NCBI GenBank assembly: GCA_028714535.1
Contig: JAQTME010000003.1
Coordinates: 26,570 to 90,569, forward strand
DNA length: 64,000 nt
From: Candidatus Iainarchaeum sp.
GTDB lineage: Archaea; Micrarchaeota; Micrarchaeia; Anstonellales; Bilamarchaeaceae
Direction: 5' to 3'
Below the pieces are notes generated by a model that saw nothing but the letters and a program-made list of their open reading frames with translations, was not told the DNA's origin and searched no databases. The translations under genes were made by a program, and so were the position numbers. Shown here in pieces: positions 1 through 64,000 of this stretch. How positions within the stretch are numbered: the stretch's first letter is position 1; each line of letters opens with the position of its first letter.

Positions 1-1025
1 AGTGCCTGGACATATGCGGCCCGCTCATCGCGTCAAAGGACCTTTCGGTCTACAATGGCATCTCATCCTGCCACATGCGGCTCGGCATCTGGTACCTGCG
101 GGAGACCTTCGACGAGGCAAGGGATTTCGCGTTCGACATCTACATAAGCTACATCAAGACCTCCATGATCGCCGAATTCACCATAAACATAGAGTACTTC
201 ACCGAATATGCGGGCTTCTTCACGTTCACGCCCTGGCGCGGCTTCTTCACCATGGGCAACACCGTGAAGCAGCTGTGCTTCGACTGGGCCATAAAGATCA
301 TGATGCTGTGCAAGTTCCAGGAGGTCCTGCTCCGCTACATCGCAGTGGCGCTTTTCCCCGCCCTCTTCGTCATCGGCGCGCTCCTCAGGGCTTTCACGTT
401 CACGCGCAGGCTCGGCGGCCTCATCCTCGCCATGGCCATAGCGCTGTATTTCGTTTTCCCTGCCTTCTACGCGTTCGGCGCGCTGGTCATGCTGGACCTC
501 AAGAGCAAGGCGTACAGCGACTGGATGGCCAATGACAAGGCCAACCCCAACCAGCTCCCAGACCCGCCCATAGCGAATACCATGTACATCAACGAGAAGG
601 TCACGATGATAGGGGGCACGTTCACCAGCCAGGAAGCCAGGCAAGCGCTTGCGGAATACGAGGGGCTGGAGGACGACGTCTATATGGAGAAGGTGGAGCA
701 GGGCCAGGCCTCAGGCCTTCTGCCGCCGCTGGGCGACCTCTCTGCCACGAACACGCCCACCGACGAGGAGGCCAAATCCACGCTCCAGCAGGCATACGAC
801 AAGGTCTCAGACTGGAAGGACGCCCTGTCCAAGGAAGGCAAGTTCGACCATTTCATCACCAACGCATGGAAGGAGAACGGGCCCCTGGACGTGCTGGCCA
901 GGATAACCTTCTGGTCGCTGTTCTTCGGGCTTTTCGGCATAATCGCCACCATCGGCGTCATCCGTTCCATCTCCATAACGTTCGGAGGGGACATCGAGAT
1001 AGCAGGTCTTACGAGGCTGATATGA
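1..1025 (+). CDS. Polytopic membrane protein, paralog 1 of 4 (5' truncated by window edge)
   Basis: Frame 3 is open to the window edge (..CLDICGPLIASKDLSVYNGISSCHMRLGIW); motif GALLRAFTFTRRLGGLILAMAIALYFVFPAF; C-terminus FGGDIEIAGLTRLI. Confidence 0.75.
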   Translation, partial: CLDICGPLIASKDLSVYNGISSCHMRLGIWYLRETFDEARDFAFDIYISYIKTSMIAEFTINIEYFTEYAGFFTFTPWRGFFTMGNTVKQLCFDWAIKIMMLCKFQEVLLRYIAVALFPALFVIGALLRAFTFTRRLGGLILAMAIALYFVFPAFYAFGALVMLDLKSKAYSDWMANDKANPNQLPDPPIANTMYINEKVTMIGGTFTSQEARQALAEYEGLEDDVYMEKVEQGQASGLLPPLGDLSATNTPTDEEAKSTLQQAYDKVSDWKDALSKEGKFDHFITNAWKENGPLDVLARITFWSLFFGLFGIIATIGVIRSISITFGGDIEIAGLTRLI

Positions 1026-2263
1026 TGTGCACCACGGTCCCTGCAGCCGCCTTCGTCGCCTTCCTCCTGCTCGCCCCGCTGGCGTTCGCCCAGGAGGCAG
1101 ACAAGTCCGGCCTGGGCACCGGCTTCGACAAGCTCAGCAGCGCGCTTGACAAGCAGAAGGAGGACTTCGTCTACGGCGCCAGCTCGTTCGGCCGCGGCCT
1201 CAGCACCGTGCCGGGCAACCTGCTGGACGCGTTCGGCAAAAGCTCCTGCGAGGACCCCTGGGCCGTGGGCGGCGTGAACAATTCCTATCCTGCCATAGGC
1301 CTATGGCTCGCGCCTGCCGTGGCAGTCGGCTTCATAGTCATGATAGGGGTGGCGATAATCTACATGCTCGGCCAGTTCTTCAGCTCCCCGAACCTCATCG
1401 CCATTGCAAAGGACGAGGGTTTCCAGACCGCCCTCACGTTCCTGCGCGTCCTGTTCATAATCGGGATGATGTTGGGCGCCAACATGTGGTTCTCGCTCAG
1501 CGCGCCCACCTCCGACCCCATATACTCGCAGAACCCGCAGATGATAGACGCGTCCATGGCATTCTCGAGGCTCATGGTCAGCGACATGGTCACCCACTAC
1601 AGCATGCTGGTGATGTACAACACCGTCATACACACGATATATTCGTCCACCATGTGGATCGGCGTCACCTGGCGCGCCATGTATTCCATCAACCTGGGCC
1701 CCGTGCTCAAGCCCATAATAGACCTGGTGGGCACGTCCCTGCAGTTCCTCTCGCTGGGTATGACGGAATGGCTCATGCACGTCATCACCCTGTGCATGAT
1801 AAAGAAATACATGTGGAGCTTCTTCATACCCATAGGCATGCTCCTGCGCGCATTCCCGTACACGCGCAACGCCGGAGAGGCCCTCCTGGCGCTCGCATTC
1901 GCCCTGGTGATATTCTACCCGCTCATGTTCCTGTTCAGCTACGAGGCCCACAAGATACTCTCATACAACCTGGTGGATGCCAAGAACGCGATGGGCAACT
2001 TCCTCAACAAAAGCGGCATACTGGCCGTCTTCGGGCCGGCGCTGGTCGTCATGTTCCTCATGGCAGGCGTTTTCATGCCGTTCTTCCTTGGCGGGGCCCT
2101 GACCCTTGCGTTCGAACTCATAAAAGGCGCCGTATACTACATCGTGATAATGAGCGTCTTCCTGCCCTTCCTGAATCTTTTCGTCACGCTTACCGCCGCC
2201 AAGGAGACTGCCAAGTTCTTCAACGTGGACGTGAATTTCATGTCGTTCCTGAAAATAATATGA
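1022..2263 (+). CDS. Polytopic membrane protein, paralog 2 of 4, with signal peptide
   Basis: Start overlaps upstream stop (ATGATG at 1022/1025); MMCTTVPAAAFVAFLLLAPLAFAQ signal; motif MLLRAFPYTRNAGEALLALAFALVIFYP; C-terminus FNVDVNFMSFLKII. Confidence 0.75.
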   Translation: MMCTTVPAAAFVAFLLLAPLAFAQEADKSGLGTGFDKLSSALDKQKEDFVYGASSFGRGLSTVPGNLLDAFGKSSCEDPWAVGGVNNSYPAIGLWLAPAVAVGFIVMIGVAIIYMLGQFFSSPNLIAIAKDEGFQTALTFLRVLFIIGMMLGANMWFSLSAPTSDPIYSQNPQMIDASMAFSRLMVSDMVTHYSMLVMYNTVIHTIYSSTMWIGVTWRAMYSINLGPVLKPIIDLVGTSLQFLSLGMTEWLMHVITLCMIKKYMWSFFIPIGMLLRAFPYTRNAGEALLALAFALVIFYPLMFLFSYEAHKILSYNLVDAKNAMGNFLNKSGILAVFGPALVVMFLMAGVFMPFFLGGALTLAFELIKGAVYYIVIMSVFLPFLNLFVTLTAAKETAKFFNVDVNFMSFLKII

Positions 2264-2273
2264 GGATGCAACG

Positions 2274-3368
2274 ATGGCCTTTGGACTGATGGAACCGGAA
2301 CTGATAGTATCTGGCGGTGCAGCCGGGGGGCTATGGGAAATGGCGGCCCTCTCAGGCCTCGCGCTGGCCGTTTCCGGAGTAATCCTCGCCTTCATGTACA
2401 CCTGGGCCACGCTTTTCCGCAGCCCGTCGACGGAGGCATACGTGCGGCAGGAGGTCTATGAGGTCCTGATATCGGCCGTCCTGGTCATAATCATAATCGT
2501 CCTGGTGGGCGCCATGAGCGACCTTTCCGTGGGCGGCTTCCTGCCTGACGAGCTGCTGCCCGATGGCGTGGCTGCCAGTACCAACATCTATCAGGCCACG
2601 GCCATGTATTACGAGCGCGTGGCCAAAGACATGGAGAGCTGGCTCAACCTCAACTACTTCATGAACATAATAGTGGACCAGATGGCCTCGATAACGCCAT
2701 ATGCGCGGCCGCTGGGCGTGGGCCTGGTCGCATCGCCCATGGCAGGCTTCGCCTCGCCCATAAAGCAGCTGCTGTACAACATGAGCGTCGGGCTCTCGGT
2801 CGCCTACATAATAAACGTCGCCCAGCTGTACGTCTACGTGTTCGCGCTCCAGGCATTCACGAAATACTACCTGCCGCTCGGCATATTCTTCCGGTGCTTC
2901 ACGCCCACCCGCAGGCTCGGCGGCACGCTCATCGGGATAGCCATGGCGTTCCTGTTCGTCTTCCCGGCCCTCAGCGTCATCACATACAGCATGTTCTACA
3001 ATCACGCAGGCGGCCCGCTGCTGTCATTCTCAAACCTCCTGGGCTACTACATCTCCGACCAGGGCACCTTCAGGGAGTTCGTCCTTAACTTCTTCAAGAG
3101 CAACTTCACCACCACCGGTTCAGGAGGCACCGGCATAGTGGACCTGGTGACCGGCAGTTTCGGCCTGATCTTCGGCGGGCTCCAGGGCATGATGGGAACG
3201 GTGTTCCTCATGTTCCTGATATTCCCGGTATCCATCGTGAGCCTCGCGTTCGTGCTGGGCTTCGTGGTGCCCGCCTTCAACGTGATCATATTCACAGAGG
3301 CAGCCAAGGGGCTGGCCAAGAGTTTCGGCGAGGAAGTCGACATAAGCTCGCTCACGAGGCTGATATAG
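2274..3368 (+). CDS. Polytopic membrane protein, paralog 3 of 4
   Basis: Motif FFRCFTPTRRLGGTLIGIAMAFLFVFP; C-terminus FGEEVDISSLTRLI; 10-bp gap to upstream gene. Confidence 0.75.
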   Translation: MAFGLMEPELIVSGGAAGGLWEMAALSGLALAVSGVILAFMYTWATLFRSPSTEAYVRQEVYEVLISAVLVIIIIVLVGAMSDLSVGGFLPDELLPDGVAASTNIYQATAMYYERVAKDMESWLNLNYFMNIIVDQMASITPYARPLGVGLVASPMAGFASPIKQLLYNMSVGLSVAYIINVAQLYVYVFALQAFTKYYLPLGIFFRCFTPTRRLGGTLIGIAMAFLFVFPALSVITYSMFYNHAGGPLLSFSNLLGYYISDQGTFREFVLNFFKSNFTTTGSGGTGIVDLVTGSFGLIFGGLQGMMGTVFLMFLIFPVSIVSLAFVLGFVVPAFNVIIFTEAAKGLAKSFGEEVDISSLTRLI

Positions 3369-4424
3369 ATGGCATTCACAGCGTTTTACGGGGACTGGCA
3401 GACGATCTCCCTGGCCGCCGCCGCGCTCTCCATAGTCGGCTCCACCCTGCTAATCATGCTCTCGCGGCTGTTCGGCCTGCGCAACCTGGAGCAGATAGCC
3501 AAGACAGAGTTCGTCTATGCGGCCTCCACCGTCCTCATCGTGCTTGTCGTGCTCGTCATCGTCCAGTACGGCGAATGGTACCTGGCCAACCATTCGTCCG
3601 GCGTGGTGAGGGCAATGTACCTCTCGTCGTTCGGCTGCGACCCCTCGACGCCCGTCTCGTTCCCGAACCAGGACACCCTCATCGACTGGATGAAGCTCTA
3701 CATGGAGACCGCCACGCGCTGCGTCCAGGATTTCATGAACGTGCTCTATGCGCTTTCGGTCCCCATAGAGGCATGCACGTCCGTGTACATGGAAATCTTC
3801 ATGTCCGAGCACGCCTCCGGGTTCGCATGCAAGTGGGTGGCCGAGCGCATCACCAACGCGGTGCAGTCGTTCACATTCTACATGTACGCCTTCTTCCTCA
3901 TCGGGCACATACTGAATTTCGTCAAATACTACGCCGGGTTCTTCTTCTCCATCGGCGTCGCGCTGCGCGCCTTCCCGCCATCGCGCGGCGCGGGGGCATA
4001 CCTCATGGCCATAGCGTTCGGCCTCTATTTCGTGCTGCCGTTCACCTACGTCCTTGTCGCCACCACCTCCATGCCCTACGTCCAGTCAGAGCTGCTGAGC
4101 GGCTCCTGCGATGCCATCGCCAAGGGGGATACCGTCTGCATGATGCCTGCCGTCGCCAGCGCGGAGACGTACCAATGCGAAGGCGCTGCCGCGACCAACG
4201 CGTTCAACGTGCCCGGCCGCATAGAGGCCAACGCTGCGGTGATAGACGACCTGCTCACCGGGTCAAGCCCCAAGATATTCACCCTGGGCCAGCACCTGGT
4301 CTCTGCGATATGCATCCTGCCCATGATAGCGTTCGTCATACTGCTGACATTCGTGCTCAACACGACCAACCTGTTCGGCGGCAACATCCCTGAGATCGGG
4401 CGCGGCCTGGTCAAGCTGATTTGA
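3369..4424 (+). CDS. Polytopic membrane protein, paralog 4 of 4
   Basis: Motif VALRAFPPSRGAGAYLMAIAFGLYFVLP; C-terminus FGGNIPEIGRGLVKLI; begins immediately after the previous stop. Confidence 0.75.
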   Translation: MAFTAFYGDWQTISLAAAALSIVGSTLLIMLSRLFGLRNLEQIAKTEFVYAASTVLIVLVVLVIVQYGEWYLANHSSGVVRAMYLSSFGCDPSTPVSFPNQDTLIDWMKLYMETATRCVQDFMNVLYALSVPIEACTSVYMEIFMSEHASGFACKWVAERITNAVQSFTFYMYAFFLIGHILNFVKYYAGFFFSIGVALRAFPPSRGAGAYLMAIAFGLYFVLPFTYVLVATTSMPYVQSELLSGSCDAIAKGDTVCMMPAVASAETYQCEGAAATNAFNVPGRIEANAAVIDDLLTGSSPKIFTLGQHLVSAICILPMIAFVILLTFVLNTTNLFGGNIPEIGRGLVKLI

Positions 4425-4453
4425 TTTATAAACATTGTCGGATAGGTGCAGCC

Positions 4454-5020
4454 ATGCCAGAGCGCAAATATGTTGTCGATACATCCCTTTTCGTGAATCC
4501 GCACGCGCGGAAGGATTTCGGGAAGGACCCGACAGCCGCGGTGCGCGGCTTCATCAGGAAGCTCAACGGCCTTGACATCGAGGTCTACATGCCGCCGTCC
4601 ATCTTCAACGAGCTGAGGAACTTCGTGCAGCCGAAGGCCATCGGCGAGCTGGAGCTGGCCATCCGCAAGCGCGCGCCCAACACCTACGGCATCTACCTTC
4701 CCGCGGCTGTGCTCTACGACTTCATAGAGGACGTGCGCATCCGCATAAACAAGGGGCTGCGCCTGGCCGAGGATTTCGCCAAGGACAACAGGCCTGACAA
4801 CGACGAGAAGCTGCGCAGGCTCCGCGACAAGTACCGCGACGCGATGCGCACCGGCATAATAGACAGCAAGGAGGACTTCGAGCTCGTCCTGCTCGCCAAG
4901 GAGCTCGAGGCGACCATGGTATCCTCGGACGAGGGCGTGATAAAGTTCGCGGACCAGATAGGGTGCGCCTGGCTGTCGGCCGACAAGTTCCACGCGGTCA
5001 TGAAGAAGCTGAAGGGCTAA
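4454..5020 (+). CDS. RNA ligase partner protein, PIN-domain-like
   Basis: MPERKYVVDTSLFVNPHARKDFG..; archaeal RNA ligase partner family; next to a Pab1020-type RNA ligase. Confidence 0.8.
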   Translation: MPERKYVVDTSLFVNPHARKDFGKDPTAAVRGFIRKLNGLDIEVYMPPSIFNELRNFVQPKAIGELELAIRKRAPNTYGIYLPAAVLYDFIEDVRIRINKGLRLAEDFAKDNRPDNDEKLRRLRDKYRDAMRTGIIDSKEDFELVLLAKELEATMVSSDEGVIKFADQIGCAWLSADKFHAVMKKLKG

Positions 5021-6084
5021 TCCGTAATCCCCTTGCCATTGGCGTAGGAAGCGAGCGTCTTCGTGGTCTTCTTGTATATTTTCCTGAAGCGTATCCTTGT
5101 CCTTCCGTTCTCCTTGCGCGTCCACAATTCCTCGAGCCTGACCTCGTGGCTCATGTGCCTGTGGATGTCGTCCCAGATTTTCGGGTCGCGGACTGATATC
5201 TCGAACTCGTCGCCCGCGTCCCCGCCTTCCTGCACCCGCTTGAGCGCGGCCTCCAGGCCGTCGTAGAACGCCCTGCCGAGCTCCAGCGCGTATTCGTCCC
5301 TGCCCAGCCCGAAGTCCTTTATGAAGAAGGCCGAGCGCAGCACGCGCTGGTGGAAGAAGCCGATTGGCATGTCGAACAGCATCCCAGACCCGTTGGCTAT
5401 GTCCTCTATGTCGGACCATGGGGTGACGTATTTGACCGCGCAGGTGGCGCCCTTGAGCACCATGCCCTCCTTCTTCCCCTTGTTCAGCGCCAGGATGGCC
5501 TTGCGCAAGCCAGCATAGTCGTCGCTCCTGAACTTCCCGAGCACAGGCACCGAGCGCATCCCGTATTTTTTCACGAGCGCGTACCTCTGCGCGCAAGGGA
5601 GGTAGGCGCCGGGCCCCCTGCCTATGTCGAACACGAAAAGCATGACGTCGAAATCCTTCGCCGGCGCGGTATAGGGCGTATTGCCTATCATCTCGCAGCA
5701 GAGGATCGAATCCGGGTTGTCCCTGAAAAACGCTGCGATGCCCTTGTCGTCCCGCGCCTTCTCGGTCACGAACGCGTCCAGGAACCCGCCGCGGGAGAAT
5801 GCGAATACCCTCCCGCCGACGGACGCCACGCGCACGTTGAAGCCGTCGATCTTCTCCTCCGCGTGCAGTTCCGCGTCCCGCATGTTCCTCTTCAGGCCGT
5901 TCTCGAGCGTGAATATCCTCTTTATGTGCGGGTATCCGCGGATGGCCTTCTTCCCCGCGATGACGGTCCCGCGTTCCACGCCCGCATGCGAATCCCGGAA
6001 CCGTATGTATTCGATTTCGCCGCTGAGCCTCTCCGCCCTCCCTGCCTTCAGGGCCCCGGCCACGAGCGATGCGGTCATCTCCAC
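5017..6084 (-). CDS. RNA ligase, archaeal Pab1020 family
   Basis: Nucleotidyltransferase motif I EEKIDGFNVR; tail-to-tail 4-bp overlap with partner gene. Confidence 0.85.
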   Translation of the reverse strand: MEMTASLVAGALKAGRAERLSGEIEYIRFRDSHAGVERGTVIAGKKAIRGYPHIKRIFTLENGLKRNMRDAELHAEEKIDGFNVRVASVGGRVFAFSRGGFLDAFVTEKARDDKGIAAFFRDNPDSILCCEMIGNTPYTAPAKDFDVMLFVFDIGRGPGAYLPCAQRYALVKKYGMRSVPVLGKFRSDDYAGLRKAILALNKGKKEGMVLKGATCAVKYVTPWSDIEDIANGSGMLFDMPIGFFHQRVLRSAFFIKDFGLGRDEYALELGRAFYDGLEAALKRVQEGGDAGDEFEISVRDPKIWDDIHRHMSHEVRLEELWTRKENGRTRIRFRKIYKKTTKTLASYANGKGITD

Positions 6085-6088
6085 AAGA

Positions 6089-6604
6089 TCACCAGGGCAC
6101 GTTCTTCAGCCCCGCCCTGTTGGCCAGGAAGTTGGTGAGCGGGTGCAGTATGAGCGTGAGTATCGCGAAGAAGAGCAGGTTGGGCAGGTCGAAGAGCGAT
6201 GCGGACGCGAACGGCGCGGCGAACGCGAGCGCCACGATGAGGAAAAGTATGGTGTCGAGCACGAACGGCCTGCCAGGGGCCACGTGCATGCGCCTTTTTA
6301 TGAAGCTCCCGAACGAATCGCCGGCCATGGTCCCGAACGACATGAAGAACGCGGCAGTGAACTGCGTGAGCGGGTTGGGGAAGAACGGTAGCAGGTAGAA
6401 GAGCGAGACCAGGCCGCCTGCGAACGTGCCGGCGAGCGTGCCTGCGATGAAGCCGCGCACGGTCTTCCCATCGCCCAAAACCCTTTCCCCGTCGTGCAGC
6501 ACCCTCCCGAAATCGAGCGGCGCGCCGCCTCCGAGCACCACCGGCGAGGAATTCGCGATATAGATTGGGATCAGGAAGACCAGCAGGTCAAGTAGCTGAG
6601 CCAT
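6089..6604 (-). CDS. carS: CDP-archaeol synthase
   Basis: APLDFGRVLHDGERVLGDGKTVRGFIAGTLAG signature, multi-TM. Confidence 0.85.
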   Translation of the reverse strand: MAQLLDLLVFLIPIYIANSSPVVLGGGAPLDFGRVLHDGERVLGDGKTVRGFIAGTLAGTFAGGLVSLFYLLPFFPNPLTQFTAAFFMSFGTMAGDSFGSFIKRRMHVAPGRPFVLDTILFLIVALAFAAPFASASLFDLPNLLFFAILTLILHPLTNFLANRAGLKNVPW

Positions 6605-6655
6605 AGGATAGCCTCTCCTCTAAACATTTATATTGATATCAGCAGAAAGCTTGCC

Positions 6656-7591
6656 ATGGATCCCTTCAGACGACGCCCTGAGCCTGCCAGCATGCCACTG
6701 CTGCTCGGCACGGCCCTCGTGCTCATAGCGGTGTTCGTGGCAGTTGTGGCATTGTTCTTCGCCTTCTCCCCGCTCGTGCCCTCATTCACGGGCCAGTGCG
6801 TCGCAGTGGTCGACCTCAACCAGGAGATCGCCCTGGAAGGCTCCGAGCCGACCATATTCACTGCCGGCTCACCGGGCTCCGAGGAAATCGCGCAGAGCAT
6901 CCGTGCGCTTGGCAGTCGGGATGATGTCGGCGCCGTACTTTTCGTGGTCAATTCCCCCGGCGGCTCCGTGGTCGCCACGCGCGAGATATACGACGCCGTC
7001 AAGGAGCTGGACAAGCCCAAGGTCGCATATTTCCGCGAGGTCGCGGCTTCGGGCGCCTACTACATAGCGACCGGCACCGATTACATCATATCAGACCCGG
7101 ATGCGCTCACCGGAAGCATCGGCGTGGTGGCGACATTCACGGACCTGAGCGGGCTGCTGGAGAAGATCGGCGTGAACGTCACGTCCATAGCCTCGGGCGC
7201 GCACAAGGACATGGGCTCTGAATTCAGGAACATGACCCCGGAGGAGCAGGCCATAATGCAGGCCCTGATATCTGAGATATATGACGAGTTCCATTCCGTG
7301 GTCCTGGAGAACCGCAGGGGCAGGCTCGACCTGGCCAGGTTCGAAGAGGTTGCAGACGGCCGCATCATGAGCGGGAGGCAGGCAGCGAAAATCGGGCTGG
7401 TGGACGGGGTCGGCTCCAAGCGGGACGCCATACTCAAGGCGGCATCGCTCGCCAACATAAGCGCAGGTTCGGCAGACGAAGTCAGGCTCTGCCAGGTCAG
7501 CTCCATGACGCAGGCCGGCGGGCTCTTCAGCGCCGACGCCCTCATAAGCCAGCTTGAGGCGAAGGCAGGCCTGGCGATGGGCTACAGGTGA
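6656..7591 (+). CDS. sppA: Signal peptide peptidase SppA, S49 serine protease
   Basis: N-terminal TM; VVNSPGGSVVATREIYDAVKELDKPKVAYFREVAASGAYYIA. Confidence 0.85.
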   Translation: MDPFRRRPEPASMPLLLGTALVLIAVFVAVVALFFAFSPLVPSFTGQCVAVVDLNQEIALEGSEPTIFTAGSPGSEEIAQSIRALGSRDDVGAVLFVVNSPGGSVVATREIYDAVKELDKPKVAYFREVAASGAYYIATGTDYIISDPDALTGSIGVVATFTDLSGLLEKIGVNVTSIASGAHKDMGSEFRNMTPEEQAIMQALISEIYDEFHSVVLENRRGRLDLARFEEVADGRIMSGRQAAKIGLVDGVGSKRDAILKAASLANISAGSADEVRLCQVSSMTQAGGLFSADALISQLEAKAGLAMGYR

Positions 7592-7977
7592 GGCGCATGG
7601 CCAGGAAAAAAGGCGGGAAGGCAGCCGGAAAACCGCAGTTCGCCCGCCTGCTCCCGCTCGCCATCCTCGCGGCGCTCGTGGTTTTCGTAGGCGCGGTGCT
7701 AACAGTGTTTTTCTCTTCCCCGGCGCCGGGCGTCTTCCAATACCCTGCCGAGGAGCAGGCCGGATGCGTGCAGGGCACGGCCCGCGCCTGCTCGGTCGGC
7801 AACTGCACCGGCACGTCCGTGTGCCTTGAAGGCGGCACCTGGGGCAGCTGCAAGTGGGTGCGCGTCTGCACCCCCGGCGCAAGGATGGCATGTCTCCAGG
7901 ACGGATGCTCCTACGCCTACAGGGAATGCAACCCCTGCGGCTCAGGCTACGGAAGCTGCACGGTTCCAGGCAACTGA
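7588..7977 (+). CDS. Small membrane-anchored Cys-rich exoprotein
   Basis: GTG start overlapping SppA stop (ATG at 7597); one TM, then 10 Cys in about 70 aa. Confidence 0.6.
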   Translation: MRRMARKKGGKAAGKPQFARLLPLAILAALVVFVGAVLTVFFSSPAPGVFQYPAEEQAGCVQGTARACSVGNCTGTSVCLEGGTWGSCKWVRVCTPGARMACLQDGCSYAYRECNPCGSGYGSCTVPGN

Positions 7978-8036
7978 ACGCACCGATACGGCGCAAACTA
8001 TTGTGTCCAAAAACATAAAATTGAGCGCTGACCGAT

Positions 8037-8050
8037 GGTTTTTAAATAAT
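8037..8050 (+). promoter_or_regulatory. Putative TATA region for the pilin-like operon
   Basis: gtttttaaataat about 25 nt upstream of ATG 8071, typical leaderless spacing. Confidence 0.5.
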
Positions 8051-8070
8051 AGCCACGCATAGCTCTTACC

Positions 8071-8691
8071 ATGCGGGCATTCATATTCTCGTTAGACGCT
8101 TTCGTAGCCTTCACGCTGGCCCTGATAGCAATATATTCGCTGATTTTCTTCTCCAGCATACCGTCGTCCTACTATTACCTCCTCACCCAGGGGCACTACC
8201 TCTCAAGGGACGTGCTCATGGCGCTTTCGACGACCTCGTGCGTCGCCTCTGTATACCCCTGCCCGAGCGGTGAGGGCATCTCGGTGCTCGACAACATCGC
8301 CTCGACCGCCGACATCGACCAGCGCCAGGAACTGGTGCGGGAGACCGTCGGCAAGATGATTCCGGACCAGTTCGGCTACACCATCGAATCCGTGGATTCG
8401 CAGGGCAAGCCAGTCTCCATATACGACACTGCCACCGCCGACGGCGACCCGCATGCCAAGGAGCGCAAGAAGCTGAGCATCGCGTCCCAGGTCATGACCT
8501 TCGGCTATTCATCGGCATACGCCAAGCCCTCGGCTTCGATATACAACTACCTGAGCTGCAACGCGGACGGCGCAGGCATCGGCGGGCTCGTGACCTGCGG
8601 CCTGGGCGGAAACACGAACCCGAGCAGCGGCGGCAAGGACCTCGTGCCTTCTGTCAACGTCAAAATAGTGAAACTGACTATCTTCATATAG
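8071..8691 (+). CDS. Pilin-like membrane-anchored exoprotein
   Basis: MRAFIFSLDAFVAFTLALIAIYSLIFF N-terminus; first gene of a 5-gene set. Confidence 0.55.
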   Translation: MRAFIFSLDAFVAFTLALIAIYSLIFFSSIPSSYYYLLTQGHYLSRDVLMALSTTSCVASVYPCPSGEGISVLDNIASTADIDQRQELVRETVGKMIPDQFGYTIESVDSQGKPVSIYDTATADGDPHAKERKKLSIASQVMTFGYSSAYAKPSASIYNYLSCNADGAGIGGLVTCGLGGNTNPSSGGKDLVPSVNVKIVKLTIFI

Positions 8692-10269
8692 GTGATATGG
8701 TTGAACAAAAAGGGATTCCTGTTTACCGTGACCGTCTTCCTCATACTCACATACATCCTGCTCTCGATATCCGTATGGGTCAAGGGCGTTGAGGCGTCCG
8801 AGCGCGCCTACTCTGAATTCTACAAGGAGTCGACGGTCGAGCTCGCCATAGAGCAGATAACTCCCGCCAAGGTCGACGACGTCACCAACATCGTCATGAA
8901 CCGCGCCCTGTTCAGGCTCAACGGCAATTCCATAGACCATCCTGTCAAGGAAGGGGCTGCCGACGACGAGAACGCATACATAAGCAAGGCGCTATACGGC
9001 CTGCTGGTCAACGGCACGGCGCCATCATCCTGCTTCCAGGACTCGGCCGCCATGGCAGACGACGGCTCCTCGCTGACCGCGTGGATGTCGAACCTCAACG
9101 CGTCCCTGCTCTCCATAGGCGTCTATGTGAGCGAGTTCAGCGTCTCCAATTTCAGGGTTTGGCAGGGCGACATAGACACGGTCAACTACAGCTTCGACAT
9201 GGGCCTCAGGCTCAACGACTATTCCAACACATCGGCCGTCGTGAGGACATACCACCTGAACAACGCGGTCGGGATAAGCGGCCTTGCAGACCCCGCGCTG
9301 GCAAGGGAAAGCAGGAACCTCATAGATGGCCCCAGCACGGCCTACAGGCAGTTCTTCTTCAACAAGTCGCTCTACGCATCGCCGGACAGGATAAGCGTCA
9401 GGCAGCTTTCTACCGGGCAGGCCGGCCAGGGCTGGCTCTACGCCTACCTCGCATCCGCATCAGGCCCTAAGGACCTGGTGCCAAGCGCCGCAGAGCTTGA
9501 CATGTCACAGAGGCGCAACTACATACTGGTCGGCAGCTTCTCTGAAATAACGTCCCTTACGCCTGGCGTATACGAGGCCTTCGCAGGCTACATAATCACT
9601 GACGGGCCCGGCTACCAGGGCGAATGCATCGCCTCGAAGGTGACCAACAAGAACGAGGTGGCGACGTTCAACCCGATAAGGTACTCGGGCGATTCGTGCA
9701 CGGTTGACATAGATCCCGGGGCAGGGGCGCCGACGTCCAAGCCTTTCATCCTGGCCCATGATTTCGACGCGTCGGCTGCGCCAGAATGCCCGATATTCGC
9801 CGGCAATGCCACTGCCCGCGGCAGGTGCGCGCTCATAACGAGCAGATACCTGCCCGAGCAGATCCGCGCAGACCCCCTGAAGAAGCTTGATTCTTCTGCC
9901 AGCGCCATATACGGCGTGGAGGCGATAAGGGACTTCGTCATGTGCGGCTATTATACGCAGAACCCGGCCGCGCCGTCATACTTCCAGCGCCTCATGCCAG
10001 ATTCCTATTCGCGCAACAGCACCCTGGGCATAGAGACATTCGTCATAGGCCAGTACGCCAACTCGACGAACTATGACCTCAACAGCAGGCTCGACAGGGA
10101 GCTTTTCAACGCCAGCATAGACGGGATAAAGATAATGGGGCTGCCAGGCTGCAAGACTTATGAAAGCTGCGCAGACACGCCATCAACCGGCATATTCGCG
10201 ATAAGCCAGCAGACGGTTTCGGCCTACGGCCTGGGCCAGCTGGCATGCAGCGGCTCGAGGTGCGGATGA
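8692..10269 (+). CDS. Large membrane-anchored exoprotein of the pilin-like cassette
   Basis: GTG start directly after upstream stop; NKKGFLFTVTVFLILTYILLSI then about 480 aa extracytoplasmic. Confidence 0.6.
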   Translation: MIWLNKKGFLFTVTVFLILTYILLSISVWVKGVEASERAYSEFYKESTVELAIEQITPAKVDDVTNIVMNRALFRLNGNSIDHPVKEGAADDENAYISKALYGLLVNGTAPSSCFQDSAAMADDGSSLTAWMSNLNASLLSIGVYVSEFSVSNFRVWQGDIDTVNYSFDMGLRLNDYSNTSAVVRTYHLNNAVGISGLADPALARESRNLIDGPSTAYRQFFFNKSLYASPDRISVRQLSTGQAGQGWLYAYLASASGPKDLVPSAAELDMSQRRNYILVGSFSEITSLTPGVYEAFAGYIITDGPGYQGECIASKVTNKNEVATFNPIRYSGDSCTVDIDPGAGAPTSKPFILAHDFDASAAPECPIFAGNATARGRCALITSRYLPEQIRADPLKKLDSSASAIYGVEAIRDFVMCGYYTQNPAAPSYFQRLMPDSYSRNSTLGIETFVIGQYANSTNYDLNSRLDRELFNASIDGIKIMGLPGCKTYESCADTPSTGIFAISQQTVSAYGLGQLACSGSRCG

Positions 10270-10697
10270 TGAAAGGGCAGACATCGCTTGAAGTCCTTGT
10301 GACCGTCGGCATAATCCTGGCGTTCACGATACCGGTCCTGTTCCTCCTCCTCTCCCTCACGTCGGTGGGCTACGAGAAGACCGCCACGGCGCAGGCCGAC
10401 GCATCGGCGCGCTCGCTTGCTGACACCATGAACTTCGTCTATTCCCAGGGGCCCGGGGCCAGGAAGGTGCTCCTGCTCAACGTCCCGGCATCGACCCAGG
10501 ACGTATATGCGGCTGACGGCGAGGCGGTGGTGCGCATAAAGACCTCGGCGGGCACCGTGGATGCGGTCTCGCCCACGTTCGCCAATATCGCAGGCACGTA
10601 CCAGACCACACGCACCGTCGCCGGGCAGAAGACCGGCCTTTTCATAATCATCGTAGAGAACCAGGACGGCAAGGTGAAGTTCGTTGAATCATCCTGA
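10266..10697 (+). CDS. Class III signal peptide (type IV pilin-like) protein
   Basis: MMKGQTSLEVLVTVGIILAFTIPVLFLLLSL. Confidence 0.7.
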   Translation: MMKGQTSLEVLVTVGIILAFTIPVLFLLLSLTSVGYEKTATAQADASARSLADTMNFVYSQGPGARKVLLLNVPASTQDVYAADGEAVVRIKTSAGTVDAVSPTFANIAGTYQTTRTVAGQKTGLFIIIVENQDGKVKFVESS

Positions 10698-11151
10698 GCG
10701 CGGCCAGGTAGCCGCGGAGTTCATGCTTTACACGGCCGTCTTCATGTTCGTGGTCATCGCATCGTTCGTGGTCATAAGCCAGCTGCAGGGCAGCGAGATA
10801 CCCCTGCGGCAGAACACCGTGGCCGAGGAGACGGGCGAGGGCTTCGCCAGCATACTCACGCTGGCGGTAAAGGGCGGGGAGGGCTTCACCTACAGCTACG
10901 CGTTCCCGAAGACCATATTCGGCCTGCCATACGTGATAGACCTGAACGAGCTCGCCTATGGCAAGGACACGTTCATAATGGAATGGGCCGGGCCGTACGG
11001 GAACTTCAGTTACTCGTACGCTGTGCCTGCCTACGATTACCGCATAGCCGGCACGTGCCTGTCGGGCAACAGGCTGCTCAGCAACCAGTGCTCCAACGTG
11101 CTGGTATTAAACAACGATGGGAAGAAACTTACGATAACACAGGGTGAATGA
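10684..11151 (+). CDS. Class III signal peptide (type IV pilin-like) protein
   Basis: RGQVAAEFMLYTAVFMFVVIASFVVI. Confidence 0.7.
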   Translation: MNHPERGQVAAEFMLYTAVFMFVVIASFVVISQLQGSEIPLRQNTVAEETGEGFASILTLAVKGGEGFTYSYAFPKTIFGLPYVIDLNELAYGKDTFIMEWAGPYGNFSYSYAVPAYDYRIAGTCLSGNRLLSNQCSNVLVLNNDGKKLTITQGE

Positions 11152-11662
11152 AATGAAGGGACAATATTTCAGCTTCGATGCCATAATCGCCGCGGTCATA
11201 TTCGTCATGGCGCTGGTCGCGCTGCTTTCCTACTGGCACAGCGTGAAGTCGTACCTGGACTACCAGGCCGACCCGCTCTCGCGCGAGTCCGTGCGCATAT
11301 CGAACCTGCTGTTCACGCCGCCGTCCCCGTCACCCGACTGCATGGAGATGTCCAGGCTCGGATTCTCGTTGGGCTGGGACGACAGGAGGGTGAATTCGTC
11401 CATCGTGGAATGCGCGTCGCTCAGGGCGGGCGTCAGCCCCAACTGGCTGAAGCAGATGCTCGGCACCGGTTATGACGTTTCAATCACCGTGAGCGACCTC
11501 TCCTCGGACATCCCGGCGACTGTCGCTGTCATCGGCGGCTCGGCTGACGACGTGAAGAACGCGAAAGAGGTCGTCAAGATGCGCAGGCTGGCCACGGTGG
11601 TGAACCCCGACGGCTCGACCTACCTGGCGGCGTTCGACCTGAGCATCTATACCGCGCAGTAA
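11144..11662 (+). CDS. Pilin-like protein
   Basis: MKGQYFSFDAIIAAVIFVMALVALLSYW; overlaps upstream gene. Confidence 0.6.
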   Translation: MNEMKGQYFSFDAIIAAVIFVMALVALLSYWHSVKSYLDYQADPLSRESVRISNLLFTPPSPSPDCMEMSRLGFSLGWDDRRVNSSIVECASLRAGVSPNWLKQMLGTGYDVSITVSDLSSDIPATVAVIGGSADDVKNAKEVVKMRRLATVVNPDGSTYLAAFDLSIYTAQ

Positions 11663-11731
11663 TCCTTCTTTTTCCGCATATTTTTCACACTGGGCAGAGG
11701 GAAAAATAAAAAAAAGGAAGCGCGCTGCGCT

Positions 11732-13153
11732 TCACTTGCTCTTCGTGATTATCTCGATGTTCTCAGGCGCCTTGTTGACGTTCCCTATCTTTATGCCGAT
11801 GAGGGTCTTCACGCCCTGCTTGGCCGCCAGGTCCACGAGCCTCTGCGTTATTATGCCGTCGAACACTATGGCATGCACGTCGCTGGTCTCGCCAAGCGCC
11901 TTTATCACGTCGCGCACCGGGACCTCTGATATCCTCTCGAGGCCGCTGTTGTAGAACCTCGCCCTGAGGGTGTTGCTGAGCTCGTTCAGCTCCTTCATCA
12001 GCCCGTTCTTGTCGACCCTGACCGGTGCGGCGGGGGCCGCTGCGGCCTTCTCCTCCGCCTCGCCCGGCAGCGGCGGCAGCGCCGGCTCCTCCCTCCTGCG
12101 CGGAGGCTCGCGTTCGCGCTGCATCTCCCTCGGCTGCTCGCGCGGCACTGGAGCGACCTGGGTGTAGGAGCTCCTGTCCACGGTTATCCTGCCCTGGGAA
12201 CGTTCGTCCTCCCGCGCGCGGGCCGCCTCGACCTCGCGGCTCGGGACCGGCTGGGACGTATCCTCCGGGTTTTCCTGCCTGAACCTGGGAATCTCCTTCC
12301 TCATCCTCTCAGGGGCGCCCCTGCCACCCTTGCCCGTCTGCTCGTAGGGCACGCGGTTGCGCAGGTACTTTATCATCTCCTTGCGGGTGAGCTCCTCGAC
12401 CTCCATGCCTGTCGGGGCGCGGGCCACGAAGTCTATGTCCACCCCTCCCTGGGCGAGCTCGTTCAGGATGATGTCGCCGCCCCTGTCGCCGTCAAGGAAG
12501 AGCGTGACCTCCTTCCTCTTGGACAGCTCGACGATTGTCCTGGTCACCTTCGCGCCGCCTATGGCGACCACGTTGGTGATGTCGTTTTTGAGCAGGTTTA
12601 TCACGTCAGCACGGCCCTCGACGAACACGGTCTCGTTGTTCCTGTCGACGGTCGGCCCAGCCGGCAGCCTGTCAGCGCCGTATTCGGTGACCTCGGCCGT
12701 CTTGACCTCGTCCCTGACCAGCTCTGAGATCTCCTTGCTCTCGGGTATCTCCGTCTTTATGAGCGTCTTGAGCAGCAGCTTGGCCCTGTCCACGAGCACC
12801 TTCCTCTTGAGGTTGCGCGTGTCCTCGACCTTGGTTATCCTCAGCCTCGCCTCGCACGGGCCGACCCTGTCGACCGTCTCCAGCGCAGCTGCGATTATGC
12901 ACGTCTCCACCATGTCGAGGCTGCTGGGTATCTTTATGACCCCGCTGGTCCTGCCGTCCGAGCCGGACAGGTCGACCTCTATCCTTCCTATCCTGCCGTT
13001 CTTCTGCAGGTCGCGGAGGTCAAGCTCGTCGCCGAGGAGGCCTTCGGTCTGGCCGAAGATCGCCCCAACCACGTCCGGCTTCTCCACAAGCCCGGAAATC
13101 TCCACGTTCGTGTATATCAGGTATTTGACTGTATCTATGTATGTCTTAGCCAT
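11732..13153 (-). CDS. dnaG: Archaeal DnaG-type primase-like protein
   Basis: MAKTYIDTVKYLIYTNVEISGLVEKPDVVGAIFGQTEGLLGDELDLR; Toprim region ETVFVEGRADVINLL..LFLDGDRGGD. Confidence 0.9.
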   Translation of the reverse strand: MAKTYIDTVKYLIYTNVEISGLVEKPDVVGAIFGQTEGLLGDELDLRDLQKNGRIGRIEVDLSGSDGRTSGVIKIPSSLDMVETCIIAAALETVDRVGPCEARLRITKVEDTRNLKRKVLVDRAKLLLKTLIKTEIPESKEISELVRDEVKTAEVTEYGADRLPAGPTVDRNNETVFVEGRADVINLLKNDITNVVAIGGAKVTRTIVELSKRKEVTLFLDGDRGGDIILNELAQGGVDIDFVARAPTGMEVEELTRKEMIKYLRNRVPYEQTGKGGRGAPERMRKEIPRFRQENPEDTSQPVPSREVEAARAREDERSQGRITVDRSSYTQVAPVPREQPREMQREREPPRRREEPALPPLPGEAEEKAAAAPAAPVRVDKNGLMKELNELSNTLRARFYNSGLERISEVPVRDVIKALGETSDVHAIVFDGIITQRLVDLAAKQGVKTLIGIKIGNVNKAPENIEIITKSK

Positions 13154-13598
13154 TGTTTTCACCTTCCTCAATCAATTCATCATATCCTCTTTTCGCATCC
13201 TCGAAATAACGCACGTTAAGGATGCGCCCGAGGGCCTTCCTGGTCTCCAGCTCGGCCCTGATGGACCGCGCCTCGAGCTCGTCCCTGGCGAGCGCAGCGA
13301 GCTGTTCGCCGCGCCTGTCCAGGTCCGTGAGCACGAAAACCGTTTCGACCCCTTTTTCAGCGACCCTGTCGCAGCTTATCCTCAGGTTGCCGGATATGGT
13401 CAGGACGTTGCGGCATCCAAGGAGGGCCAACGCCTCCCTGTCCCGCTTGCCTTCCACGAAGACCCAGCCTTCCCTGAGCTGCTTCAGGATCTTGTCGAGC
13501 AGCTTCAGTTTCTGCTTTATTTCCACTGCTTTCCTCCGTGGGGACCAGAACGAGAGACCATTGCTGTGCACTGTTGACCGCCCTTGCGGGCCGCCCAT
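13146..13598 (-). CDS. Small Toprim-domain protein (start uncertain)
   Basis: WVFVEGKRDREALALLG..VFVLTDLDRRGEQL. Confidence 0.7.
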   Translation of the reverse strand: MGGPQGRSTVHSNGLSFWSPRRKAVEIKQKLKLLDKILKQLREGWVFVEGKRDREALALLGCRNVLTISGNLRISCDRVAEKGVETVFVLTDLDRRGEQLAALARDELEARSIRAELETRKALGRILNVRYFEDAKRGYDELIEEGENNG

Positions 13599-13683
13599 CC
13601 CTTTCGGGACGGTCGTTCCGTCATGGCTTGAAGCTCAGGTGGCCATCCATGCACAGCGTTATTATGCTGCATGCAAGGTGTTT

Positions 13684-14115
13684 TTAGCCCATCGCCGCCC
13701 TTTCCTCTATTAGGTCGACGACGACAGGGAATATCTTCATGATATCCCCTTCGCTCAAAACGCCTATGAGTTCATTATCGTCATTCACGACCGGGAGCCG
13801 CTTTATCTTGTTCTCCCGCATCGCTTTTGCTGCATCTTCTATGGTCGTTTCGGGTCTCACCACCCTCAGCGGCTTCGACATGACTTCTTCAACGGGCACC
13901 CCGCTCGGATCCTTGCCCCTGGCAAGGAGGTTGCAGACTATGTCCCTCTCGGTGATTATGCCTTTGGCATGCTTGCCGGCCTTGTCCTGGACGACTATCA
14001 CTGAACCGATGCCGTTTTTCTTCATCAGCTTAGCCACATCTATGGCGGTTTTTCCGAATGGTATGACTATGACCTTCTTGGTCATGATGTCTCCCACTCT
14101 CAAGTCCGATCCCAT
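13684..14115 (-). CDS. CBS-domain pair protein
   Basis: VGDIMTKKVIVIP..GKHAKGIITERDIV..NELIGVLSEGDIM. Confidence 0.85.
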   Translation of the reverse strand: MGSDLRVGDIMTKKVIVIPFGKTAIDVAKLMKKNGIGSVIVVQDKAGKHAKGIITERDIVCNLLARGKDPSGVPVEEVMSKPLRVVRPETTIEDAAKAMRENKIKRLPVVNDDNELIGVLSEGDIMKIFPVVVDLIEERAAMG

Positions 14116-14234
14116 GGAATAAACATGCTCGGAAACGTTTAAAAAGCGTGGGTGGGCGCCGCAATCCCCCTGCCCTTCCAGCCCAGTCTCGGTACGCCCA
14201 CAACTTAAAAAGTCTTTCCAGTCTATATCGGCGT

Positions 14235-16961
14235 ATGGATGCCAGTGCCATTGAGAAGAAATGGTCCACGAGGTGGGCAGATGCCAGGGCGTTCGAGGCC
14301 GACCCTGACCCGAAGAGGGAGAAGCGCTACGTCACCGCCGCGTTCCCCTACCCGAACTCGCCCCAGCACATAGGCCATGCCAGGACCTACACTACGGCGG
14401 ACATATATGCGCGCTACCTGAGGCTTAAGGGCTACAACGTGCTCTTCCCCATGGGCTTCCACGTCACAGGGACGCCGATACTGGCCATGGCGAAGCGCAT
14501 CGCGGCCAAGGACCCGGACGTCCTCGGCGTTTTCGACAAGATCTACGGCATCCCGCCATCACAGGCTGCGAAGCTCACCGAGCCGCGCGCCCTCGTCGCC
14601 CATTTCTCCGCCGAGATAGAGCAGGGCATGAGGGAAATCGGCTATTCGATAGACTGGAGGCGGAAATTCTATTCCTACGACGAGAAGTTCAACAGGTTCA
14701 TCCAATGGCAGTTCCGGAAGCTCAAGGAGCTCGGCTACCTGGTGAAGGGCGAGTACCCCATCGCCTGGTGCCCCTCGGACAAGAACGCCGTGAGCGCGCA
14801 CGACACGCGGGGCGACGTGGACCCCGACCTAGACAACGTGACCGTGATAAAGTTCGCTGTTTCTGCCGGCGAATCGCTTGTGGTGACCACCTACCGCCCC
14901 GAGACGGTATACGGGGTCACGAACATCTGGCTCAACCCCAAGGCATCCTACGTGCGGGCGAAGCACGGCAAGGAGACGCTCATACTGGCCGAGGAGGCGG
15001 CGAAAGCGCTCGACCTCCAGCTCGGGCTCGCGATAACAGGCAAGATCAAGGCGGAGGACGTCCTGAAGATGGGCGCGAAGAACCCCATGACCGGCGAAAC
15101 AGTGCCGGTCTGGCCGGCCTCGTTCGTCCAGCCGGGCGTCGGCACCGGAATCGTCATGAGCGTGCCTGCGCATGCCCCGCTGGACTACCTCGCCCTGCGC
15201 GACCTGGGCAAGGAAGGCATGAGGATGCCGCAGGTCGTGAGCCTGAAGGGGTATGGCGCAGCGCCGGCGAAGGAAGCAGTGGAGCGGCTGGGCGTGAAGA
15301 GCCAGGACGACCCGAAGGCAGAGGAGGCCACCGAGGAAATCTACACCAAGGAGGCGCACGAGGGCATAATGCACGCCGGCGAGTTCAAGGGCGAGCATGT
15401 TTCCACCGCGCGCGAGAAAATAGCCGCGAAGATGGCAAAGGGCGGCAGCGCGTTCCCCATAGTCACCATCTCAAACGGCCCGGTCCAGTGCCGCTGCGGC
15501 GCGACAGTGGTCGTCAACATACTCAAGGACCAGTGGTTCATCGACTACGGCATTCCAGGCTGGAAGGACAAGGCCAAGGAATGCCTTTCCGGCATGAAGA
15601 TAATCCCTGAGAAGACGCGCAGCGAATACCTGTATACAATAGACTGGCTGAAAACGAGGCCGTGCACCCGCGCGGCCGGGCTGGGTACGAAGTTCCCGTT
15701 CGACGAGACGAAGATGATAGAGGCGCTTTCCGACTCCACAATCTACATGGCCTACTATACCATCGCGCACCTGCTGGCTGACGTAGACGTGGCGAAGCTG
15801 GACGACAAGTTCTTCGACTACGTCCTGCTCGGGAAAGGCAAGGGCGATGCGCGGATGAAAACGCTGCGCGACAGCTTCCTCTATTGGTATCCGGTCGATT
15901 CCAGGCACAGCGCCGGCGACCTCATCAGGAACCACCTCACGCTCTTCATATTCATCCACGCGGCCATCCTGGAGAAGAGGCTCTGGCCGAGGCAGATCGC
16001 CACCAACGGCTTCGTGCTCATGGACGGCGCCAAGATGAGCAAGAGCATGGGCAACATACTGCCGCTCCGCAAGGCCATAAGGGAATACGGCGCGGACATA
16101 ATCAGGTTCTCGGTCGTCTCAGGCGCAGAGCTGTCGACCGACACGGATTTCAACCGCACGGTGGCCGATGGCGTCCGCTCCAGGCTCGCGCTGATATCGC
16201 GGCTGGTGGACGAGTCGAGGAAAAAGGGCCCTGCCCAGCACGGCAGGATAGAGAAATGGCTGCTTTCGCGGCTGAACCGCAAGATAGGGCTCGCCGACCA
16301 GCTGTATGAGAAGCTCGCCATCCGCGACCTTTCGCTCCAGATATTCTACGACGTCGTTAGCGACCTGCAATGGTACGCGAAGCGGTCCAAGGGCGGGGCG
16401 AACCTGCACGACTTCTTCACGAAATGGGTGGTGCTGATGGCGCCCTTCATGCCGCACTACGCAGAGGAATACTGGGAGCTGCTCGGCGGCAAGGGCCTCG
16501 TGTCGTTCGCCCCCTTCCCCGCGCCGGACGAATCGAAGGTGGACGACACCATCGAGCGCGGCGAGGAGCTGATACGCCGCGTGCATGGCGACATAGAGAA
16601 GATATCGGCGCTCATCAAGAAGAAGCCGGCGCGCGTGACCGTTTACGCTGCATCCGAGTGGAAGCGGAAGCTCTATTCCATGGCCAAGGCCAACCCGTCG
16701 TTCGAGGCGCTCATGAAGGCCGCGGCCGCGGAGAAGATGCCGATGAAGGACGTGCAGAACGTGGCCAAGCAGATAATGAAGAACGTGCACTCCCTGGCGC
16801 TTCCGCTGTCCCAGGACGAGGAGCTCGGCGCGCTGAAGGACGCCGAGGCGTTCCTTTCCGCGGAGTATTCCTGCCCGGTCGAGGTCCTGCCTGAAGAAAA
16901 GGCGAAGCACGACAAGGCGAAATCGTCGCTGCCTGACAAGCCGGCCATCGTGCTGGAATAG
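14235..16961 (+). CDS. leuS: Leucyl-tRNA synthetase, archaeal type
   Basis: PQHIGHARTYT (HIGH) and GAKMSKSMGN (KMSKS) motifs; about 909 aa. Confidence 0.92.
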   Translation: MDASAIEKKWSTRWADARAFEADPDPKREKRYVTAAFPYPNSPQHIGHARTYTTADIYARYLRLKGYNVLFPMGFHVTGTPILAMAKRIAAKDPDVLGVFDKIYGIPPSQAAKLTEPRALVAHFSAEIEQGMREIGYSIDWRRKFYSYDEKFNRFIQWQFRKLKELGYLVKGEYPIAWCPSDKNAVSAHDTRGDVDPDLDNVTVIKFAVSAGESLVVTTYRPETVYGVTNIWLNPKASYVRAKHGKETLILAEEAAKALDLQLGLAITGKIKAEDVLKMGAKNPMTGETVPVWPASFVQPGVGTGIVMSVPAHAPLDYLALRDLGKEGMRMPQVVSLKGYGAAPAKEAVERLGVKSQDDPKAEEATEEIYTKEAHEGIMHAGEFKGEHVSTAREKIAAKMAKGGSAFPIVTISNGPVQCRCGATVVVNILKDQWFIDYGIPGWKDKAKECLSGMKIIPEKTRSEYLYTIDWLKTRPCTRAAGLGTKFPFDETKMIEALSDSTIYMAYYTIAHLLADVDVAKLDDKFFDYVLLGKGKGDARMKTLRDSFLYWYPVDSRHSAGDLIRNHLTLFIFIHAAILEKRLWPRQIATNGFVLMDGAKMSKSMGNILPLRKAIREYGADIIRFSVVSGAELSTDTDFNRTVADGVRSRLALISRLVDESRKKGPAQHGRIEKWLLSRLNRKIGLADQLYEKLAIRDLSLQIFYDVVSDLQWYAKRSKGGANLHDFFTKWVVLMAPFMPHYAEEYWELLGGKGLVSFAPFPAPDESKVDDTIERGEELIRRVHGDIEKISALIKKKPARVTVYAASEWKRKLYSMAKANPSFEALMKAAAAEKMPMKDVQNVAKQIMKNVHSLALPLSQDEELGALKDAEAFLSAEYSCPVEVLPEEKAKHDKAKSSLPDKPAIVLE

Positions 16962-16967
16962 GTCCAC

Positions 16968-17999
16968 ATGCGATTCCTGAAGGTGCCCCGGAAAGACGGC
17001 GAGAGAACGCGCCAGGAACTGATGACAGCCGGAGCGCTGGACAACGGATACCCGATATCCAGCGAGGCCGGGTTCGTCTATCTTCCTCTCGTTTCAGGCG
17101 CAAAGCTCCCCACATCCGCGTCAAAGTTCGAAACCGTGGAGCGTGAGGCAGAACGGCGCGAAAGCCCGCCGAAAAAGCTCGCGGACGCGCTTTCAGGCCT
17201 GCTGACGGAAGCGGAACGCGGCGCGCTCATCGCCTCCTTCGACATAATAGGCGATATAGCAATCGTTGAAATCCCAGAAGGGCTCGAACCCAGGGAGAAG
17301 GAGATCGGAGAGGCGCTCCTCAGGGTGCACAACAACGTGAAGACCGTGCTGAAGAAGCTCGGCCCGATGGAGGGCGAGTTCAGGGTGAGGAAGCTCGGCT
17401 TCCTGGCAGGCGAGAACAAAACCGAGACGACCTACCGCGAGAACGGGGTGCCAATGAAACTCGACGTCGCGAAGGTCTATTTCTCCGTGCGCCTGGCAAG
17501 CGAGCGGAAACGCATCGCCGAATTGGTGAAGCCAGGCGAGCGGGTCCTGGTGCTGTTCGCAGGCGTAGGGCCGTTCGCGCTCGCCATCGCGAAAAAGCGG
17601 CCTGATGCGCGCATCGTAGCGGTGGAGATAAACCCAGAGGCGGTCCGCTATATGAAGGAGAACATCGCGCTCAACAAATTCGATAATATCGAGCCTGTGG
17701 AGGGCGACGCGCGGGCCGTGCCGCTTCAGGCAGGGTCGTTCGACCGCGTCATCATGCCATTGCCCAAGAGCGCAGAGGAGTTCCTGGACGTCGCCTTCGC
17801 TGCGGTCAAAGATGGCGGCATGGTGCACTTCTACACGCTCGCCGATGCGAACGACCCGTTCGGCGAGGCGCTGGAAAAGGCCGAGCTCAAGGCGGAAAAG
17901 GCAGGCGTATCCGTGGAAATAGGGTCGCAGCGCATCGTCAGGCCGTATTCTCCGCTCATAGTGCAGGTAGTCCTTGACCTCGAAGTGCGGAAAACCTAG
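16968..17999 (+). CDS. trm5: tRNA (guanine37-N1)-methyltransferase Trm5-like
   Basis: VLVLFAGVGPFALAIAKKRPDARIVAVEINPEAVRYMKENIALN; DRVIMPLPKSAEEFLD. Confidence 0.8.
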   Translation: MRFLKVPRKDGERTRQELMTAGALDNGYPISSEAGFVYLPLVSGAKLPTSASKFETVEREAERRESPPKKLADALSGLLTEAERGALIASFDIIGDIAIVEIPEGLEPREKEIGEALLRVHNNVKTVLKKLGPMEGEFRVRKLGFLAGENKTETTYRENGVPMKLDVAKVYFSVRLASERKRIAELVKPGERVLVLFAGVGPFALAIAKKRPDARIVAVEINPEAVRYMKENIALNKFDNIEPVEGDARAVPLQAGSFDRVIMPLPKSAEEFLDVAFAAVKDGGMVHFYTLADANDPFGEALEKAELKAEKAGVSVEIGSQRIVRPYSPLIVQVVLDLEVRKT

Positions 18000-18005
18000 C
18001 GCTAG

Positions 18006-18533
18006 TCATTCCTGCTTCGTTTCCAGTCCTATGTGCCGCTTCAACACGTCCAGCATCAGCTGGTCTGTGAGTCCTGTGAACTCCTTCCTCTTATTTTCGG
18101 GAATCAAGTCCCGCAGGTCCTTGAATATGGCAACGTTAAGCCCTGTCGCGATGTATTTTCTGAAATACAAATCCGTGGCGTCGGCCGCGATGCCCAATTC
18201 TCCAACCCTTGCGCTTATGAACCGCCTTACCGCCTCGTCCTGCCCGTACAATGCAATCATTATCTGTCCGACAAGCTGGTGATAGCCCGCGCCATAGCCG
18301 CCCTGCCTGGCCATCGCACCCCTGAACTCGCCGGGGGTTGATGCCTCGATGAATAGGGCAAGATACCTGTCTACGTGCTGCTTGTTTGCCGCGCTGACAA
18401 GCGGAAGCAGTTTTTCCCTCGCTGCAGCTAGCCGCGCGTCATTCCTGCCCTGGCCGCCCTTCGCATGCATGGCGCTGCGTATCTGCATTTTTTGGCCCTG
18501 CGGCGGCCCTTGACCTGATGTCAATATCTGCAT
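18006..18533 (-). CDS. Hypothetical protein
   Basis: 175 aa ORF filling the gap after trm5; no family recognised. Confidence 0.5.
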   Translation of the reverse strand: MQILTSGQGPPQGQKMQIRSAMHAKGGQGRNDARLAAAREKLLPLVSAANKQHVDRYLALFIEASTPGEFRGAMARQGGYGAGYHQLVGQIMIALYGQDEAVRRFISARVGELGIAADATDLYFRKYIATGLNVAIFKDLRDLIPENKRKEFTGLTDQLMLDVLKRHIGLETKQE

Positions 18534-18572
18534 GACCCTGTTTTCCCAGAAATAGCCTCTTCAACGTATGTA

Positions 18573-19412
18573 TCAGTAAGCGCCGAGCAGGAAGCCGAGC
18601 GCCAGGAAGGCCAGCATGCCAAGGACTATGGGCGGGAGCGCGGGCAGGACCATCTTCTTCTTCCATACCAGGAACAGGAACAGGCCGAGCGCGACAACGC
18701 CGCCCACGAAGACGAAGGCGGTGGCGACGGGATTGAACGTGAGCGCTGACACCTCCAGCATTATGGGCGCCACCATGTCGCCGGTGCCCAGGTCCACCCT
18801 CTGCTCCCTCTCGCCAGGGGCCGGAGGCGGCGCCCTGGCCGTGACCGTGAATGCGAGGTCCTTCTGCACCACGAAATCGGCCATCTCCACCATGTGCTTG
18901 GTCATGAAGACGGAGAGGTAGTCATACACCGAGAGCAGCACCAGGAACAGGACCACAGGGAACAGCCCGAGGGAGATGCCGAATATCACGCCGACGCCTG
19001 CCGTGGCCATTATGGCCGCGCTGTTCTTCAGCGCCGGCCTGAATGCCTTCGCCGCGGAGAATGCGAGCCCCATGAGGATGCCCAGGGCCGTGCTTTCGGC
19101 GTATCCCATGGCCAGCCTGAGGAAGGCGTAGAACACAACCGAGCTGGCGGTTGCTATCATGACGAATTCCAGCACCCTGAAGACCATGACGTGCAGCCTG
19201 AAGAGGCGTATGAGGAGCACCATCACCACCGCGCCGAGCAGCATGTATGTTATGAAGAACAGGGCGTTGAAGGGGTTCTCAGCGTCCCCTGTCACGACCA
19301 GGCTGGTCACGTACGGGTTTTTCGTGATGTCGAACAATATCGTTATCCCTGTGAATATGCCCAGCAATTGCGCTATTATGAAAAAGGCCAGTATGGCAGT
19401 TATCATCCTCAT
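18573..19412 (-). CDS. Presenilin-family (A22) intramembrane aspartyl protease
   Basis: Multi-TM with catalytic motifs SVYDYLSVF and LGTGDMVAPIML. Confidence 0.8.
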   Translation of the reverse strand: MRMITAILAFFIIAQLLGIFTGITILFDITKNPYVTSLVVTGDAENPFNALFFITYMLLGAVVMVLLIRLFRLHVMVFRVLEFVMIATASSVVFYAFLRLAMGYAESTALGILMGLAFSAAKAFRPALKNSAAIMATAGVGVIFGISLGLFPVVLFLVLLSVYDYLSVFMTKHMVEMADFVVQKDLAFTVTARAPPPAPGEREQRVDLGTGDMVAPIMLEVSALTFNPVATAFVFVGGVVALGLFLFLVWKKKMVLPALPPIVLGMLAFLALGFLLGAY

Positions 19413-21449
19413 TCATTCACCGGCTATCTTGACGTGACCATGCGCCTTTTCGTACAGCGTCCCCTTGCGGAGCAGCTCGGTGAGGATGCGCCGTGCCGTG
19501 GGCTCGTCTATGGCATAGGATTTGGCGCTCTCGACAATCTCCTCGAGGTCCGCCATGTCGTTCTTCCTGAGAATCTCCTTGACGATCTCCATTATCGTAT
19601 CGACCTTCTCCATCCTGTCCCTTTCCGACTTGGGCTTGCCCGTGGCCACCGTGTCTATGTCGAACACGCCGGTCTGCTTGTCCGTCATGATCTTCCTCAT
19701 GACGTCCTTGAAGAGGTCTATGGCCACCACGGCGTCGCTTTCCTCGACCTTTTCGCTCAGCCTCATCTTGGCATTTGCCTCGGCGAGCCTGACAAGGCCC
19801 TCCAGGTACCTGGGCGTTATGGCCACGGAGCCCGTGTCCTTGCCCATGCGCCTCAGCTCGACGTAGAAGTCCTTTATCCTTGTCGATGCGTCCTGCTGGA
19901 GCTTCGGGGATATCTTCCTCCTCGCGTAGGCGATGTATTTCCTGAGCAGGTCCTTGTCGAAGGACTCCTCCTCTATCTTCTCGTTGCCCATGTGCGTGGA
20001 CAGTATGCGCTCCGCCAGCTTCGCGTCCTTTTCCTCGTCCAGCACGTCCACTATGGGGAATATGAGGTCGAACCTCGAGAGCAGCGTCGGCGGGACGTCG
20101 AACTGGTCCGCCAGGTTCTTGTTCTGGTCGAACCTCCCGTATTTGGGGTTCGCCGCTGCGAGTATGGCCGTCTTGGTGTGGAACTTCGCGACGATGCCTG
20201 CCTTGGCGACGCTGATGGTCTGGCTTTCCATCGCCTCGTGAAGCGCGGCGCGGTCCTCCTCCTCTATCTTGTCGAATTCGTCCACCTGTGCGGTGCCGCC
20301 GCTCGCGAGGACGAGCGCGCCTGCCTTTAGCGTCCATCCGCCCTCGCCCAGTTCGTCCTTCTCCGCCGACACGGTCAGGCCGGCGCCTGACACGGATTTT
20401 CCGCTGACATAGATGCTTTTCGGCGCAATCTCCGAAACACTCTGCAGGAAACGGCTTTTTGCCAGGCCTGGGTCGCCGATGAGCAGGATGTGGATGTCGT
20501 CGCGTATGGCAGCGCCGCCGCGCATGGTCTTGCCGCGCGTCCCCCCGAAGAGCTGGAGCGCCAGCGCCTTCTTGACCTCGCTGTGGCCGTAGATCGAAGG
20601 CGCTATCGAATTGACGAGTATCTCGGTTATCTGCGGGTCCTTGGCAAGCTCCTGGAGCCTGCGCTCGTCCTCCCGTGTGATCTCGACCTCTTCGAAGTCC
20701 TTCCTCAGGCTCCTGTAGCTGTTGATCTCAACGTAGCGGCTGTATACGAGCTCCTGCTTCTGCCTCGCCTTCATTGGCTGCTTGAGCCTGAGCGTGCCTG
20801 CTATCTCGATGTTGTCTCCCGGCGCGATCTTGTTGACAAGGTCGTCCTCCAGGAGGAGCTCTATGTGCGCTGCCGGGGCGCCGCCCCTCACGCGCTCGAG
20901 GAGCTCCTGCACCTCGGCCCGTTGTATGTCTATGAACGTGCTGTCGTCCTCCACCTGCTTCAGGGCGAATTTCTTGCAGCTGTCGCACCTCTTGGGCGGG
21001 GTGAAGTTCTTGCCCACGTATATCTTCATCTCCGAATCGCACAGCTCGCACTTGTACACCGCCACCTTCACCCGGTGCATCATCTCAGCCCGCTTGGTGA
21101 CGACGCATTTGAATGCCACGAGCTCGTTTATGTTCTTGGAGCCTATCTGCTCTATGAGCGTCTCGCCTGCCGGCAGGTTGTCGAACCTGACATGCGGCGC
21201 GAACTTGGCGCCTGCAGCCACGATGTAATTGGACTGCGCTATCGCCTCCTCCGCGGCGGCTATCACCTGGTCGGGCGTGTGGATGAGCTTGTCCGCCAGT
21301 TCCGGGTCGAAGCTTTCCAGGGTGGCGTAGTCCACGGTGAGGCTGCGGCGCGTCGGGTAATTGCCAAGCAGGTCGTTTATCTTCTGTTTGTAGTTGCTGT
21401 CGAAGAACTCGTGGAACCGCTCTATTATCTGTGAAAGGTCAGCCGTCAT
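19413..21449 (-). CDS. mcm: MCM replicative helicase
   Basis: Walker A GDPGLAKSRFLQ; VDEFDKIEEEDRAALHEAMESQTISVAKAG; arginine finger region LLSRFDLIF. Confidence 0.95.
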   Translation of the reverse strand: MTADLSQIIERFHEFFDSNYKQKINDLLGNYPTRRSLTVDYATLESFDPELADKLIHTPDQVIAAAEEAIAQSNYIVAAGAKFAPHVRFDNLPAGETLIEQIGSKNINELVAFKCVVTKRAEMMHRVKVAVYKCELCDSEMKIYVGKNFTPPKRCDSCKKFALKQVEDDSTFIDIQRAEVQELLERVRGGAPAAHIELLLEDDLVNKIAPGDNIEIAGTLRLKQPMKARQKQELVYSRYVEINSYRSLRKDFEEVEITREDERRLQELAKDPQITEILVNSIAPSIYGHSEVKKALALQLFGGTRGKTMRGGAAIRDDIHILLIGDPGLAKSRFLQSVSEIAPKSIYVSGKSVSGAGLTVSAEKDELGEGGWTLKAGALVLASGGTAQVDEFDKIEEEDRAALHEAMESQTISVAKAGIVAKFHTKTAILAAANPKYGRFDQNKNLADQFDVPPTLLSRFDLIFPIVDVLDEEKDAKLAERILSTHMGNEKIEEESFDKDLLRKYIAYARRKISPKLQQDASTRIKDFYVELRRMGKDTGSVAITPRYLEGLVRLAEANAKMRLSEKVEESDAVVAIDLFKDVMRKIMTDKQTGVFDIDTVATGKPKSERDRMEKVDTIMEIVKEILRKNDMADLEEIVESAKSYAIDEPTARRILTELLRKGTLYEKAHGHVKIAGE

Positions 21450-21531
21450 AAAAACCACGTGAAAAAATAGTGGAAGTTTAGTATAATGGGATGGGGTTAA
21501 AAAGCCTGTCGCCACCCCATTTCCGCAACGG

Positions 21532-22233
21532 CTACTGGAGCATCATGCTCACGTTCTTGCGGTCTGAACTCAGCTCCGCAATTTCCACAAGCCGCGATGG
21601 CGAGAGCCCGGGCTTGCGTAAGGCCCCTGCCATCTGGCCGAAGCCAAGCCCGAAATCGCTCCCGGTCCACAGGTTATTCGATATTATGGCGAGCTGGAAT
21701 GCCGTTTCATACGTTATCCACCCGTTCCTGCATGACGGGTTCTCGAGCATGGCCAGCGACAGGCCGCTTCCGAAGAGAGTACGTTTGCCATGGGTGCTGC
21801 GGTGTATGGTCATTTGGAAACTGTGAAACTTGTCCACGAGGTCCGCATCCGCCGTGAGAGACGCGTTGTCCAATGCCTTGACCACAGACAGGAATATCGC
21901 AGGGTAAGGCGATACGGCATCCAGCAAAGCGCTGAGCGTTTCCGGCCTGAGATCAGCTACCCCCCTATCAGGCCTGGTGGCCATGAACGTTGCTGCCTCG
22001 TGCAGCGTGTCAAACCCCCTCCCGGTCTCCGTTTTCGCAAGGGACACGGCAAGCCGCTGGAACTTAGTTTTGATTTCCGTTCCGCCGCCGTTCAGCTCGA
22101 ATTTCTTCGCGAAAAATAGGTTCAGTTCGCAAAGCATCCTCCTTCTCCCGTTATGCGCCGGCACATCCTTCAGGGCGCTTCGCGGCGGTATCATTTTCAG
22201 AACGGTCCCCAGGCTGCTGGATGTGGTTCCCAT
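21532..22233 (-). CDS. Hypothetical protein
   Basis: 233 aa ORF; minus-strand TATA-like CATATAAACC about 25 nt upstream of the ATG. Confidence 0.5.
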   Translation of the reverse strand: MGTTSSSLGTVLKMIPPRSALKDVPAHNGRRRMLCELNLFFAKKFELNGGGTEIKTKFQRLAVSLAKTETGRGFDTLHEAATFMATRPDRGVADLRPETLSALLDAVSPYPAIFLSVVKALDNASLTADADLVDKFHSFQMTIHRSTHGKRTLFGSGLSLAMLENPSCRNGWITYETAFQLAIISNNLWTGSDFGLGFGQMAGALRKPGLSPSRLVEIAELSSDRKNVSMMLQ

Positions 22234-22327
22234 GTTGCAACTGTTGTGCGAAAAGGTTTATATGATATTGTGTTATGTAGCGGAAAATACGGCACCTGCC
22301 GTGGGCTTCTCCATGGAAATGAATATG

Positions 22328-22352
22328 CCCGCGCCGGTTGCCCGGCGTCGGG
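22328..22352. other. Strong hairpin CCCG-CGCCGG-TTGC-CCGGCG-(T)-CGGG
   Basis: 10-bp stem with one bulge and a 4-nt loop, read directly. Confidence 0.7.
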
Positions 22353-22376
22353 TCTGGTGAGAGGCGTTTTCATTGA

Positions 22377-22410
22377 TTGGAATTTCGAGCGCTATCCGCT
22401 CTCATTCCAA
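22377..22410. other. Hairpin TTGGAAT..GAGCG..CGCTC..ATTCCAA
   Basis: 7-bp outer plus 5-bp inner stem. Confidence 0.7.
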
Positions 22411-22414
22411 TGCA

Positions 22415-22438
22415 GACAAATTCTTGCTAAAATTTGTC
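22415..22438. other. Hairpin GACAAATT-cttgctaa-AATTTGTC
   Basis: 8-bp perfect stem. Confidence 0.7.
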
Positions 22439-22454
22439 ACGCCTTAGCATTATT

Positions 22455-22488
22455 GCCGGAGGCCGCCTCGAATCCCCATTCCTCCGGC
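22455..22488. other. Hairpin GCCGGAGG..CCTCCGGC
   Basis: 8-bp perfect stem, 18-nt loop. Confidence 0.7.
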
Positions 22489-22525
22489 ATGTCCCTGCCG
22501 ATTGCCGAAAAAGCAGACCACGGCA

Positions 22526-22741
22526 TCAGCACGACCCCCGCGTGTGCTCCAGGATTTTCTGCTGCTCTATGACCATTGCGAGCAGCATCGACTCCAGAAC
22601 CGTGAGCTTGCTCGCCCTGGCGCAGGCGGCTGCCCGCGTTTTGGCGAACTTCATGAGCCTGTCGAACGCCTGCTGGTCGTCCTCGGTCAGCGCGTTCCTG
22701 TACTGCTCCAGCGAGCCTATCTTTTCCGCGATTTCTTCCAT
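22526..22741 (-). CDS. Small hypothetical protein (71 aa)
   Basis: MEEIAEKIGSLEQYRNALTEDDQQAFDRLMKFAKTRAAACARASKLTVLESMLLAMVIEQQKILEHTRGSC; helical, charged composition. Confidence 0.55.
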   Translation of the reverse strand: MEEIAEKIGSLEQYRNALTEDDQQAFDRLMKFAKTRAAACARASKLTVLESMLLAMVIEQQKILEHTRGSC

Positions 22742-22837
22742 ATGGTCACCTCGTGAATATTGCAGGGCCGTAAGGCCCCAAGCATTTCGAGTCCGGGGAG
22801 GGTCCCCGACTGGTCGCAAGAGAAGACCTGCTTCTGG

Positions 22838-22851
22838 TTCTTTATAAAGAA
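22838..22851. promoter_or_regulatory. Perfect palindromic TATA-like element TTCTTTATAAAGAA
   Basis: 14-bp perfect palindrome between the small ORF (-) and the BofA-like gene (+). Confidence 0.5.
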
Positions 22852-22945
22852 ACGCCGGCACACCTCATTTCCTAGGGCCCGCGGGCGGATTGTGGTCCGG
22901 GCTGGGCGCGGAAACCGCTTAAAATCTTCCCGTGGTAACCCCTGC

Positions 22946-23197
22946 ATGGCGATTTACGTAGAAGTCGGTGCCCTGCTGGCTGCATTCTTCCTGCTCTTCC
23001 TGCTAATCAAGTTCCTCAAGCACCCCGGGCTGGTGATAGCGAACTCCATCACCGGAATAATCATATTTTTCGTGCTGAACCTCTTCTTCGGGCTCGGCAT
23101 ACCCATAAGCGTGTTCTCCGTGGGCCTGGTGGCGCTCGGCGGCCTGGCAGGCGTCATGCTCGTCATCCTGCTGCACTTCCTGGGCCTCGGCTTCTGA
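22946..23197 (+). CDS. BofA-family small membrane protein
   Basis: 83 aa: FLLIKFLKHPGLVIANSITGIIIFFVLNLFFGLGIPISVFSVGLVALGGLAGVMLVILLHFLGLGF. Confidence 0.7.
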   Translation: MAIYVEVGALLAAFFLLFLLIKFLKHPGLVIANSITGIIIFFVLNLFFGLGIPISVFSVGLVALGGLAGVMLVILLHFLGLGF

Positions 23198-23242
23198 TTT
23201 TTTAAAGCGATGGGGCGCTATCTATATCCTCAGGTGTTTTTC

Positions 23243-23404
23243 ATGGCTGACGAGAAGAAGTGCATGGTCTGCGGGACGAGCGAATCCAAAAAATGGATAG
23301 AGCGGAAGAACATAATCGGGCAGAAGGCCTATTTCTGCAGCCCGAAGTGCTACCAGGAATACAAGAAGAAGGGCGAAGCATCAGGCGTGTGCGAGTTCTG
23401 CTAG
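23243..23404 (+). CDS. Small zinc-finger-like protein
   Basis: 53 aa, CMVCG..FCSPKCYQEYKKKG..CEFC. Confidence 0.65.
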   Translation: MADEKKCMVCGTSESKKWIERKNIIGQKAYFCSPKCYQEYKKKGEASGVCEFC

Positions 23405-24141
23405 CCGCCCAGGTGGTTTATCAGGAACCACATCAGCAGTATGCCGAAGAACATCATGGCCAGCTGCATGACCGATTTGACCGTCTGCTCCTCCTTGTGG
23501 AGTTCTGGGAGGAGGTCAGTGCCCGCGATGTAGAGGAAGCCGCCGGCCGTGAACGCGAGGCCGTATGCCTCCAGGTTGTTCACATACCCTGCCAGGAAGT
23601 AGAACCCCAGCGCCCCCGCGATGGCAGTCAATGCGCTCAGCAGGTTGAACAGCAGCGCCTTTGTCTTCGAGAAGCCGGCATAGAGGAGCAGGCTGAAGTC
23701 GCTCAGTTCCTGCGGTATCTCGTGCAGTATTATCGCGAGCGTGGTGGCTATGCCTATCTGCGGCGCTGTCATGAAGCTGGCCGCTATGGCCACGCCGTCG
23801 AAGAAATTGTGCACCCCGTCCCCGATGAGGACCAGGTATCCTATCGGCTTCTCATGCACATGGTGGTCGTGGTGCTCGTGGTGCCAGTGGACGAGCCGCT
23901 CCATTATGAAGAACGCCATCATGCCGGCGAGGGCGAAGGTGAAGACGGTCCCGCTCTCCATCTTGTCTATGGCCTCGGGGAACAGGTCGAAAAAAGCCGC
24001 GGCGAGCAGCGAGCCGGTGGCGAAGCTGAGTATCATGAATACGAGCGTGTCCAGAATCTCTTTCTTCAGCGATATCAGGACGACGCCGACCAGCGAGATG
24101 AGGCTCACAACGACAGTGGCCAGGATTATCTCCAGCAGCAT
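23401..24141 (-). CDS. ZIP-family metal transporter
   Basis: His-rich loop HWHHEHHDHHVHE; motifs GDGVHNFFDGVAIA and HEIPQELSDF. Confidence 0.88.
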   Translation of the reverse strand: MLLEIILATVVVSLISLVGVVLISLKKEILDTLVFMILSFATGSLLAAAFFDLFPEAIDKMESGTVFTFALAGMMAFFIMERLVHWHHEHHDHHVHEKPIGYLVLIGDGVHNFFDGVAIAASFMTAPQIGIATTLAIILHEIPQELSDFSLLLYAGFSKTKALLFNLLSALTAIAGALGFYFLAGYVNNLEAYGLAFTAGGFLYIAGTDLLPELHKEEQTVKSVMQLAMMFFGILLMWFLINHLGG

Positions 24142-24319
24142 AAGCTGGAATTCTGATGGAACGGTTATTAAATCGCACCGCCCTGCCATGTTCAGGCGGC
24201 TGTTTTCCCGTCGTTGCGGTTCTGCATAAGCCTTTTAAACCCGCCCCAGCATTTATGTTCTGCTATTTGTGGCTTGTCATGACCTGCCCAGCAGGCCATC
24301 CGGGCCATATGCGCAGCCG

Positions 24320-24353
24320 TTTCTCACGAGCCGCGAAGCGGCGAGTCGAGAAA
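24320..24353 (+). promoter_or_regulatory. Hairpin with tandem-GA internal loop in the L7Ae leader
   Basis: TTTCTC-ACGA-GCCGC-GAA-GCGGC-GAGTC-GAGAAA. Confidence 0.5.
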
Positions 24354-24385
24354 ATAAAACCGATGACAGGAATCGAGGTGTAAAA

Positions 24386-24754
24386 ATGGGATACATAGAC
24401 TTTGAGGTGCCAAAGGAACTGGTGCCGCAGATTTTGGAAATGCTTTCGGTCGCCAAGGATGCGGGCAAGGTCAAGAAGGGGATAAACGAGGCCACCAAGT
24501 CCATAGAGCGGAAAACCGCGCAATTCGTCGTGGTCGCAGGCGATGTCACCCCCGAAGAGGTCGTGATACACCTGCCGATGCTCTGCAAGGAGTACGGGGT
24601 GCCCTACGCGTTCGTGCCCACCAAGAAGGACCTCGGAAGCGCGGTCGGCATAGACGTCGGCACGTCAGCAGTCGCGGTCGAGAACGCCGGCGGCGCCACG
24701 GAGAAGCTCCAGGACATCATAAAGAAGCTCCCGAAGCACGAGAAGAAGAAGTGA
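24386..24754 (+). CDS. rpl7ae: Ribosomal protein L7Ae
   Basis: [48 protein letters not shown]. Confidence 0.93.
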
Positions 24755-24969
24755 TTTGGATGGGAGACGAAGGTTATCCGGCGGAAATCGTCGAGGTGCG
24801 CGCCAAGACGGGCGTGTACGGCGAGATCTACCAGGTCCTGTGCAAGGTCCTCGAAGGGCCTGATGCAGGCAGGGTCATACTCAGGAACATCAAGGGCCCG
24901 GTCAGGAAGGGCATGATAGTCATCCTGCTTGACACCGACAGGGAAGCCAAGGAGATAAAGGCAAGGTGA
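24751..24969 (+). CDS. rps28e: Ribosomal protein S28e
   Basis: [50 protein letters not shown]. Confidence 0.9.
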
Positions 24970-24973
24970 AGAC

Positions 24974-25171
24974 ATGACGAACTGCTCGTTTTGCGACAGC
25001 TCAATTTCCAAGGGCACCGGCATGATTTACGTCAAGAAGGACGGCACGCTCTACTGGTTCTGCTCCAGCAAGTGCAGGAAGAACAGCCTCGGCCTCTCAA
25101 GGGAGGGGCGCAGGCAGAAGTGGACCCCTGCGGCACGCAAGTTCAAGGCCGGTATGGCCAGGAAGAAGTGA
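24974..25171 (+). CDS. rpl24e: Ribosomal protein L24e
   Basis: CSFCDSSISKGTGMIYVKKDGTLYWFCSSKCRKNSLGL..RKFKW-like tail. Confidence 0.9.
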   Translation: MTNCSFCDSSISKGTGMIYVKKDGTLYWFCSSKCRKNSLGLSREGRRQKWTPAARKFKAGMARKK

Positions 25172-25638
25172 TGCCGATGAGGGAACGCACGCTGCTGCTC
25201 ATCAAGCCGGACGCGCTCCAGCGCGGCCTGGTCGGAGAGATCCTGGCGAGGTTCGAGAAGAAGGGCTTCAAGATCGTGGGCTTGAAGATGCTGAAGATGG
25301 ACAAGGCGCTCGCGAAGGAGCACTACGCCCATCTCGTGTCCAAGCCGTTCTACCCCGACCTGGAGAAGTTCGTGACCGAGCACCCGCTCGTCGCTGCCGT
25401 GGTCGAGGGAAAGGAGGCTGTTGAGGTCGTCAGGCTCATCGTGGGCCCGACCAACGCGTCGAGGGCCCCCGCAGGCACCATACGCGGCGATTTCTCCAAC
25501 AGCACCTCGCGCAACGTGATACACGCCTCGGATTCCAAGGAGACGGCTGCCAAGGAGATACACCGCTTCTTCAAGCCGCACGAGCTGTTCGACTACAGCG
25601 TCAATGTCGAATCGTATCTCTACGCGTCGGACGAGTGA
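25171..25638 (+). CDS. ndk: Nucleoside diphosphate kinase
   Basis: RTLLLIKPDALQRGLVGEI; active site RNVIHASDS. Confidence 0.93.
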   Translation: MPMRERTLLLIKPDALQRGLVGEILARFEKKGFKIVGLKMLKMDKALAKEHYAHLVSKPFYPDLEKFVTEHPLVAAVVEGKEAVEVVRLIVGPTNASRAPAGTIRGDFSNSTSRNVIHASDSKETAAKEIHRFFKPHELFDYSVNVESYLYASDE

Positions 25639-25662
25639 ATCTTCCCTTTTTTTCATCTTATT

Positions 25663-26958
25663 TTACGGGTAGCACCGGTTGATGGTTCGGGGAAACGGTA
25701 TCGTGTCGCGGATGTGGTCGAGGTTGAGGACCCACTTCACGAAACGTTCGATCCCCAGCCCGAAGCCAGAGTGCGGCACGCTCCCGTACCTCCGCAGGTC
25801 CAGATACCATTCGTAATCCTTGATATCAAGCTTCTGGGCCTTCATCTTCGTGACCAGCTCGTCGTAGTGCCAGATGCGCTCGCTGCCGCCTATTATCTCT
25901 CCATGGCCTGCCGGCGCGAGCAGGTCCGCGTTAAGCACCGTGCCGGGCTTCGCCGGGTCGTCCTTCATGTAGAACGCCTTTATGTCGCTGGGGAAATTGT
26001 GTATGAACAGCGGCTTGACGCGGGTTTTAGTGAGTATGGCCTCCTCGTCCGCGCCGAAGTCCTGGCCGTGCTCCATCTTGCCGCCCAGCTCGTTGACCTT
26101 GTCCACAGCCTTCGCGTAGTCCATCCTGTCGAACGGCAGCGTGACCTTCTTCAGGTCGTTTACGTCGCGCCCGCACGCCTCAAGGAGCTCCGGGTGTTCG
26201 CGCACCATCTTGTCGACCGCGTAATGCACCATGTTCTCCTGGAGCTCCATGTTCATCTTCTGGTCGTAGAACGCCATCTCCGGCTCCAGGTGCCAATATT
26301 CGGCCAGGTGGCGGACGGTCCGTGATTTCTCGGCGCGGAACGACGGCGCGAGCACGTAGACCTTGCCCAGCGCGAACACGAAGACCTCGGCGTACATCTG
26401 GGAGCTCTGCGTGAGGTATGCCTTCTCGCCGAAATAGTCCATCTCGAAGAGCGTGCTTCCGCCCTCGCAGCCCGACTTGGTTATTATGGGCGGCGCGATT
26501 TCGTAGAAACCCTCCTTCTCGTCCAGGTATTCGCGCAGGTAGTTGTCCAGGAAGTGCCTCGCCTTCATTATCGCCGTCATCTTCTGGGAGCGGAGCCAGA
26601 GGTGCCTGACGTCCATGAGGAATTCCTCGCTCAGGTCCTTGGCGATGGGGAACGGCTCGCCGCGTGAAATCAGCGTGAACCCTGTCGCCTGTATCTCGTA
26701 TCCGCCCGGGGCGCGGTCGTCCTTTTTCACCACCCCTGTGACCGTGAGCGAGCTCTCCACGTACGCGTCGTTGGCGTCCTTCCAGTCCTTTTCCCCGACC
26801 TTGTCCTTTTTCACTGCCACCTGCATGATGCCGCTCGGGTCGCGTATGACCGTGAAGACCATGTTGCCGCTCACGCGCTGCCTGTGCACCCAGCCGCGCA
26901 ATGCGACTTCCTTGCCTTCCATCTTTTGGAGGAGAATGGTCCCGATGTTGGTAATCAT
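25663..26958 (-). CDS. asnS: Asparaginyl-tRNA synthetase (class IIb)
   Basis: N-terminal OB fold (VALRGWVHRQRVSGNMVFTVIRD); class II motif 3 GFGLGIERFVKWVLNLDHIRDTIPFPR. Confidence 0.85.
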   Translation of the reverse strand: MITNIGTILLQKMEGKEVALRGWVHRQRVSGNMVFTVIRDPSGIMQVAVKKDKVGEKDWKDANDAYVESSLTVTGVVKKDDRAPGGYEIQATGFTLISRGEPFPIAKDLSEEFLMDVRHLWLRSQKMTAIMKARHFLDNYLREYLDEKEGFYEIAPPIITKSGCEGGSTLFEMDYFGEKAYLTQSSQMYAEVFVFALGKVYVLAPSFRAEKSRTVRHLAEYWHLEPEMAFYDQKMNMELQENMVHYAVDKMVREHPELLEACGRDVNDLKKVTLPFDRMDYAKAVDKVNELGGKMEHGQDFGADEEAILTKTRVKPLFIHNFPSDIKAFYMKDDPAKPGTVLNADLLAPAGHGEIIGGSERIWHYDELVTKMKAQKLDIKDYEWYLDLRRYGSVPHSGFGLGIERFVKWVLNLDHIRDTIPFPRTINRCYP

Positions 26959-27022
26959 TGGAAATACACCTGAGGGTAATACTTTGAAAAACAATAAAAA
27001 GAGGTTGAAAAAAGGAAAAAGG

Positions 27023-27961
27023 TCAGACAATGACCGGCTCGCCGGGCACGCGCGGGAACATCTGGACGTCGCCCACATGCGGGGCGCCGGTGAGGTAGCG
27101 CACCAGGCGCTCAACGCCGAAGCCGCCGCCAGCGGACGGGACTAGCCCTTCCTCCGCCAGCTTCAGGAACGCCTGGACGTAGGGCTTCTCCTGGAGATTG
27201 TGCGCCCGGACCTTGCTCATGATTATGCCGAAGTCCGTTTCGCGCTCGCCTCCTGAAAGCGCCTCGCAGAACCCGCCGTTGTAGATCAGGTCGTAGTTCA
27301 GGAACTTGCCCTCGTGCGCAGGGTCGGCCTTGTCGTAGAATTCCCTCGGGATGGACGTCACCCAGAAAGGCGTCTTCGCCCCTTCGGACAACTTCTGCTC
27401 CCACTCCGGGCCGTGCGCTTTTACCAGCTCGTCCATGTCGTATACCGGGAACGGGCCCTTTATGGGCTTCAGCACCCTGCCGAACAGCTCCAGCTCCTTC
27501 GGGCACGTCTCGATGATCTTGTTCACCATGCTGATTATGAACGCGTCCATCACCCTGAAGATATCTTTCATCTTGGCGCCCCTCACCTCGAAGTCCACCT
27601 GGTTGAACTCGAAGAGGTGCTTTCCCGTGGTCCTCCTCACGGGGTTCTCCAGCCTGATGTTCGGCGAGATGATGAAGAACTTCTCCACCCCGTTCTTTAT
27701 CAGGATCTGCTTGTGCAGTATCATGGACTGCATCAGCATCAGCCTCTGCTCGAGGTAAGTTATGCTCTCGCTCTTGAGCACCGCGCTTCCCGGATCGCCG
27801 TCCAGCGTGTCGGTTATGGTAGATAGTATCTGAGGCAGCCTCTGGTTGAAGCCCCTCTTGTGGAAGAAGCTGGTCGTGTGCTGCAGCACCCCCGAAGTTA
27901 CCTTCTCATACGCCAATCTCTCTGGTTTGCTTACCGTTCTCATCTCTACTGCTCCTGCCAT
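27023..27961 (-). CDS. AsnRS-like catalytic paralog without anticodon-binding domain; probable archaeal asparagine synthetase (AS-AR type)
   Basis: 312 aa class II core only; GGFGVERLVRYLTGAPHVGDVQMFPRVPGEPVIV; no N-terminal OB fold. Confidence 0.75.
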   Translation of the reverse strand: MAGAVEMRTVSKPERLAYEKVTSGVLQHTTSFFHKRGFNQRLPQILSTITDTLDGDPGSAVLKSESITYLEQRLMLMQSMILHKQILIKNGVEKFFIISPNIRLENPVRRTTGKHLFEFNQVDFEVRGAKMKDIFRVMDAFIISMVNKIIETCPKELELFGRVLKPIKGPFPVYDMDELVKAHGPEWEQKLSEGAKTPFWVTSIPREFYDKADPAHEGKFLNYDLIYNGGFCEALSGGERETDFGIIMSKVRAHNLQEKPYVQAFLKLAEEGLVPSAGGGFGVERLVRYLTGAPHVGDVQMFPRVPGEPVIV

Positions 27962-28059
27962 ATAATATCACCCGCAACAAGTCGCCGGACGCCCTATTTA
28001 TGCAATTGCCCGTTTTTCTTGGATGGATTACAAAAATGTGCCCATTTTTAAGCCTTTTG

Positions 28060-28074
28060 TTGGAAATATTCCAA
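28060..28074. promoter_or_regulatory. Inverted repeat TTGGAA-N3-TTCCAA, candidate Lrp/AsnC operator
   Basis: 15-bp palindrome in the divergent intergenic region, 11 bp before ATG 28086. Confidence 0.55.
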
Positions 28075-28085
28075 TAGGTATCAAA

Positions 28086-28514
28086 ATGGATGAAAAAGAC
28101 AGCGAGCTGCTTGCAGAACTGATGAAAGACGGCAAGGCGAAGATAAAGGCGCTGTCCCGCAAGCTCGGGCTTCCCATGAGCACCGTGCACCACCGCATCC
28201 TCCGGATGGAGAAGGACGGCATAATAAAGCGCTATGCGGCGATTCCCGACTACCGCAAGGTGGGCCTCCCGATCGCCGCATACATCTTCATCAACGTGGA
28301 TTATTCGAAAATCGAGTCGCAGGAAGACGTGGCCGGGGAGATACGGAAGCTGCCGAACGTCCTGGACGTGTCCATCGTGAGCGGCGAGATAGATATAATA
28401 GCGAAAATACGTGCGAAGGACGTGGATGACATGGGCGAGGCGGTCCTCAAGAAGCTGCGCACCATAAAGGGCATAGCGAAGACGGTCACAGCAGTGGTCA
28501 TGAAGGAGATTTAG
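28086..28514 (+). CDS. Lrp/AsnC-family transcriptional regulator
   Basis: MDEKDSELLAELMKDGKAKIKALSRKLGLPMSTVHHRILRMEKDGIIKRYAAIPDYRKVG HTH plus RAM-like domain. Confidence 0.88.
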   Translation: MDEKDSELLAELMKDGKAKIKALSRKLGLPMSTVHHRILRMEKDGIIKRYAAIPDYRKVGLPIAAYIFINVDYSKIESQEDVAGEIRKLPNVLDVSIVSGEIDIIAKIRAKDVDDMGEAVLKKLRTIKGIAKTVTAVVMKEI

Positions 28515-28570
28515 CTCGCGCTAATCAGATTGAAAAATGAGAAAAAAAGGCTAAAGGAAAATAAAGAGAT

Positions 28571-29848
28571 TCACGCCGCTTTCGGCGTGACCTTCAGGAC
28601 TACGCCGGCAGCGACCGTCTGGCCCATGTCACGCAACGCAAAGCGTCCCAGGGGCGGGAAGTCCGCGAACTTCTCTATGACCACCGGCTTCAGCGGCTGT
28701 ATCCTCACCACTGCAACGTCGCCGGTCTTGATGAAGTCCGGCTTCGCCTGCGCCGTCTGTCCCGTTTTCGGGTCCTTCTTCTCGAGGATTTCGACGACCT
28801 TGCCTGCGAACTGCACGGTGTGGATGTGGAACACCGGAGTGTAGCCGATCGATATCGCGGTCGGGTGGTTGAGCACCACAATCTGCGCGGTGAAGTCGGC
28901 TGCCACGGTCGGCGGCGAGGACACCGGGCCGATCACGTCGCCCCTCTTTATGTCCTTCTTATCCACGTTCTTCAGGTTGAATCCGACGTTGTCGCCGGGT
29001 TGCGCCTCTGCCAGCTCCTGGTGGTGCATCTCTATCTTCTTGATTTCGCCCTTCACGCCCGAAGGCATGACGATGACCGCATCGCCCGGCTTCATCCTGC
29101 CCGTCTCCACCCTGCCGACCGGCACTGTGCCGTGGCCTGTGATTGTGAAGACGTCCTGGATGGGCAGCCTGAGCGGCTTGTCCAGCGGCTTCGGCGGCAC
29201 CTTGAAGGTGTCTATGACCTCGATCATCGTCGGGCCGGTGTACCACGGCATGTTGGTCGACTTCTTCGTGAGGTTGTCGCCCACGTAGCCGGAGCACGGT
29301 ATGAACTTTATGTCTGCCACCTTGTACCCGATGCCTGTGAGGAGCTTCTCGACCTCGGCCTTGACCTTGTTGTATTCCTCCTGCTTGTAGCCTACGGCGT
29401 CCATCTTGTTCATGTTGATGGCTATCTGGTTGATGCCGAGGACCTTCGCGAGGAACGCGTGCTCCTTGGTCTGGGGCTGGATGCCGTCCTTGACAGAGAC
29501 CTGCAGCACGGCAGCGTCAGCCTGGCTCGCACCGGTGATCATGTTCTTGACGAAGTCGCGGTGCCCCGGCGCGTCGATTATCGTGCAGTAGTATTTCGGC
29601 GTCTCGAATTCCCTGTGCGAGATGTCGATGGTGACTCCGCGTTCGCGCTCCTCCTTGAGCGCGTCCATGACGAACGCGAACTCGAACGTCGCCTTGCCGA
29701 CCTTCGCCGCCTCGTCCTTCAGCTTGTTCAGCGTCTGCTCGGAGATGGCTCCGGTCTCGTAGAGAATCCTTCCCACCGTGGTCGACTTACCAGAGTCGAC
29801 GTGCCCTATGAACACTAGGTTCAGGTGCTCTTTCTTTGCCATATTCAA
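28571..29848 (-). CDS. tuf: Translation elongation factor 1-alpha
   Basis: [41 protein letters not shown]. Confidence 0.96.
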
Positions 29849-30157
29849 AACCTCCTTTATTCAAACTGACTAATCCAACCTTTAAGAAAAAGGTAGAATT
29901 GAGTTAGGTGCGAGATATTTTTAAAGGTTTCAGTCCGGCTGCAAGAAGGATGAGGTGGACGGTACACCAGAAGGCTCCGTCCCGCCTCTCACCATTTCCG
30001 CCCCGTTTCCGGAGCGGGAAAGTCTTTTTCCACGAAAACCTTTTATAGCTGTATTTTCTTCCCTGAGTTCCTGGAACACAAAATTTTATTTTTTAACAAC
30101 CCGTTTGCCAGCACACGAGGCGATACCTAATTTAAATCTTGCCCAAGCATACCCCTC

Positions 30158-31363
30158 ATGGCCAAGGAAAAGCAATATCGTTTCAAGTCAGATGAAGGCA
30201 TGAACGCGACGCTCCTCATAGGCGTCCTTCTCATCGCAGTACTTCTCGTGGGCGGCGGGCTCCTATACATAATAACACAGAAGAAAGGCGCCGAGCCCGT
30301 GGTTCCGGTGCTGCCCAACCTCACCAACCAGACGCAGCCCAACCTGACCAATCAGACGCCTGTCGTGCCGTGCGATGCCGCCTGCGCATACCGGAACGCG
30401 GTGGCGTCAAGGAACCCGGCCTTCTGCGCGAACCTCTCAGCGCAGTTCGTCCAGCCGTGCTACGAGGCCCTGTCCAATGTTTCGCTCGAGGCGTGCAAGG
30501 CAGTGGCCGATGCGGCGAAAAAGCAGTCCTGCGTGACCGCATCCGCCATGGCCAACATCTCCATCTGCGACCTGGCTGGTAACAGGAGCGCCTGCCGCCA
30601 TGCCGTGGACCCGTGCGCTGACGCTTCTGACAAGGTCTTGTGCAACGCGCTCGCGAAGAGCGACCCGTCGCTGTGCAGATCAGATACCTGGTGCCTCTTC
30701 AATTACAGCGCCGCGAAAACGAACAGCTCGGCCTGCTCGCTCATCCAGAACCCCGTGGTCTCCGCCGCATGCGTGTCGGCAATAAAGCGCCAGGACAAAT
30801 GCAGCGACTTCCCGCTCCAGTCGCAGAAGGACTACTGCTACCAGCTTTACGCCATGTACACTGACGATTACCTGGTCTGCACCCAGATATACCCGGACAG
30901 CTCCTACGGCCTTGACTGCCTCTCGCGGTTCGCTGCCAAGATGCACAACTACTCCATATGCAAGCAGGACGCCCTGAGCCTCAACACCCTGTGGGCCTGC
31001 TACACCAACTATTCGCTCCTCAGCGGCGACCTGTCCGGCTGCTACCAGATAGACAAGCTGGCCACCACGAGCCTGTTCCACTGCGCTTTCGAGTACGCCA
31101 AGAAGTTCGGCGACCCGACTGCATGCGAGCTCATAACAGAGACACTGACCATGCGCTCGACCTGCTACCAGGGAACGATGATATACTCAAACAGCAACCT
31201 GAAATGGCAGAACTGCGCAGGCATAACCAATTTCGAGTGGAAGAACAAGTGCTACACCGAATCGGCAAAGCTGTACAACGACCCGTCGCTGTGCGACTAT
31301 GCGACCGAGGAGTTCGCCAGGCAGAGCTGCCGCAGCTCATATGCGGCCAACAAGACCGGCTGA
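30158..31363 (+). CDS. Membrane-anchored Cys-rich repeat exoprotein
   Basis: One N-terminal TM; N-glycosylation-like NLTNQT linker; many Cys at quasi-regular spacing; TATA about 25 nt upstream. Confidence 0.7.
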   Translation: MAKEKQYRFKSDEGMNATLLIGVLLIAVLLVGGGLLYIITQKKGAEPVVPVLPNLTNQTQPNLTNQTPVVPCDAACAYRNAVASRNPAFCANLSAQFVQPCYEALSNVSLEACKAVADAAKKQSCVTASAMANISICDLAGNRSACRHAVDPCADASDKVLCNALAKSDPSLCRSDTWCLFNYSAAKTNSSACSLIQNPVVSAACVSAIKRQDKCSDFPLQSQKDYCYQLYAMYTDDYLVCTQIYPDSSYGLDCLSRFAAKMHNYSICKQDALSLNTLWACYTNYSLLSGDLSGCYQIDKLATTSLFHCAFEYAKKFGDPTACELITETLTMRSTCYQGTMIYSNSNLKWQNCAGITNFEWKNKCYTESAKLYNDPSLCDYATEEFARQSCRSSYAANKTG

Positions 31364-31392
31364 TAAAAAAGCGATAAAAAATAAGGGAAAGC

Positions 31393-32097
31393 CTACTCTT
31401 TCTTCTCTTCTGCAGGCGCAGCCTCGGCCGGCGCCTCTGGCGCCGCCTCAGGGGCAGCCTGCGCAGCCTCTGGGACGGCAGCCTTCGGCTCGCTGACGGC
31501 AAGCTGCTCGAAGTAGCCTATGTCGTAGGTGAACTCGTCGTAGGACTTTATCTTGCCCTGGGCGAGCATCATCTCCCTGGCCAGGATGTAGAATATGAGC
31601 GCCAGCGAGCGCTTGCCCTTGTTGTTTATGGGCACCACCAGGTCGATGAACTTGGTTTCGTTGTCCGTGTCGCAGAGCGATATGACCGGCACGCCGTTCT
31701 TCGCGCTCTCGTTTATGGCCTCGCGCTCGCCCTTAGGGTCGCACACGAGTATTATCTTCGGCTCCAGGAAGCCCTTGCAGGTCATGTTGGTCATGGTTCC
31801 CGGCACGAACCTGCCCTTTATCAGGTTCACGCCCGTGAGGGCGGCGAACTTGTTGGCAGGGTTGCTTGAATAGACGCGCGATGCGACTATGGTGACCTCT
31901 TCCGGCCTGTATTTCGCCAGCAGCTTGGCCGCGGCCATGAGCCTCTCCGCGCTCTTGCGCAAATCAAGGATATACAGCCCGTCATCGCGCCTCTTGAAGA
32001 TGAATCCGCGCATGTCGCTGGTCCTTATCTTGGTGCCTATGTGGACACCGGCTTCCAAAAATACCTCCTGTTTCAGGGGCAGTCCGCTTTTTTCCAT
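31393..32097 (-). CDS. rps2: Ribosomal protein S2
   Basis: HIGTKIRTSDMRGFIFKRRDDGLYILDLRKSAERLMAAAKLLAKY; Ala/Glu/Pro-rich C-terminal tail. Confidence 0.92.
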   Translation of the reverse strand: MEKSGLPLKQEVFLEAGVHIGTKIRTSDMRGFIFKRRDDGLYILDLRKSAERLMAAAKLLAKYRPEEVTIVASRVYSSNPANKFAALTGVNLIKGRFVPGTMTNMTCKGFLEPKIILVCDPKGEREAINESAKNGVPVISLCDTDNETKFIDLVVPINNKGKRSLALIFYILAREMMLAQGKIKSYDEFTYDIGYFEQLAVSEPKAAVPEAAQAAPEAAPEAPAEAAPAEEKKE

Positions 32098-32233
32098 TTT
32101 CTCAATCCTCCTGTTTATTTCCCTTCCTTAGAAGGAAAAAATGGGGTCGCTGAGATTTATTCTTCCCGACCGCAGGTGTTAGTAGTCGAAAAGTTGAATT
32201 TCTGGCGCTTTTAAATAAAGAGCCCGTTTTTGG

Positions 32234-32253
32234 GCGCTTTTTACAAAAAGCGC
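32234..32253. repeat. Perfect inverted repeat GCGCTTTTT-AC-AAAAAGCGC
   Basis: 9-bp arms; related GGCGCTTTT copies at 32204-32212 and 32233-32242. Confidence 0.6.
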
Positions 32254-32363
32254 ACTCAGATAACAAGCACCCCAAGCTTGCAGGATACCAGGTTACCTCA
32301 CGACCCCGTGTGCATGTTATGAGGTTAGGAAGGGTTTTTAAAATCCGAACGTGCGCCTACTTT

Positions 32364-33176
32364 GTGCTCGATTCACTATTCATCGTCCAGTTGCTGATAT
32401 CTATAGGGGCGGTCCTCTGCCTCTCCCTGATCACAGAGCGGGCTGGCCCGAAGCTGGCCGGGCTCATCTCGGGGCTCCCCATCGGCACCGCCATAATCTT
32501 CTTTTTCATCGGCCTGCAGGACGGGGCGGCGTTCGCCTCGGACGCAGTCATCTACAATCTGGCCGGGCTCGCCGCGATGCAGTTCATGCTATTCGTCTAT
32601 TACCGGGCGAGCATGGCGTTCGGCAAGTCCCTTCTTGCGCCAGCCGTCCTCTCTGTCATAGGCTACCTCCTGGCCGTACTCCTGCTCCAGGCCTTCGCGC
32701 TCGACCGGCTGGAAGCGGTGCTTGTGGCATTGTTGTCGATATTCCTTTTCACATACCTTTTCCGTGAGATAAGGGACAGCGGGATAGGCGAGCAGGTGCG
32801 GGTTCGCCCGGCCGTCCTCCTCGGCCGTGCGGTGATCGCTGCGGCCATCATCCTTGCGGTGACCGGCACCGCGGCGCTGGTCGGGCCGAAATGGTCAGGG
32901 CTCTTCTCCGCCTTCCCGACAAACGTCTTCCCGCTCATACTGATAATCCACCATGCATACGGAGTGAAGCCGGTGCACACGATAATCCGCAATTTCCCGA
33001 CCGGCCTGGCCGCGACGCTCGCTTACTCGCTGACGGTCTCTTTAGCCTATCAGCCATACGGGGTATACTGGGGGACCGTTACTGCATACGCCGCCGCTTT
33101 CCTGGTCTGCGTTCTGATATACCTCCTGCAGAAAAGGAAGGATTCATCGCCGAACCTACCGGCCGATTCCTCGTAA
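32364..33176 (+). CDS. Polytopic membrane protein with internal duplication (probable GTG start)
   Basis: ERAGPKLAGLISGLPIGTAIIFFFIG and ALVGPKWSGLFSAFPTNVFPLILII repeats; TATA gtttttaaaa 20-30 nt upstream of the GTG. Confidence 0.65.
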   Translation: MLDSLFIVQLLISIGAVLCLSLITERAGPKLAGLISGLPIGTAIIFFFIGLQDGAAFASDAVIYNLAGLAAMQFMLFVYYRASMAFGKSLLAPAVLSVIGYLLAVLLLQAFALDRLEAVLVALLSIFLFTYLFREIRDSGIGEQVRVRPAVLLGRAVIAAAIILAVTGTAALVGPKWSGLFSAFPTNVFPLILIIHHAYGVKPVHTIIRNFPTGLAATLAYSLTVSLAYQPYGVYWGTVTAYAAAFLVCVLIYLLQKRKDSSPNLPADSS

Positions 33177-33270
33177 GCGCCGGTCTTGACGCCATGCAAA
33201 GCTATATATATGAGAAAATGCATAAAATAGATTGCAAAATTGTGATAAAACACAAAAAGAGAGGCAAAAT

Positions 33271-33286
33271 GGCGCAATTTTGTGCC
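33271..33286. promoter_or_regulatory. Imperfect palindrome GGCgCAAttTTGtGCC, candidate operator
   Basis: 12/16 symmetric positions, 16 bp before the second Lrp/AsnC start. Confidence 0.45.
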
Positions 33287-33302
33287 AAAGAGGTGGCGCG
33301 GG

Positions 33303-33764
33303 ATGAAAAACAAAGTCGATAGTGTTGATCTGATGATCCTGAGGGAGTTGCGCAGCAACTGCAAGCGGCCCGTGCGGGCGCTGGCGCAGGTGCTCGGGGT
33401 GCACCCGAACACGCTCCTCCAGAGGATAAAGAGGCTGGAGAAGTCCAAGCTCATCATCAAGTACGTGGCAGAGGTGGACTACGCGAAGCTGGGGTACGAC
33501 CTCTACGTGTTCGTGGCCATAAAGGTCAACAAGGACGCGCGCAGCAAGTGGCACGTGCTTGACGAGCTGCGGGCTTTCAAGGACATCGCCGCGCTCTACG
33601 CGGTGACAGGCGGCTATGATGTCATGGCCCTCGTTAAGACGAAAAACCGCGAGACGCTCACCGCCCTGCTTGAGGACATGAACAAGAAGCCCTACATAAT
33701 CGAGACGAACAGCACCCTTGTGCTCTACCCGTTCAAGGACGCGTACGAGTTCAACCCTCTGTGA
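33303..33764 (+). CDS. Lrp/AsnC-family transcriptional regulator
   Basis: VDSVDLMILRELRSNCKRPVRALAQVLGVHPNTLLQRIKRLEKSKLIIKYVAEVDYAKLGYD. Confidence 0.88.
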   Translation: MKNKVDSVDLMILRELRSNCKRPVRALAQVLGVHPNTLLQRIKRLEKSKLIIKYVAEVDYAKLGYDLYVFVAIKVNKDARSKWHVLDELRAFKDIAALYAVTGGYDVMALVKTKNRETLTALLEDMNKKPYIIETNSTLVLYPFKDAYEFNPL

Positions 33765-33770
33765 CTGGTT

Positions 33771-34712
33771 TCAGCGCTCCTTTCCGTAGACGTTGCCATA
33801 CATCACATGGTAGTCGTCTATGCGCTCGTCTATCGCTGAATCCGGAGCCACTTCGTCCTGGGCAGCAAAGCCGGCCTTGATAAACAGTTCGCGTATGTGC
33901 GGCCGCGGGACGACAGTCGTCGCCTCCTCTATCATGCCTCCCAGCTCCTGTATCTTCTGGTCGCCCGGATGGAGGTCGCAGCGCACCACGAGCGGGTATT
34001 CCTCTATTGAAATCACCCTGCCCCCCGGCGGCAGGACAGCGTGGAGTTCCTGGAGCGTTCCAAGCTTCCTCTCCAGCCCGCGGAACCAGTGCATGACGTA
34101 TGAGAGTATCAGCGTGTCGGTCTTGTCGCCGTCCTCTACCTCTTTCAGCCGGCTTGCGTCCTTGCATTCAAACCGCACGTTTATCACGGGCTTGCCCCTG
34201 TAAAGGAGCTGCTGGAGGCCCTGCTCGGAGTTCCCGCCCGGGCTGATGCTGAAATCCCCCCTGCTGAGCCTTACCGGCTGCATGTCCAGATCCCCTATCA
34301 GGTCGCCGAGGGTCTCCGCTATGTTTGCCTTTGCCAGCAGGAGCATCTGCGCGGAGAAGTCCAGGCATATGAACGTAAGCGGCTTGCTGAGCTCCCCGTT
34401 TTTGCCAAGTTCGTCTAATATCTCCCTCTGCCTTTCCAGGATGAGCCTGCTCGTCAGGACCGCCGTGCCGCATCCAACCTCGGTGACAACCCTGCCGATG
34501 TATCCCGAATCATGGTATTGCCTGAGCATCCCGGCCGCGATTGCGTGGTGCCCCGCCATCCACTCATCGTAATACTCCGAGAAAGCCGCAGACGCCCTCA
34601 TGATGGTCTCTTCGCTCGGCGGCTTGTTGAGCTTTTTCTGGTATCCGCTGTTTGTTCCAGTTATTATCCTTGGGAGGGGAGCGACTAACTGGATACGGTG
34701 AGTATTAGCCAT
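33771..34712 (-). CDS. SAM-dependent methyltransferase-like protein
   Basis: VVTEVGCGTAVLTSRLI; LSYVMHWFRGLERKLGTLQELHAVLPPGGRVISIEEYP. Confidence 0.7.
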   Translation of the reverse strand: MANTHRIQLVAPLPRIITGTNSGYQKKLNKPPSEETIMRASAAFSEYYDEWMAGHHAIAAGMLRQYHDSGYIGRVVTEVGCGTAVLTSRLILERQREILDELGKNGELSKPLTFICLDFSAQMLLLAKANIAETLGDLIGDLDMQPVRLSRGDFSISPGGNSEQGLQQLLYRGKPVINVRFECKDASRLKEVEDGDKTDTLILSYVMHWFRGLERKLGTLQELHAVLPPGGRVISIEEYPLVVRCDLHPGDQKIQELGGMIEEATTVVPRPHIRELFIKAGFAAQDEVAPDSAIDERIDDYHVMYGNVYGKER

Positions 34713-34792
34713 ATTACTATATCTTTAACCATTTGTTTTAAAAAGATGCCTGTGGCTGCAGCATAAGATAACGTCGAAAAATAAGCTGCCGA

Positions 34793-35830
34793 CTACGCAT
34801 TGACAGCTTGGAGTTCTGGCCTTTGTTCACGCTCGAGTACTGGCATCCTTTCTGTCTTGCCGATGCGCGGCTTGGTGAAGCACAGGCAGCGCATCTGCGT
34901 GTACGCGCCGGGCCCGAAGCGTTCTGCATCCTCCACGATATCTATCTGCCTGGGCTGGCCGGGCTCGGTAGGGCTGTTCAGGTGCCTTGTCAGCCTTTCC
35001 TGTATGACCTTGTAGCCCCACTGCTTCGTAACGAGCCTTTTGAGATCGTAGCCCATGTCGAACGGCTTGCTTATGTATGCCAGCCTTTTTGCCTTATCCT
35101 CGCCGAGCCGTTTCCCCAAATCTCCCATGTTGAAAGGATAGACGTCAATGATTATGAAGTGCCCGCCCTCCTTCAGCAGGTCAAAGGCGTTGTCAATGGC
35201 CATCTTCCGCCCGGCCGCTATCTGGAACGAGCCCCACCACAGTATGATGTCGAATTCCCTCACGGTTAAAGAGTCCTCCACGAGCTTAGGCTTCGAGAGG
35301 TCGATGCTGATCGGCACGCATCTCGTGCCATCTATGTATTCCGCAAGCGTTGCATCCCTCTTCTTAATCATCCTGGCGGATATCTCATTCGCGTACACCC
35401 TCGCATCTCCGGAGCCGTTCTCAAGCATGTGCTTTGCAACGCCGCCGGTCATGGCAGTGACGTCAAGTATCTTTTTTGCCGTGGCGATGACGCGGTCCAT
35501 GTGCCGCAGCCTTGTCAGGAGGGTCGCAACCGTGGAATATGTGCCGCTTTCAAGCAGGTACCTGTCCAGATTGCCGTTGTCCTTGGCGAGCAGGTCGCCG
35601 GCTTCCCCCCACACCTTCGCGAAGCCGCCCCTGCGCAGTTTGTCGACCTCCATCATCCCGTGGAACGGGTTTATATAGCGCAATGGGGTCGCCGGTTTCG
35701 AATTATAGGCCTTGCGCAGCCCTTCGGCTAGGACGCGGAATTTTATCTTAAAGCGCTCCCTTAATGTGCCCGTCGGCTGAGCAAGTGGGTTCGCTATCGT
35801 CCTCGCCATCATATTATTCATCCGCCACAC
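34793..35830 (-). CDS. SAM-dependent methyltransferase-like protein
   Basis: KILDVTAMTGGVAKHML; FDIILWWGSFQIA..AFDLLKEGGHFIIIDVYPFN. Confidence 0.6.
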   Translation of the reverse strand: MWRMNNMMARTIANPLAQPTGTLRERFKIKFRVLAEGLRKAYNSKPATPLRYINPFHGMMEVDKLRRGGFAKVWGEAGDLLAKDNGNLDRYLLESGTYSTVATLLTRLRHMDRVIATAKKILDVTAMTGGVAKHMLENGSGDARVYANEISARMIKKRDATLAEYIDGTRCVPISIDLSKPKLVEDSLTVREFDIILWWGSFQIAAGRKMAIDNAFDLLKEGGHFIIIDVYPFNMGDLGKRLGEDKAKRLAYISKPFDMGYDLKRLVTKQWGYKVIQERLTRHLNSPTEPGQPRQIDIVEDAERFGPGAYTQMRCLCFTKPRIGKTERMPVLEREQRPELQAVNA

Positions 35831-35871
35831 TATTTAAGTGGCTTTCGATGTAACCCTTTGTAAGCGATTTC

Positions 35872-36066
35872 TCAGACACGCGGGTATTTCAGCAGGCTCG
35901 GGATGATGTCCACATGCGCCAGGAACATCCTCCTGCAGCAATACCTGCCCACTCCCAGCTCGTCCAGCGCCACGTCCGGCTTCTTGTCCTTCAGGGACGC
36001 CTTGTACTGGTCGTAGAGGTGCCCGATTACCCCGCCGCACGTAAAACATCTGACAGGAAACTCCAA
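35872..36066 (-). CDS. rpoN: DNA-directed RNA polymerase subunit N (Rpb10)
   Basis: VRCFTCGGVIGHLYDQYK..LDELGVGRYCCRRMFLAHVDII. Confidence 0.93.
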   Translation of the reverse strand: MEFPVRCFTCGGVIGHLYDQYKASLKDKKPDVALDELGVGRYCCRRMFLAHVDIIPSLLKYPRV

Positions 36067-36071
36067 TCATA

Positions 36072-36722
36072 TCACCTGTAGGATTTCTGGAACCTTGCCC
36101 TTGCCTTGGGCCCGCGGAACTTCTTGGTCTCGACACGCCTGGTGTCTTCGATGACGAGCGAGCGGTCCAGGGCGATGAACTTCTCCCTGAGGTTGAGCTG
36201 GTCGAAATAGAGCACGAGCGCGTTTGCTATCGCGGTCCTCGCCGCCTGCGCCTGGCCCATCATGCCGCCGCCGTTAACGCTCACTGATATGTCTATGCCA
36301 GTGGCCTCTGCGCCGACGTAACGGACCGGCTCCCTGATTATCTCCCTTACGAACGGGTTTGACAGTGAAGAAAGGTTCATGTGGTTTATCCTTATCATGC
36401 CCTTGCCGGGCTTTATGGTGGCCCTGGCCACGCTCTCCTTCCTCTTTCCCCTTGCTACGAACGCGCGCGTTTTCTTTTCCGCCCTCTTTTTCTTCTTCGG
36501 TGCTGCCTTGGCTTCTGGTTTGGCCTCTGCCGGCGCTGCGTGCGGCTCAGGCCTCTTTTCCTCTGCCTTCTTCGCTTCCGGCTTCGGCGCAGCTTTGGCT
36601 TCCTCTGCCTTGTGGGCCTTGGGCTCCTCTTTCACAGGGGCCTTCGCCTCCTCCTTCTTCGCCGCGGGCTTCTTTCCGCGCGCCTTCCTGTCGTCCTTTT
36701 TCTCTTCAGCCATAATCATCAA
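36072..36722 (-). CDS. rps9: Ribosomal protein S9 with long K/E/A/P-rich N-terminal extension
   Basis: GKRKESVARATIKPGKGMIRIN..GPKARARFQKSYR; about 85-aa low-complexity N-terminus. Confidence 0.9.
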   Translation of the reverse strand: MMIMAEEKKDDRKARGKKPAAKKEEAKAPVKEEPKAHKAEEAKAAPKPEAKKAEEKRPEPHAAPAEAKPEAKAAPKKKKRAEKKTRAFVARGKRKESVARATIKPGKGMIRINHMNLSSLSNPFVREIIREPVRYVGAEATGIDISVSVNGGGMMGQAQAARTAIANALVLYFDQLNLREKFIALDRSLVIEDTRRVETKKFRGPKARARFQKSYR

Positions 36723-37144
36723 CCCGTGTACCCTATGCTCCTGCAGAGCTCATGAATGGTAATGTGCTTTGACACGCCGTCGAACGTCGCGTTCTCCAGC
36801 TTGAGGTTCTCCTTGAGGTTCTTGGGGTTGCCGGTGTAGACCTTCAGCCTGTGGAGCGCTTCCGTGCCGCGCAGGGTCTTCCTCGGAAGCATGCCGCGCA
36901 CCATCCTCTTCACGAGCATGTGCGGCACTCTGGACCATACCGGCGAGCGCTCGGGGGTCCCCTTGTGCTTTATGGTCCTCTTGACCTTGTAGCGCCCGGA
37001 TATCTGCACCGGGTTGCCCCTTATGACAAGCTTCTCGGCGTTTATGAGGTGTACCTCCTCGCCGAGCATGAGCTTCTTCGCGAGCTGGCTCGCGAGCCTT
37101 CCGAACACCATGTTAGTTCCGTCTATCACAAGCATGACAATCAC
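36719..37144 (-). CDS. rpl13: Ribosomal protein L13
   Basis: VIDGTNMVFGRLASQLAKKLMLGEEVHLINAEKLVIRGNP. Confidence 0.92.
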   Translation of the reverse strand: MIVMLVIDGTNMVFGRLASQLAKKLMLGEEVHLINAEKLVIRGNPVQISGRYKVKRTIKHKGTPERSPVWSRVPHMLVKRMVRGMLPRKTLRGTEALHRLKVYTGNPKNLKENLKLENATFDGVSKHITIHELCRSIGYTG

Positions 37145-37482
37145 TTCAGGATCACGATTCCCCTTCCGTCGGGGTTTGCCTTGTGCAGGCTCTCTATGGT
37201 CACTGCCTTGCCGCCCGCAGCTCCGATGAGCTTGCGCGCGCTCCCGCTGAACGAGAACGCCGCTACGGTGAGCTTCTTCGAGATCGCGCCTGCGCCCAGC
37301 ACCTTGCCGGGGACGAGCACGGTCGCGTCGTCGCTGGCGTACTGCTCGAGCTTGCTGAGGTTGACCTCCGCCTTCTGCCTCTTCGGGCGCGACAGCTCGC
37401 CTGCCACCTTCTTCCAGAGGGGTTTTTCCGATTTCATCAAACTCTCTATCAAAGAGAGAAGTACCTGGTTGTCTTTCTTCAT
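37141..37482 (-). CDS. rpl18e: Ribosomal protein L18e
   Basis: LWKKVAGELSRPKRQKAEVNLSKLEQYASDDATVLVPGKVLGAGAISKKLTVAAFSFS. Confidence 0.92.
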   Translation of the reverse strand: MKKDNQVLLSLIESLMKSEKPLWKKVAGELSRPKRQKAEVNLSKLEQYASDDATVLVPGKVLGAGAISKKLTVAAFSFSGSARKLIGAAGGKAVTIESLHKANPDGRGIVILK

Positions 37483-37626
37483 TTCGCCACCTTGGCTCGC
37501 CCCCGAATTGCGTCGGGAACTAATCAATGAGCGTTAGTAATAACATTGGGGAAGATTTTAAAAGGGTGGAGGTGGCCGCAGCGGAAGCCGCTGCGACGCG
37601 CCATCCCTGTAAAAAGAAAGGAAGAT

Positions 37627-38013
37627 TCAGTCCGGCTTTGCCAGCTTGTACACCGCTTTCAGGGCCACGATGAACGCCGCCGGCGAGATGAACGCCACTA
37701 GCGTGCCCGTGAAGCTTGCTATGAGCGCAGCCAGGGTGTTGCCAGCCGTCCCGAACAGGCCCAGCGTCGCCGCCAGGAGCGTGTTCCAGGACGTTGTCGC
37801 CAGGAGCAGTGCGATTGACGCTATAAGGAAGCCGTTGACCTCCTTCTCCTGGATGTTCGCCACGCCCACGACCACACCGAGTATGAACAGGAGCGCTATC
37901 AGCAACGGCATGATGACCACCGGTACGAACGGGGACATCACGCTGATCACCAATGCCAAAATTACGCCACCGAGGAATGCGTATTCCCCGTAATTGACCG
38001 TTTTACTTGCCAT
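37627..38013 (-). CDS. Small polytopic membrane protein
   Basis: MASKTVNYGEYAFLGGVILALVISVMSPFVPVVIMPLLIALLFILGVVVGVANIQEKEVNGFLIAS. Confidence 0.6.
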   Translation of the reverse strand: MASKTVNYGEYAFLGGVILALVISVMSPFVPVVIMPLLIALLFILGVVVGVANIQEKEVNGFLIASIALLLATTSWNTLLAATLGLFGTAGNTLAALIASFTGTLVAFISPAAFIVALKAVYKLAKPD

Positions 38014-38155
38014 ATTGTGTATCACCTCATATGGGAGTGGATTGGCTAATCTGCTCTTTATTTATAAATGTGCCATATGCCCCTTCGTCATCTGCCTGAG
38101 AAAACCACAGGATTAGCGTATTTTAACTGACGTTTATACTTCCATTACGACAACT

Positions 38156-38446
38156 TTACCTGCGCGCACTCTCCAGCTCGCAGCTGTGGTTGAACGCCCT
38201 CCAGTTCCGTTCCCGTACCGCATCATCCCCGCGTGCCGCCTGACGGCAGATCTCCAGTTGCCTGCATGCAGGGCTGGGCTCGCGTTGCACATCAAGAAGC
38301 GTCTGCCTCAGCTCGTTCAGCCGCCTCTCCCTCTCATGAGAGTTCGCACCAGAAAGTTGCTTGGCATCGCCTTTAGCCGGCTGCGCAGCCCTCTTGAACA
38401 AATGCATGCACTGCCATCGGCAGCAATGGATAAAATCCTTTGTCAT
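38156..38446 (-). CDS. Small hypothetical protein translationally coupled to UbiA
   Basis: ATGA overlap with the UbiA stop; MTKDFIHCCRWQCMHLFKRAAQPAKGDAKQLSGANSHERERRLNELRQTLLDVQREP.. Confidence 0.4.
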   Translation of the reverse strand: MTKDFIHCCRWQCMHLFKRAAQPAKGDAKQLSGANSHERERRLNELRQTLLDVQREPSPACRQLEICRQAARGDDAVRERNWRAFNHSCELESARR

Positions 38447-39282
38447 AGGGCTGCGACGAGGTAGCCGAGCATGCCGAGCGCGAACGCGGCGAGGGACGCG
38501 TCCCTTGCGAACTTGAACGCGCCCTGCGCTGCGAGCCTGTAGCAGACTAAAAGAATCAGCGCGTCGGCTGCGATGATGGGCGCGCCCGAGAGCGGCGTGA
38601 ACCTGATTCCTGCAAGGAACGGGAGCGCGCTCAGCGGGATGAAAAGCAGGTAGAGCGCGATCGCCATCCAGAGCGATGCCTCCTTCCCTATCATCACCGG
38701 CAGCGTCCGCGAGCCGCGCGCGGCCACGTCGCCCTCGACGTCCTGTATTGACTTTATTATCTCGCGGGCGAGGCCTGCGACGAAGCCGAGGAGCGCGAGC
38801 GCGAGGTTGGCAGGGGCGAGCGCTGCCGAAACCACGTAGTTGCCGAACACGAACGGCACCGCCATGGTGAGCGCTATGTAGGCGTTGCCTGCAAGCGGCA
38901 GGTCCTTGAGCTTCCAGTTGTACGCTATCGCGAGCGCGTTGAAGACCAATGCGATGATGAACGCTGGCGTGTTGATGAGATACGCTAGTGCTGTGGCGAG
39001 CGCCATGCATATGAACGAGAGCCACAACGCGAACGTGGGCGAGATCGTGCCCTTGACGAGCGGCCTGTCTTTTTTCCTGTTCAGCCTGTCAGTCTCCATG
39101 TCAAGGTAGTCGTTGAGCGCGAACGAGCCCATCTCGCTGAGGATGGGCACCAGCAGGGAGATTGCAAGCACGATGCCGGCGGGCAGCCCGCCTGCTACCG
39201 CCTCGGCGATGAGGACCGCGAACGCCAGCATGAGCGCATGCTCGAAGCGCGTGAGCCTGTACAGCTCCAGCAGGAATCCCAT
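38443..39282 (-). CDS. UbiA prenyltransferase family (possible digeranylgeranylglyceryl phosphate synthase)
   Basis: NDYLDMETDRLNRKKDRPLVKG and KSIQDVEGDVAARGSRTLPVMIG Asp-rich motifs. Confidence 0.85.
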   Translation of the reverse strand: MGFLLELYRLTRFEHALMLAFAVLIAEAVAGGLPAGIVLAISLLVPILSEMGSFALNDYLDMETDRLNRKKDRPLVKGTISPTFALWLSFICMALATALAYLINTPAFIIALVFNALAIAYNWKLKDLPLAGNAYIALTMAVPFVFGNYVVSAALAPANLALALLGFVAGLAREIIKSIQDVEGDVAARGSRTLPVMIGKEASLWMAIALYLLFIPLSALPFLAGIRFTPLSGAPIIAADALILLVCYRLAAQGAFKFARDASLAAFALGMLGYLVAAL

Positions 39283-39357
39283 GGCATGAGTTTGGAGCGC
39301 TGCCTTATAAAAATGCCGGAACCGCAGCTATATTATACCTGCCTCCCAATCCCCATC

Positions 39358-40302
39358 ATGCCAGAGAAATACGGCGTCGAGCTCATCACGCCTTCAGCCA
39401 AGGAGAAGCTGATGAAGGGGCTCTATTCGCCGCAGCTCTACGAGCGCAAGGCGGTCATACACGGAACGTGCGTCAAGCTGTTCACGGACAGCCACGAGTT
39501 CAAGGACATGTGGGAGGACAACTTCGACCTCATGCCGGACTGGATACGGCCGCACGCCCGGCTGTTCGCTGTGAAGGGCAAAAGGCTGCGCGTGCGCTAC
39601 GAGCCGGCGTCCAAGACCGCCATAGTCGAGGGCTGCAATTACTACGGCTGGGTGAAGAGCATCGCGCTCGCCATCGTCGCGGATTTCCTGGAGGACTTCA
39701 TGTCCGAGCACCGACGCTATTCAGTGCACGGCTCGTTCATAGACATGCACGGCCGCGGCGTGGCTGTCATCGGCCCGCCAGGCAGCGGCAAGACCACGCT
39801 CACCTACGGCCTGCTGCTCGACCGGAAGTTCAATTTCCTGACCGACGACTGGTTCTTCGTGCGGCTGGCCGACAGCGACACGCTCGTGTATTCGTCCGAG
39901 AAGAACTCCTACATACGCGCAGACATGGCGAAGAGCTGGCCGCAGTACCGCGAAAAGCTGAAGGGGATGAGGATGGACGCACGGGAGCGCGCGATAGTCG
40001 ACGTCCGCCGGCTCGTTGGCGGCGAGAGGATACGCACCGATTCCACGCTGGCGCTCACGGTGCTGCTGACGCGGGACAAAAAACTGCCGCCCCTCGCCAG
40101 GCTCGCGCCCAAGGAGGCGCTGGCGTTCATGCTGAAGAACGATTTCTGCAACCCGCACCAGCTGGTGCGCAGCAGGGCGAAGATGGCCAAGCGCAGGGAG
40201 TTCTTCCGCGACCTGTTCTCCCGCGCGCCGGTCTGGCTGCTGAACACCATAGAGACGCCGCAGCAGTCCCTGGATAGGCTAAAAAAGCTGACCGGACAAT
40301 GA
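39358..40302 (+). CDS. HPr-kinase-like P-loop protein
   Basis: YSVHGSFIDMHGRGVAVIGPPGSGKTTLTYGLLLDRKFNFLTDDWFFV. Confidence 0.65.
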   Translation: MPEKYGVELITPSAKEKLMKGLYSPQLYERKAVIHGTCVKLFTDSHEFKDMWEDNFDLMPDWIRPHARLFAVKGKRLRVRYEPASKTAIVEGCNYYGWVKSIALAIVADFLEDFMSEHRRYSVHGSFIDMHGRGVAVIGPPGSGKTTLTYGLLLDRKFNFLTDDWFFVRLADSDTLVYSSEKNSYIRADMAKSWPQYREKLKGMRMDARERAIVDVRRLVGGERIRTDSTLALTVLLTRDKKLPPLARLAPKEALAFMLKNDFCNPHQLVRSRAKMAKRREFFRDLFSRAPVWLLNTIETPQQSLDRLKKLTGQ

Positions 40303-40308
40303 TTGTGC

Positions 40309-41178
40309 ATGGCTTTCACACACATACGCGCACCGTACGCTTTCATGGGCTACCAGTGCCCCATGGAAGAGAGCAAGGCAGCGGTCATGCCGGTGCCATA
40401 CGATGCAACGACGTCGTTCAAGGCAGGCACCCGCGAGGGCCCGCACGCGATAATATTCGCCAGCAGGCAGGTGGAGTTCTTCGACCGGGAGCTCGGCCGC
40501 GACGTGGCAGAGGAGGTCGGCATCCATACGCTCCCTGAGATGGAGCCCGACCTGGGCTCCGCGGAAAAGACCGTCAGGCGCGTGCAGGAGATGGCCGAGG
40601 ACGTCATCGGCCAGGGCAAGTTCCCGATAATGTTCGGCGGCGAGCATTCTGTGAGCGCCGGCGTGGTCGCCGCGCTGGCGAAAAAATACAAGAACCTCTC
40701 AGTCCTGCAGATCGACGCTCACGCGGATTTGCGCGACGAGTACGAAGGCACGAAGTTCAACCACGCCTGCGCCATGCGCAGGATTCGCGACCATGTCAAG
40801 ACCGCCGTTCAGGTCGGCATCCGCAGCGTGTGCCGCGAGGAGCTCGACTACATAAAGAAGGCCAGGCTCGACGACTGCATCCACTGGGGCGCGGAATTCG
40901 ACACGGCCGAGGTCCTTTCGCACCTGACCGACACGGTCTATGTCACCATAGACCTGGACGGCTTCGACCCGTCCGAATGCCCGGGCGTGGGGACGCCGGA
41001 GCCCGGCGGCCTGAAATGGCTGCAGGTGCTGAAGCTGCTGCGCGAGGTTTCGCAGAAAAAGAAGATTGTCGGTTTCGACATCATGGAGCTCATGCCCATA
41101 CCGAACACCGTCCAGTCCGAATTCTTCGCCGCCAAGCTGGCGTACAAGCTGCTGGGCTACTCGTTCTTCAGGGGCTGA
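40309..41178 (+). CDS. speB: Agmatinase / ureohydrolase family
   Basis: FGGEHSVSAG; QIDAHADLRDEYEGTKFNHACAMRRI; TIDLDGFDPSECPGVGTPEPGGL. Confidence 0.88.
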   Translation: MAFTHIRAPYAFMGYQCPMEESKAAVMPVPYDATTSFKAGTREGPHAIIFASRQVEFFDRELGRDVAEEVGIHTLPEMEPDLGSAEKTVRRVQEMAEDVIGQGKFPIMFGGEHSVSAGVVAALAKKYKNLSVLQIDAHADLRDEYEGTKFNHACAMRRIRDHVKTAVQVGIRSVCREELDYIKKARLDDCIHWGAEFDTAEVLSHLTDTVYVTIDLDGFDPSECPGVGTPEPGGLKWLQVLKLLREVSQKKKIVGFDIMELMPIPNTVQSEFFAAKLAYKLLGYSFFRG

Positions 41179-41224
41179 GCGCTTCCAGGAAAATTCTTAA
41201 ATCTTGTCCGGCCAGGCTGAACAG

Positions 41225-41473
41225 GTGATATCCTTGGCTAAAGAAATGGGAAAAGGAATGACGTGCGGCTGCGGCACCTGCATGGGCCGGGTATGCGGTT
41301 CCATAACAGGCTTATTGGTGCTGGTGTCCGGCCTGGCATTCGTGGCGTCCGCGCAGGTTGCCGCGTTAATCAACGCGCAGGACGTAATGATAGCCGGCGC
41401 CGCATTGGCGCTTGCCGGCTTGAGCCTGCTCATCCACGCCCTGGGCTTGTGCCCCCTGTGCAAGGGGAAGTAA
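41225..41473 (+). CDS. Small membrane protein with CGCGTC and CPLC cysteine motifs
   Basis: GTG start; two TM segments. Confidence 0.5.
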   Translation: MISLAKEMGKGMTCGCGTCMGRVCGSITGLLVLVSGLAFVASAQVAALINAQDVMIAGAALALAGLSLLIHALGLCPLCKGK

Positions 41474-41489
41474 AGCGCAAGGGCGTTTC

Positions 41490-42248
41490 TTAGTCCTTCA
41501 GGTGCGCGCGCAGGTAGTCTTCCACGTGCTCCTGGAACTGGCGGTTCGACGCGTAGCCGAACTGCTCGTGCAGCTGCAGCAGGTACGGGTGCGGGGCGAA
41601 GTGAGGCACGGTTATCGCATAGCCCTCCATGTCCATGGAGCCGGCCTTCATGCTGGCGCCGCCGTATTTGCCATATACCTCCCTGAACCTCGAGGACTGG
41701 GCGACCTGCTCCTTGGACACTATCCTGCCCGCGACCTTCTGGTGCACGAACGAGAACGCGACCCTCTTCTTCTCGGCCTTTCCGGTCAGCAGGTTGAGCA
41801 TGGGCTTTTCCACGTCCGCCGATATCCGTATCTCTGCCTCTCCTGCCGCCGTGCTGTATTCTCCCCTCTCCAGGTGGAGCAGGAGGAAGGAGGTGAAGAA
41901 CTCGCCGGCGTCCCTGAAGCTCACCGATTTCGAAAATACCATCAGCCTGCCGCCCGCGAAGAACAACGAGCGCATGGCCCCGTGCGCGAACGAGTTGCCC
42001 AGGCGCTCGCCGTCGATGCTGAGGTTCTGGAAGTAGTTGTTGGGCACCGCGTAGGCCGCGCGGGCCTCGAACATCGGGTAATCCAGCCTCACGGGCCAGT
42101 CCACTGACGAATGGATGCTTTTCGTTATCGCGGGGAACAGCGCGGCCATCTCCCTGCTGTAGGCCATGCGGGCCTTGTCCTCCTCAAGCATCTTCGCGAC
42201 CAGCGCCCCGTATTCCGGCGCCTTCGCCCTTTCGCAGACGTTGCACAT
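41490..42248 (-). CDS. Hypothetical protein
   Basis: ORF to 42299; preferred start MCNVCERAK at 42248, downstream of a TATA-like element. Confidence 0.5.
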   Translation of the reverse strand: MCNVCERAKAPEYGALVAKMLEEDKARMAYSREMAALFPAITKSIHSSVDWPVRLDYPMFEARAAYAVPNNYFQNLSIDGERLGNSFAHGAMRSLFFAGGRLMVFSKSVSFRDAGEFFTSFLLLHLERGEYSTAAGEAEIRISADVEKPMLNLLTGKAEKKRVAFSFVHQKVAGRIVSKEQVAQSSRFREVYGKYGGASMKAGSMDMEGYAITVPHFAPHPYLLQLHEQFGYASNRQFQEHVEDYLRAHLKD

Positions 42249-42269
42249 CGGAAAACAAACCACCGACCT

Positions 42270-42280
42270 GATTTTTAATC
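42270..42280. promoter_or_regulatory. Shared palindromic TATA-like element GATTTTTAATC
   Basis: Centred between divergent starts at 42248 (-) and 42309 (+), about 25-35 nt from each. Confidence 0.45.
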
Positions 42281-42308
42281 CTAACTTCCCAAGTATCACT
42301 TGAATTCT

Positions 42309-43403
42309 ATGGACACAAAAAGCATGATAATCACCATCGTAGTCGTAGCCATAGTCGTCGGGTTCATCACGGAGCTGTTCTACTTCGGCGGCAGCTACAC
42401 GCTTGACTTCGGCGGCTCGCTGGCCGCTGCCAAGAACGTCACGGGCACCGCCGCATTCAACGGCACCATACGCACCTACGACCCGGTGGTCGGCATCCCT
42501 GTCAATACGAGCCAGGCCGTGCTCGGCCAGGTCAGGAAGATGCCCGGCGTGAAGGACGTGCGCGTGCAGGCCGGCATCATACTTGTCGATACAGAGACGC
42601 GGGATGACGTCTACCCGCTCGCCCTGGCGCTGCGGCAGATGAACCTGTCCCCGGTCACCATCGTCGCCAACATAGCGATCCCGCCGGAGCTCGAGGTGGC
42701 CACCAGCAACGGGACGGTCACGGCCAGCACGCTCAACACGCGCGGCGTCGTGAGGCTGGAGACCGAGCCGTTCGTAGATGCTGGCAGCGAAGTGCCGGTC
42801 GCCATGACTGCCGTGCTGAGCGAGGGCATGCTGATAGACTATTACTCTGCGCGCATAGTGGCCGAGCGCAGGAGCATCATCGCCAACGCCACGGTCGTGG
42901 AACTCCTGAATGCGACATTCACCTACTCCATCCCCTGGGAGGAGCGCGATATCGATGCCGGCAGCCTGGCCGGATATTCCTATGATTACAGGAAGGTCAA
43001 CACGATAGTCTTCTCGCCCGAACTCAACGTGACGTCGGTGTTCATGAAGAAGGCGCTGCCGTACGTGACGTTCATAGGCCCTGCCAGCGCCGAGGTGTCG
43101 CCCGACTTCACCAACATGTCCGCCGTGCGCGGCGATTTCGCGGAAACGAGCGTCTCGTTCCCCGGGTCCACGCTCACCGTCACCGGCAAGGAGGCGCCTG
43201 GCCTCGCGATGGAGCCGTCCGCGGTCAGCTACGCCTACCGGCTCGCCCTGCCGCAGTCCGCGGAGGGCTACGCGCTCGGCGGTGTGGAATTCGTGATGGC
43301 CTCCCCGTCAAAGCTTGATGCCGGCTCTGCAGTGCCGCTGAACGTGACGCTCCTGATGATAGGCGCCAACGTGTTTTCGGTGACGCCTGCGCCGCTGTCC
43401 TAG
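42309..43403 (+). CDS. Membrane-anchored extracytoplasmic hypothetical protein
   Basis: N-terminal TM MIITIVVVAIVVGFITELFYFGG; about 330 aa exodomain with N-x-S/T sites. Confidence 0.6.
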   Translation: MDTKSMIITIVVVAIVVGFITELFYFGGSYTLDFGGSLAAAKNVTGTAAFNGTIRTYDPVVGIPVNTSQAVLGQVRKMPGVKDVRVQAGIILVDTETRDDVYPLALALRQMNLSPVTIVANIAIPPELEVATSNGTVTASTLNTRGVVRLETEPFVDAGSEVPVAMTAVLSEGMLIDYYSARIVAERRSIIANATVVELLNATFTYSIPWEERDIDAGSLAGYSYDYRKVNTIVFSPELNVTSVFMKKALPYVTFIGPASAEVSPDFTNMSAVRGDFAETSVSFPGSTLTVTGKEAPGLAMEPSAVSYAYRLALPQSAEGYALGGVEFVMASPSKLDAGSAVPLNVTLLMIGANVFSVTPAPLS

Positions 43404-43912
43404 CCCATCCGCTCTATCTTCCTTATCCTCTTCTCCGCCTCTATCGTGTCCAGGTACTCCACGGTTTTTTTCGGCACGTGCTTCTTCCAGGACTGGTCGC
43501 CCTGCACCATGAGGTTCCTTATGTGGGCGCCCTCCTTGGTGCCGCGGTCGAAGAAATCTATTGACTTGACGAGTATGCCGTGCTTGGAGAAGAGCATCTT
43601 CACCAGCTGGTTGTTGGAATAGACCTCGTGGACGGACGGGATGTGCATGAGCACGTGGTCCACCCATATCGTATTGTTGTTTATGTCCGGCACAGGGACC
43701 AGTATGATGCGCGCGAGCTCGCCCTTGTTGAACGACGCGCGTATCATGTCTATGCGCTCGCCGCACGTGAACGGGTTCTCGCTGCTGAACGAGTCCTCGG
43801 AACTGCCGATGACCACTACGACCTCGCCGAACTTCTTCAGCAGCTTCTTCAGGGCGAACTGGTGCCCGTGATGGAACGGCTGGAACCTGCCTATGAACAA
43901 CGCTCTTTTCAT
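43400..43912 (-). CDS. nadM: Nicotinamide-nucleotide adenylyltransferase, archaeal type
   Basis: RALFIGRFQPFHHGHQFALKKLL; PFTCGERIDMIRASF. Confidence 0.88.
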   Translation of the reverse strand: MKRALFIGRFQPFHHGHQFALKKLLKKFGEVVVVIGSSEDSFSSENPFTCGERIDMIRASFNKGELARIILVPVPDINNNTIWVDHVLMHIPSVHEVYSNNQLVKMLFSKHGILVKSIDFFDRGTKEGAHIRNLMVQGDQSWKKHVPKKTVEYLDTIEAEKRIRKIERMG

Positions 43913-43923
43913 GATACCACCTT

Positions 43924-46900
43924 CTACGCCGCGACCTGCTTCAGCTTCACGCCCACGAGCTTCGATACCCCGTCGACCTTGGCCACCCCTATGACCGAAT
44001 CGGTGCTGGATATCACGGTGTCGTTGTGCGACACCACGATGAACTGGCTGTCCCCCGTCATCTTGGTTATGAGGTCGGACAGGTTCTTGCTGTTGGGCTT
44101 GTCGAGCGCCGCGTCCACCTCGTCGAGGATGTAGAACGGCGCCGGCTTGAAGAACTGCAGCGCGAATATGAACATGAGGGCGACCAGGGTCTTCTCGCCG
44201 CCCGAGAGCGCGTCGAGCGAGTATTCCTTGTTGTTCCTCCGTATCTTTATGAAAAGGCCGCTGTCGAACGGCGTGGCCGGCTTGTCGAGGTAAAGATGGC
44301 CCTCGCCTATGTTTATGTGCTTGAACATGCCGCTGAAGTTGTCGCTGACGGCCTGGAACGTCTCGAAGAACGCATCCTTCTTGTGCTCCTCTATCTCCGC
44401 TATCATGGCGAGTATCGCCTGGCGCTCGGTGTCCAGCCTGGATATCTTCCCCTCGGCCTCCTCTATCTCCTGCTTCTTCTTGTCGTACATCTCTATGGCC
44501 GCCATGTTGACGTTGCCCATCTCGGCCAGGATGCGCTCCGACTCGCCCACCATCCTGTTCAGCTCGTCCTTCTTCAGCTCGAGCATCTGCGCGTCCGGGT
44601 AATTCACCGACTCCGCTTTTATGTCGTCGAAATGCGTGGTGGCCGTCGCCTTCCTGACCGTGAGCTGGTTGAGGTCCTTGTTCAGCTTCTCTATGTCCAT
44701 CCTCTTCTCGGCGAGCGCCTTCCCCAATGCGGCGAATTCGCCCTCGTAGGCCTTCATCCTCTCGAAAAGCCTCTCTATGTCCTTGCTCGCCGAGCTTATC
44801 TCGGCCTCAAGCTTCCCGAGCTCCTCCTTGGAGCCGCTGAGCTGGCGCTTTATCTCGTTCATGCCGTGGACGAGCGCCTTGCCTTCCTTCTCCAGCTGCT
44901 TCACGCGCTCCTCCCTTGCCGTGCAGTCCTTCCTGCGCAGCTCGAGCTCCTTCATCTTCCCCTCTATGGTCGCGCGCAGCGATGACACGCTCGCAGTGAG
45001 GTCCGTGCGCTTCCTGCCCGACTCCTCCATGTGCTTCTTCGCGCCCTCTTCGGCCGCGCGGAACTGTTCGCGCAGCGCGGTTGCCGCCTTCTCCTTCTCC
45101 GCGGCCGTTGCCGTGAGCCTGTCCTTCTCGGCCGCTGACGCGCGTATCGCCTCGTCCAGCGACGCCAGCTCCGCGTTGAGCTGTTCCTTCCTCCTGAGCA
45201 GGTGCGCGGACTCCTTGCGCTTCTCCTCCTCCATGCGCTGCTCCATCTCTATGGTCTTGATTTTGAGCTCAATCTGGGATTTTTCGCCCCTCAGGCGCTG
45301 GTCCTGCTCGCGTATGGAATGCAGTTCGCTGAGCATGGACTCCTTCTGCGCCTTCACGTCCGCGAGCTCCTTCTCCAGCTTGCGCAGCTGGTTGCCGCTG
45401 AGTATGCCGCTTTCGGAGCGGCCGCCGCTGACCACGCCGGAACGCTCGAATATCTCCCCGTCAAGGGTGACCATCCTCGCGCTGCCCACGCCAAGCCTCC
45501 TCGCATGCGCGACGTCGTCGACGAGCATGGTCTCAGCGAACACGTATTCGGCCGCGCGCCTCACCTGCTCCGGGAACTCTATGACGCCCATGATGGACGA
45601 TGCGCCTGCCTTGGGCGCCCTCACGGTGTCGAGCGGGATGAACGTGGCCCTCCCTGCCTTCGCCTTCTTGAGCTTGTCTATGGCCGACGTGGCGGTGTCG
45701 ACGCTGTCCACGACGACGTAGAGCAGCCTTGAGCCCGCCGCCGCCTCCACCGCGCTGGCGTATTTCGGCTCGAAGCCTATGAGGTCCGCCACGGTGCCGT
45801 GTATGCCCTTGTCCTTCTGCTTGAGGTCGGCTATGAAGCTGAGCGCCGGGTTCGCGAGCTGCGGCGAAGAGCGCACCTTGAATATGGCCGCCTTCTCCCT
45901 GAGCTCGATCATCTGCCTGTCGCAGTCTGCCATGGATGCGTTTATCTCCTTGGTCTTCATGAAAGATGAGTCTATGTCGGCCGCGAGCTTCGCCACCTCT
46001 GCCCGCAGCCTCCTGGTCTCGTCGCCGGCCGCCTTGGCCTCCTCGGCGCCGGCCACGTTTATGCTCTTCTCCTCGGCCTTCTTGGCCTCGATTATCTCCT
46101 TCTTCGAGCCTATCTCGGACGTGAGCGCTATGAGCCTTTCACGGGCCTGCGCCAGCTCGGATTCCTGCTTCTCGAGCGCTGCCCTCGCCTTGGCGACCGC
46201 CTCGTTCTCCGCAGGTCCGCCGTGCGCGCCAAGCTTCGTTTCAGCCGCCTTGAATTCCGCGCGCAGGCCGTCCAGCTCCTTCCTCAGGGCCTCCAGGCCC
46301 TGCTGCTCTCCAGCAAGCTCCTTCTCGAGGGTTTCCCGCTCCGACCCGGCCTTCTTCGCCTGGGCCTCGCGGTCCGCTACCAGCTGCTCCTTGGCCGCGC
46401 AGTTCGCCTTGAGCTCCTCGACCTTGCGTATCAGCGCGTTGGTCTTCTGCTTTTCCTGGAGTTCCTTGCTGACCCCGGCCCTGCTGGCTTCGACCTCCTT
46501 CACCTTCGCGTCGAGCTCGGCCATCTCCTGCTCCCTGACGCCCTTGTTGAAGTTTATCTTCCCCTCGAGCTCTGCCACCCCGGCGAGCTCCTTCTCCAGC
46601 CTCTTCAGCTCGTTGCGCAACAACGTAGCTTTCGCGTTCGTGAGCGTCTTCTTCGATTCGAGGTACCTCAGCGCGGCCTCCTTCTCGTCCTTGAGCTGGC
46701 CGAGGAAGGCCCTGCGCTCGCCCAGCACCAGGTTAGCGTCCTTTATCCTGGTCTCCACGGTCCCCAGCTCAGCGAGCGCCTCCTTCTTCTTGTCCTCGAA
46801 GTCGGTGATGCCGGCCACGCTGTCTATTATGCCCCTGCGCTCCTTGCCGTTCATGTTTATTATGCGCGGCACCTCGCCCTGCGCGATGGTGTTCCTGCCG

Positions 46901-47274
46901 GAGCTGTCCAGGTTGTATTTCTTTATCGCCTCCAGTATGGCGGAGCGCGTCGTCTTCTTGCCGTCCAGCCTGTAGAGTATCTTGCCGTCCTCGCGGATGG
47001 CGCGCTTCAGCTCGTATCCCCCTCCGTTGCCCTCGAAGCTTATGGTGACCTCAGCGCTGTGGGAATTCGAGTGGATGAGGTCCTTGACCTTCTTGGCGCG
47101 CAGGGAGCGCAGGCTCGTCTCGCCCATGGCGAAGCGTATGGCGTCGCACAGGTTGGACTTGCCGCTGCCGTTGGGGCCAGCGAAGCAGATGAACGTCTTT
47201 GGCAGCCGGATGTCGGCGGCCTTGAACGACTTGAAATTCCTCAATTTGAGGCGGGAGATGAAAACCATTGCCAC
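43924..47274 (-). CDS. smc: Chromosome segregation protein SMC
   Basis: [20 protein letters not shown]; hinge and long coiled coil; [36 protein letters not shown]. Confidence 0.95.
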   Translation of the reverse strand: [1116 protein letters not shown]

Positions 47275-47326
47275 CGGACCTAAATCTCAGGGCAGGTTAA
47301 AAAGGATTTCTCCCTCACTCCTGTGT

Positions 47327-48640
47327 ATGAGCCTTCAGATAAAAGGGAAGCCCCAGCCGCTGGTGACGCTCGCGATCCTGCTGGCGATAGGCATACTCAT
47401 AGGGCTCACCATAAAGAGCATAGGCTACTTCTGGGTGATGCTCGTGCCGAACATATTCCTGGTGGTGCTCACGCTCTCCCTGCTCATGGCATATTTCGAC
47501 CGGCAGGACCCGTCAAAGGCCGAGCCGGCCGTGTATCCGTCGCTGAGCGTGCTCATACCGTCCTACAACTCTAAATCCACCATCGTGCGCACGATAAAAT
47601 CCATACAGGCATCCGACTATCCCGGCAAGCTGGAGATAATAGCCGTGGACGACGGCAGCACCGACGGCTCCCGCGAGATGCTGAAAGGGATGAAGGGCGT
47701 GACGCCGCTGCTCCTGGACAAGAACGGCGGCAAGGCGCATGCGCTGAACACGGCCATGAAGATCGCGAAGGGCGATGTTATCGCGTGCGTCGACTCGGAC
47801 TCGTATCCTGAGCCGTCCGCATTCAGGAAGGCGATAGCAGCGCTCTACCGCGACAAGCGCAACGGCGCGGTCACCTGCTTCATCCGCGTGGACAAGCCTG
47901 ATTCGCTGCTCAAGAAGATCCAGGACATAGAATATCTCACCGGCTTCGGGTTCTCCCAGATGGCAACAAGCGCCATAGAGGCGATATTCGTCACGCCAGG
48001 CCCGACGACCATATTCAGGAAGACCGCGCTCGACGAACTCGGAGGGTTCGACGAGGAGAATATAACGGAGGATTTGGAAATCGCCTGGCGGCTCAGGAAG
48101 CACGGCTACCGCATCGATTATACCCCCGAGGCGTTGATATACACCGACGTGCCCAATACGCTCGGCTCATTGTTCAAGCAGCGGATGCGCTGGTACAGGG
48201 GCAAGTTCTTCAACATCCGCAAGCACTCGGACATGCTGTTCAACCCTAAATACGGGCTTTTCGGCGTGTTCGTCCTGCCATTTTCGTTTTCAGCCGAGCT
48301 GTCCGGCATCGTGCTGAGCTTCTCGTTCCTCTACCTGCTGCTCAGGCAGGCCATATGGTTCTCAGGCTTCATGGCGTCCAACATCGCGCTGGGCGGCTCG
48401 CTGACCGATTTGACCGGCATGATAGGCCTTGGCATGTCTGCCATGGTGATGGGCCTGCTGCTCGTCAGCCCCTGGTTCCTGGTGGTCTACCTCAGCCATG
48501 TCATCGGCCGGAAGAAGTTCAAAATTGAGGAGACGCCAGTAATCGGCATATTCTTCCTGTTCTACGGCATCCTTATATCCTTTTTCTACTGTATTAGCTT
48601 TTTCCAGGAAATAAACCGGAGTGATTACAGATGGAAGTGA
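47327..48640 (+). CDS. Membrane glycosyltransferase family 2 (poly-beta-glycan-synthase-like)
   Basis: SVLIPSYNSKSTI; VDDGSTDGSRE; ACVDSDSYP; NITEDLEIAWRL; KQRMRWYRG. Confidence 0.88.
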   Translation: MSLQIKGKPQPLVTLAILLAIGILIGLTIKSIGYFWVMLVPNIFLVVLTLSLLMAYFDRQDPSKAEPAVYPSLSVLIPSYNSKSTIVRTIKSIQASDYPGKLEIIAVDDGSTDGSREMLKGMKGVTPLLLDKNGGKAHALNTAMKIAKGDVIACVDSDSYPEPSAFRKAIAALYRDKRNGAVTCFIRVDKPDSLLKKIQDIEYLTGFGFSQMATSAIEAIFVTPGPTTIFRKTALDELGGFDEENITEDLEIAWRLRKHGYRIDYTPEALIYTDVPNTLGSLFKQRMRWYRGKFFNIRKHSDMLFNPKYGLFGVFVLPFSFSAELSGIVLSFSFLYLLLRQAIWFSGFMASNIALGGSLTDLTGMIGLGMSAMVMGLLLVSPWFLVVYLSHVIGRKKFKIEETPVIGIFFLFYGILISFFYCISFFQEINRSDYRWK

Positions 48641-49287
48641 ACAAGGGCATTTTCATAAAGGCGGCGGTGGCCACGCTGGCGCTGTTCGCCATATCTCTGT
48701 TCGTGGGCTATAGCATCGAATCGGACAACTACTCCCGCACTGAGGCGCGGGTGAGCCAGCTCGAGAGCGGGCTGGAGACGTCGCTCCTGTTCCTGATGTT
48801 CATGCAGACGCACAACCAGAGCGACGCCATGTGCAGCGTCCTCAAGAGCCAGCTGGACGACTCGGCCCAGCGGACGTACGACCTCTACGGCATCCTGGAG
48901 CAGGGCAAGGAGACCGGCATATTCATCGGCTACCAGGACCTGCGCAACAAGTATTTCCTGGCGAACATGCAGTTCTACCTCATGCTGAGGCAGTACATGC
49001 AGACCTGCGGCAACACCAACCTCGAGCCCATACTCTTCTTCTATACGGCCTACAACGACTGCCCGTCGTGCGTGGCCCAGGGCCGCGTGCTGGACAGCGT
49101 GCGCGCCGAATGCTCCAACGCCCGCGTCTATGCGTTCCCGGCTGACGTGCAGGACGTGACCATGATAAAGTACTTCACCAAGTACTACCAGGTCGGCAGG
49201 ACGCCGGCCCTGGTCATAAACGACCAGCGCTACGACGATTTGCTGACCAAGGACAGGATAGAGGCGCTGATAAACTGCAGCAAGTGA
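48631..49287 (+). CDS. Membrane-anchored thioredoxin-like protein
   Basis: N-terminal TM; NDCPSCVAQGRVLD (CxxC) and GRTPALVIN (cis-Pro-like). Confidence 0.6.
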   Translation: MEVNKGIFIKAAVATLALFAISLFVGYSIESDNYSRTEARVSQLESGLETSLLFLMFMQTHNQSDAMCSVLKSQLDDSAQRTYDLYGILEQGKETGIFIGYQDLRNKYFLANMQFYLMLRQYMQTCGNTNLEPILFFYTAYNDCPSCVAQGRVLDSVRAECSNARVYAFPADVQDVTMIKYFTKYYQVGRTPALVINDQRYDDLLTKDRIEALINCSK

Positions 49288-49343
49288 GATAAAAGTAGAG
49301 TGGACTTGTTGTGGCCTTGCGGCCACTTCTCGTCCATTGATTA

Positions 49344-49415
49344 TGGACTTGGGGGGACTCGCACCCCCGGCCCCCCGCACGCCAAGCGGGTGCTCTGCTG
49401 CTGAGCTACAAGCCC
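49344..49415 (-). tRNA. tRNA-Ala, anticodon GGC
   Basis: GGGCTTG TA GCTC AGCAGCA GAGC A CCCGC TTGGCGT GCGGG GGGCC GGGGG TGCGAGT CCCCC CAAGTCC A; G3-U70 Ala identity pair; CCA not encoded. Confidence 0.9.
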
Positions 49416-49501
49416 AAACTTTTCCTGCAGCATGACCAAGGTTAAAAGTTTGACCAAAACTTCCCTGGTTAAAATAAAGGAACGGAACAAAATAAAAGAT
49501 T

Positions 49502-49726
49502 TCACGATGGCGAGATGAAGGTCACCGAGTCGCCGCGCAGCAGCACCGTGCCGACACCCCTCTTGACTTCGCCGTTCATGAGCTGTTCGGCCTTCTCGAG
49601 CACTATGTTCATGTGGACGTCGTACGCCACCATGACTCCCCTGAACTCCGAGCCTCCCTTCATGCCGATTATCACGGTATTGTTCAGGGAGCTGTTCAGT
49701 ACATCAAACGGTCTTCGCTCTGCCAT
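49502..49726 (-). CDS. Sm-like (LSm) RNA-binding protein
   Basis: RPFDVLNSSLNNTVIIGMKGGSEFRGVMVAYDVHMNIVLEKAE..LLRGDSVTFI. Confidence 0.9.
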   Translation of the reverse strand: MAERRPFDVLNSSLNNTVIIGMKGGSEFRGVMVAYDVHMNIVLEKAEQLMNGEVKRGVGTVLLRGDSVTFISPS

Positions 49727-49792
49727 GTTTACACCTCAACAAAAAACAAACTTTTGTCTATTGTATCATAATAGGTTTTATAAACGCGCCTC

Positions 49793-50263
49793 TCATTCGC
49801 TGTTGATTATCGTCTCTATGTTGCCAGGCGCCTTGAATATCACGACCTTGTCAGCCGTGTTGCGCAGGGCCGCGCTGAACGCCACGTCCGTGGCTATTAT
49901 TATCGTTTTCTTCCCGTGCGCCTTGGCCTTGACCAGCACCGGCCTGTAGTCGGTGTCCCTTGTCATGAGCGCGATGGTGTCTATGGACGGCGAAAGCACG
50001 TACTCCATGGCTTCGATGGCCATCGTGACGTCCACGTCGCCGGTGGTCGTTATCGTGTCGAACCCCTGGTTGACCATGGCCTCGATGAGCTTCTCAGAGG
50101 CGTACTGGTTCAGGTATATCCTGGCTATGCGTATCTCGCCGTGCTTCATGAGCTCCTTCTTCACCGCGACCAGGTCTATGCTGAACGACTTGCGCAGTAT
50201 GTTGGGCCCGTCCACAAGGAGCGCGATGCGGGGCTTCCCCCTGCCAAAAATCCCGTCAAACAT
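49793..50263 (-). CDS. NYN-domain (PIN-like) putative nuclease
   Basis: IALLVDGPNILRKSFSIDL; GDVDVTMAIEAMEYV; DTIALMTRDTDYRPVLVKAKAHGKKTIII. Confidence 0.8.
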   Translation of the reverse strand: MFDGIFGRGKPRIALLVDGPNILRKSFSIDLVAVKKELMKHGEIRIARIYLNQYASEKLIEAMVNQGFDTITTTGDVDVTMAIEAMEYVLSPSIDTIALMTRDTDYRPVLVKAKAHGKKTIIIATDVAFSAALRNTADKVVIFKAPGNIETIINSE

Positions 50264-50264
50264 G

Positions 50265-50990
50265 TCAAACCCTGAAATTGAAGAACCTCATGGCGTTCTC
50301 AGCGGTCTGCCTTCCGGCCTCATCCGCGCCACAGCCCTTCACCTCTGCTATGTAGGCGACGGCCTCCCTTATGCTCTCGGGCGTCCTCCCGACGAAGGGC
50401 GCGTCGCTCTCCACCATAAGCCTATCCAGCGGCACTGTATTAATTACTTTCCTCCTCTCCTTGGAGCGCATGTGCGTCACTGAGATGCAGCCGCCCATGG
50501 CGACTATGCGTTCGGCCTGCTTCTCGTCGCCGCTGAAGAAGTGCATGAGGAATTTCCCGCCGACCATGCCGAGTATGTCGTCGATGGCGTTCTCCGGCAC
50601 GCCGTTGTCCCCGTTTTCAGCCGGCTTGTCGCGCGAGTGGATGACGAGCGGGAGCCCCATCTCCTTAGCCAGGCCTATCATGGCCTTGAAGACCTTCATC
50701 TCCTTGGCGACGTCCGCTTCGTTTTTCGCCCATTTGTAGTCCAGCCCGACCTCGCCTATGGCGTTCGGCCTGGCCTGCCTTATGAATTCCACCCATTCGT
50801 CCAGGTGCGATATGTCCTCGCGTATCGCGGTCTGCGGCGCGATGCCCAGGACGGTCGGATGGCCCGTCTTCCCCAATTCCACTGCCTTGCGGTTCGAGCC
50901 GGGAGAATAGCCGACAACAACAGCCGCTATGTCTGCCGGAAGCGAGTAGCCCTTCATGTCGAAGAGATGGCAGTGCGAGTCGACGAGCAT
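50265..50990 (-). CDS. TatD-family metal-dependent hydrolase
   Basis: MLVDSHCHLFD; IGEVGLDYKWAK; PLVIHSRDK; LMVESDAPF. Confidence 0.88.
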   Translation of the reverse strand: MLVDSHCHLFDMKGYSLPADIAAVVVGYSPGSNRKAVELGKTGHPTVLGIAPQTAIREDISHLDEWVEFIRQARPNAIGEVGLDYKWAKNEADVAKEMKVFKAMIGLAKEMGLPLVIHSRDKPAENGDNGVPENAIDDILGMVGGKFLMHFFSGDEKQAERIVAMGGCISVTHMRSKERRKVINTVPLDRLMVESDAPFVGRTPESIREAVAYIAEVKGCGADEAGRQTAENAMRFFNFRV

Positions 50991-51066
50991 AATTTACATT
51001 TAAAAACCTTAACACTTTATAACATAGTAGTCTTTTTCGACGAATTATGATTGGCTAGGTGTATGC

Positions 51067-51459
51067 ATGGTAGAGAAAGTTTTCCTCGTAGCTAAGGAGC
51101 TGAAAATAGGCAAGTACGTGCTCATAGACGACATCCCGTGCAGGGTGGTGGAGATAGAATCCTCCAAGCCCGGCAAGCACGGCGCTGCCAAGATGCGGAT
51201 AACCGCCATAGGCATATTCGAGGGGCAGAAGAAGACGCTCCTCTCCCCTGGCGATGCCGACGTGGAGTCGCCCATCATAGAAAGGAAGAACGTCCAGATA
51301 ATGTCCGTTTCCGGCAAGAGCGCCCAGGTCATGGACTCGCAGACATACGAGATATACGACCTGGAGATTCCGGAAGAGCTCCTGGCCAACGCCGCCTCGG
51401 GCAAGGAAGCCGAGGTGCTCGAGGCCATGGGAAGGAAGAAGATGGAGAGGATTAAATGA
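51067..51459 (+). CDS. eif5a: Translation initiation factor aIF5A
   Basis: Hypusine-site region ESSKPGKHGAAKMRITAIGIFEG. Confidence 0.93.
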   Translation: MVEKVFLVAKELKIGKYVLIDDIPCRVVEIESSKPGKHGAAKMRITAIGIFEGQKKTLLSPGDADVESPIIERKNVQIMSVSGKSAQVMDSQTYEIYDLEIPEELLANAASGKEAEVLEAMGRKKMERIK

Positions 51460-51788
51460 ATGTGGACATCGTTTCAACAGTAGACAACAAGCTCCTTGAG
51501 CGCAAGGAGATATCGGCAGAGGTGTCGTTCGACGCGGCCACGCCCAAGAGGGCCGACCTGAAGCAGGCTATCTGCGGCAAGGTGGGCGCCAACCCGGAGC
51601 TCATGGTGCTGCGCGACGTATCCAGCGCTTTCGGAAGGAAATCTGTCAGCGTTATTGCGCACCTGTACCCGAACAAGGAGGTCCTCATGGCGACCGAGCC
51701 GCAGCACATAAAGGTGCGCGAGGGCCTCATGCCGAAGCCTGAGAAGAAGAAGGCCGCCGCCAAGGCGCCCGCCAAGAAGAAAGAGTGA
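51456..51788 (+). CDS. rps24e: Ribosomal protein S24e
   Basis: [53 protein letters not shown]. Confidence 0.88.
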
Positions 51789-51961
51789 TGATTATGGCCG
51801 ACGACAAGAAGAAAGCGGCAGCGCCTGCGAAGAAGAAGGAAAGGAAACAAAAGCCCTACAAGCCGGGGAAATCGTGCCCCAAGTGCGGCGCCGGCGTGCG
51901 GCTGGCCGAGCACAAGGACCGCCGTTCATGCGGCCGGTGCGGCTACTTCGAGCGGAAATGA
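51788..51961 (+). CDS. rps27ae: Ribosomal protein S27ae (not in the ORF track, 57 aa)
   Basis: [57 protein letters not shown], translated by hand. Confidence 0.88.
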
Positions 51962-52554
51962 AACGCCTCTTTCTCGCGCTGCTGGCAGTTTCCATCGTCT
52001 CATTCGCATTGTTCCTGCTTTTCATGAGGGACAGCTACCTCTACGACGGGGCGCTCCACCTGGGGATGCTCTCGTTCGCGCTGTACTTCCTGTGGCAGAA
52101 GGACCTGCCCACGACTCTCAAGGCAATGGGATTCCCGGGCAGCCTGAAAAGCAACGTGCTCTACACCGTCGGCGGCCTGCTTGCCGTCTTCATGCTGGTT
52201 TTCCTGCTCAGCGTGGCGGCGATGCTCTTCGGCTTCAACGACCAGGCCAAGGTGACGCAGAAAATCGCCGACCTGCCGCTCTACGTGCTGGCCATGGCCG
52301 TGATTTTCGCGCCAATAAGCGAGGAGCTGCTTTTCCGGGCGCTGCTCGTGCCGCGCATAGGCATCGTGTTCTCGTCGCTCGTTTTCGGCGGGCTCCACCT
52401 GGCATACGGCTCGGTCGTCGAGGTCGTCGGCGTCGCCATGGTCGGCCTGGTGCTTGCGCTGGTCTTCCGCTTCTCAAAAAGCATAACGCCGTGCATACTC
52501 ATACATCTCATCTACAATTTCCTGTCTATAGCCGCCATGAGGCTTTTCGCATGA
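51958..52554 (+). CDS. CPBP-family intramembrane metalloprotease
   Basis: [38 protein letters not shown]. Confidence 0.82.
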
Positions 52555-53519
52555 ACGTGCTTGGCATAGAATGCACCGCGCACACGCTCTCCATGGGCGT
52601 GTTCGGCGGCCGCGTGCGTTCCAACGTCATCGACACCTACTCTGGGGGGAGCGAGGGGCTCATCCCGCGCAAGATGGCAGACCACCACTCGGCGGTGTTC
52701 GCGGATGTGCTGGCGAAAAGCCTTGCGGATGCGAAGATGACGATGAAGGATATAGGTTTGGTCGCGTTCTCCCAGGGGCCTGGCATAGGCGCGCCGCTCT
52801 CGGTCGGCATCGCAGGCGCGAAATACCTCGCGCTCCGCCACGGCAAGCCGCTCGTCGGCGTCAACCACTGCTACGCGCACGTGAAGATCAGCGAGCACAT
52901 GTGCAGGCTGGAAGACCCGCTCATACTCTACATATCCGGCGGCAACAGCCAGATACTCCTGCAGCGCGACGGCTATTACCACGTCCTCGGCGAGACCCTG
53001 GACGTGGGCATAGGAAACTTATTCGACTCGTTCGCGCGCGCAATCAAGATGGAGCACGCCCACGGCGCCGCGGTCGCCAAGCTCGCAGAAGGCGGCAAAT
53101 ACGTGGATTTGCCCTATTCGGTCAAAGGCATGAACCTGGTGTTCTCAGGCCTGCTGACCGCGGCTGAAAAGGCAGCGAAAACGCACTCCCATCGCGACGT
53201 CGCCTACTCGCTCATGGAGACCTCGTTCGCCATGACCTGCGAGGTGGCTGAGCGCGCGCTCTTCCTGACGAAGAAGAAGCATTTAATCGCATGCGGCGGC
53301 GTGGCCCAGAACAGGCGGCTGCAGCAGATGCTGAAGACCATGTGCAAGGAGGACAAAGCCGCATTCGGCGTCGCGCCGGACGAGTTCAACAGGGACAACG
53401 GCGCGATGATAGCGTACGCCGGCCTGCTCCTGCACAGGAAATACGGCCCGGTGCCCGTGGAAAAATGCGTGCCGATAACCAATTACAGGATAGACCGCAT
53501 GAAGGAAATTTTGGGCTGA
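52551..53519 (+). CDS. kae1: tRNA t6A synthesis protein Kae1 (not fused to Bud32)
   Basis: GVNHCYAHVKI; LYISGGNSQIL; GETLDVGIGNLFDSFAR; ACGGVAQNRRLQQML; FNRDNGAMIAYAG. Confidence 0.93.
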   Translation: MNVLGIECTAHTLSMGVFGGRVRSNVIDTYSGGSEGLIPRKMADHHSAVFADVLAKSLADAKMTMKDIGLVAFSQGPGIGAPLSVGIAGAKYLALRHGKPLVGVNHCYAHVKISEHMCRLEDPLILYISGGNSQILLQRDGYYHVLGETLDVGIGNLFDSFARAIKMEHAHGAAVAKLAEGGKYVDLPYSVKGMNLVFSGLLTAAEKAAKTHSHRDVAYSLMETSFAMTCEVAERALFLTKKKHLIACGGVAQNRRLQQMLKTMCKEDKAAFGVAPDEFNRDNGAMIAYAGLLLHRKYGPVPVEKCVPITNYRIDRMKEILG

Positions 53520-53584
53520 GCGCCAACATCCCATTTCCCGGATTTTTCCCAACATTAATAAACACAATCTCCCTCAATTAATCC

Positions 53585-54604
53585 ATGCTCATCAGGTCCA
53601 CTGCGCCTGCCGCGAAACCCGGCTCGCACCATGCGAAATTCCTGCCGCTCATCCAGGAAACGAGCCGCAAGGCCGGCCTCGGGAAGATGCTGGAGAAATA
53701 CAGGCAGTGCACCGAAGGCGTGAAGATACCGACCATCGCCGATGTGCGGGGCGAATGGCGCTGCAGCCTCGAAGACGCGAAAAAGAGCGGCTTGTTCGAC
53801 CAAATTACAATGGGCCACATCAGGAAGGTGATTGACAAGCAGTTCACCGACCATCCAACTGTGGGAGGCACCGATGGCTTCACTTACCAGGTGGATCTTG
53901 CCGGCAAGCCGCCAGGCGTTTACGCGCTGCGCATCGAAGGAGTTCAAATAACCGAAAAACTTTGGATGGGACTGATTTATTCCCACGGCGCCAGGAGCTT
54001 TGAATCGGCTAAAAAACTGATAATGGACATCTTCAGCGATGAAACCCCGACTTTTAGCCTGGACCCCGGCTTGCTTCTTAAGGAAGAGTGCATCTTCTTC
54101 GAAAATCTGAAGGTGCTCCTGCCAACTGAGAAGCAGGGCATGTGGCTCGAACTGGCTGCGGAACTTGAGCAGGTGCTGCATGAGCGTGGTTATAGGTCTA
54201 GTGCGAACATCTCTACCTGGCAAGAGCATGAGCTCAATGGGAGCACAACCAATTCTGGTTATTCCTCGCAGCCTTACAAGCCATTGGGAGTGATACATTC
54301 TGAAATGCGCCCCCTGCCCAAGGGTCTGGCGCCGTTGGCTGTTGAAGAGGCACGCTGGGCAAGGGAGCTGAGCGTTGCTGCAGGCGTCCATTCGAACTAT
54401 TATGGGCTTCCGAAAGGTAAAACCCAACTGCAGGTCTTCTTGGAGCCGCTCGATTCCAGCGGGAATACGATCCGCGACCCGAGGCCTATCTATGTCGGCA
54501 ATCTGGGCGCTCTCCTCGCCTTGCATTCCTTGGAAGACGCAATCGAGAAATCCCTCATTCCGAACGTGGTGAAAAGCGAGGATTTCCCGAACAGGCGGGA
54601 TTAG
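53585..54604 (+). CDS. Hypothetical protein
   Basis: 339 aa ORF, no family recognised; TATA-like aacattaataaaca upstream. Confidence 0.6.
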   Translation: MLIRSTAPAAKPGSHHAKFLPLIQETSRKAGLGKMLEKYRQCTEGVKIPTIADVRGEWRCSLEDAKKSGLFDQITMGHIRKVIDKQFTDHPTVGGTDGFTYQVDLAGKPPGVYALRIEGVQITEKLWMGLIYSHGARSFESAKKLIMDIFSDETPTFSLDPGLLLKEECIFFENLKVLLPTEKQGMWLELAAELEQVLHERGYRSSANISTWQEHELNGSTTNSGYSSQPYKPLGVIHSEMRPLPKGLAPLAVEEARWARELSVAAGVHSNYYGLPKGKTQLQVFLEPLDSSGNTIRDPRPIYVGNLGALLALHSLEDAIEKSLIPNVVKSEDFPNRRD

Positions 54605-55000
54605 CTAATTAAGATAAGCCCTTTGTCGCCGTCCACGGTGACCTTCTGGCCGTCCTTCAGGATGGCGTAAACGTCCTTCTCAGCCTTGTCCACCATCGGA
54701 ATGTGCGATATTATCGCGCCAACCGCGATTATCGGCTCTGCGGAGACGTTGATTATGGCAGCAGGCGCCTTCTTGTTCTTCGCCAGCTGGAGCATGACGT
54801 ATGAACCCACCGTGGAGCCCTTGCCATTAGGGAATACGAGGACCTTCCCGGCGATGTTCTTGCCTTCGAGCGGATGGCCCTTCTCCATGACCTTGCCGGT
54901 CGCAGGGTCCACGCCGCCGAGGAACCCTATCGCCGCATGGCTTATGAGCGCCTGGCCTGTCGCCTTGCCCCGCGCGATGCTCCTTGCCTTGATTTCCATG
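54601..55000 (-). CDS. Aconitase X swivel-domain subunit (phosphomevalonate dehydratase small subunit)
   Basis: MEIKARSIARGKATGQALIS..GKVLVFPNGKGSTVGSYVMLQL..; DUF126-type. Confidence 0.88.
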
Positions 55001-55004
55001 AATG

Positions 55005-56183
55005 TCACCTGTAAAGTATGTCCTCCAAATCGCCGAAAGCCACGTTCTGCTTGCACAGGTTCGGCAGGTATGCGGCGGCCTTGCCCGAGTTCGTCCCTGT
55101 CACCGAGTAGCCCATCCTCTCCAGCGGGCACACGACCATGCAAGTGTCGGCGACCACCCGGCCGCCAGCCGCGCTTATCGCCCTGCTGTAGCCGAGCCTG
55201 TCAGCCTCCTCCTTCATCTTCCGCGATGTGCACACCCAGAACTCGCACGTCGGCTTCCGTTTCGCGACGAGCTCCGCGACCTCCTTTATCTCCTTCAGCG
55301 ATGCGTGCGGGCAGCCGATTGTCACAAGGTCCGGCTTGAGGCCGCTGTCTATGGCCTTGCGTTCCGCGTCCAGCTCTGCGGCGCCAATCGTTATCCGTTC
55401 GGCATCTTTAGCCACGTTCCACTCCGGAGTTATCTTTTCGATGAAGAACAGCGGCACCGAGCCGGTCGCGGCCATGGACGCGCCGAGCACCTTCAGCTGC
55501 TCCTCCGTGGCTGATTTTATCCCCCTGAAAGCAGGATATTTGGTCTTGACCAGTTTTCCGACCGCGGAGCCGAGCGCGCCGAAGTCAGCGACGCCTTTCA
55601 ATTCGCACTTCACGTCCACGATGAGGCTTGCCACGCGGTTTTCGTCGAGGTGCAGCCCGTAGCAGGGCGTCACGCCGCATATCGCGGCCGCAAGCGCTGA
55701 CGGCCCGCCCTCGCGGTTCGTCCTGGCGCCCAGGACAGAATTGGCGAACGCGACCGCGCTGGACTCGGCCCAGGCCACGTGCTCGCCCTTCTTCGGCCTT
55801 ATGCCTATGAAATACGGCGCGCAGGTGCACGTCTTGGTTATGCCCATCCTGGAATACGCGTCAAGCACCTGTATCTGCTTCTCCGCGAAGTCCGCGGGTA
55901 TCCGCATCTCCTTCCACTGCTCCCGGTCCATGCCGGCCGGGTTGAGGAACGTCTGTACCCTGGTCCTGGCGCCCTTTTCCGCAAGGTCTGCCAGATACTC
56001 CAATCCTGCCTGGCCGATGGTCTTGTAGGATACGCCGGACACCTGCACGCTGGTGACAGGTATCATCCTTTCCGCGCCGTATATCTTTCCCAGCGCCACG
56101 AGTATCTCCATGGACTCCCGTGCCGCGTCTCCAAGCCCGCCGTCAAGCATCTCCTGCTCTTCCTTCGTGAGTCTCATGCCCAT
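55005..56183 (-). CDS. Aconitase X catalytic subunit (phosphomevalonate dehydratase large subunit)
   Basis: MRLTKEEQEMLDGGLGDAARESMEILVALGKIYGAERMIPVTSVQVSGVSYKTIG; DUF521-type. Confidence 0.88.
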   Translation of the reverse strand: MGMRLTKEEQEMLDGGLGDAARESMEILVALGKIYGAERMIPVTSVQVSGVSYKTIGQAGLEYLADLAEKGARTRVQTFLNPAGMDREQWKEMRIPADFAEKQIQVLDAYSRMGITKTCTCAPYFIGIRPKKGEHVAWAESSAVAFANSVLGARTNREGGPSALAAAICGVTPCYGLHLDENRVASLIVDVKCELKGVADFGALGSAVGKLVKTKYPAFRGIKSATEEQLKVLGASMAATGSVPLFFIEKITPEWNVAKDAERITIGAAELDAERKAIDSGLKPDLVTIGCPHASLKEIKEVAELVAKRKPTCEFWVCTSRKMKEEADRLGYSRAISAAGGRVVADTCMVVCPLERMGYSVTGTNSGKAAAYLPNLCKQNVAFGDLEDILYR

Positions 56184-56185
56184 TC

Positions 56186-57490
56186 CTACAGGTATTCCTT
56201 CGGCCCGATTTTCTTCCACGCGGCCTTGGTGAAGTTCTTGCCGTGCGCCACGAGCGGCTTGGTCGCGTCCACGCCCATCTTCGTGGTGGCATATGTGTTC
56301 GGGTCTGCGGACGGGTCCAGGGACGATCCCTTCTCGTTGGGCTTTATCACGAGCGACTTGTCTGCCTGGACGCGCGTGGCTATGGCCCATTCAACCTCCA
56401 TGGGGTTGTCGACGTCGATGTCGTCGTCCACTATCACGACGTGCTTGAGCGACTTGTGGCCTGCGAATGCCGCCTCTACCGCCTTCCTGCCGTCGTCCTC
56501 GTGCTTCTTCCTTATGGACACCGCCGCGTGCAGCCAGGAGCACCCTCCTGGCGTGATGTTCACGTGCTTGCAGTCGCACACCTTCTTTACTTCATGGAAT
56601 ATGGTGGGCTCGCGCGGCATGCCCATGAGCACCTTGTGCTCCAGCCCGCCGGGCAGGAGGACGTGCCAGAGCGCGCCGTCCCTGTGGTACATCTTCGATA
56701 TCTCCATGACCTGCTGCTTCCTGACGATGTCGTATGTCTCGGTCAGGTCTATGAACGGCCCCTCGTCCTCCAGCTCTTTCGTTATCCGCGCCTCGAAGGC
56801 GAATTCGCAGTCTGAGGGGACCTCTATGCCGTTCTCAAGCCGCACGGTATCCAGCGGCATTATCGAGTTGGCGTATTCAAGCTCGTCCTGGCCCAGTTTC
56901 GTTGACATGGCCGCGCAGAGCATCACGTTTATGGACGCGCCGACCACGACCGCGACGTCCAGCTCGCCGCCGGCCCTTTTCACGAACTCGCTCAGGTGCC
57001 TCGGCAGTATGCGGACGACGACGCGGTTCTTGCCGACGACCATCATCCTGTGGAACGAGCAGTTCCTGCCCAGCTCCTTGTCGTTCGCTATGACGATTGC
57101 GGAAGAGATGTACGGCCCGCCGTCCTTTTCCGCATGGAACGGTATCGGCAGCTTGCCCAGGTCCACGTTGTGCGTGCTGTTCTCCAGCACGGGCCCGTTC
57201 TCCACCCTGGCCGGCTCTGTCGGGCGGTCCAGCGCCTTCAGCAGTTTCGGCATCAGCTCCTCCCTGGTTATGCCGAGATAGTCGCAGACCAGCTGCCTTG
57301 TTGAAAACACGTTGCCGACGGCTGCGAATTCAGAGCCTTCAACCTCCGGCACGTAGACCGGGGTGCCGTCCATGGCGTGCATAAGGCCGGCCAGATCCAG
57401 GTGCTTGGGGACCGGCTTGAGCGCCTCCGCCATCTTCTTCTCTTTCCTCAGTTTCTCGACAAAATCCCTGAACGTGTTCATCCTTTCCAC
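56186..57490 (-). CDS. UbiD-family decarboxylase (possible anhydromevalonate phosphate decarboxylase)
   Basis: TFRDFVEKLRKEKKM..; NCSFHRMMVVGKNRVVVRILPRHL; VDDDIDVDNPMEVEWAIATRVQADKSLVI. Confidence 0.87.
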   Translation of the reverse strand: MERMNTFRDFVEKLRKEKKMAEALKPVPKHLDLAGLMHAMDGTPVYVPEVEGSEFAAVGNVFSTRQLVCDYLGITREELMPKLLKALDRPTEPARVENGPVLENSTHNVDLGKLPIPFHAEKDGGPYISSAIVIANDKELGRNCSFHRMMVVGKNRVVVRILPRHLSEFVKRAGGELDVAVVVGASINVMLCAAMSTKLGQDELEYANSIMPLDTVRLENGIEVPSDCEFAFEARITKELEDEGPFIDLTETYDIVRKQQVMEISKMYHRDGALWHVLLPGGLEHKVLMGMPREPTIFHEVKKVCDCKHVNITPGGCSWLHAAVSIRKKHEDDGRKAVEAAFAGHKSLKHVVIVDDDIDVDNPMEVEWAIATRVQADKSLVIKPNEKGSSLDPSADPNTYATTKMGVDATKPLVAHGKNFTKAAWKKIGPKEYL

Positions 57491-58014
57491 CTTCTTGTGA
57501 GCGTGTTTCCGACTCCCATGTGGTCAAGCGCCCGCGCCACTACGAAATCTATCATGTCCTGGACTTTTTTAGGCTTTCCGTAGAACCCGGGCGTGGCCGG
57601 CAGGATGACCCCGCCGGCGAGCGTCACGCGCTCCATGTTCCTTATGGTTATGAGCGAATAGGGCGTTTCCCGCACCACGAGTATCAGTTTCTTCCTCTCC
57701 TTCAGGGCGACCTCGGCCGCGCGGGTTATGAGCGTGTTGCCCACGCCGTTCGCTATCTCGCCCAGCGTCTTGAGCGAACAGGGTATGACCACCATGGCGT
57801 CGGGCGGATTTGAGCCGGACGCGTACGGGCAGGAGAAATCCTGTTCGCCATAATCGGCCTTCGGCAGCGTGCCGCCCTCGGCCTTCGCGACCTCCTTGGC
57901 GCCGCTGCTCACCACCACCTTCGCGTCCACGCCCTTCGCCTTCCTGAGCACTTCGACAAGCCTCCTGCCGTATTCCAGGCCTGAAGCTCCTGTGATTGCT
58001 ACGAGAATGCGCAT
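57478..58014 (-). CDS. ubiX: UbiX-like flavin prenyltransferase
   Basis: RILVAITGASGLEYGRRLVEVL; DAMVVIPCSLKTLGEIANGVGNTLITRAAEVALKERKKLILVVRETPYS. Confidence 0.9.
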   Translation of the reverse strand: MRILVAITGASGLEYGRRLVEVLRKAKGVDAKVVVSSGAKEVAKAEGGTLPKADYGEQDFSCPYASGSNPPDAMVVIPCSLKTLGEIANGVGNTLITRAAEVALKERKKLILVVRETPYSLITIRNMERVTLAGGVILPATPGFYGKPKKVQDMIDFVVARALDHMGVGNTLTRRWKG

Positions 58015-58058
58015 GAGTGTTTTTCTCCCCCGCTATATTAAATTCCTTCTTAAACGGC

Positions 58059-58439
58059 CTACCTGAGTTCGTCGAGCTTCTTCCCCAGCGACACCGCGCT
58101 GTCCCAGTTTATGGAGAACGTCTTCTCGTTCTCTCTGAAGAGCGCCAGCGGGACGAAATACCACGGCTCGCGGTTCCTGCGCCAGCCTATGAAGCAGTTT
58201 ATGCCGCTCACCTCCTCCCAGCGGCGCAGGTTCACGAACTGCTCCCTGTCTATGCTGAGGTTCGTCTTCTCGTGCGCCTTGGCCTCTATGCCGAACTGCG
58301 AGCCCCTCCTGAAAACCAGTATGTCTGGGCTGAGCGAGTTCACGCCGCTGCCCGCCGCGCGTATGACGCAGAAGCCGTTGGTGGAGAAATGGTCTATCAG
58401 TTCGTGTTCGGCCCTGGCGCCCTTCTTGTACGTGAGCAT
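58059..58439 (-). CDS. hjc: Holliday junction resolvase Hjc
   Basis: KGARAEHELIDHFSTNGFCVIRAAGSGVNSLSPDILVFRRGSQFGIEAKAHEKTNLSI. Confidence 0.88.
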   Translation of the reverse strand: MLTYKKGARAEHELIDHFSTNGFCVIRAAGSGVNSLSPDILVFRRGSQFGIEAKAHEKTNLSIDREQFVNLRRWEEVSGINCFIGWRRNREPWYFVPLALFRENEKTFSINWDSAVSLGKKLDELR

Positions 58440-58476
58440 GAGCAGTATCCGCAGGCTGAATTTAAATCAGATGCGC

Positions 58477-59868
58477 CTAGCCTGAAAGCGCCCGTTCTAT
58501 GACTTTGGCCAATTCCTCTACTGTGAAGGGCTTAGCCAATATCGCGAACGGATTGACCGCCTCGAGTGGAATCAGGTCGCTTTTCTCGCTGTAGCCGGTC
58601 ACGAATATGACTTTCGCAGCCGGGTTGAGCTTCTTGATTTCACGGGCCATGTCAGCGCCGCACATCTCCGGCATCTCCCGGTCGCTTATGACCACGTCCG
58701 GGGGAGTTCCTGCCGCTAAGGCAGTCCTATATGCTTCCAGCCCTTTGGCGCCGTTTGCCGCTGTCGTGACAGTGTAGCCAAGCATCTCCAGCCCAACCTT
58801 CGTCATTTGCGTGAGCTGGGGCTCATCATCCACTACGAGTATGGTGGCATTCTTCTTCGCTGCAACCGGCCTTGCCGGAACAGGCAGGTCTGCCGTTTCC
58901 TTCTTCTGCGGTTTCGAGGCAAGCGGAAGGTGCCTGGCGAGCGCTGCCTCCACATCCTCCATGACTGTCAATGCCGGCAAGAACCCGGTGACTTTCAAAA
59001 ATCCTCTCTCTTCTTGCGTTGTTTCCAGCCCGAGCCTTATGATGACCTTGGCATCCGGTTTCACCTTCATTATCCCGCTGAGCGCCTGGACTGCTTCCCA
59101 GTTCTCCCCCAGGTCCATGATGATGAGGTCAGCGCCGGCGGCTTTTTGCGGGACATCCTCATAGCTCCCCACTATGATTACATCGTACCCGCTCTCTATT
59201 ATGAACTTCTGAAACGGTTCTGCCAGAAGCGCATCCTCGAACATGATAAGGACTGTCTTGCCGCTCGTCTTCACAGGCTGGGCGAAAATGACCGGCATGA
59301 GCCCGTCGACCGCACCAAGCATCTTGTCGGTGCTCCCTATGTCGATTACTCCGTCTGCGCCTGCCTTTACCAGTTTATCTTCCCTGGTCCTGCAGAATTC
59401 AACGTCCAGCACGAGTATCTTCGCACCAGGCGCGGCATCCTTGAGCGGGCCGAGCAATCCTGCAACATGCTTCGTCATGTCACAACGGCTGTCTGCTCCG
59501 TGGACCAGCCCAAGAGTGTCAGTATCTATTACGATTGCGCTCGGCTTGCATTCCCCTGCGGCTTCCACTGCCTTCTCGATGCTGTTGAACGTTTCCACTG
59601 AATAGCCATGTTCTCTCAGAAGGCCCTTTTTGGTGCTCGCTGCCCTGCTGTCCCCATCAACCACGAGCACGGTATAATTTACCCTTTCCGCAGCGACGAC
59701 GGTCGGCTTTTCAATCCTGTCCGGCGCAGGCTTGAATGCTTGGCCGCCGCTCCATCCGGCACCGCCAGAACCGCTCGACCCCCTGCTTGCCGGCTCGGTG
59801 CCAAATCCTGATGGCCTAGACCTCCCATCCCCTGCAGGCTTGCCGCTATCGTGAATCATCATACTCAT
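58477..59868 (-). CDS. Triple receiver-domain (REC) protein without recognisable output domain
   Basis: C-terminal canonical REC (ILVVDDEPQL, VVISDREMP, FVTGYS, LAKPF) and two degenerate REC-like units (VLVVDGDSRA/AIVIDTDT; VLIMFEDALL/LIIMDLGEN). Confidence 0.8.
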   Translation of the reverse strand: MSMMIHDSGKPAGDGRSRPSGFGTEPASRGSSGSGGAGWSGGQAFKPAPDRIEKPTVVAAERVNYTVLVVDGDSRAASTKKGLLREHGYSVETFNSIEKAVEAAGECKPSAIVIDTDTLGLVHGADSRCDMTKHVAGLLGPLKDAAPGAKILVLDVEFCRTREDKLVKAGADGVIDIGSTDKMLGAVDGLMPVIFAQPVKTSGKTVLIMFEDALLAEPFQKFIIESGYDVIIVGSYEDVPQKAAGADLIIMDLGENWEAVQALSGIMKVKPDAKVIIRLGLETTQEERGFLKVTGFLPALTVMEDVEAALARHLPLASKPQKKETADLPVPARPVAAKKNATILVVDDEPQLTQMTKVGLEMLGYTVTTAANGAKGLEAYRTALAAGTPPDVVISDREMPEMCGADMAREIKKLNPAAKVIFVTGYSEKSDLIPLEAVNPFAILAKPFTVEELAKVIERALSG

Positions 59869-59932
59869 TTCCTTTATACCATAGAATTTATAAATCTAAC
59901 ACTATATTCCTGCGTCTGCCCTCGTGGGCCTG

Positions 59933-60694
59933 TCAGATTTCCGGCGCCTCCTTCATGGCGCGGACGAGCAGCCTCGCGGCCTCCTCCAGGTTCAGCTCGC
60001 CGCCCTTTATGAAGAGCCTGCGCCTGGCGGCTATGGCGGCGAGGATGCCCTCGGACGTGTGCGCGGCCTTCAGGTCCACGTCGAACCTCCTCTCCAGCCA
60101 GCTTCTCAGCACGCGGCTGCGAAGCACGCGCTCCGCGAACGGGTGCGCATGGACCTCCTCGTCGCCCCGCACGTCCATGGCGCCCTTGCGCACCAGCTCG
60201 GCCTTGGCCTCCTTCTTAGGGAAAAGCCCGCGGTAATCGCTGATGGTCAGGTCCGGCGTGATGTTTATCCACTGTATGTCCTTGGTCGTGCCCGCGACCG
60301 GCGAAACCCTGGCCACGCTCCTGTGCGCGAGCATGTTGATGAGCGTGCTCTTGCCCACGTTGGGGTAGCCGACGAGCAGCGCGCGCACGGGCCGCGTTTT
60401 CGTCCGTGCCATTATCGCCCTTATCAGCGCCTGCCTCTGGTTCTCGTTGGCTGTGGTCGCGCTTATGGTGAATCCTTTATTGGCGAGTTTGGGCAGCATG
60501 GCCCCCCCGGGCAGCAGATCTGTCTTGTTCGCGACCATGAGCAGCCGCCTGGAGCCGGCCATCCTTTCCACTGCCGGCAGCCTCGTGCCCTGGACGTCCC
60601 TGGCATCCACTACCTCGATGATGATGTCTGCGCCGTGTATCATGCCCTTGAGGAACGCCCACTCGCCCGCCTTCCCCCTGTCCCGCCTTTCCAT
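59933..60694 (-). CDS. Circularly permuted GTPase (YlqF/YawG type)
   Basis: NKTD motif (VANKTDLLP) precedes G1 GYPNVGKSTLINML. Confidence 0.87.
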   Translation of the reverse strand: MERRDRGKAGEWAFLKGMIHGADIIIEVVDARDVQGTRLPAVERMAGSRRLLMVANKTDLLPGGAMLPKLANKGFTISATTANENQRQALIRAIMARTKTRPVRALLVGYPNVGKSTLINMLAHRSVARVSPVAGTTKDIQWINITPDLTISDYRGLFPKKEAKAELVRKGAMDVRGDEEVHAHPFAERVLRSRVLRSWLERRFDVDLKAAHTSEGILAAIAARRRLFIKGGELNLEEAARLLVRAMKEAPEI

Positions 60695-60727
60695 GCCTGG
60701 TTAACCCGTTGATGGTATATAAATGGC

Positions 60728-61576
60728 TTACCAGTACCAGACGCCTGTTTCAAGGCCTGGCGAGAAGAGCGAGCGGAACCTGTAGCCCCGCAGGTCCACG
60801 CCGTACGAGTCGTTTATCCTGTCCCGCACGCTGTAGTCCAGCTTTCCGAGGACGAACCGCCTGGCGGCGTCCGGGCCGTTTTCCCCGTCCTCCGCCACCG
60901 CGTCCATGAGTATCTTCTCGCCGTCTTTGAGCCCCCAGCGCCGCAGGACCGCCATGCACTCGCGGTAGAACAGGTAATAGGGCGCGTATCCCATCGCCAC
61001 CGCGAAGCTGCTGCCGTCCACCGCCGCCTCTCCGCCTCCCTCTGCCCTGCTGCCGTTCCTGACCAGCCCGCCCACCGCCGCGAGCAGCATGTCCTCCATG
61101 CCGGGGTGGTCGAGGGAAAACAGGAGTCGGACGGAATGCTCTGAGCAGGCCGTGTATATCCGGTGCTCGGCATATGCGGATTGGGCGCCTTTGCCAAGCA
61201 TCCTTGTGATTTCGCACGCGTTGGCCGCGGATTCTTCGATTTCAGCGACTCTGCCATCATCAGTGTCGAGGCCTGCCTGGGTCACCATCGCATGGAACCG
61301 CTCGTGGTACCGGACTTCCCGCACCTTCCCGGGTTCAGCTGCGCTGTACTCCTTCCCTACGTATGAAAGCCCGCACGTGTGCCTGAAAAAAGCGCACCGC
61401 CCGCTGCGCTTCTCCATCTCCTGCAGTTTGGCGCTCGCGCGCCGTTCGGCGTCAGCCACGCTCGCCCTTCTCACGATTATCGTTATGTCCTTGGTGATGT
61501 GCCTTCTGTTGCAGGCGGTTATGCTCAGCAGCGCCGGCACATGCATTATCGCTTGCATGTGGTCATAAATATACAC
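60728..61576 (-). CDS. Hypothetical protein with HExxH (HERFH) motif (N-terminus uncertain)
   Basis: REVRYHERFHAMVTQAGL..EIEESAANACEI. Confidence 0.55.
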   Translation of the reverse strand: MYIYDHMQAIMHVPALLSITACNRRHITKDITIIVRRASVADAERRASAKLQEMEKRSGRCAFFRHTCGLSYVGKEYSAAEPGKVREVRYHERFHAMVTQAGLDTDDGRVAEIEESAANACEITRMLGKGAQSAYAEHRIYTACSEHSVRLLFSLDHPGMEDMLLAAVGGLVRNGSRAEGGGEAAVDGSSFAVAMGYAPYYLFYRECMAVLRRWGLKDGEKILMDAVAEDGENGPDAARRFVLGKLDYSVRDRINDSYGVDLRGYRFRSLFSPGLETGVWYW

Positions 61577-61660
61577 AAAAGTATAAAAAGATAAACCATC
61601 CAGGCGACCGCGCCGCTCCCATACACCTGAATTTATTAATCATTTCAGCGAGTTCACTGC

Positions 61661-62401
61661 ATGCTGGAGAACACGTTCATCCATCTCCCGAATTTCGGCC
61701 CCAGGCGGGAGCGCCGCCTCTGGAGCAGGGGTGTGCTGAGCTGGGACGACTTCCTCGAACGTTTCGGCGCCTCGCCCTTCCACAGGGCGCAGAGTGCACA
61801 CGTCGCAGCCTCCAAGCACGCGCTTTCCATCGGTGATACGGACTACTTCTCCGCGCGCCTCCCCTCCGGAGAGACCTGGCGCGCCCTGCCATATTTCCCC
61901 AAAGCGGCCTATCTCGACATAGAGACCACCGGCCTCTCGCCTGCTACGGACTACGTGACCGTGATAGGCGTGTTCGATGGAAAGGATACGCACAGCTATG
62001 TGCACGGGGACAATCTGGAGGATTTCTCGCGCGACATCCGCCAGTACGACCTGGTCGTGACGTTCAACGGCTCCATGTTCGACCTGCCGTTCATCAGGAA
62101 GCACATGGACGCGAAGCTGCCCGCGCTGCACGTGGACCTGAGGTTCCTGCTCGCGTCTCTGGGCGTGCGCGGCGGGCTTAAGAAGATAGAGCAGCAGTTC
62201 GGCATGGAGCGCGAGGATGACCTGAAGGGCCTCACAGGTTATGACGCGGTGAAGATGTGGCAGGCATACCGGCACGGGGACGATGCGGCTCTGGACCGGC
62301 TGGTCCGGTACAACGCCGCGGATATTTCCAATCTCAAGAAGCTCGCGGAGTGGGCTTACCGGGAGAAGCGCCAGCGCACCGGCTTTGACGATTTCCGCTG
62401 A
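61661..62401 (+). CDS. RNase H-like (YprB-type) DEDD exonuclease
   Basis: AAYLDIETTGLSPATDYVTVIGVFDG; VVTFNGSMFDLPFI; LVRYNAADISNLKKL. Confidence 0.78.
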   Translation: MLENTFIHLPNFGPRRERRLWSRGVLSWDDFLERFGASPFHRAQSAHVAASKHALSIGDTDYFSARLPSGETWRALPYFPKAAYLDIETTGLSPATDYVTVIGVFDGKDTHSYVHGDNLEDFSRDIRQYDLVVTFNGSMFDLPFIRKHMDAKLPALHVDLRFLLASLGVRGGLKKIEQQFGMEREDDLKGLTGYDAVKMWQAYRHGDDAALDRLVRYNAADISNLKKLAEWAYREKRQRTGFDDFR

Positions 62402-62442
62402 AATTTGATACTTTTATTAATCTTGGCTGTTAACCGCTTGGC

Positions 62443-63522
62443 ATGAGAGGCATGCTATTTCTGTTCCTGGCAATCGCAGCTTCGGGCTGCCTTATGCAGC
62501 CATATACCGGGGGGCAGACCCCGGCAGGGCACGTCAACGAGAGCCCTGCCAACGTCACCGTCGCCCCGCCGGTCCAGCGGACCTGCCTCGGCCCGGTATG
62601 CGGCGCCGACGAGCAGACCTACGAGACCGACTGCGAGGCCTACGACGCCCGGATCGCGATACTATACACCGGCGAGTGCAGGCCTCCTGAGCCGTTGTGC
62701 AATGACAGCGACGGCGGCATAATCACAGAGGTCGCAGGCACGGCCACAAAGGGCAATGAAACGCACACTGATTACTGCCTTGATTCGACGCAGCTGGTCG
62801 AATACAGCTGCCTCGACGGCACAATCGCCATGGCCAGCTTCCAGTGCGGCTCGGGGGCCGAATGCAAGGACGGCCAATGCGTGAAAAAGAACGATTCAGA
62901 AGAGAATGCATCTCTTGCCTGCGCAGGCCTGACCGAGCCTGACATCTACGTGAAGGATAACGTCACCTGGAACCGCACCATCTACTACGACGTGTGCGTG
63001 GACTACAAGGGCGTCAAGGATTACTTCTGCAAGGACGGCGTGCTCGGCTCGATAAACCACGAATGCCCGCCCGGCTACGGCTGCACCAGCGGCATGTGCA
63101 CCCAGTCAGTCATGACCTGCGTTGAGAGCGACGCTGGCAATGACACCACGGTCCGCGGCAAGACAGTCACCACCAGGGGCATGAGCACCGTGTCAGAGGA
63201 CTGGGACGTCTGCCTCGACCTGCAGGTGATAAGGGAATATTTCTGCCTTGAGAACGGCACCTCGGCTTACACAGAGTTTTCCTGCGGCAGCGGGAAGAAA
63301 TGCGAGAACGGCCGCTGCATAAGGAGCACGTGCACGGAGGCCGACAGCGGCGTTGACATCTACATCGCCAGCACAACGAAGCTGGGCACCGCGAACTACG
63401 CGGACAGCTGCCAGGACGAGCACACGGTCCACGAGTATTCCTGCTACGGCGATTCCGTCACCGACGCGAACATAGCCTGCCCGACCGGCTACCTCTGCGA
63501 AGACGGCGCATGCGTGAAGTGA
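62443..63522 (+). CDS. Secreted Cys-rich lipoprotein: Kazal-like domain plus four Cys repeats
   Basis: Lipobox-like AASGC; CLGPVCGADEQTYETDCEAYDARIAILYTGEC; four repeats ending CxxGxxCxxGxC. Confidence 0.72.
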   Translation: MRGMLFLFLAIAASGCLMQPYTGGQTPAGHVNESPANVTVAPPVQRTCLGPVCGADEQTYETDCEAYDARIAILYTGECRPPEPLCNDSDGGIITEVAGTATKGNETHTDYCLDSTQLVEYSCLDGTIAMASFQCGSGAECKDGQCVKKNDSEENASLACAGLTEPDIYVKDNVTWNRTIYYDVCVDYKGVKDYFCKDGVLGSINHECPPGYGCTSGMCTQSVMTCVESDAGNDTTVRGKTVTTRGMSTVSEDWDVCLDLQVIREYFCLENGTSAYTEFSCGSGKKCENGRCIRSTCTEADSGVDIYIASTTKLGTANYADSCQDEHTVHEYSCYGDSVTDANIACPTGYLCEDGACVK

Positions 63523-63577
63523 ACTCCCGACCCCCTGACCTCAAGAAATTTAACCTCTCTCAAACAACAGGAAAGCC

Positions 63578-64000
63578 ATGAAAGTGCTGAAAATAGGCGG
63601 CAGCTTCATCACGAAGAAATCAGGATACCGCGAGCCTGACGAAGCCAACATGAAAAAGGCGGCCAGGGCCGTCGCAGCCGTATGGAAAAAGGGCATCCGC
63701 GACTTCGTCCTCGTGCACGGGGCAGGCTCCTACGGCCATCCCCTCGTCCTCAGGCACGGGATAAACGACGGCGTGCGGACCGAGCAGCAGAAGCTCGGCT
63801 ATGCCGACACGCATGCGGCGTGCAGCGAGCTGTCGCTCCTGTTCGTGAAGGCGCTGGTTGAAGAAGGAGTCCCGGCGGTATCATTGGCCCCGTCAGCCAT
63901 AATCACCCAGAAAAACAAGCGCATATCCCGCTTCGACACGGACGTCGTAAACGGCTGCCTGAAGGGCGGCTGCCTGCCTGTGCTTTACGGCGACATGGTG
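63578..64000 (+). CDS. Isopentenyl phosphate kinase-like amino-acid kinase family protein (3' truncated)
   Basis: MKVLKIGGSFITKKSGYREP; LVHGAGSYGHPLV; runs off the window end. Confidence 0.82.
   Translation, partial: MKVLKIGGSFITKKSGYREPDEANMKKAARAVAAVWKKGIRDFVLVHGAGSYGHPLVLRHGINDGVRTEQQKLGYADTHAACSELSLLFVKALVEEGVPAVSLAPSAIITQKNKRISRFDTDVVNGCLKGGCLPVLYGDMV

Follow-up and report, generated by a model that had tools for sequence, protein, structure and literature searches.

A tandem array of six paralogous membrane proteins as the probable channel of a chromosomal T4SS-like machine in Micrarchaeota

Among the closest described counterparts of the machine proposed here are the chromosomal Ced (CedA, CedA1, CedA2, CedB, CedD and CedE) and Ted (TedA, TedB and TedC) systems of Thermoproteota. 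These systems consist of a VirB2-like pilin, a polytopic channel protein with 5–7 TM segments and a VirB4/HerA-type ATPase, without outer-membrane or cell-wall parts. Their pilin is related to the N-terminus of the channel protein (PMC9905601), and in Ced the function of VirB4 is spread over two proteins, CedB and CedD (PMC11868833). The Micrarchaeota machine resembles them in composition, with a putative VirB2-like pilin, a probable channel that is likewise polytopic and VirB4 divided into a protein that we call VirB4N and an ATPase, and its pilin may also be related to the subunit N-termini. It differs in belonging to another phylum, in having six obligatory paralogues rather than one channel protein (two with CedE), and in a VirB4 made of a TM-anchored N-terminal half without ATPase plus an ATPase half.

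T4SS of the MPF_FATA/CD1110 type, found on plasmids of Firmicutes (for example Pontibacillus and Vallitalea), have the gene order pilin-like, large hypothetical membrane gene, PrgI, split VirB4N and VirB4 ATPase. Their VirB4N and ATPase are detectably homologous to those of Micrarchaeota. However, they are plasmid-borne and have one VirB6, whereas the Micrarchaeota machine has six channel paralogues, and neither the PrgI/VirB3 gene nor the cell-wall hydrolase was found in the latter. The Patescibacteria, ultra-small and host-dependent like the Micrarchaeota, carry VirB4, VirB6 and arrays of VirB2-like pilins with no relaxase (PMC12102498, PMC10633639). These systems are bacterial and multiply the pilins, while in Micrarchaeota the channel subunit is multiplied. 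The rvh T4SS of Rickettsiales has five divergent VirB6 paralogues, RvhB6a-e, with unequal extra domains (PMC2653234), but it is a complete T4SS of the P type in a bacterium with two membranes, and the six Micrarchaeota proteins have no detectable VirB6/TrbL sequence likeness. Within DPANN, VirB4-like ATPases were proposed as T4SS for the nanohaloarchaeal giant proteins with a VirB4/TraG-like ATPase (SPEARE; PMC10266531). The phylum is another, and no six-gene channel array is described there. We found no description of the Micrarchaeota machine in the open-access literature searched.

The tandem array and its neighbours

The stretch of DNA analysed (the window, 64,000 nucleotides) comes from a Candidatus Micrarchaeota MAG (DPANN archaea) that is 91% complete. 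It begins inside a tandem array of six paralogous genes on the + strand, A to F, of which it holds the last four, C to F. Subunits A and B lie directly upstream of the window on contig C3, A running from an ATG at C3:23402 to 24682 and B from 24684 to 26225. The first-pass annotation, made from the window alone, described four consecutive genes with small gaps or overlaps in a cluster that starts before the window. The junctions and the upstream start agree with our analysis, but the genes number six, not four.

Subunit C (1–1025, + strand; 455 aa) is a TM protein, the first 342 bases of whose gene are upstream of the window; its core is at 366–461 and its C-terminal motif, FGGDIEIAGLTRLI, at 981–1022. 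Subunit D (1022–2263, + strand, with a start at 1022 or 1025; 413 or 412 aa) has a signal-peptide-like stretch at its N-terminus, the core at 1826–1921 and its C-terminus at 2222–2260. In subunit E (2274–3368, + strand; 364 aa) the core is at 2871–2966 and the C-terminus, FGEEVDISSLTRLI, at 3324–3365, and in subunit F (3369–4424, + strand; 351 aa) they are at 3945–4040 and, as FGGNIPEIGRGLVKLI, at 4374–4421. C and D overlap by 1–4 bases, D and E are 10 bases apart, and E and F are separated by 0 bases.

All six subunits, including the four window proteins in which a common core had been proposed, contain the core G..LR.F...R..G.....A......P with invariant residues G, R, F, R, G and P. The C-terminal motif thought to be common to the same four is present in C, E and F and takes a looser form in D; B is without it. 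Loop sizes are strongly unequal among subunits and the number of Cys per protein ranges from 1 to 8, as the first description of strongly differing loops implied.

The array subunits are true paralogues. Profiles of each orthologue group, built without the source genome's own sequence, score the other five subunits at 26–95 bits. All 30 of the 30 cross-scores are above the best foreign decoy of the same profile (13–27 bits), the decoys being reversed or window-shuffled sequences in which the hydrophobic pattern is kept. The shared motif therefore stands against shuffled TM proteins, a comparison suggested at the outset. Nor did the proteins fall into unrelated families, since searches of A–F against Pfam, PHROGs and NCBIfam returned noise only. 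A sequence search of PDB with profiles of the TM family, the pilin and VirB4N likewise gave no match.

A PIN_5 ribonuclease-like gene (4421–5020, + strand; Pfam PF08745, E=5e-53) adjoins the 3' end of F, and flank clustering shows that many relatives keep it beside the array; no evidence places it in the machine. Further downstream is a run of small TM or pilin-like secreted proteins that belong to no Pfam family (7588–11662, + strand; genes at 7588–7977, 8071–8691, 8692–10269, 10245–10697, 10684–11151 and 11144–11662), and the same neighbours occur at 7–14 relative loci in the flank clustering. The array neighbours in the source genome's own family are PIN, RNA ligase, CarS, S49 peptidase and pilin-like genes; VirB4 and pilins are not beside the array either in the source genome or in this family. 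We rejected a type IV pilus or archaellum, as a PilB-type ATPase is absent near the array and the downstream pilin-like genes have no Pfam match. The T2SSE ATPases of the source genome are on contigs C2 and C4, none of them beside the array.

Pilins, split VirB4 and distribution

The pilins have a signal-peptide-like start, a two-TM hairpin and the motif A.YAIGQ..GA.TRARAT, and share an operon with VirB4N. They match the Pfam families T4SS_pilin (3.6e-4) and TrbC (1.5e-4 to 0.007), in all cases below the curated cut-off. In the source genome the matching pilins are on contigs other than that of the array. However, two copies of the genome's stand-alone pilin are fused into subunit B (BLASTP 59% over 61 aa, E=6e-20), and genera g8 and g11 have the pilin joined to A rather than B. 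Comparison of the pilin with subunit N-termini by hhalign gives 34% for D, 16% for C and less than 10% for the rest, except the fusion-bearing B. These matches are weak and position-consistent, and we leave as a hint the idea that the pilin corresponds to the N-terminal hairpin of all six subunits, a relation reported for CedA/CedA1.

VirB4 is split into VirB4N, its N-terminal half, and a separate ATPase half. VirB4N matches the N-terminal half of bacterial split VirB4 with a profile probability of 94% (E=1e-7). Its six best PDB matches in Foldseek are all VirB4/TrwK of R388 (probability 0.94–1.0), with a marginal E-value of 1.2e-3 and a model of modest quality (pLDDT 73). VirB4N has no PrgI match, so its two N-terminal TM helices are VirB3-like in position only, and we rejected a VirB3/PrgI fusion. 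The array-fitting VirB4 pair of the source genome is on contig C24, where the ATPase matches VirB4_plasma (6e-20), CedD (1e-19) and CedB (2e-19). A single-subunit cluster on contig C7, whose ATPase matches CedB (6e-27, its best in NCBIfam) and VirB4 CD1110 (5e-25), was rejected as the array's partner in favour of C24 on identity to array-linked ATPases (42% for the C7 copy, 56–60% for the C24 copy), the support from trees being weak. A T4SS is recognised by a VirB4-type ATPase with an N-terminal VirB4 domain, and the profile, Foldseek and ATPase matches place one here. An ATPase partner, suggested at first as possibly lying upstream, is supported and is of HerA/VirB4 type, but the fitting copy is on C24, and no ATPase-like gene is upstream at this locus. 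The VirD4-type coupling protein (PF02534), which like the relaxase belongs to conjugative versions of the T4SS only, has no match in the 91% complete source genome, which makes plasmid-style conjugation unlikely within the limits of that completeness.

The TM family is present in 134 of the 146 genomes of the phylum, VirB4N in 135 and the pilin in 133; 11 genomes are without all three components. Within family f19 all three are found in two genomes and none in four. Joint presence and absence gives a Fisher p of ~1e-15, phylogeny not being accounted for. The intact arrays, which number at least 35 loci, all have each of A–F in single copy and in identical order, with no subunit loss or expansion seen, so that the order is indeed fixed among relatives, as one of six genes. 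In three genomes of a different Micrarchaeota family, f15 (L132, L133 and L134), we identified the operon pilin-pilin-A-B-C-D-E-F-VirB4N-VirB4N-VirB4 ATPase. Other lineages have a one-subunit version, pilin-TM-VirB4N-ATPase, in which the TM protein is a paralogue of the same family. A polytopic channel protein is thus encoded with VirB4 and pilin both in the f15 operons and in compact ones (L118, L116, L137 and L143). Subunit F was not found in viral contigs, nor the C7 paralogue on plasmids, and a present-day mobile-element setting is therefore not supported.

Role of the array and implications

We propose that A–F are probably the VirB6-equivalent membrane channel, or pilus-assembly platform, of a chromosomal T4SS-like machine across Micrarchaeota, based on operon linkage, joint presence and absence, the pilin fusions, the VirB4 matches and the one-subunit version. 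The first-pass annotation had suggested a hetero-oligomeric membrane channel or secretion-type complex whose layout recalls VirB6/TrbL-like proteins. The VirB4-type ATPase partner and the fixed gene order bear out a T4SS-like setting, but homology to VirB6/TrbL went undetected. In Pfam and NCBIfam A–F have no VirB6/TrbL match at E up to 10, and hhalign gives a probability of <1% both for 12 CD1112-type or PrgI-adjacent VirB6 proteins and for VirB6-like proteins encoded on two conjugative plasmids of Sulfolobus (pNOB8/pKEF9). The AlphaFold2 model of F (pLDDT 88, pTM 0.84) has no significant Foldseek match in BFVD or in PDB, which contains R388 VirB6 among few solved VirB6 chains. The second-ranked match, a viral protein that bears the name TrbL (E=0.33, TM 0.18), does not count as evidence. 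As no homology to VirB6 was found in sequence or fold, 'VirB6' denotes for A–F a role, not a family assignment.

Two functions are candidates: import of DNA, the Ced/Ted mode, and export of protein or DNA, which has been proposed for Patescibacteria. A DNA importer equivalent to Ced/Ted, taking up nucleic acids from the host or neighbours, is possible if somewhat doubtful. The Ced/Ted systems are T4SS derivatives encoded on archaeal chromosomes and share the three parts (PMC9905601), and the match of the C7 ATPase to CedB and the missing VirD4-type protein would agree with import; however, the array-type C24 ATPase matches CedB no better than it matches CedD or bacterial VirB4. Protein delivery aimed at the host, the use suggested for the T4SS of epibiotic Patescibacteria, appears rather unlikely. 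The lifestyle class is common to both groups, and in a Saccharibacterium the T4SS and pilin array, reported to come with no coupling protein or relaxase, are essential for epibiotic growth (PMC10633639, PMC12102498), but the analysis turned up no candidate substrate.

It is unlikely that A–F are alternative or sequential VirB6-like homo-oligomeric channels with separate tasks. The five VirB6 proteins of Rickettsia (PMC2653234) offer a precedent, and the differences in size and Cys content of the extracellular loops would suit it, but one copy of each kind in a fixed order, with none lost or expanded, better fits obligate parts of one assembly. Least probable, and in our judgement very unlikely, is an independent membrane complex (for example in adhesion, S-layer or transport) that is co-universal by chance and only secondarily linked in f15, which would accord with the neighbours in the source family and the missing VirB6 homology but is contradicted by the contiguous f15 operon, the lone same-family paralogue adjoining VirB4N and ATPase elsewhere, the fusion of pilin to B or to A, and the joint presence and absence of the components.

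As a VirB6-equivalent channel, A–F would together form a single hetero-oligomeric ring within the cytoplasmic membrane. Their conserved basic turns and C-termini would point to the VirB4 ATPase on the cytoplasmic side, and their loops, which are variable, acidic and Cys-containing, would lie on the outer side. The ATPase would extract pilins and, by polymerising them through this ring, build a pilus; it may also drive macromolecule transfer between symbiont and neighbouring cell. More tentatively, the channel could be an obligate hetero-hexamer of six different, individually conserved subunits, in which one of A–F corresponds to each position of the six-fold VirB4 ATPase. Such a machine would be inherited vertically throughout this phylum of host-dependent archaea and would serve exchange with the host cell.

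How DPANN archaea and their hosts exchange material is a long-standing open question. Co-cultures of DPANN archaea have shown pili-like connections and protein nanotubes to which no molecules were assigned (PMC5498576, PMC11329633), the nanotubes in the latter study appearing host-derived. A near-universal machine provides a named pilin, an ATPase and six channel genes to seek in co-culture proteomes and by cryo-EM. It would widen the range of chromosomal T4SS derivatives, with Ced/Ted known from Thermoproteota, to include a DPANN phylum and, if the proposal is true, the channel would there have been turned into a six-part hetero-oligomer.

Six tandem paralogues and their surroundings

The window begins within an array of tandem genes on the + strand of contig C3 of the source genome (1.14 Mb in 34 contigs). 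The first-pass annotation had proposed a four-gene array. The tandem arrangement stands, and the number rises from four to six with ORF calling on the contig upstream, which places subunit A at C3 23402-24682, B at 24684-26225, C at 26227-27594 (ending at window position 1025), D at 27591-28832 (window 1022-2263), E at 28843-29937 (window 2274-3368), and F at 29938-30993 (window 3369-4424), all on the + strand. A divergent aspartyl-tRNA synthetase-like gene, recognized by eye from its translation, is the upstream neighbour.

In an alignment, the residues G, R, F, R, G and P of the pattern G..LR.F...R..G.....A......P are common to all six subunits. Profiles of each orthologue group, made without the source genome's own member, score the remaining five subunits at 26-95 bits. 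Because these scores always exceed the best foreign decoy (13-27 bits), the likeness among A-F is more than the chance resemblance of membrane proteins. Every intact array (n=31 plus further loci) carries a single copy of each subunit, always in the order A to F.

Pfam, PHROGs and NCBIfam gave no credible match for any of A-F, and the profile of this membrane-protein (TM) family found none among PDB sequences. When one genome per species was scanned, relatives were confined to Candidatus Micrarchaeota MAGs and a few differently labelled records (one 'Marsarchaeota', several 'ainarchaeum', some only 'archaeon'); there were none in the viral contigs searched with subunit F or in the plasmids searched with the paralogue on contig C7. 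The family is present in 43 of 43 genomes of the source genome's own family. A very divergent tandem set in SKW190 (L120, JAOAJI010000003.1), comprising a 200 aa fragment and proteins of 360, 342, and 389 aa followed by proteins of 1498 and 1746 aa, may be another architecture of the same machine.

Directly 3' of the array (window 4421-6084) come a PIN_5 nuclease gene and one for a divergent, Pab1020-type RNA ligase (RNA_ligase and Lig_C); both are kept there in about 20 relative loci, although neither product seems connected with secretion. An S49 peptidase gene (6656-7591) precedes a conserved run (7588-11662) encoding a Cys-rich TM protein and then five small proteins, pilin-like or secreted, of which several have N-termini of the KGQ.S.E or DAFVAF type. 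These proteins lack Pfam matches, and the run adjoins the array in many relatives (L072-L111).

Association with pilins and a split VirB4

The best case for placing A-F in a larger machine is made by three loci of Micrarchaeota family f15 (L132, L133, L134), where a single co-directional operon reads pilin, pilin, A, B, C, D, E, F, VirB4N, VirB4N, ATPase. Compact operons in other Micrarchaeota (L118, L116, L137, L143) unite a pilin of 104-129 aa with a single TM-family protein, VirB4N, and the ATPase; their pilins match Pfam T4SS_pilin (3.6e-4) and TrbC/VirB2 (1.5e-4), both below the curated cut-offs.

VirB4N matches the N-terminal half of split VirB4 from Firmicutes plasmids, sequences located through the ATPase, in profile-profile comparison (probability 94%, E=1e-7; 89% once full-length VirB4 N-termini are added). 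For an AlphaFold2 model of one VirB4N protein (pLDDT 73, five sequences), the six best PDB matches are all TrwK/VirB4 of R388, with probabilities of 0.94-1.0 and marginal E-values of 1.2e-3 to 3e-2. Context, profile, and, with that marginal significance, predicted fold agree that VirB4 is split in the Micrarchaeota machine.

Subunit B of the source genome carries two extra N-terminal pilin copies, matching a stand-alone pilin at 59% identity over 61 aa (E=6e-20); in genera g8 and g11 it is A, not B, that bears the fusion, with one pilin copy. Fusion at two different sites is independent evidence that the pilin and A-F products work together. Across 146 genomes sampled from the phylum, the TM family is present in 134, VirB4N in 135, and the pilin in 133; eleven genomes have none of the three (f14, f16, f18, and most of f19). 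The TM family is discordant with VirB4N in one genome (G155) and with the pilin in three. Within f19, all three parts occur in two genomes of a single genus and none of them in four other genera. The Fisher p-value of about 1e-15 is nominal and inflated by shared ancestry.

Scattered parts in the source genome

The first clue to the machine was a seventh, divergent TM-family paralogue on contig C7, whose neighbour is an ATPase of the HerA/VirB4 type (522 aa; Pfam DUF87 1e-20, AAA_10 4e-18; NCBIfam CedB 6e-27, VirB4 CD1110 5e-25). Also adjoining is the VirB4N protein of this locus, 259 aa long with two TM helices, which weakly matches CedB residues 10-181 (NCBIfam, E=0.0015). The locus (L034:9310-17851) is a single-subunit version of the machine, with TM paralogue, VirB4N, and ATPase, and between them a 946 aa protein that has a secreted N-terminal part weakly like Big_1, one TM helix, and a cytoplasmic C-terminal part with a metallopeptidase-like HEGLH stretch.

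Two stand-alone pilins lie on C10 and a second VirB4N-ATPase pair on C24. The C24 pair is the likely motor of the array, because its ATPase is closer to the f15 array-linked ATPases (56-60% identity) than that of C7 (42%) and the VirB4N identities follow the same trend; trees do not decide between the two. The start of an eighth paralogue, cut by the end of contig C6 (L035:4413-9439), adjoins a divergent 1537 aa protein without a Pfam family above cut-off, and this locus is possibly a third copy of the system. C6 also holds, on the minus strand, a provirus-like stretch (L126:12402-16755) with putative structural proteins and a small P-loop, packaging-ATPase-like protein (16132-16755); two of its proteins have no NCBIfam match.

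Relation to known systems and proposed mechanism

The Micrarchaeota machine shares its parts list and gene order (pilin, channel, VirB4) with reduced T4SS, and the same build is found in archaeal Ced and Ted (PMC9905601, PMC11868833) and Gram-positive systems. The first-pass annotation had likened the layout of the four proteins to VirB6/TrbL-like T4SS channel proteins, without claiming homology. Pfam and NCBIfam libraries give no such match for A-F, hhalign comparison with twelve plasmid VirB6 proteins and VirB6-like proteins of pNOB8 and pKEF9 yields probabilities below 1%, and the subunit F model has no significant Foldseek match in the PDB. Since membership is not found by sequence, we regard A-F as VirB6-equivalent by role, with family homology to VirB6/TrbL undetected rather than excluded; CedA and TedA share just 13% identity (PMC9905601). 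The pilin shows a weak, position-consistent likeness to the first hairpin of C and D (hhalign), recalling the reported resemblance of CedA1 to the CedA N-terminus (PMC9905601). In the Sulfolobus conjugative plasmid pNOB8 (L165:29626-32563), a 106 aa pilin-like gene lies just before that of a 604 aa polytopic protein; by eye, pilin-like hairpins seem to be repeated towards the N-terminus of the latter, as in the layout of subunit B.

VirB4-like ATPases have been reported in nanohaloarchaea (PMC10266531). In the open-access literature searched on Micrarchaeota/DPANN secretion, we found no account of the array or machine in Micrarchaeota, and the passages located in papers dealing with Micrarchaeota in culture or in samples refer to type IV pili, to Sec, or to neither (PMC5498576, PMC5864196, PMC8975820). 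We read the system as a variation on T4SS-like machines, undescribed in that literature, in which VirB4 is split and six paralogues would supply the channel.

Most likely, A-F would assemble into a single hetero-oligomeric ring within the cytoplasmic membrane, beneath which the VirB4N/ATPase complex would dock. Pilins would be drawn out of the membrane and polymerised through the ring, and a macromolecule would move to or from a neighbouring cell. Tentatively, the constancy of the six-member set could reflect one subunit at each position around a six-fold ATPase. Candidate functions are DNA import, as in Ced, and export of protein or DNA. No VirD4-type coupling protein was found in the source genome (91% complete); one is likewise reported missing in Saccharibacteria, whose epibiotic growth requires both the T4SS and its pilins (PMC10633639).

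The AlphaFold2 model of subunit F (pLDDT 88, pTM 0.84, 104 sequences) has long helices at residues 9-35, 38-73, 104-138, 152-199, 203-242, and 300-335 and a short C-terminal helix at 340-350. The turn at 196-210 (LR.F...R..G) and the C-terminus are its most conserved places, with mean top-residue frequencies of 0.86 and 0.88 respectively; each holds two basic residues, and the turn no acidic ones. The loops at 74-103 (0.35) and 243-299 (0.34) are poorly conserved, acidic, and Cys-containing. From the positive-inside rule, together with a start of D that resembles a signal peptide, we infer that the N-terminus and variable loops lie outside and the conserved turns and C-terminus inside. If this topology holds, the conserved faces would point towards a cytoplasmic ATPase ring.
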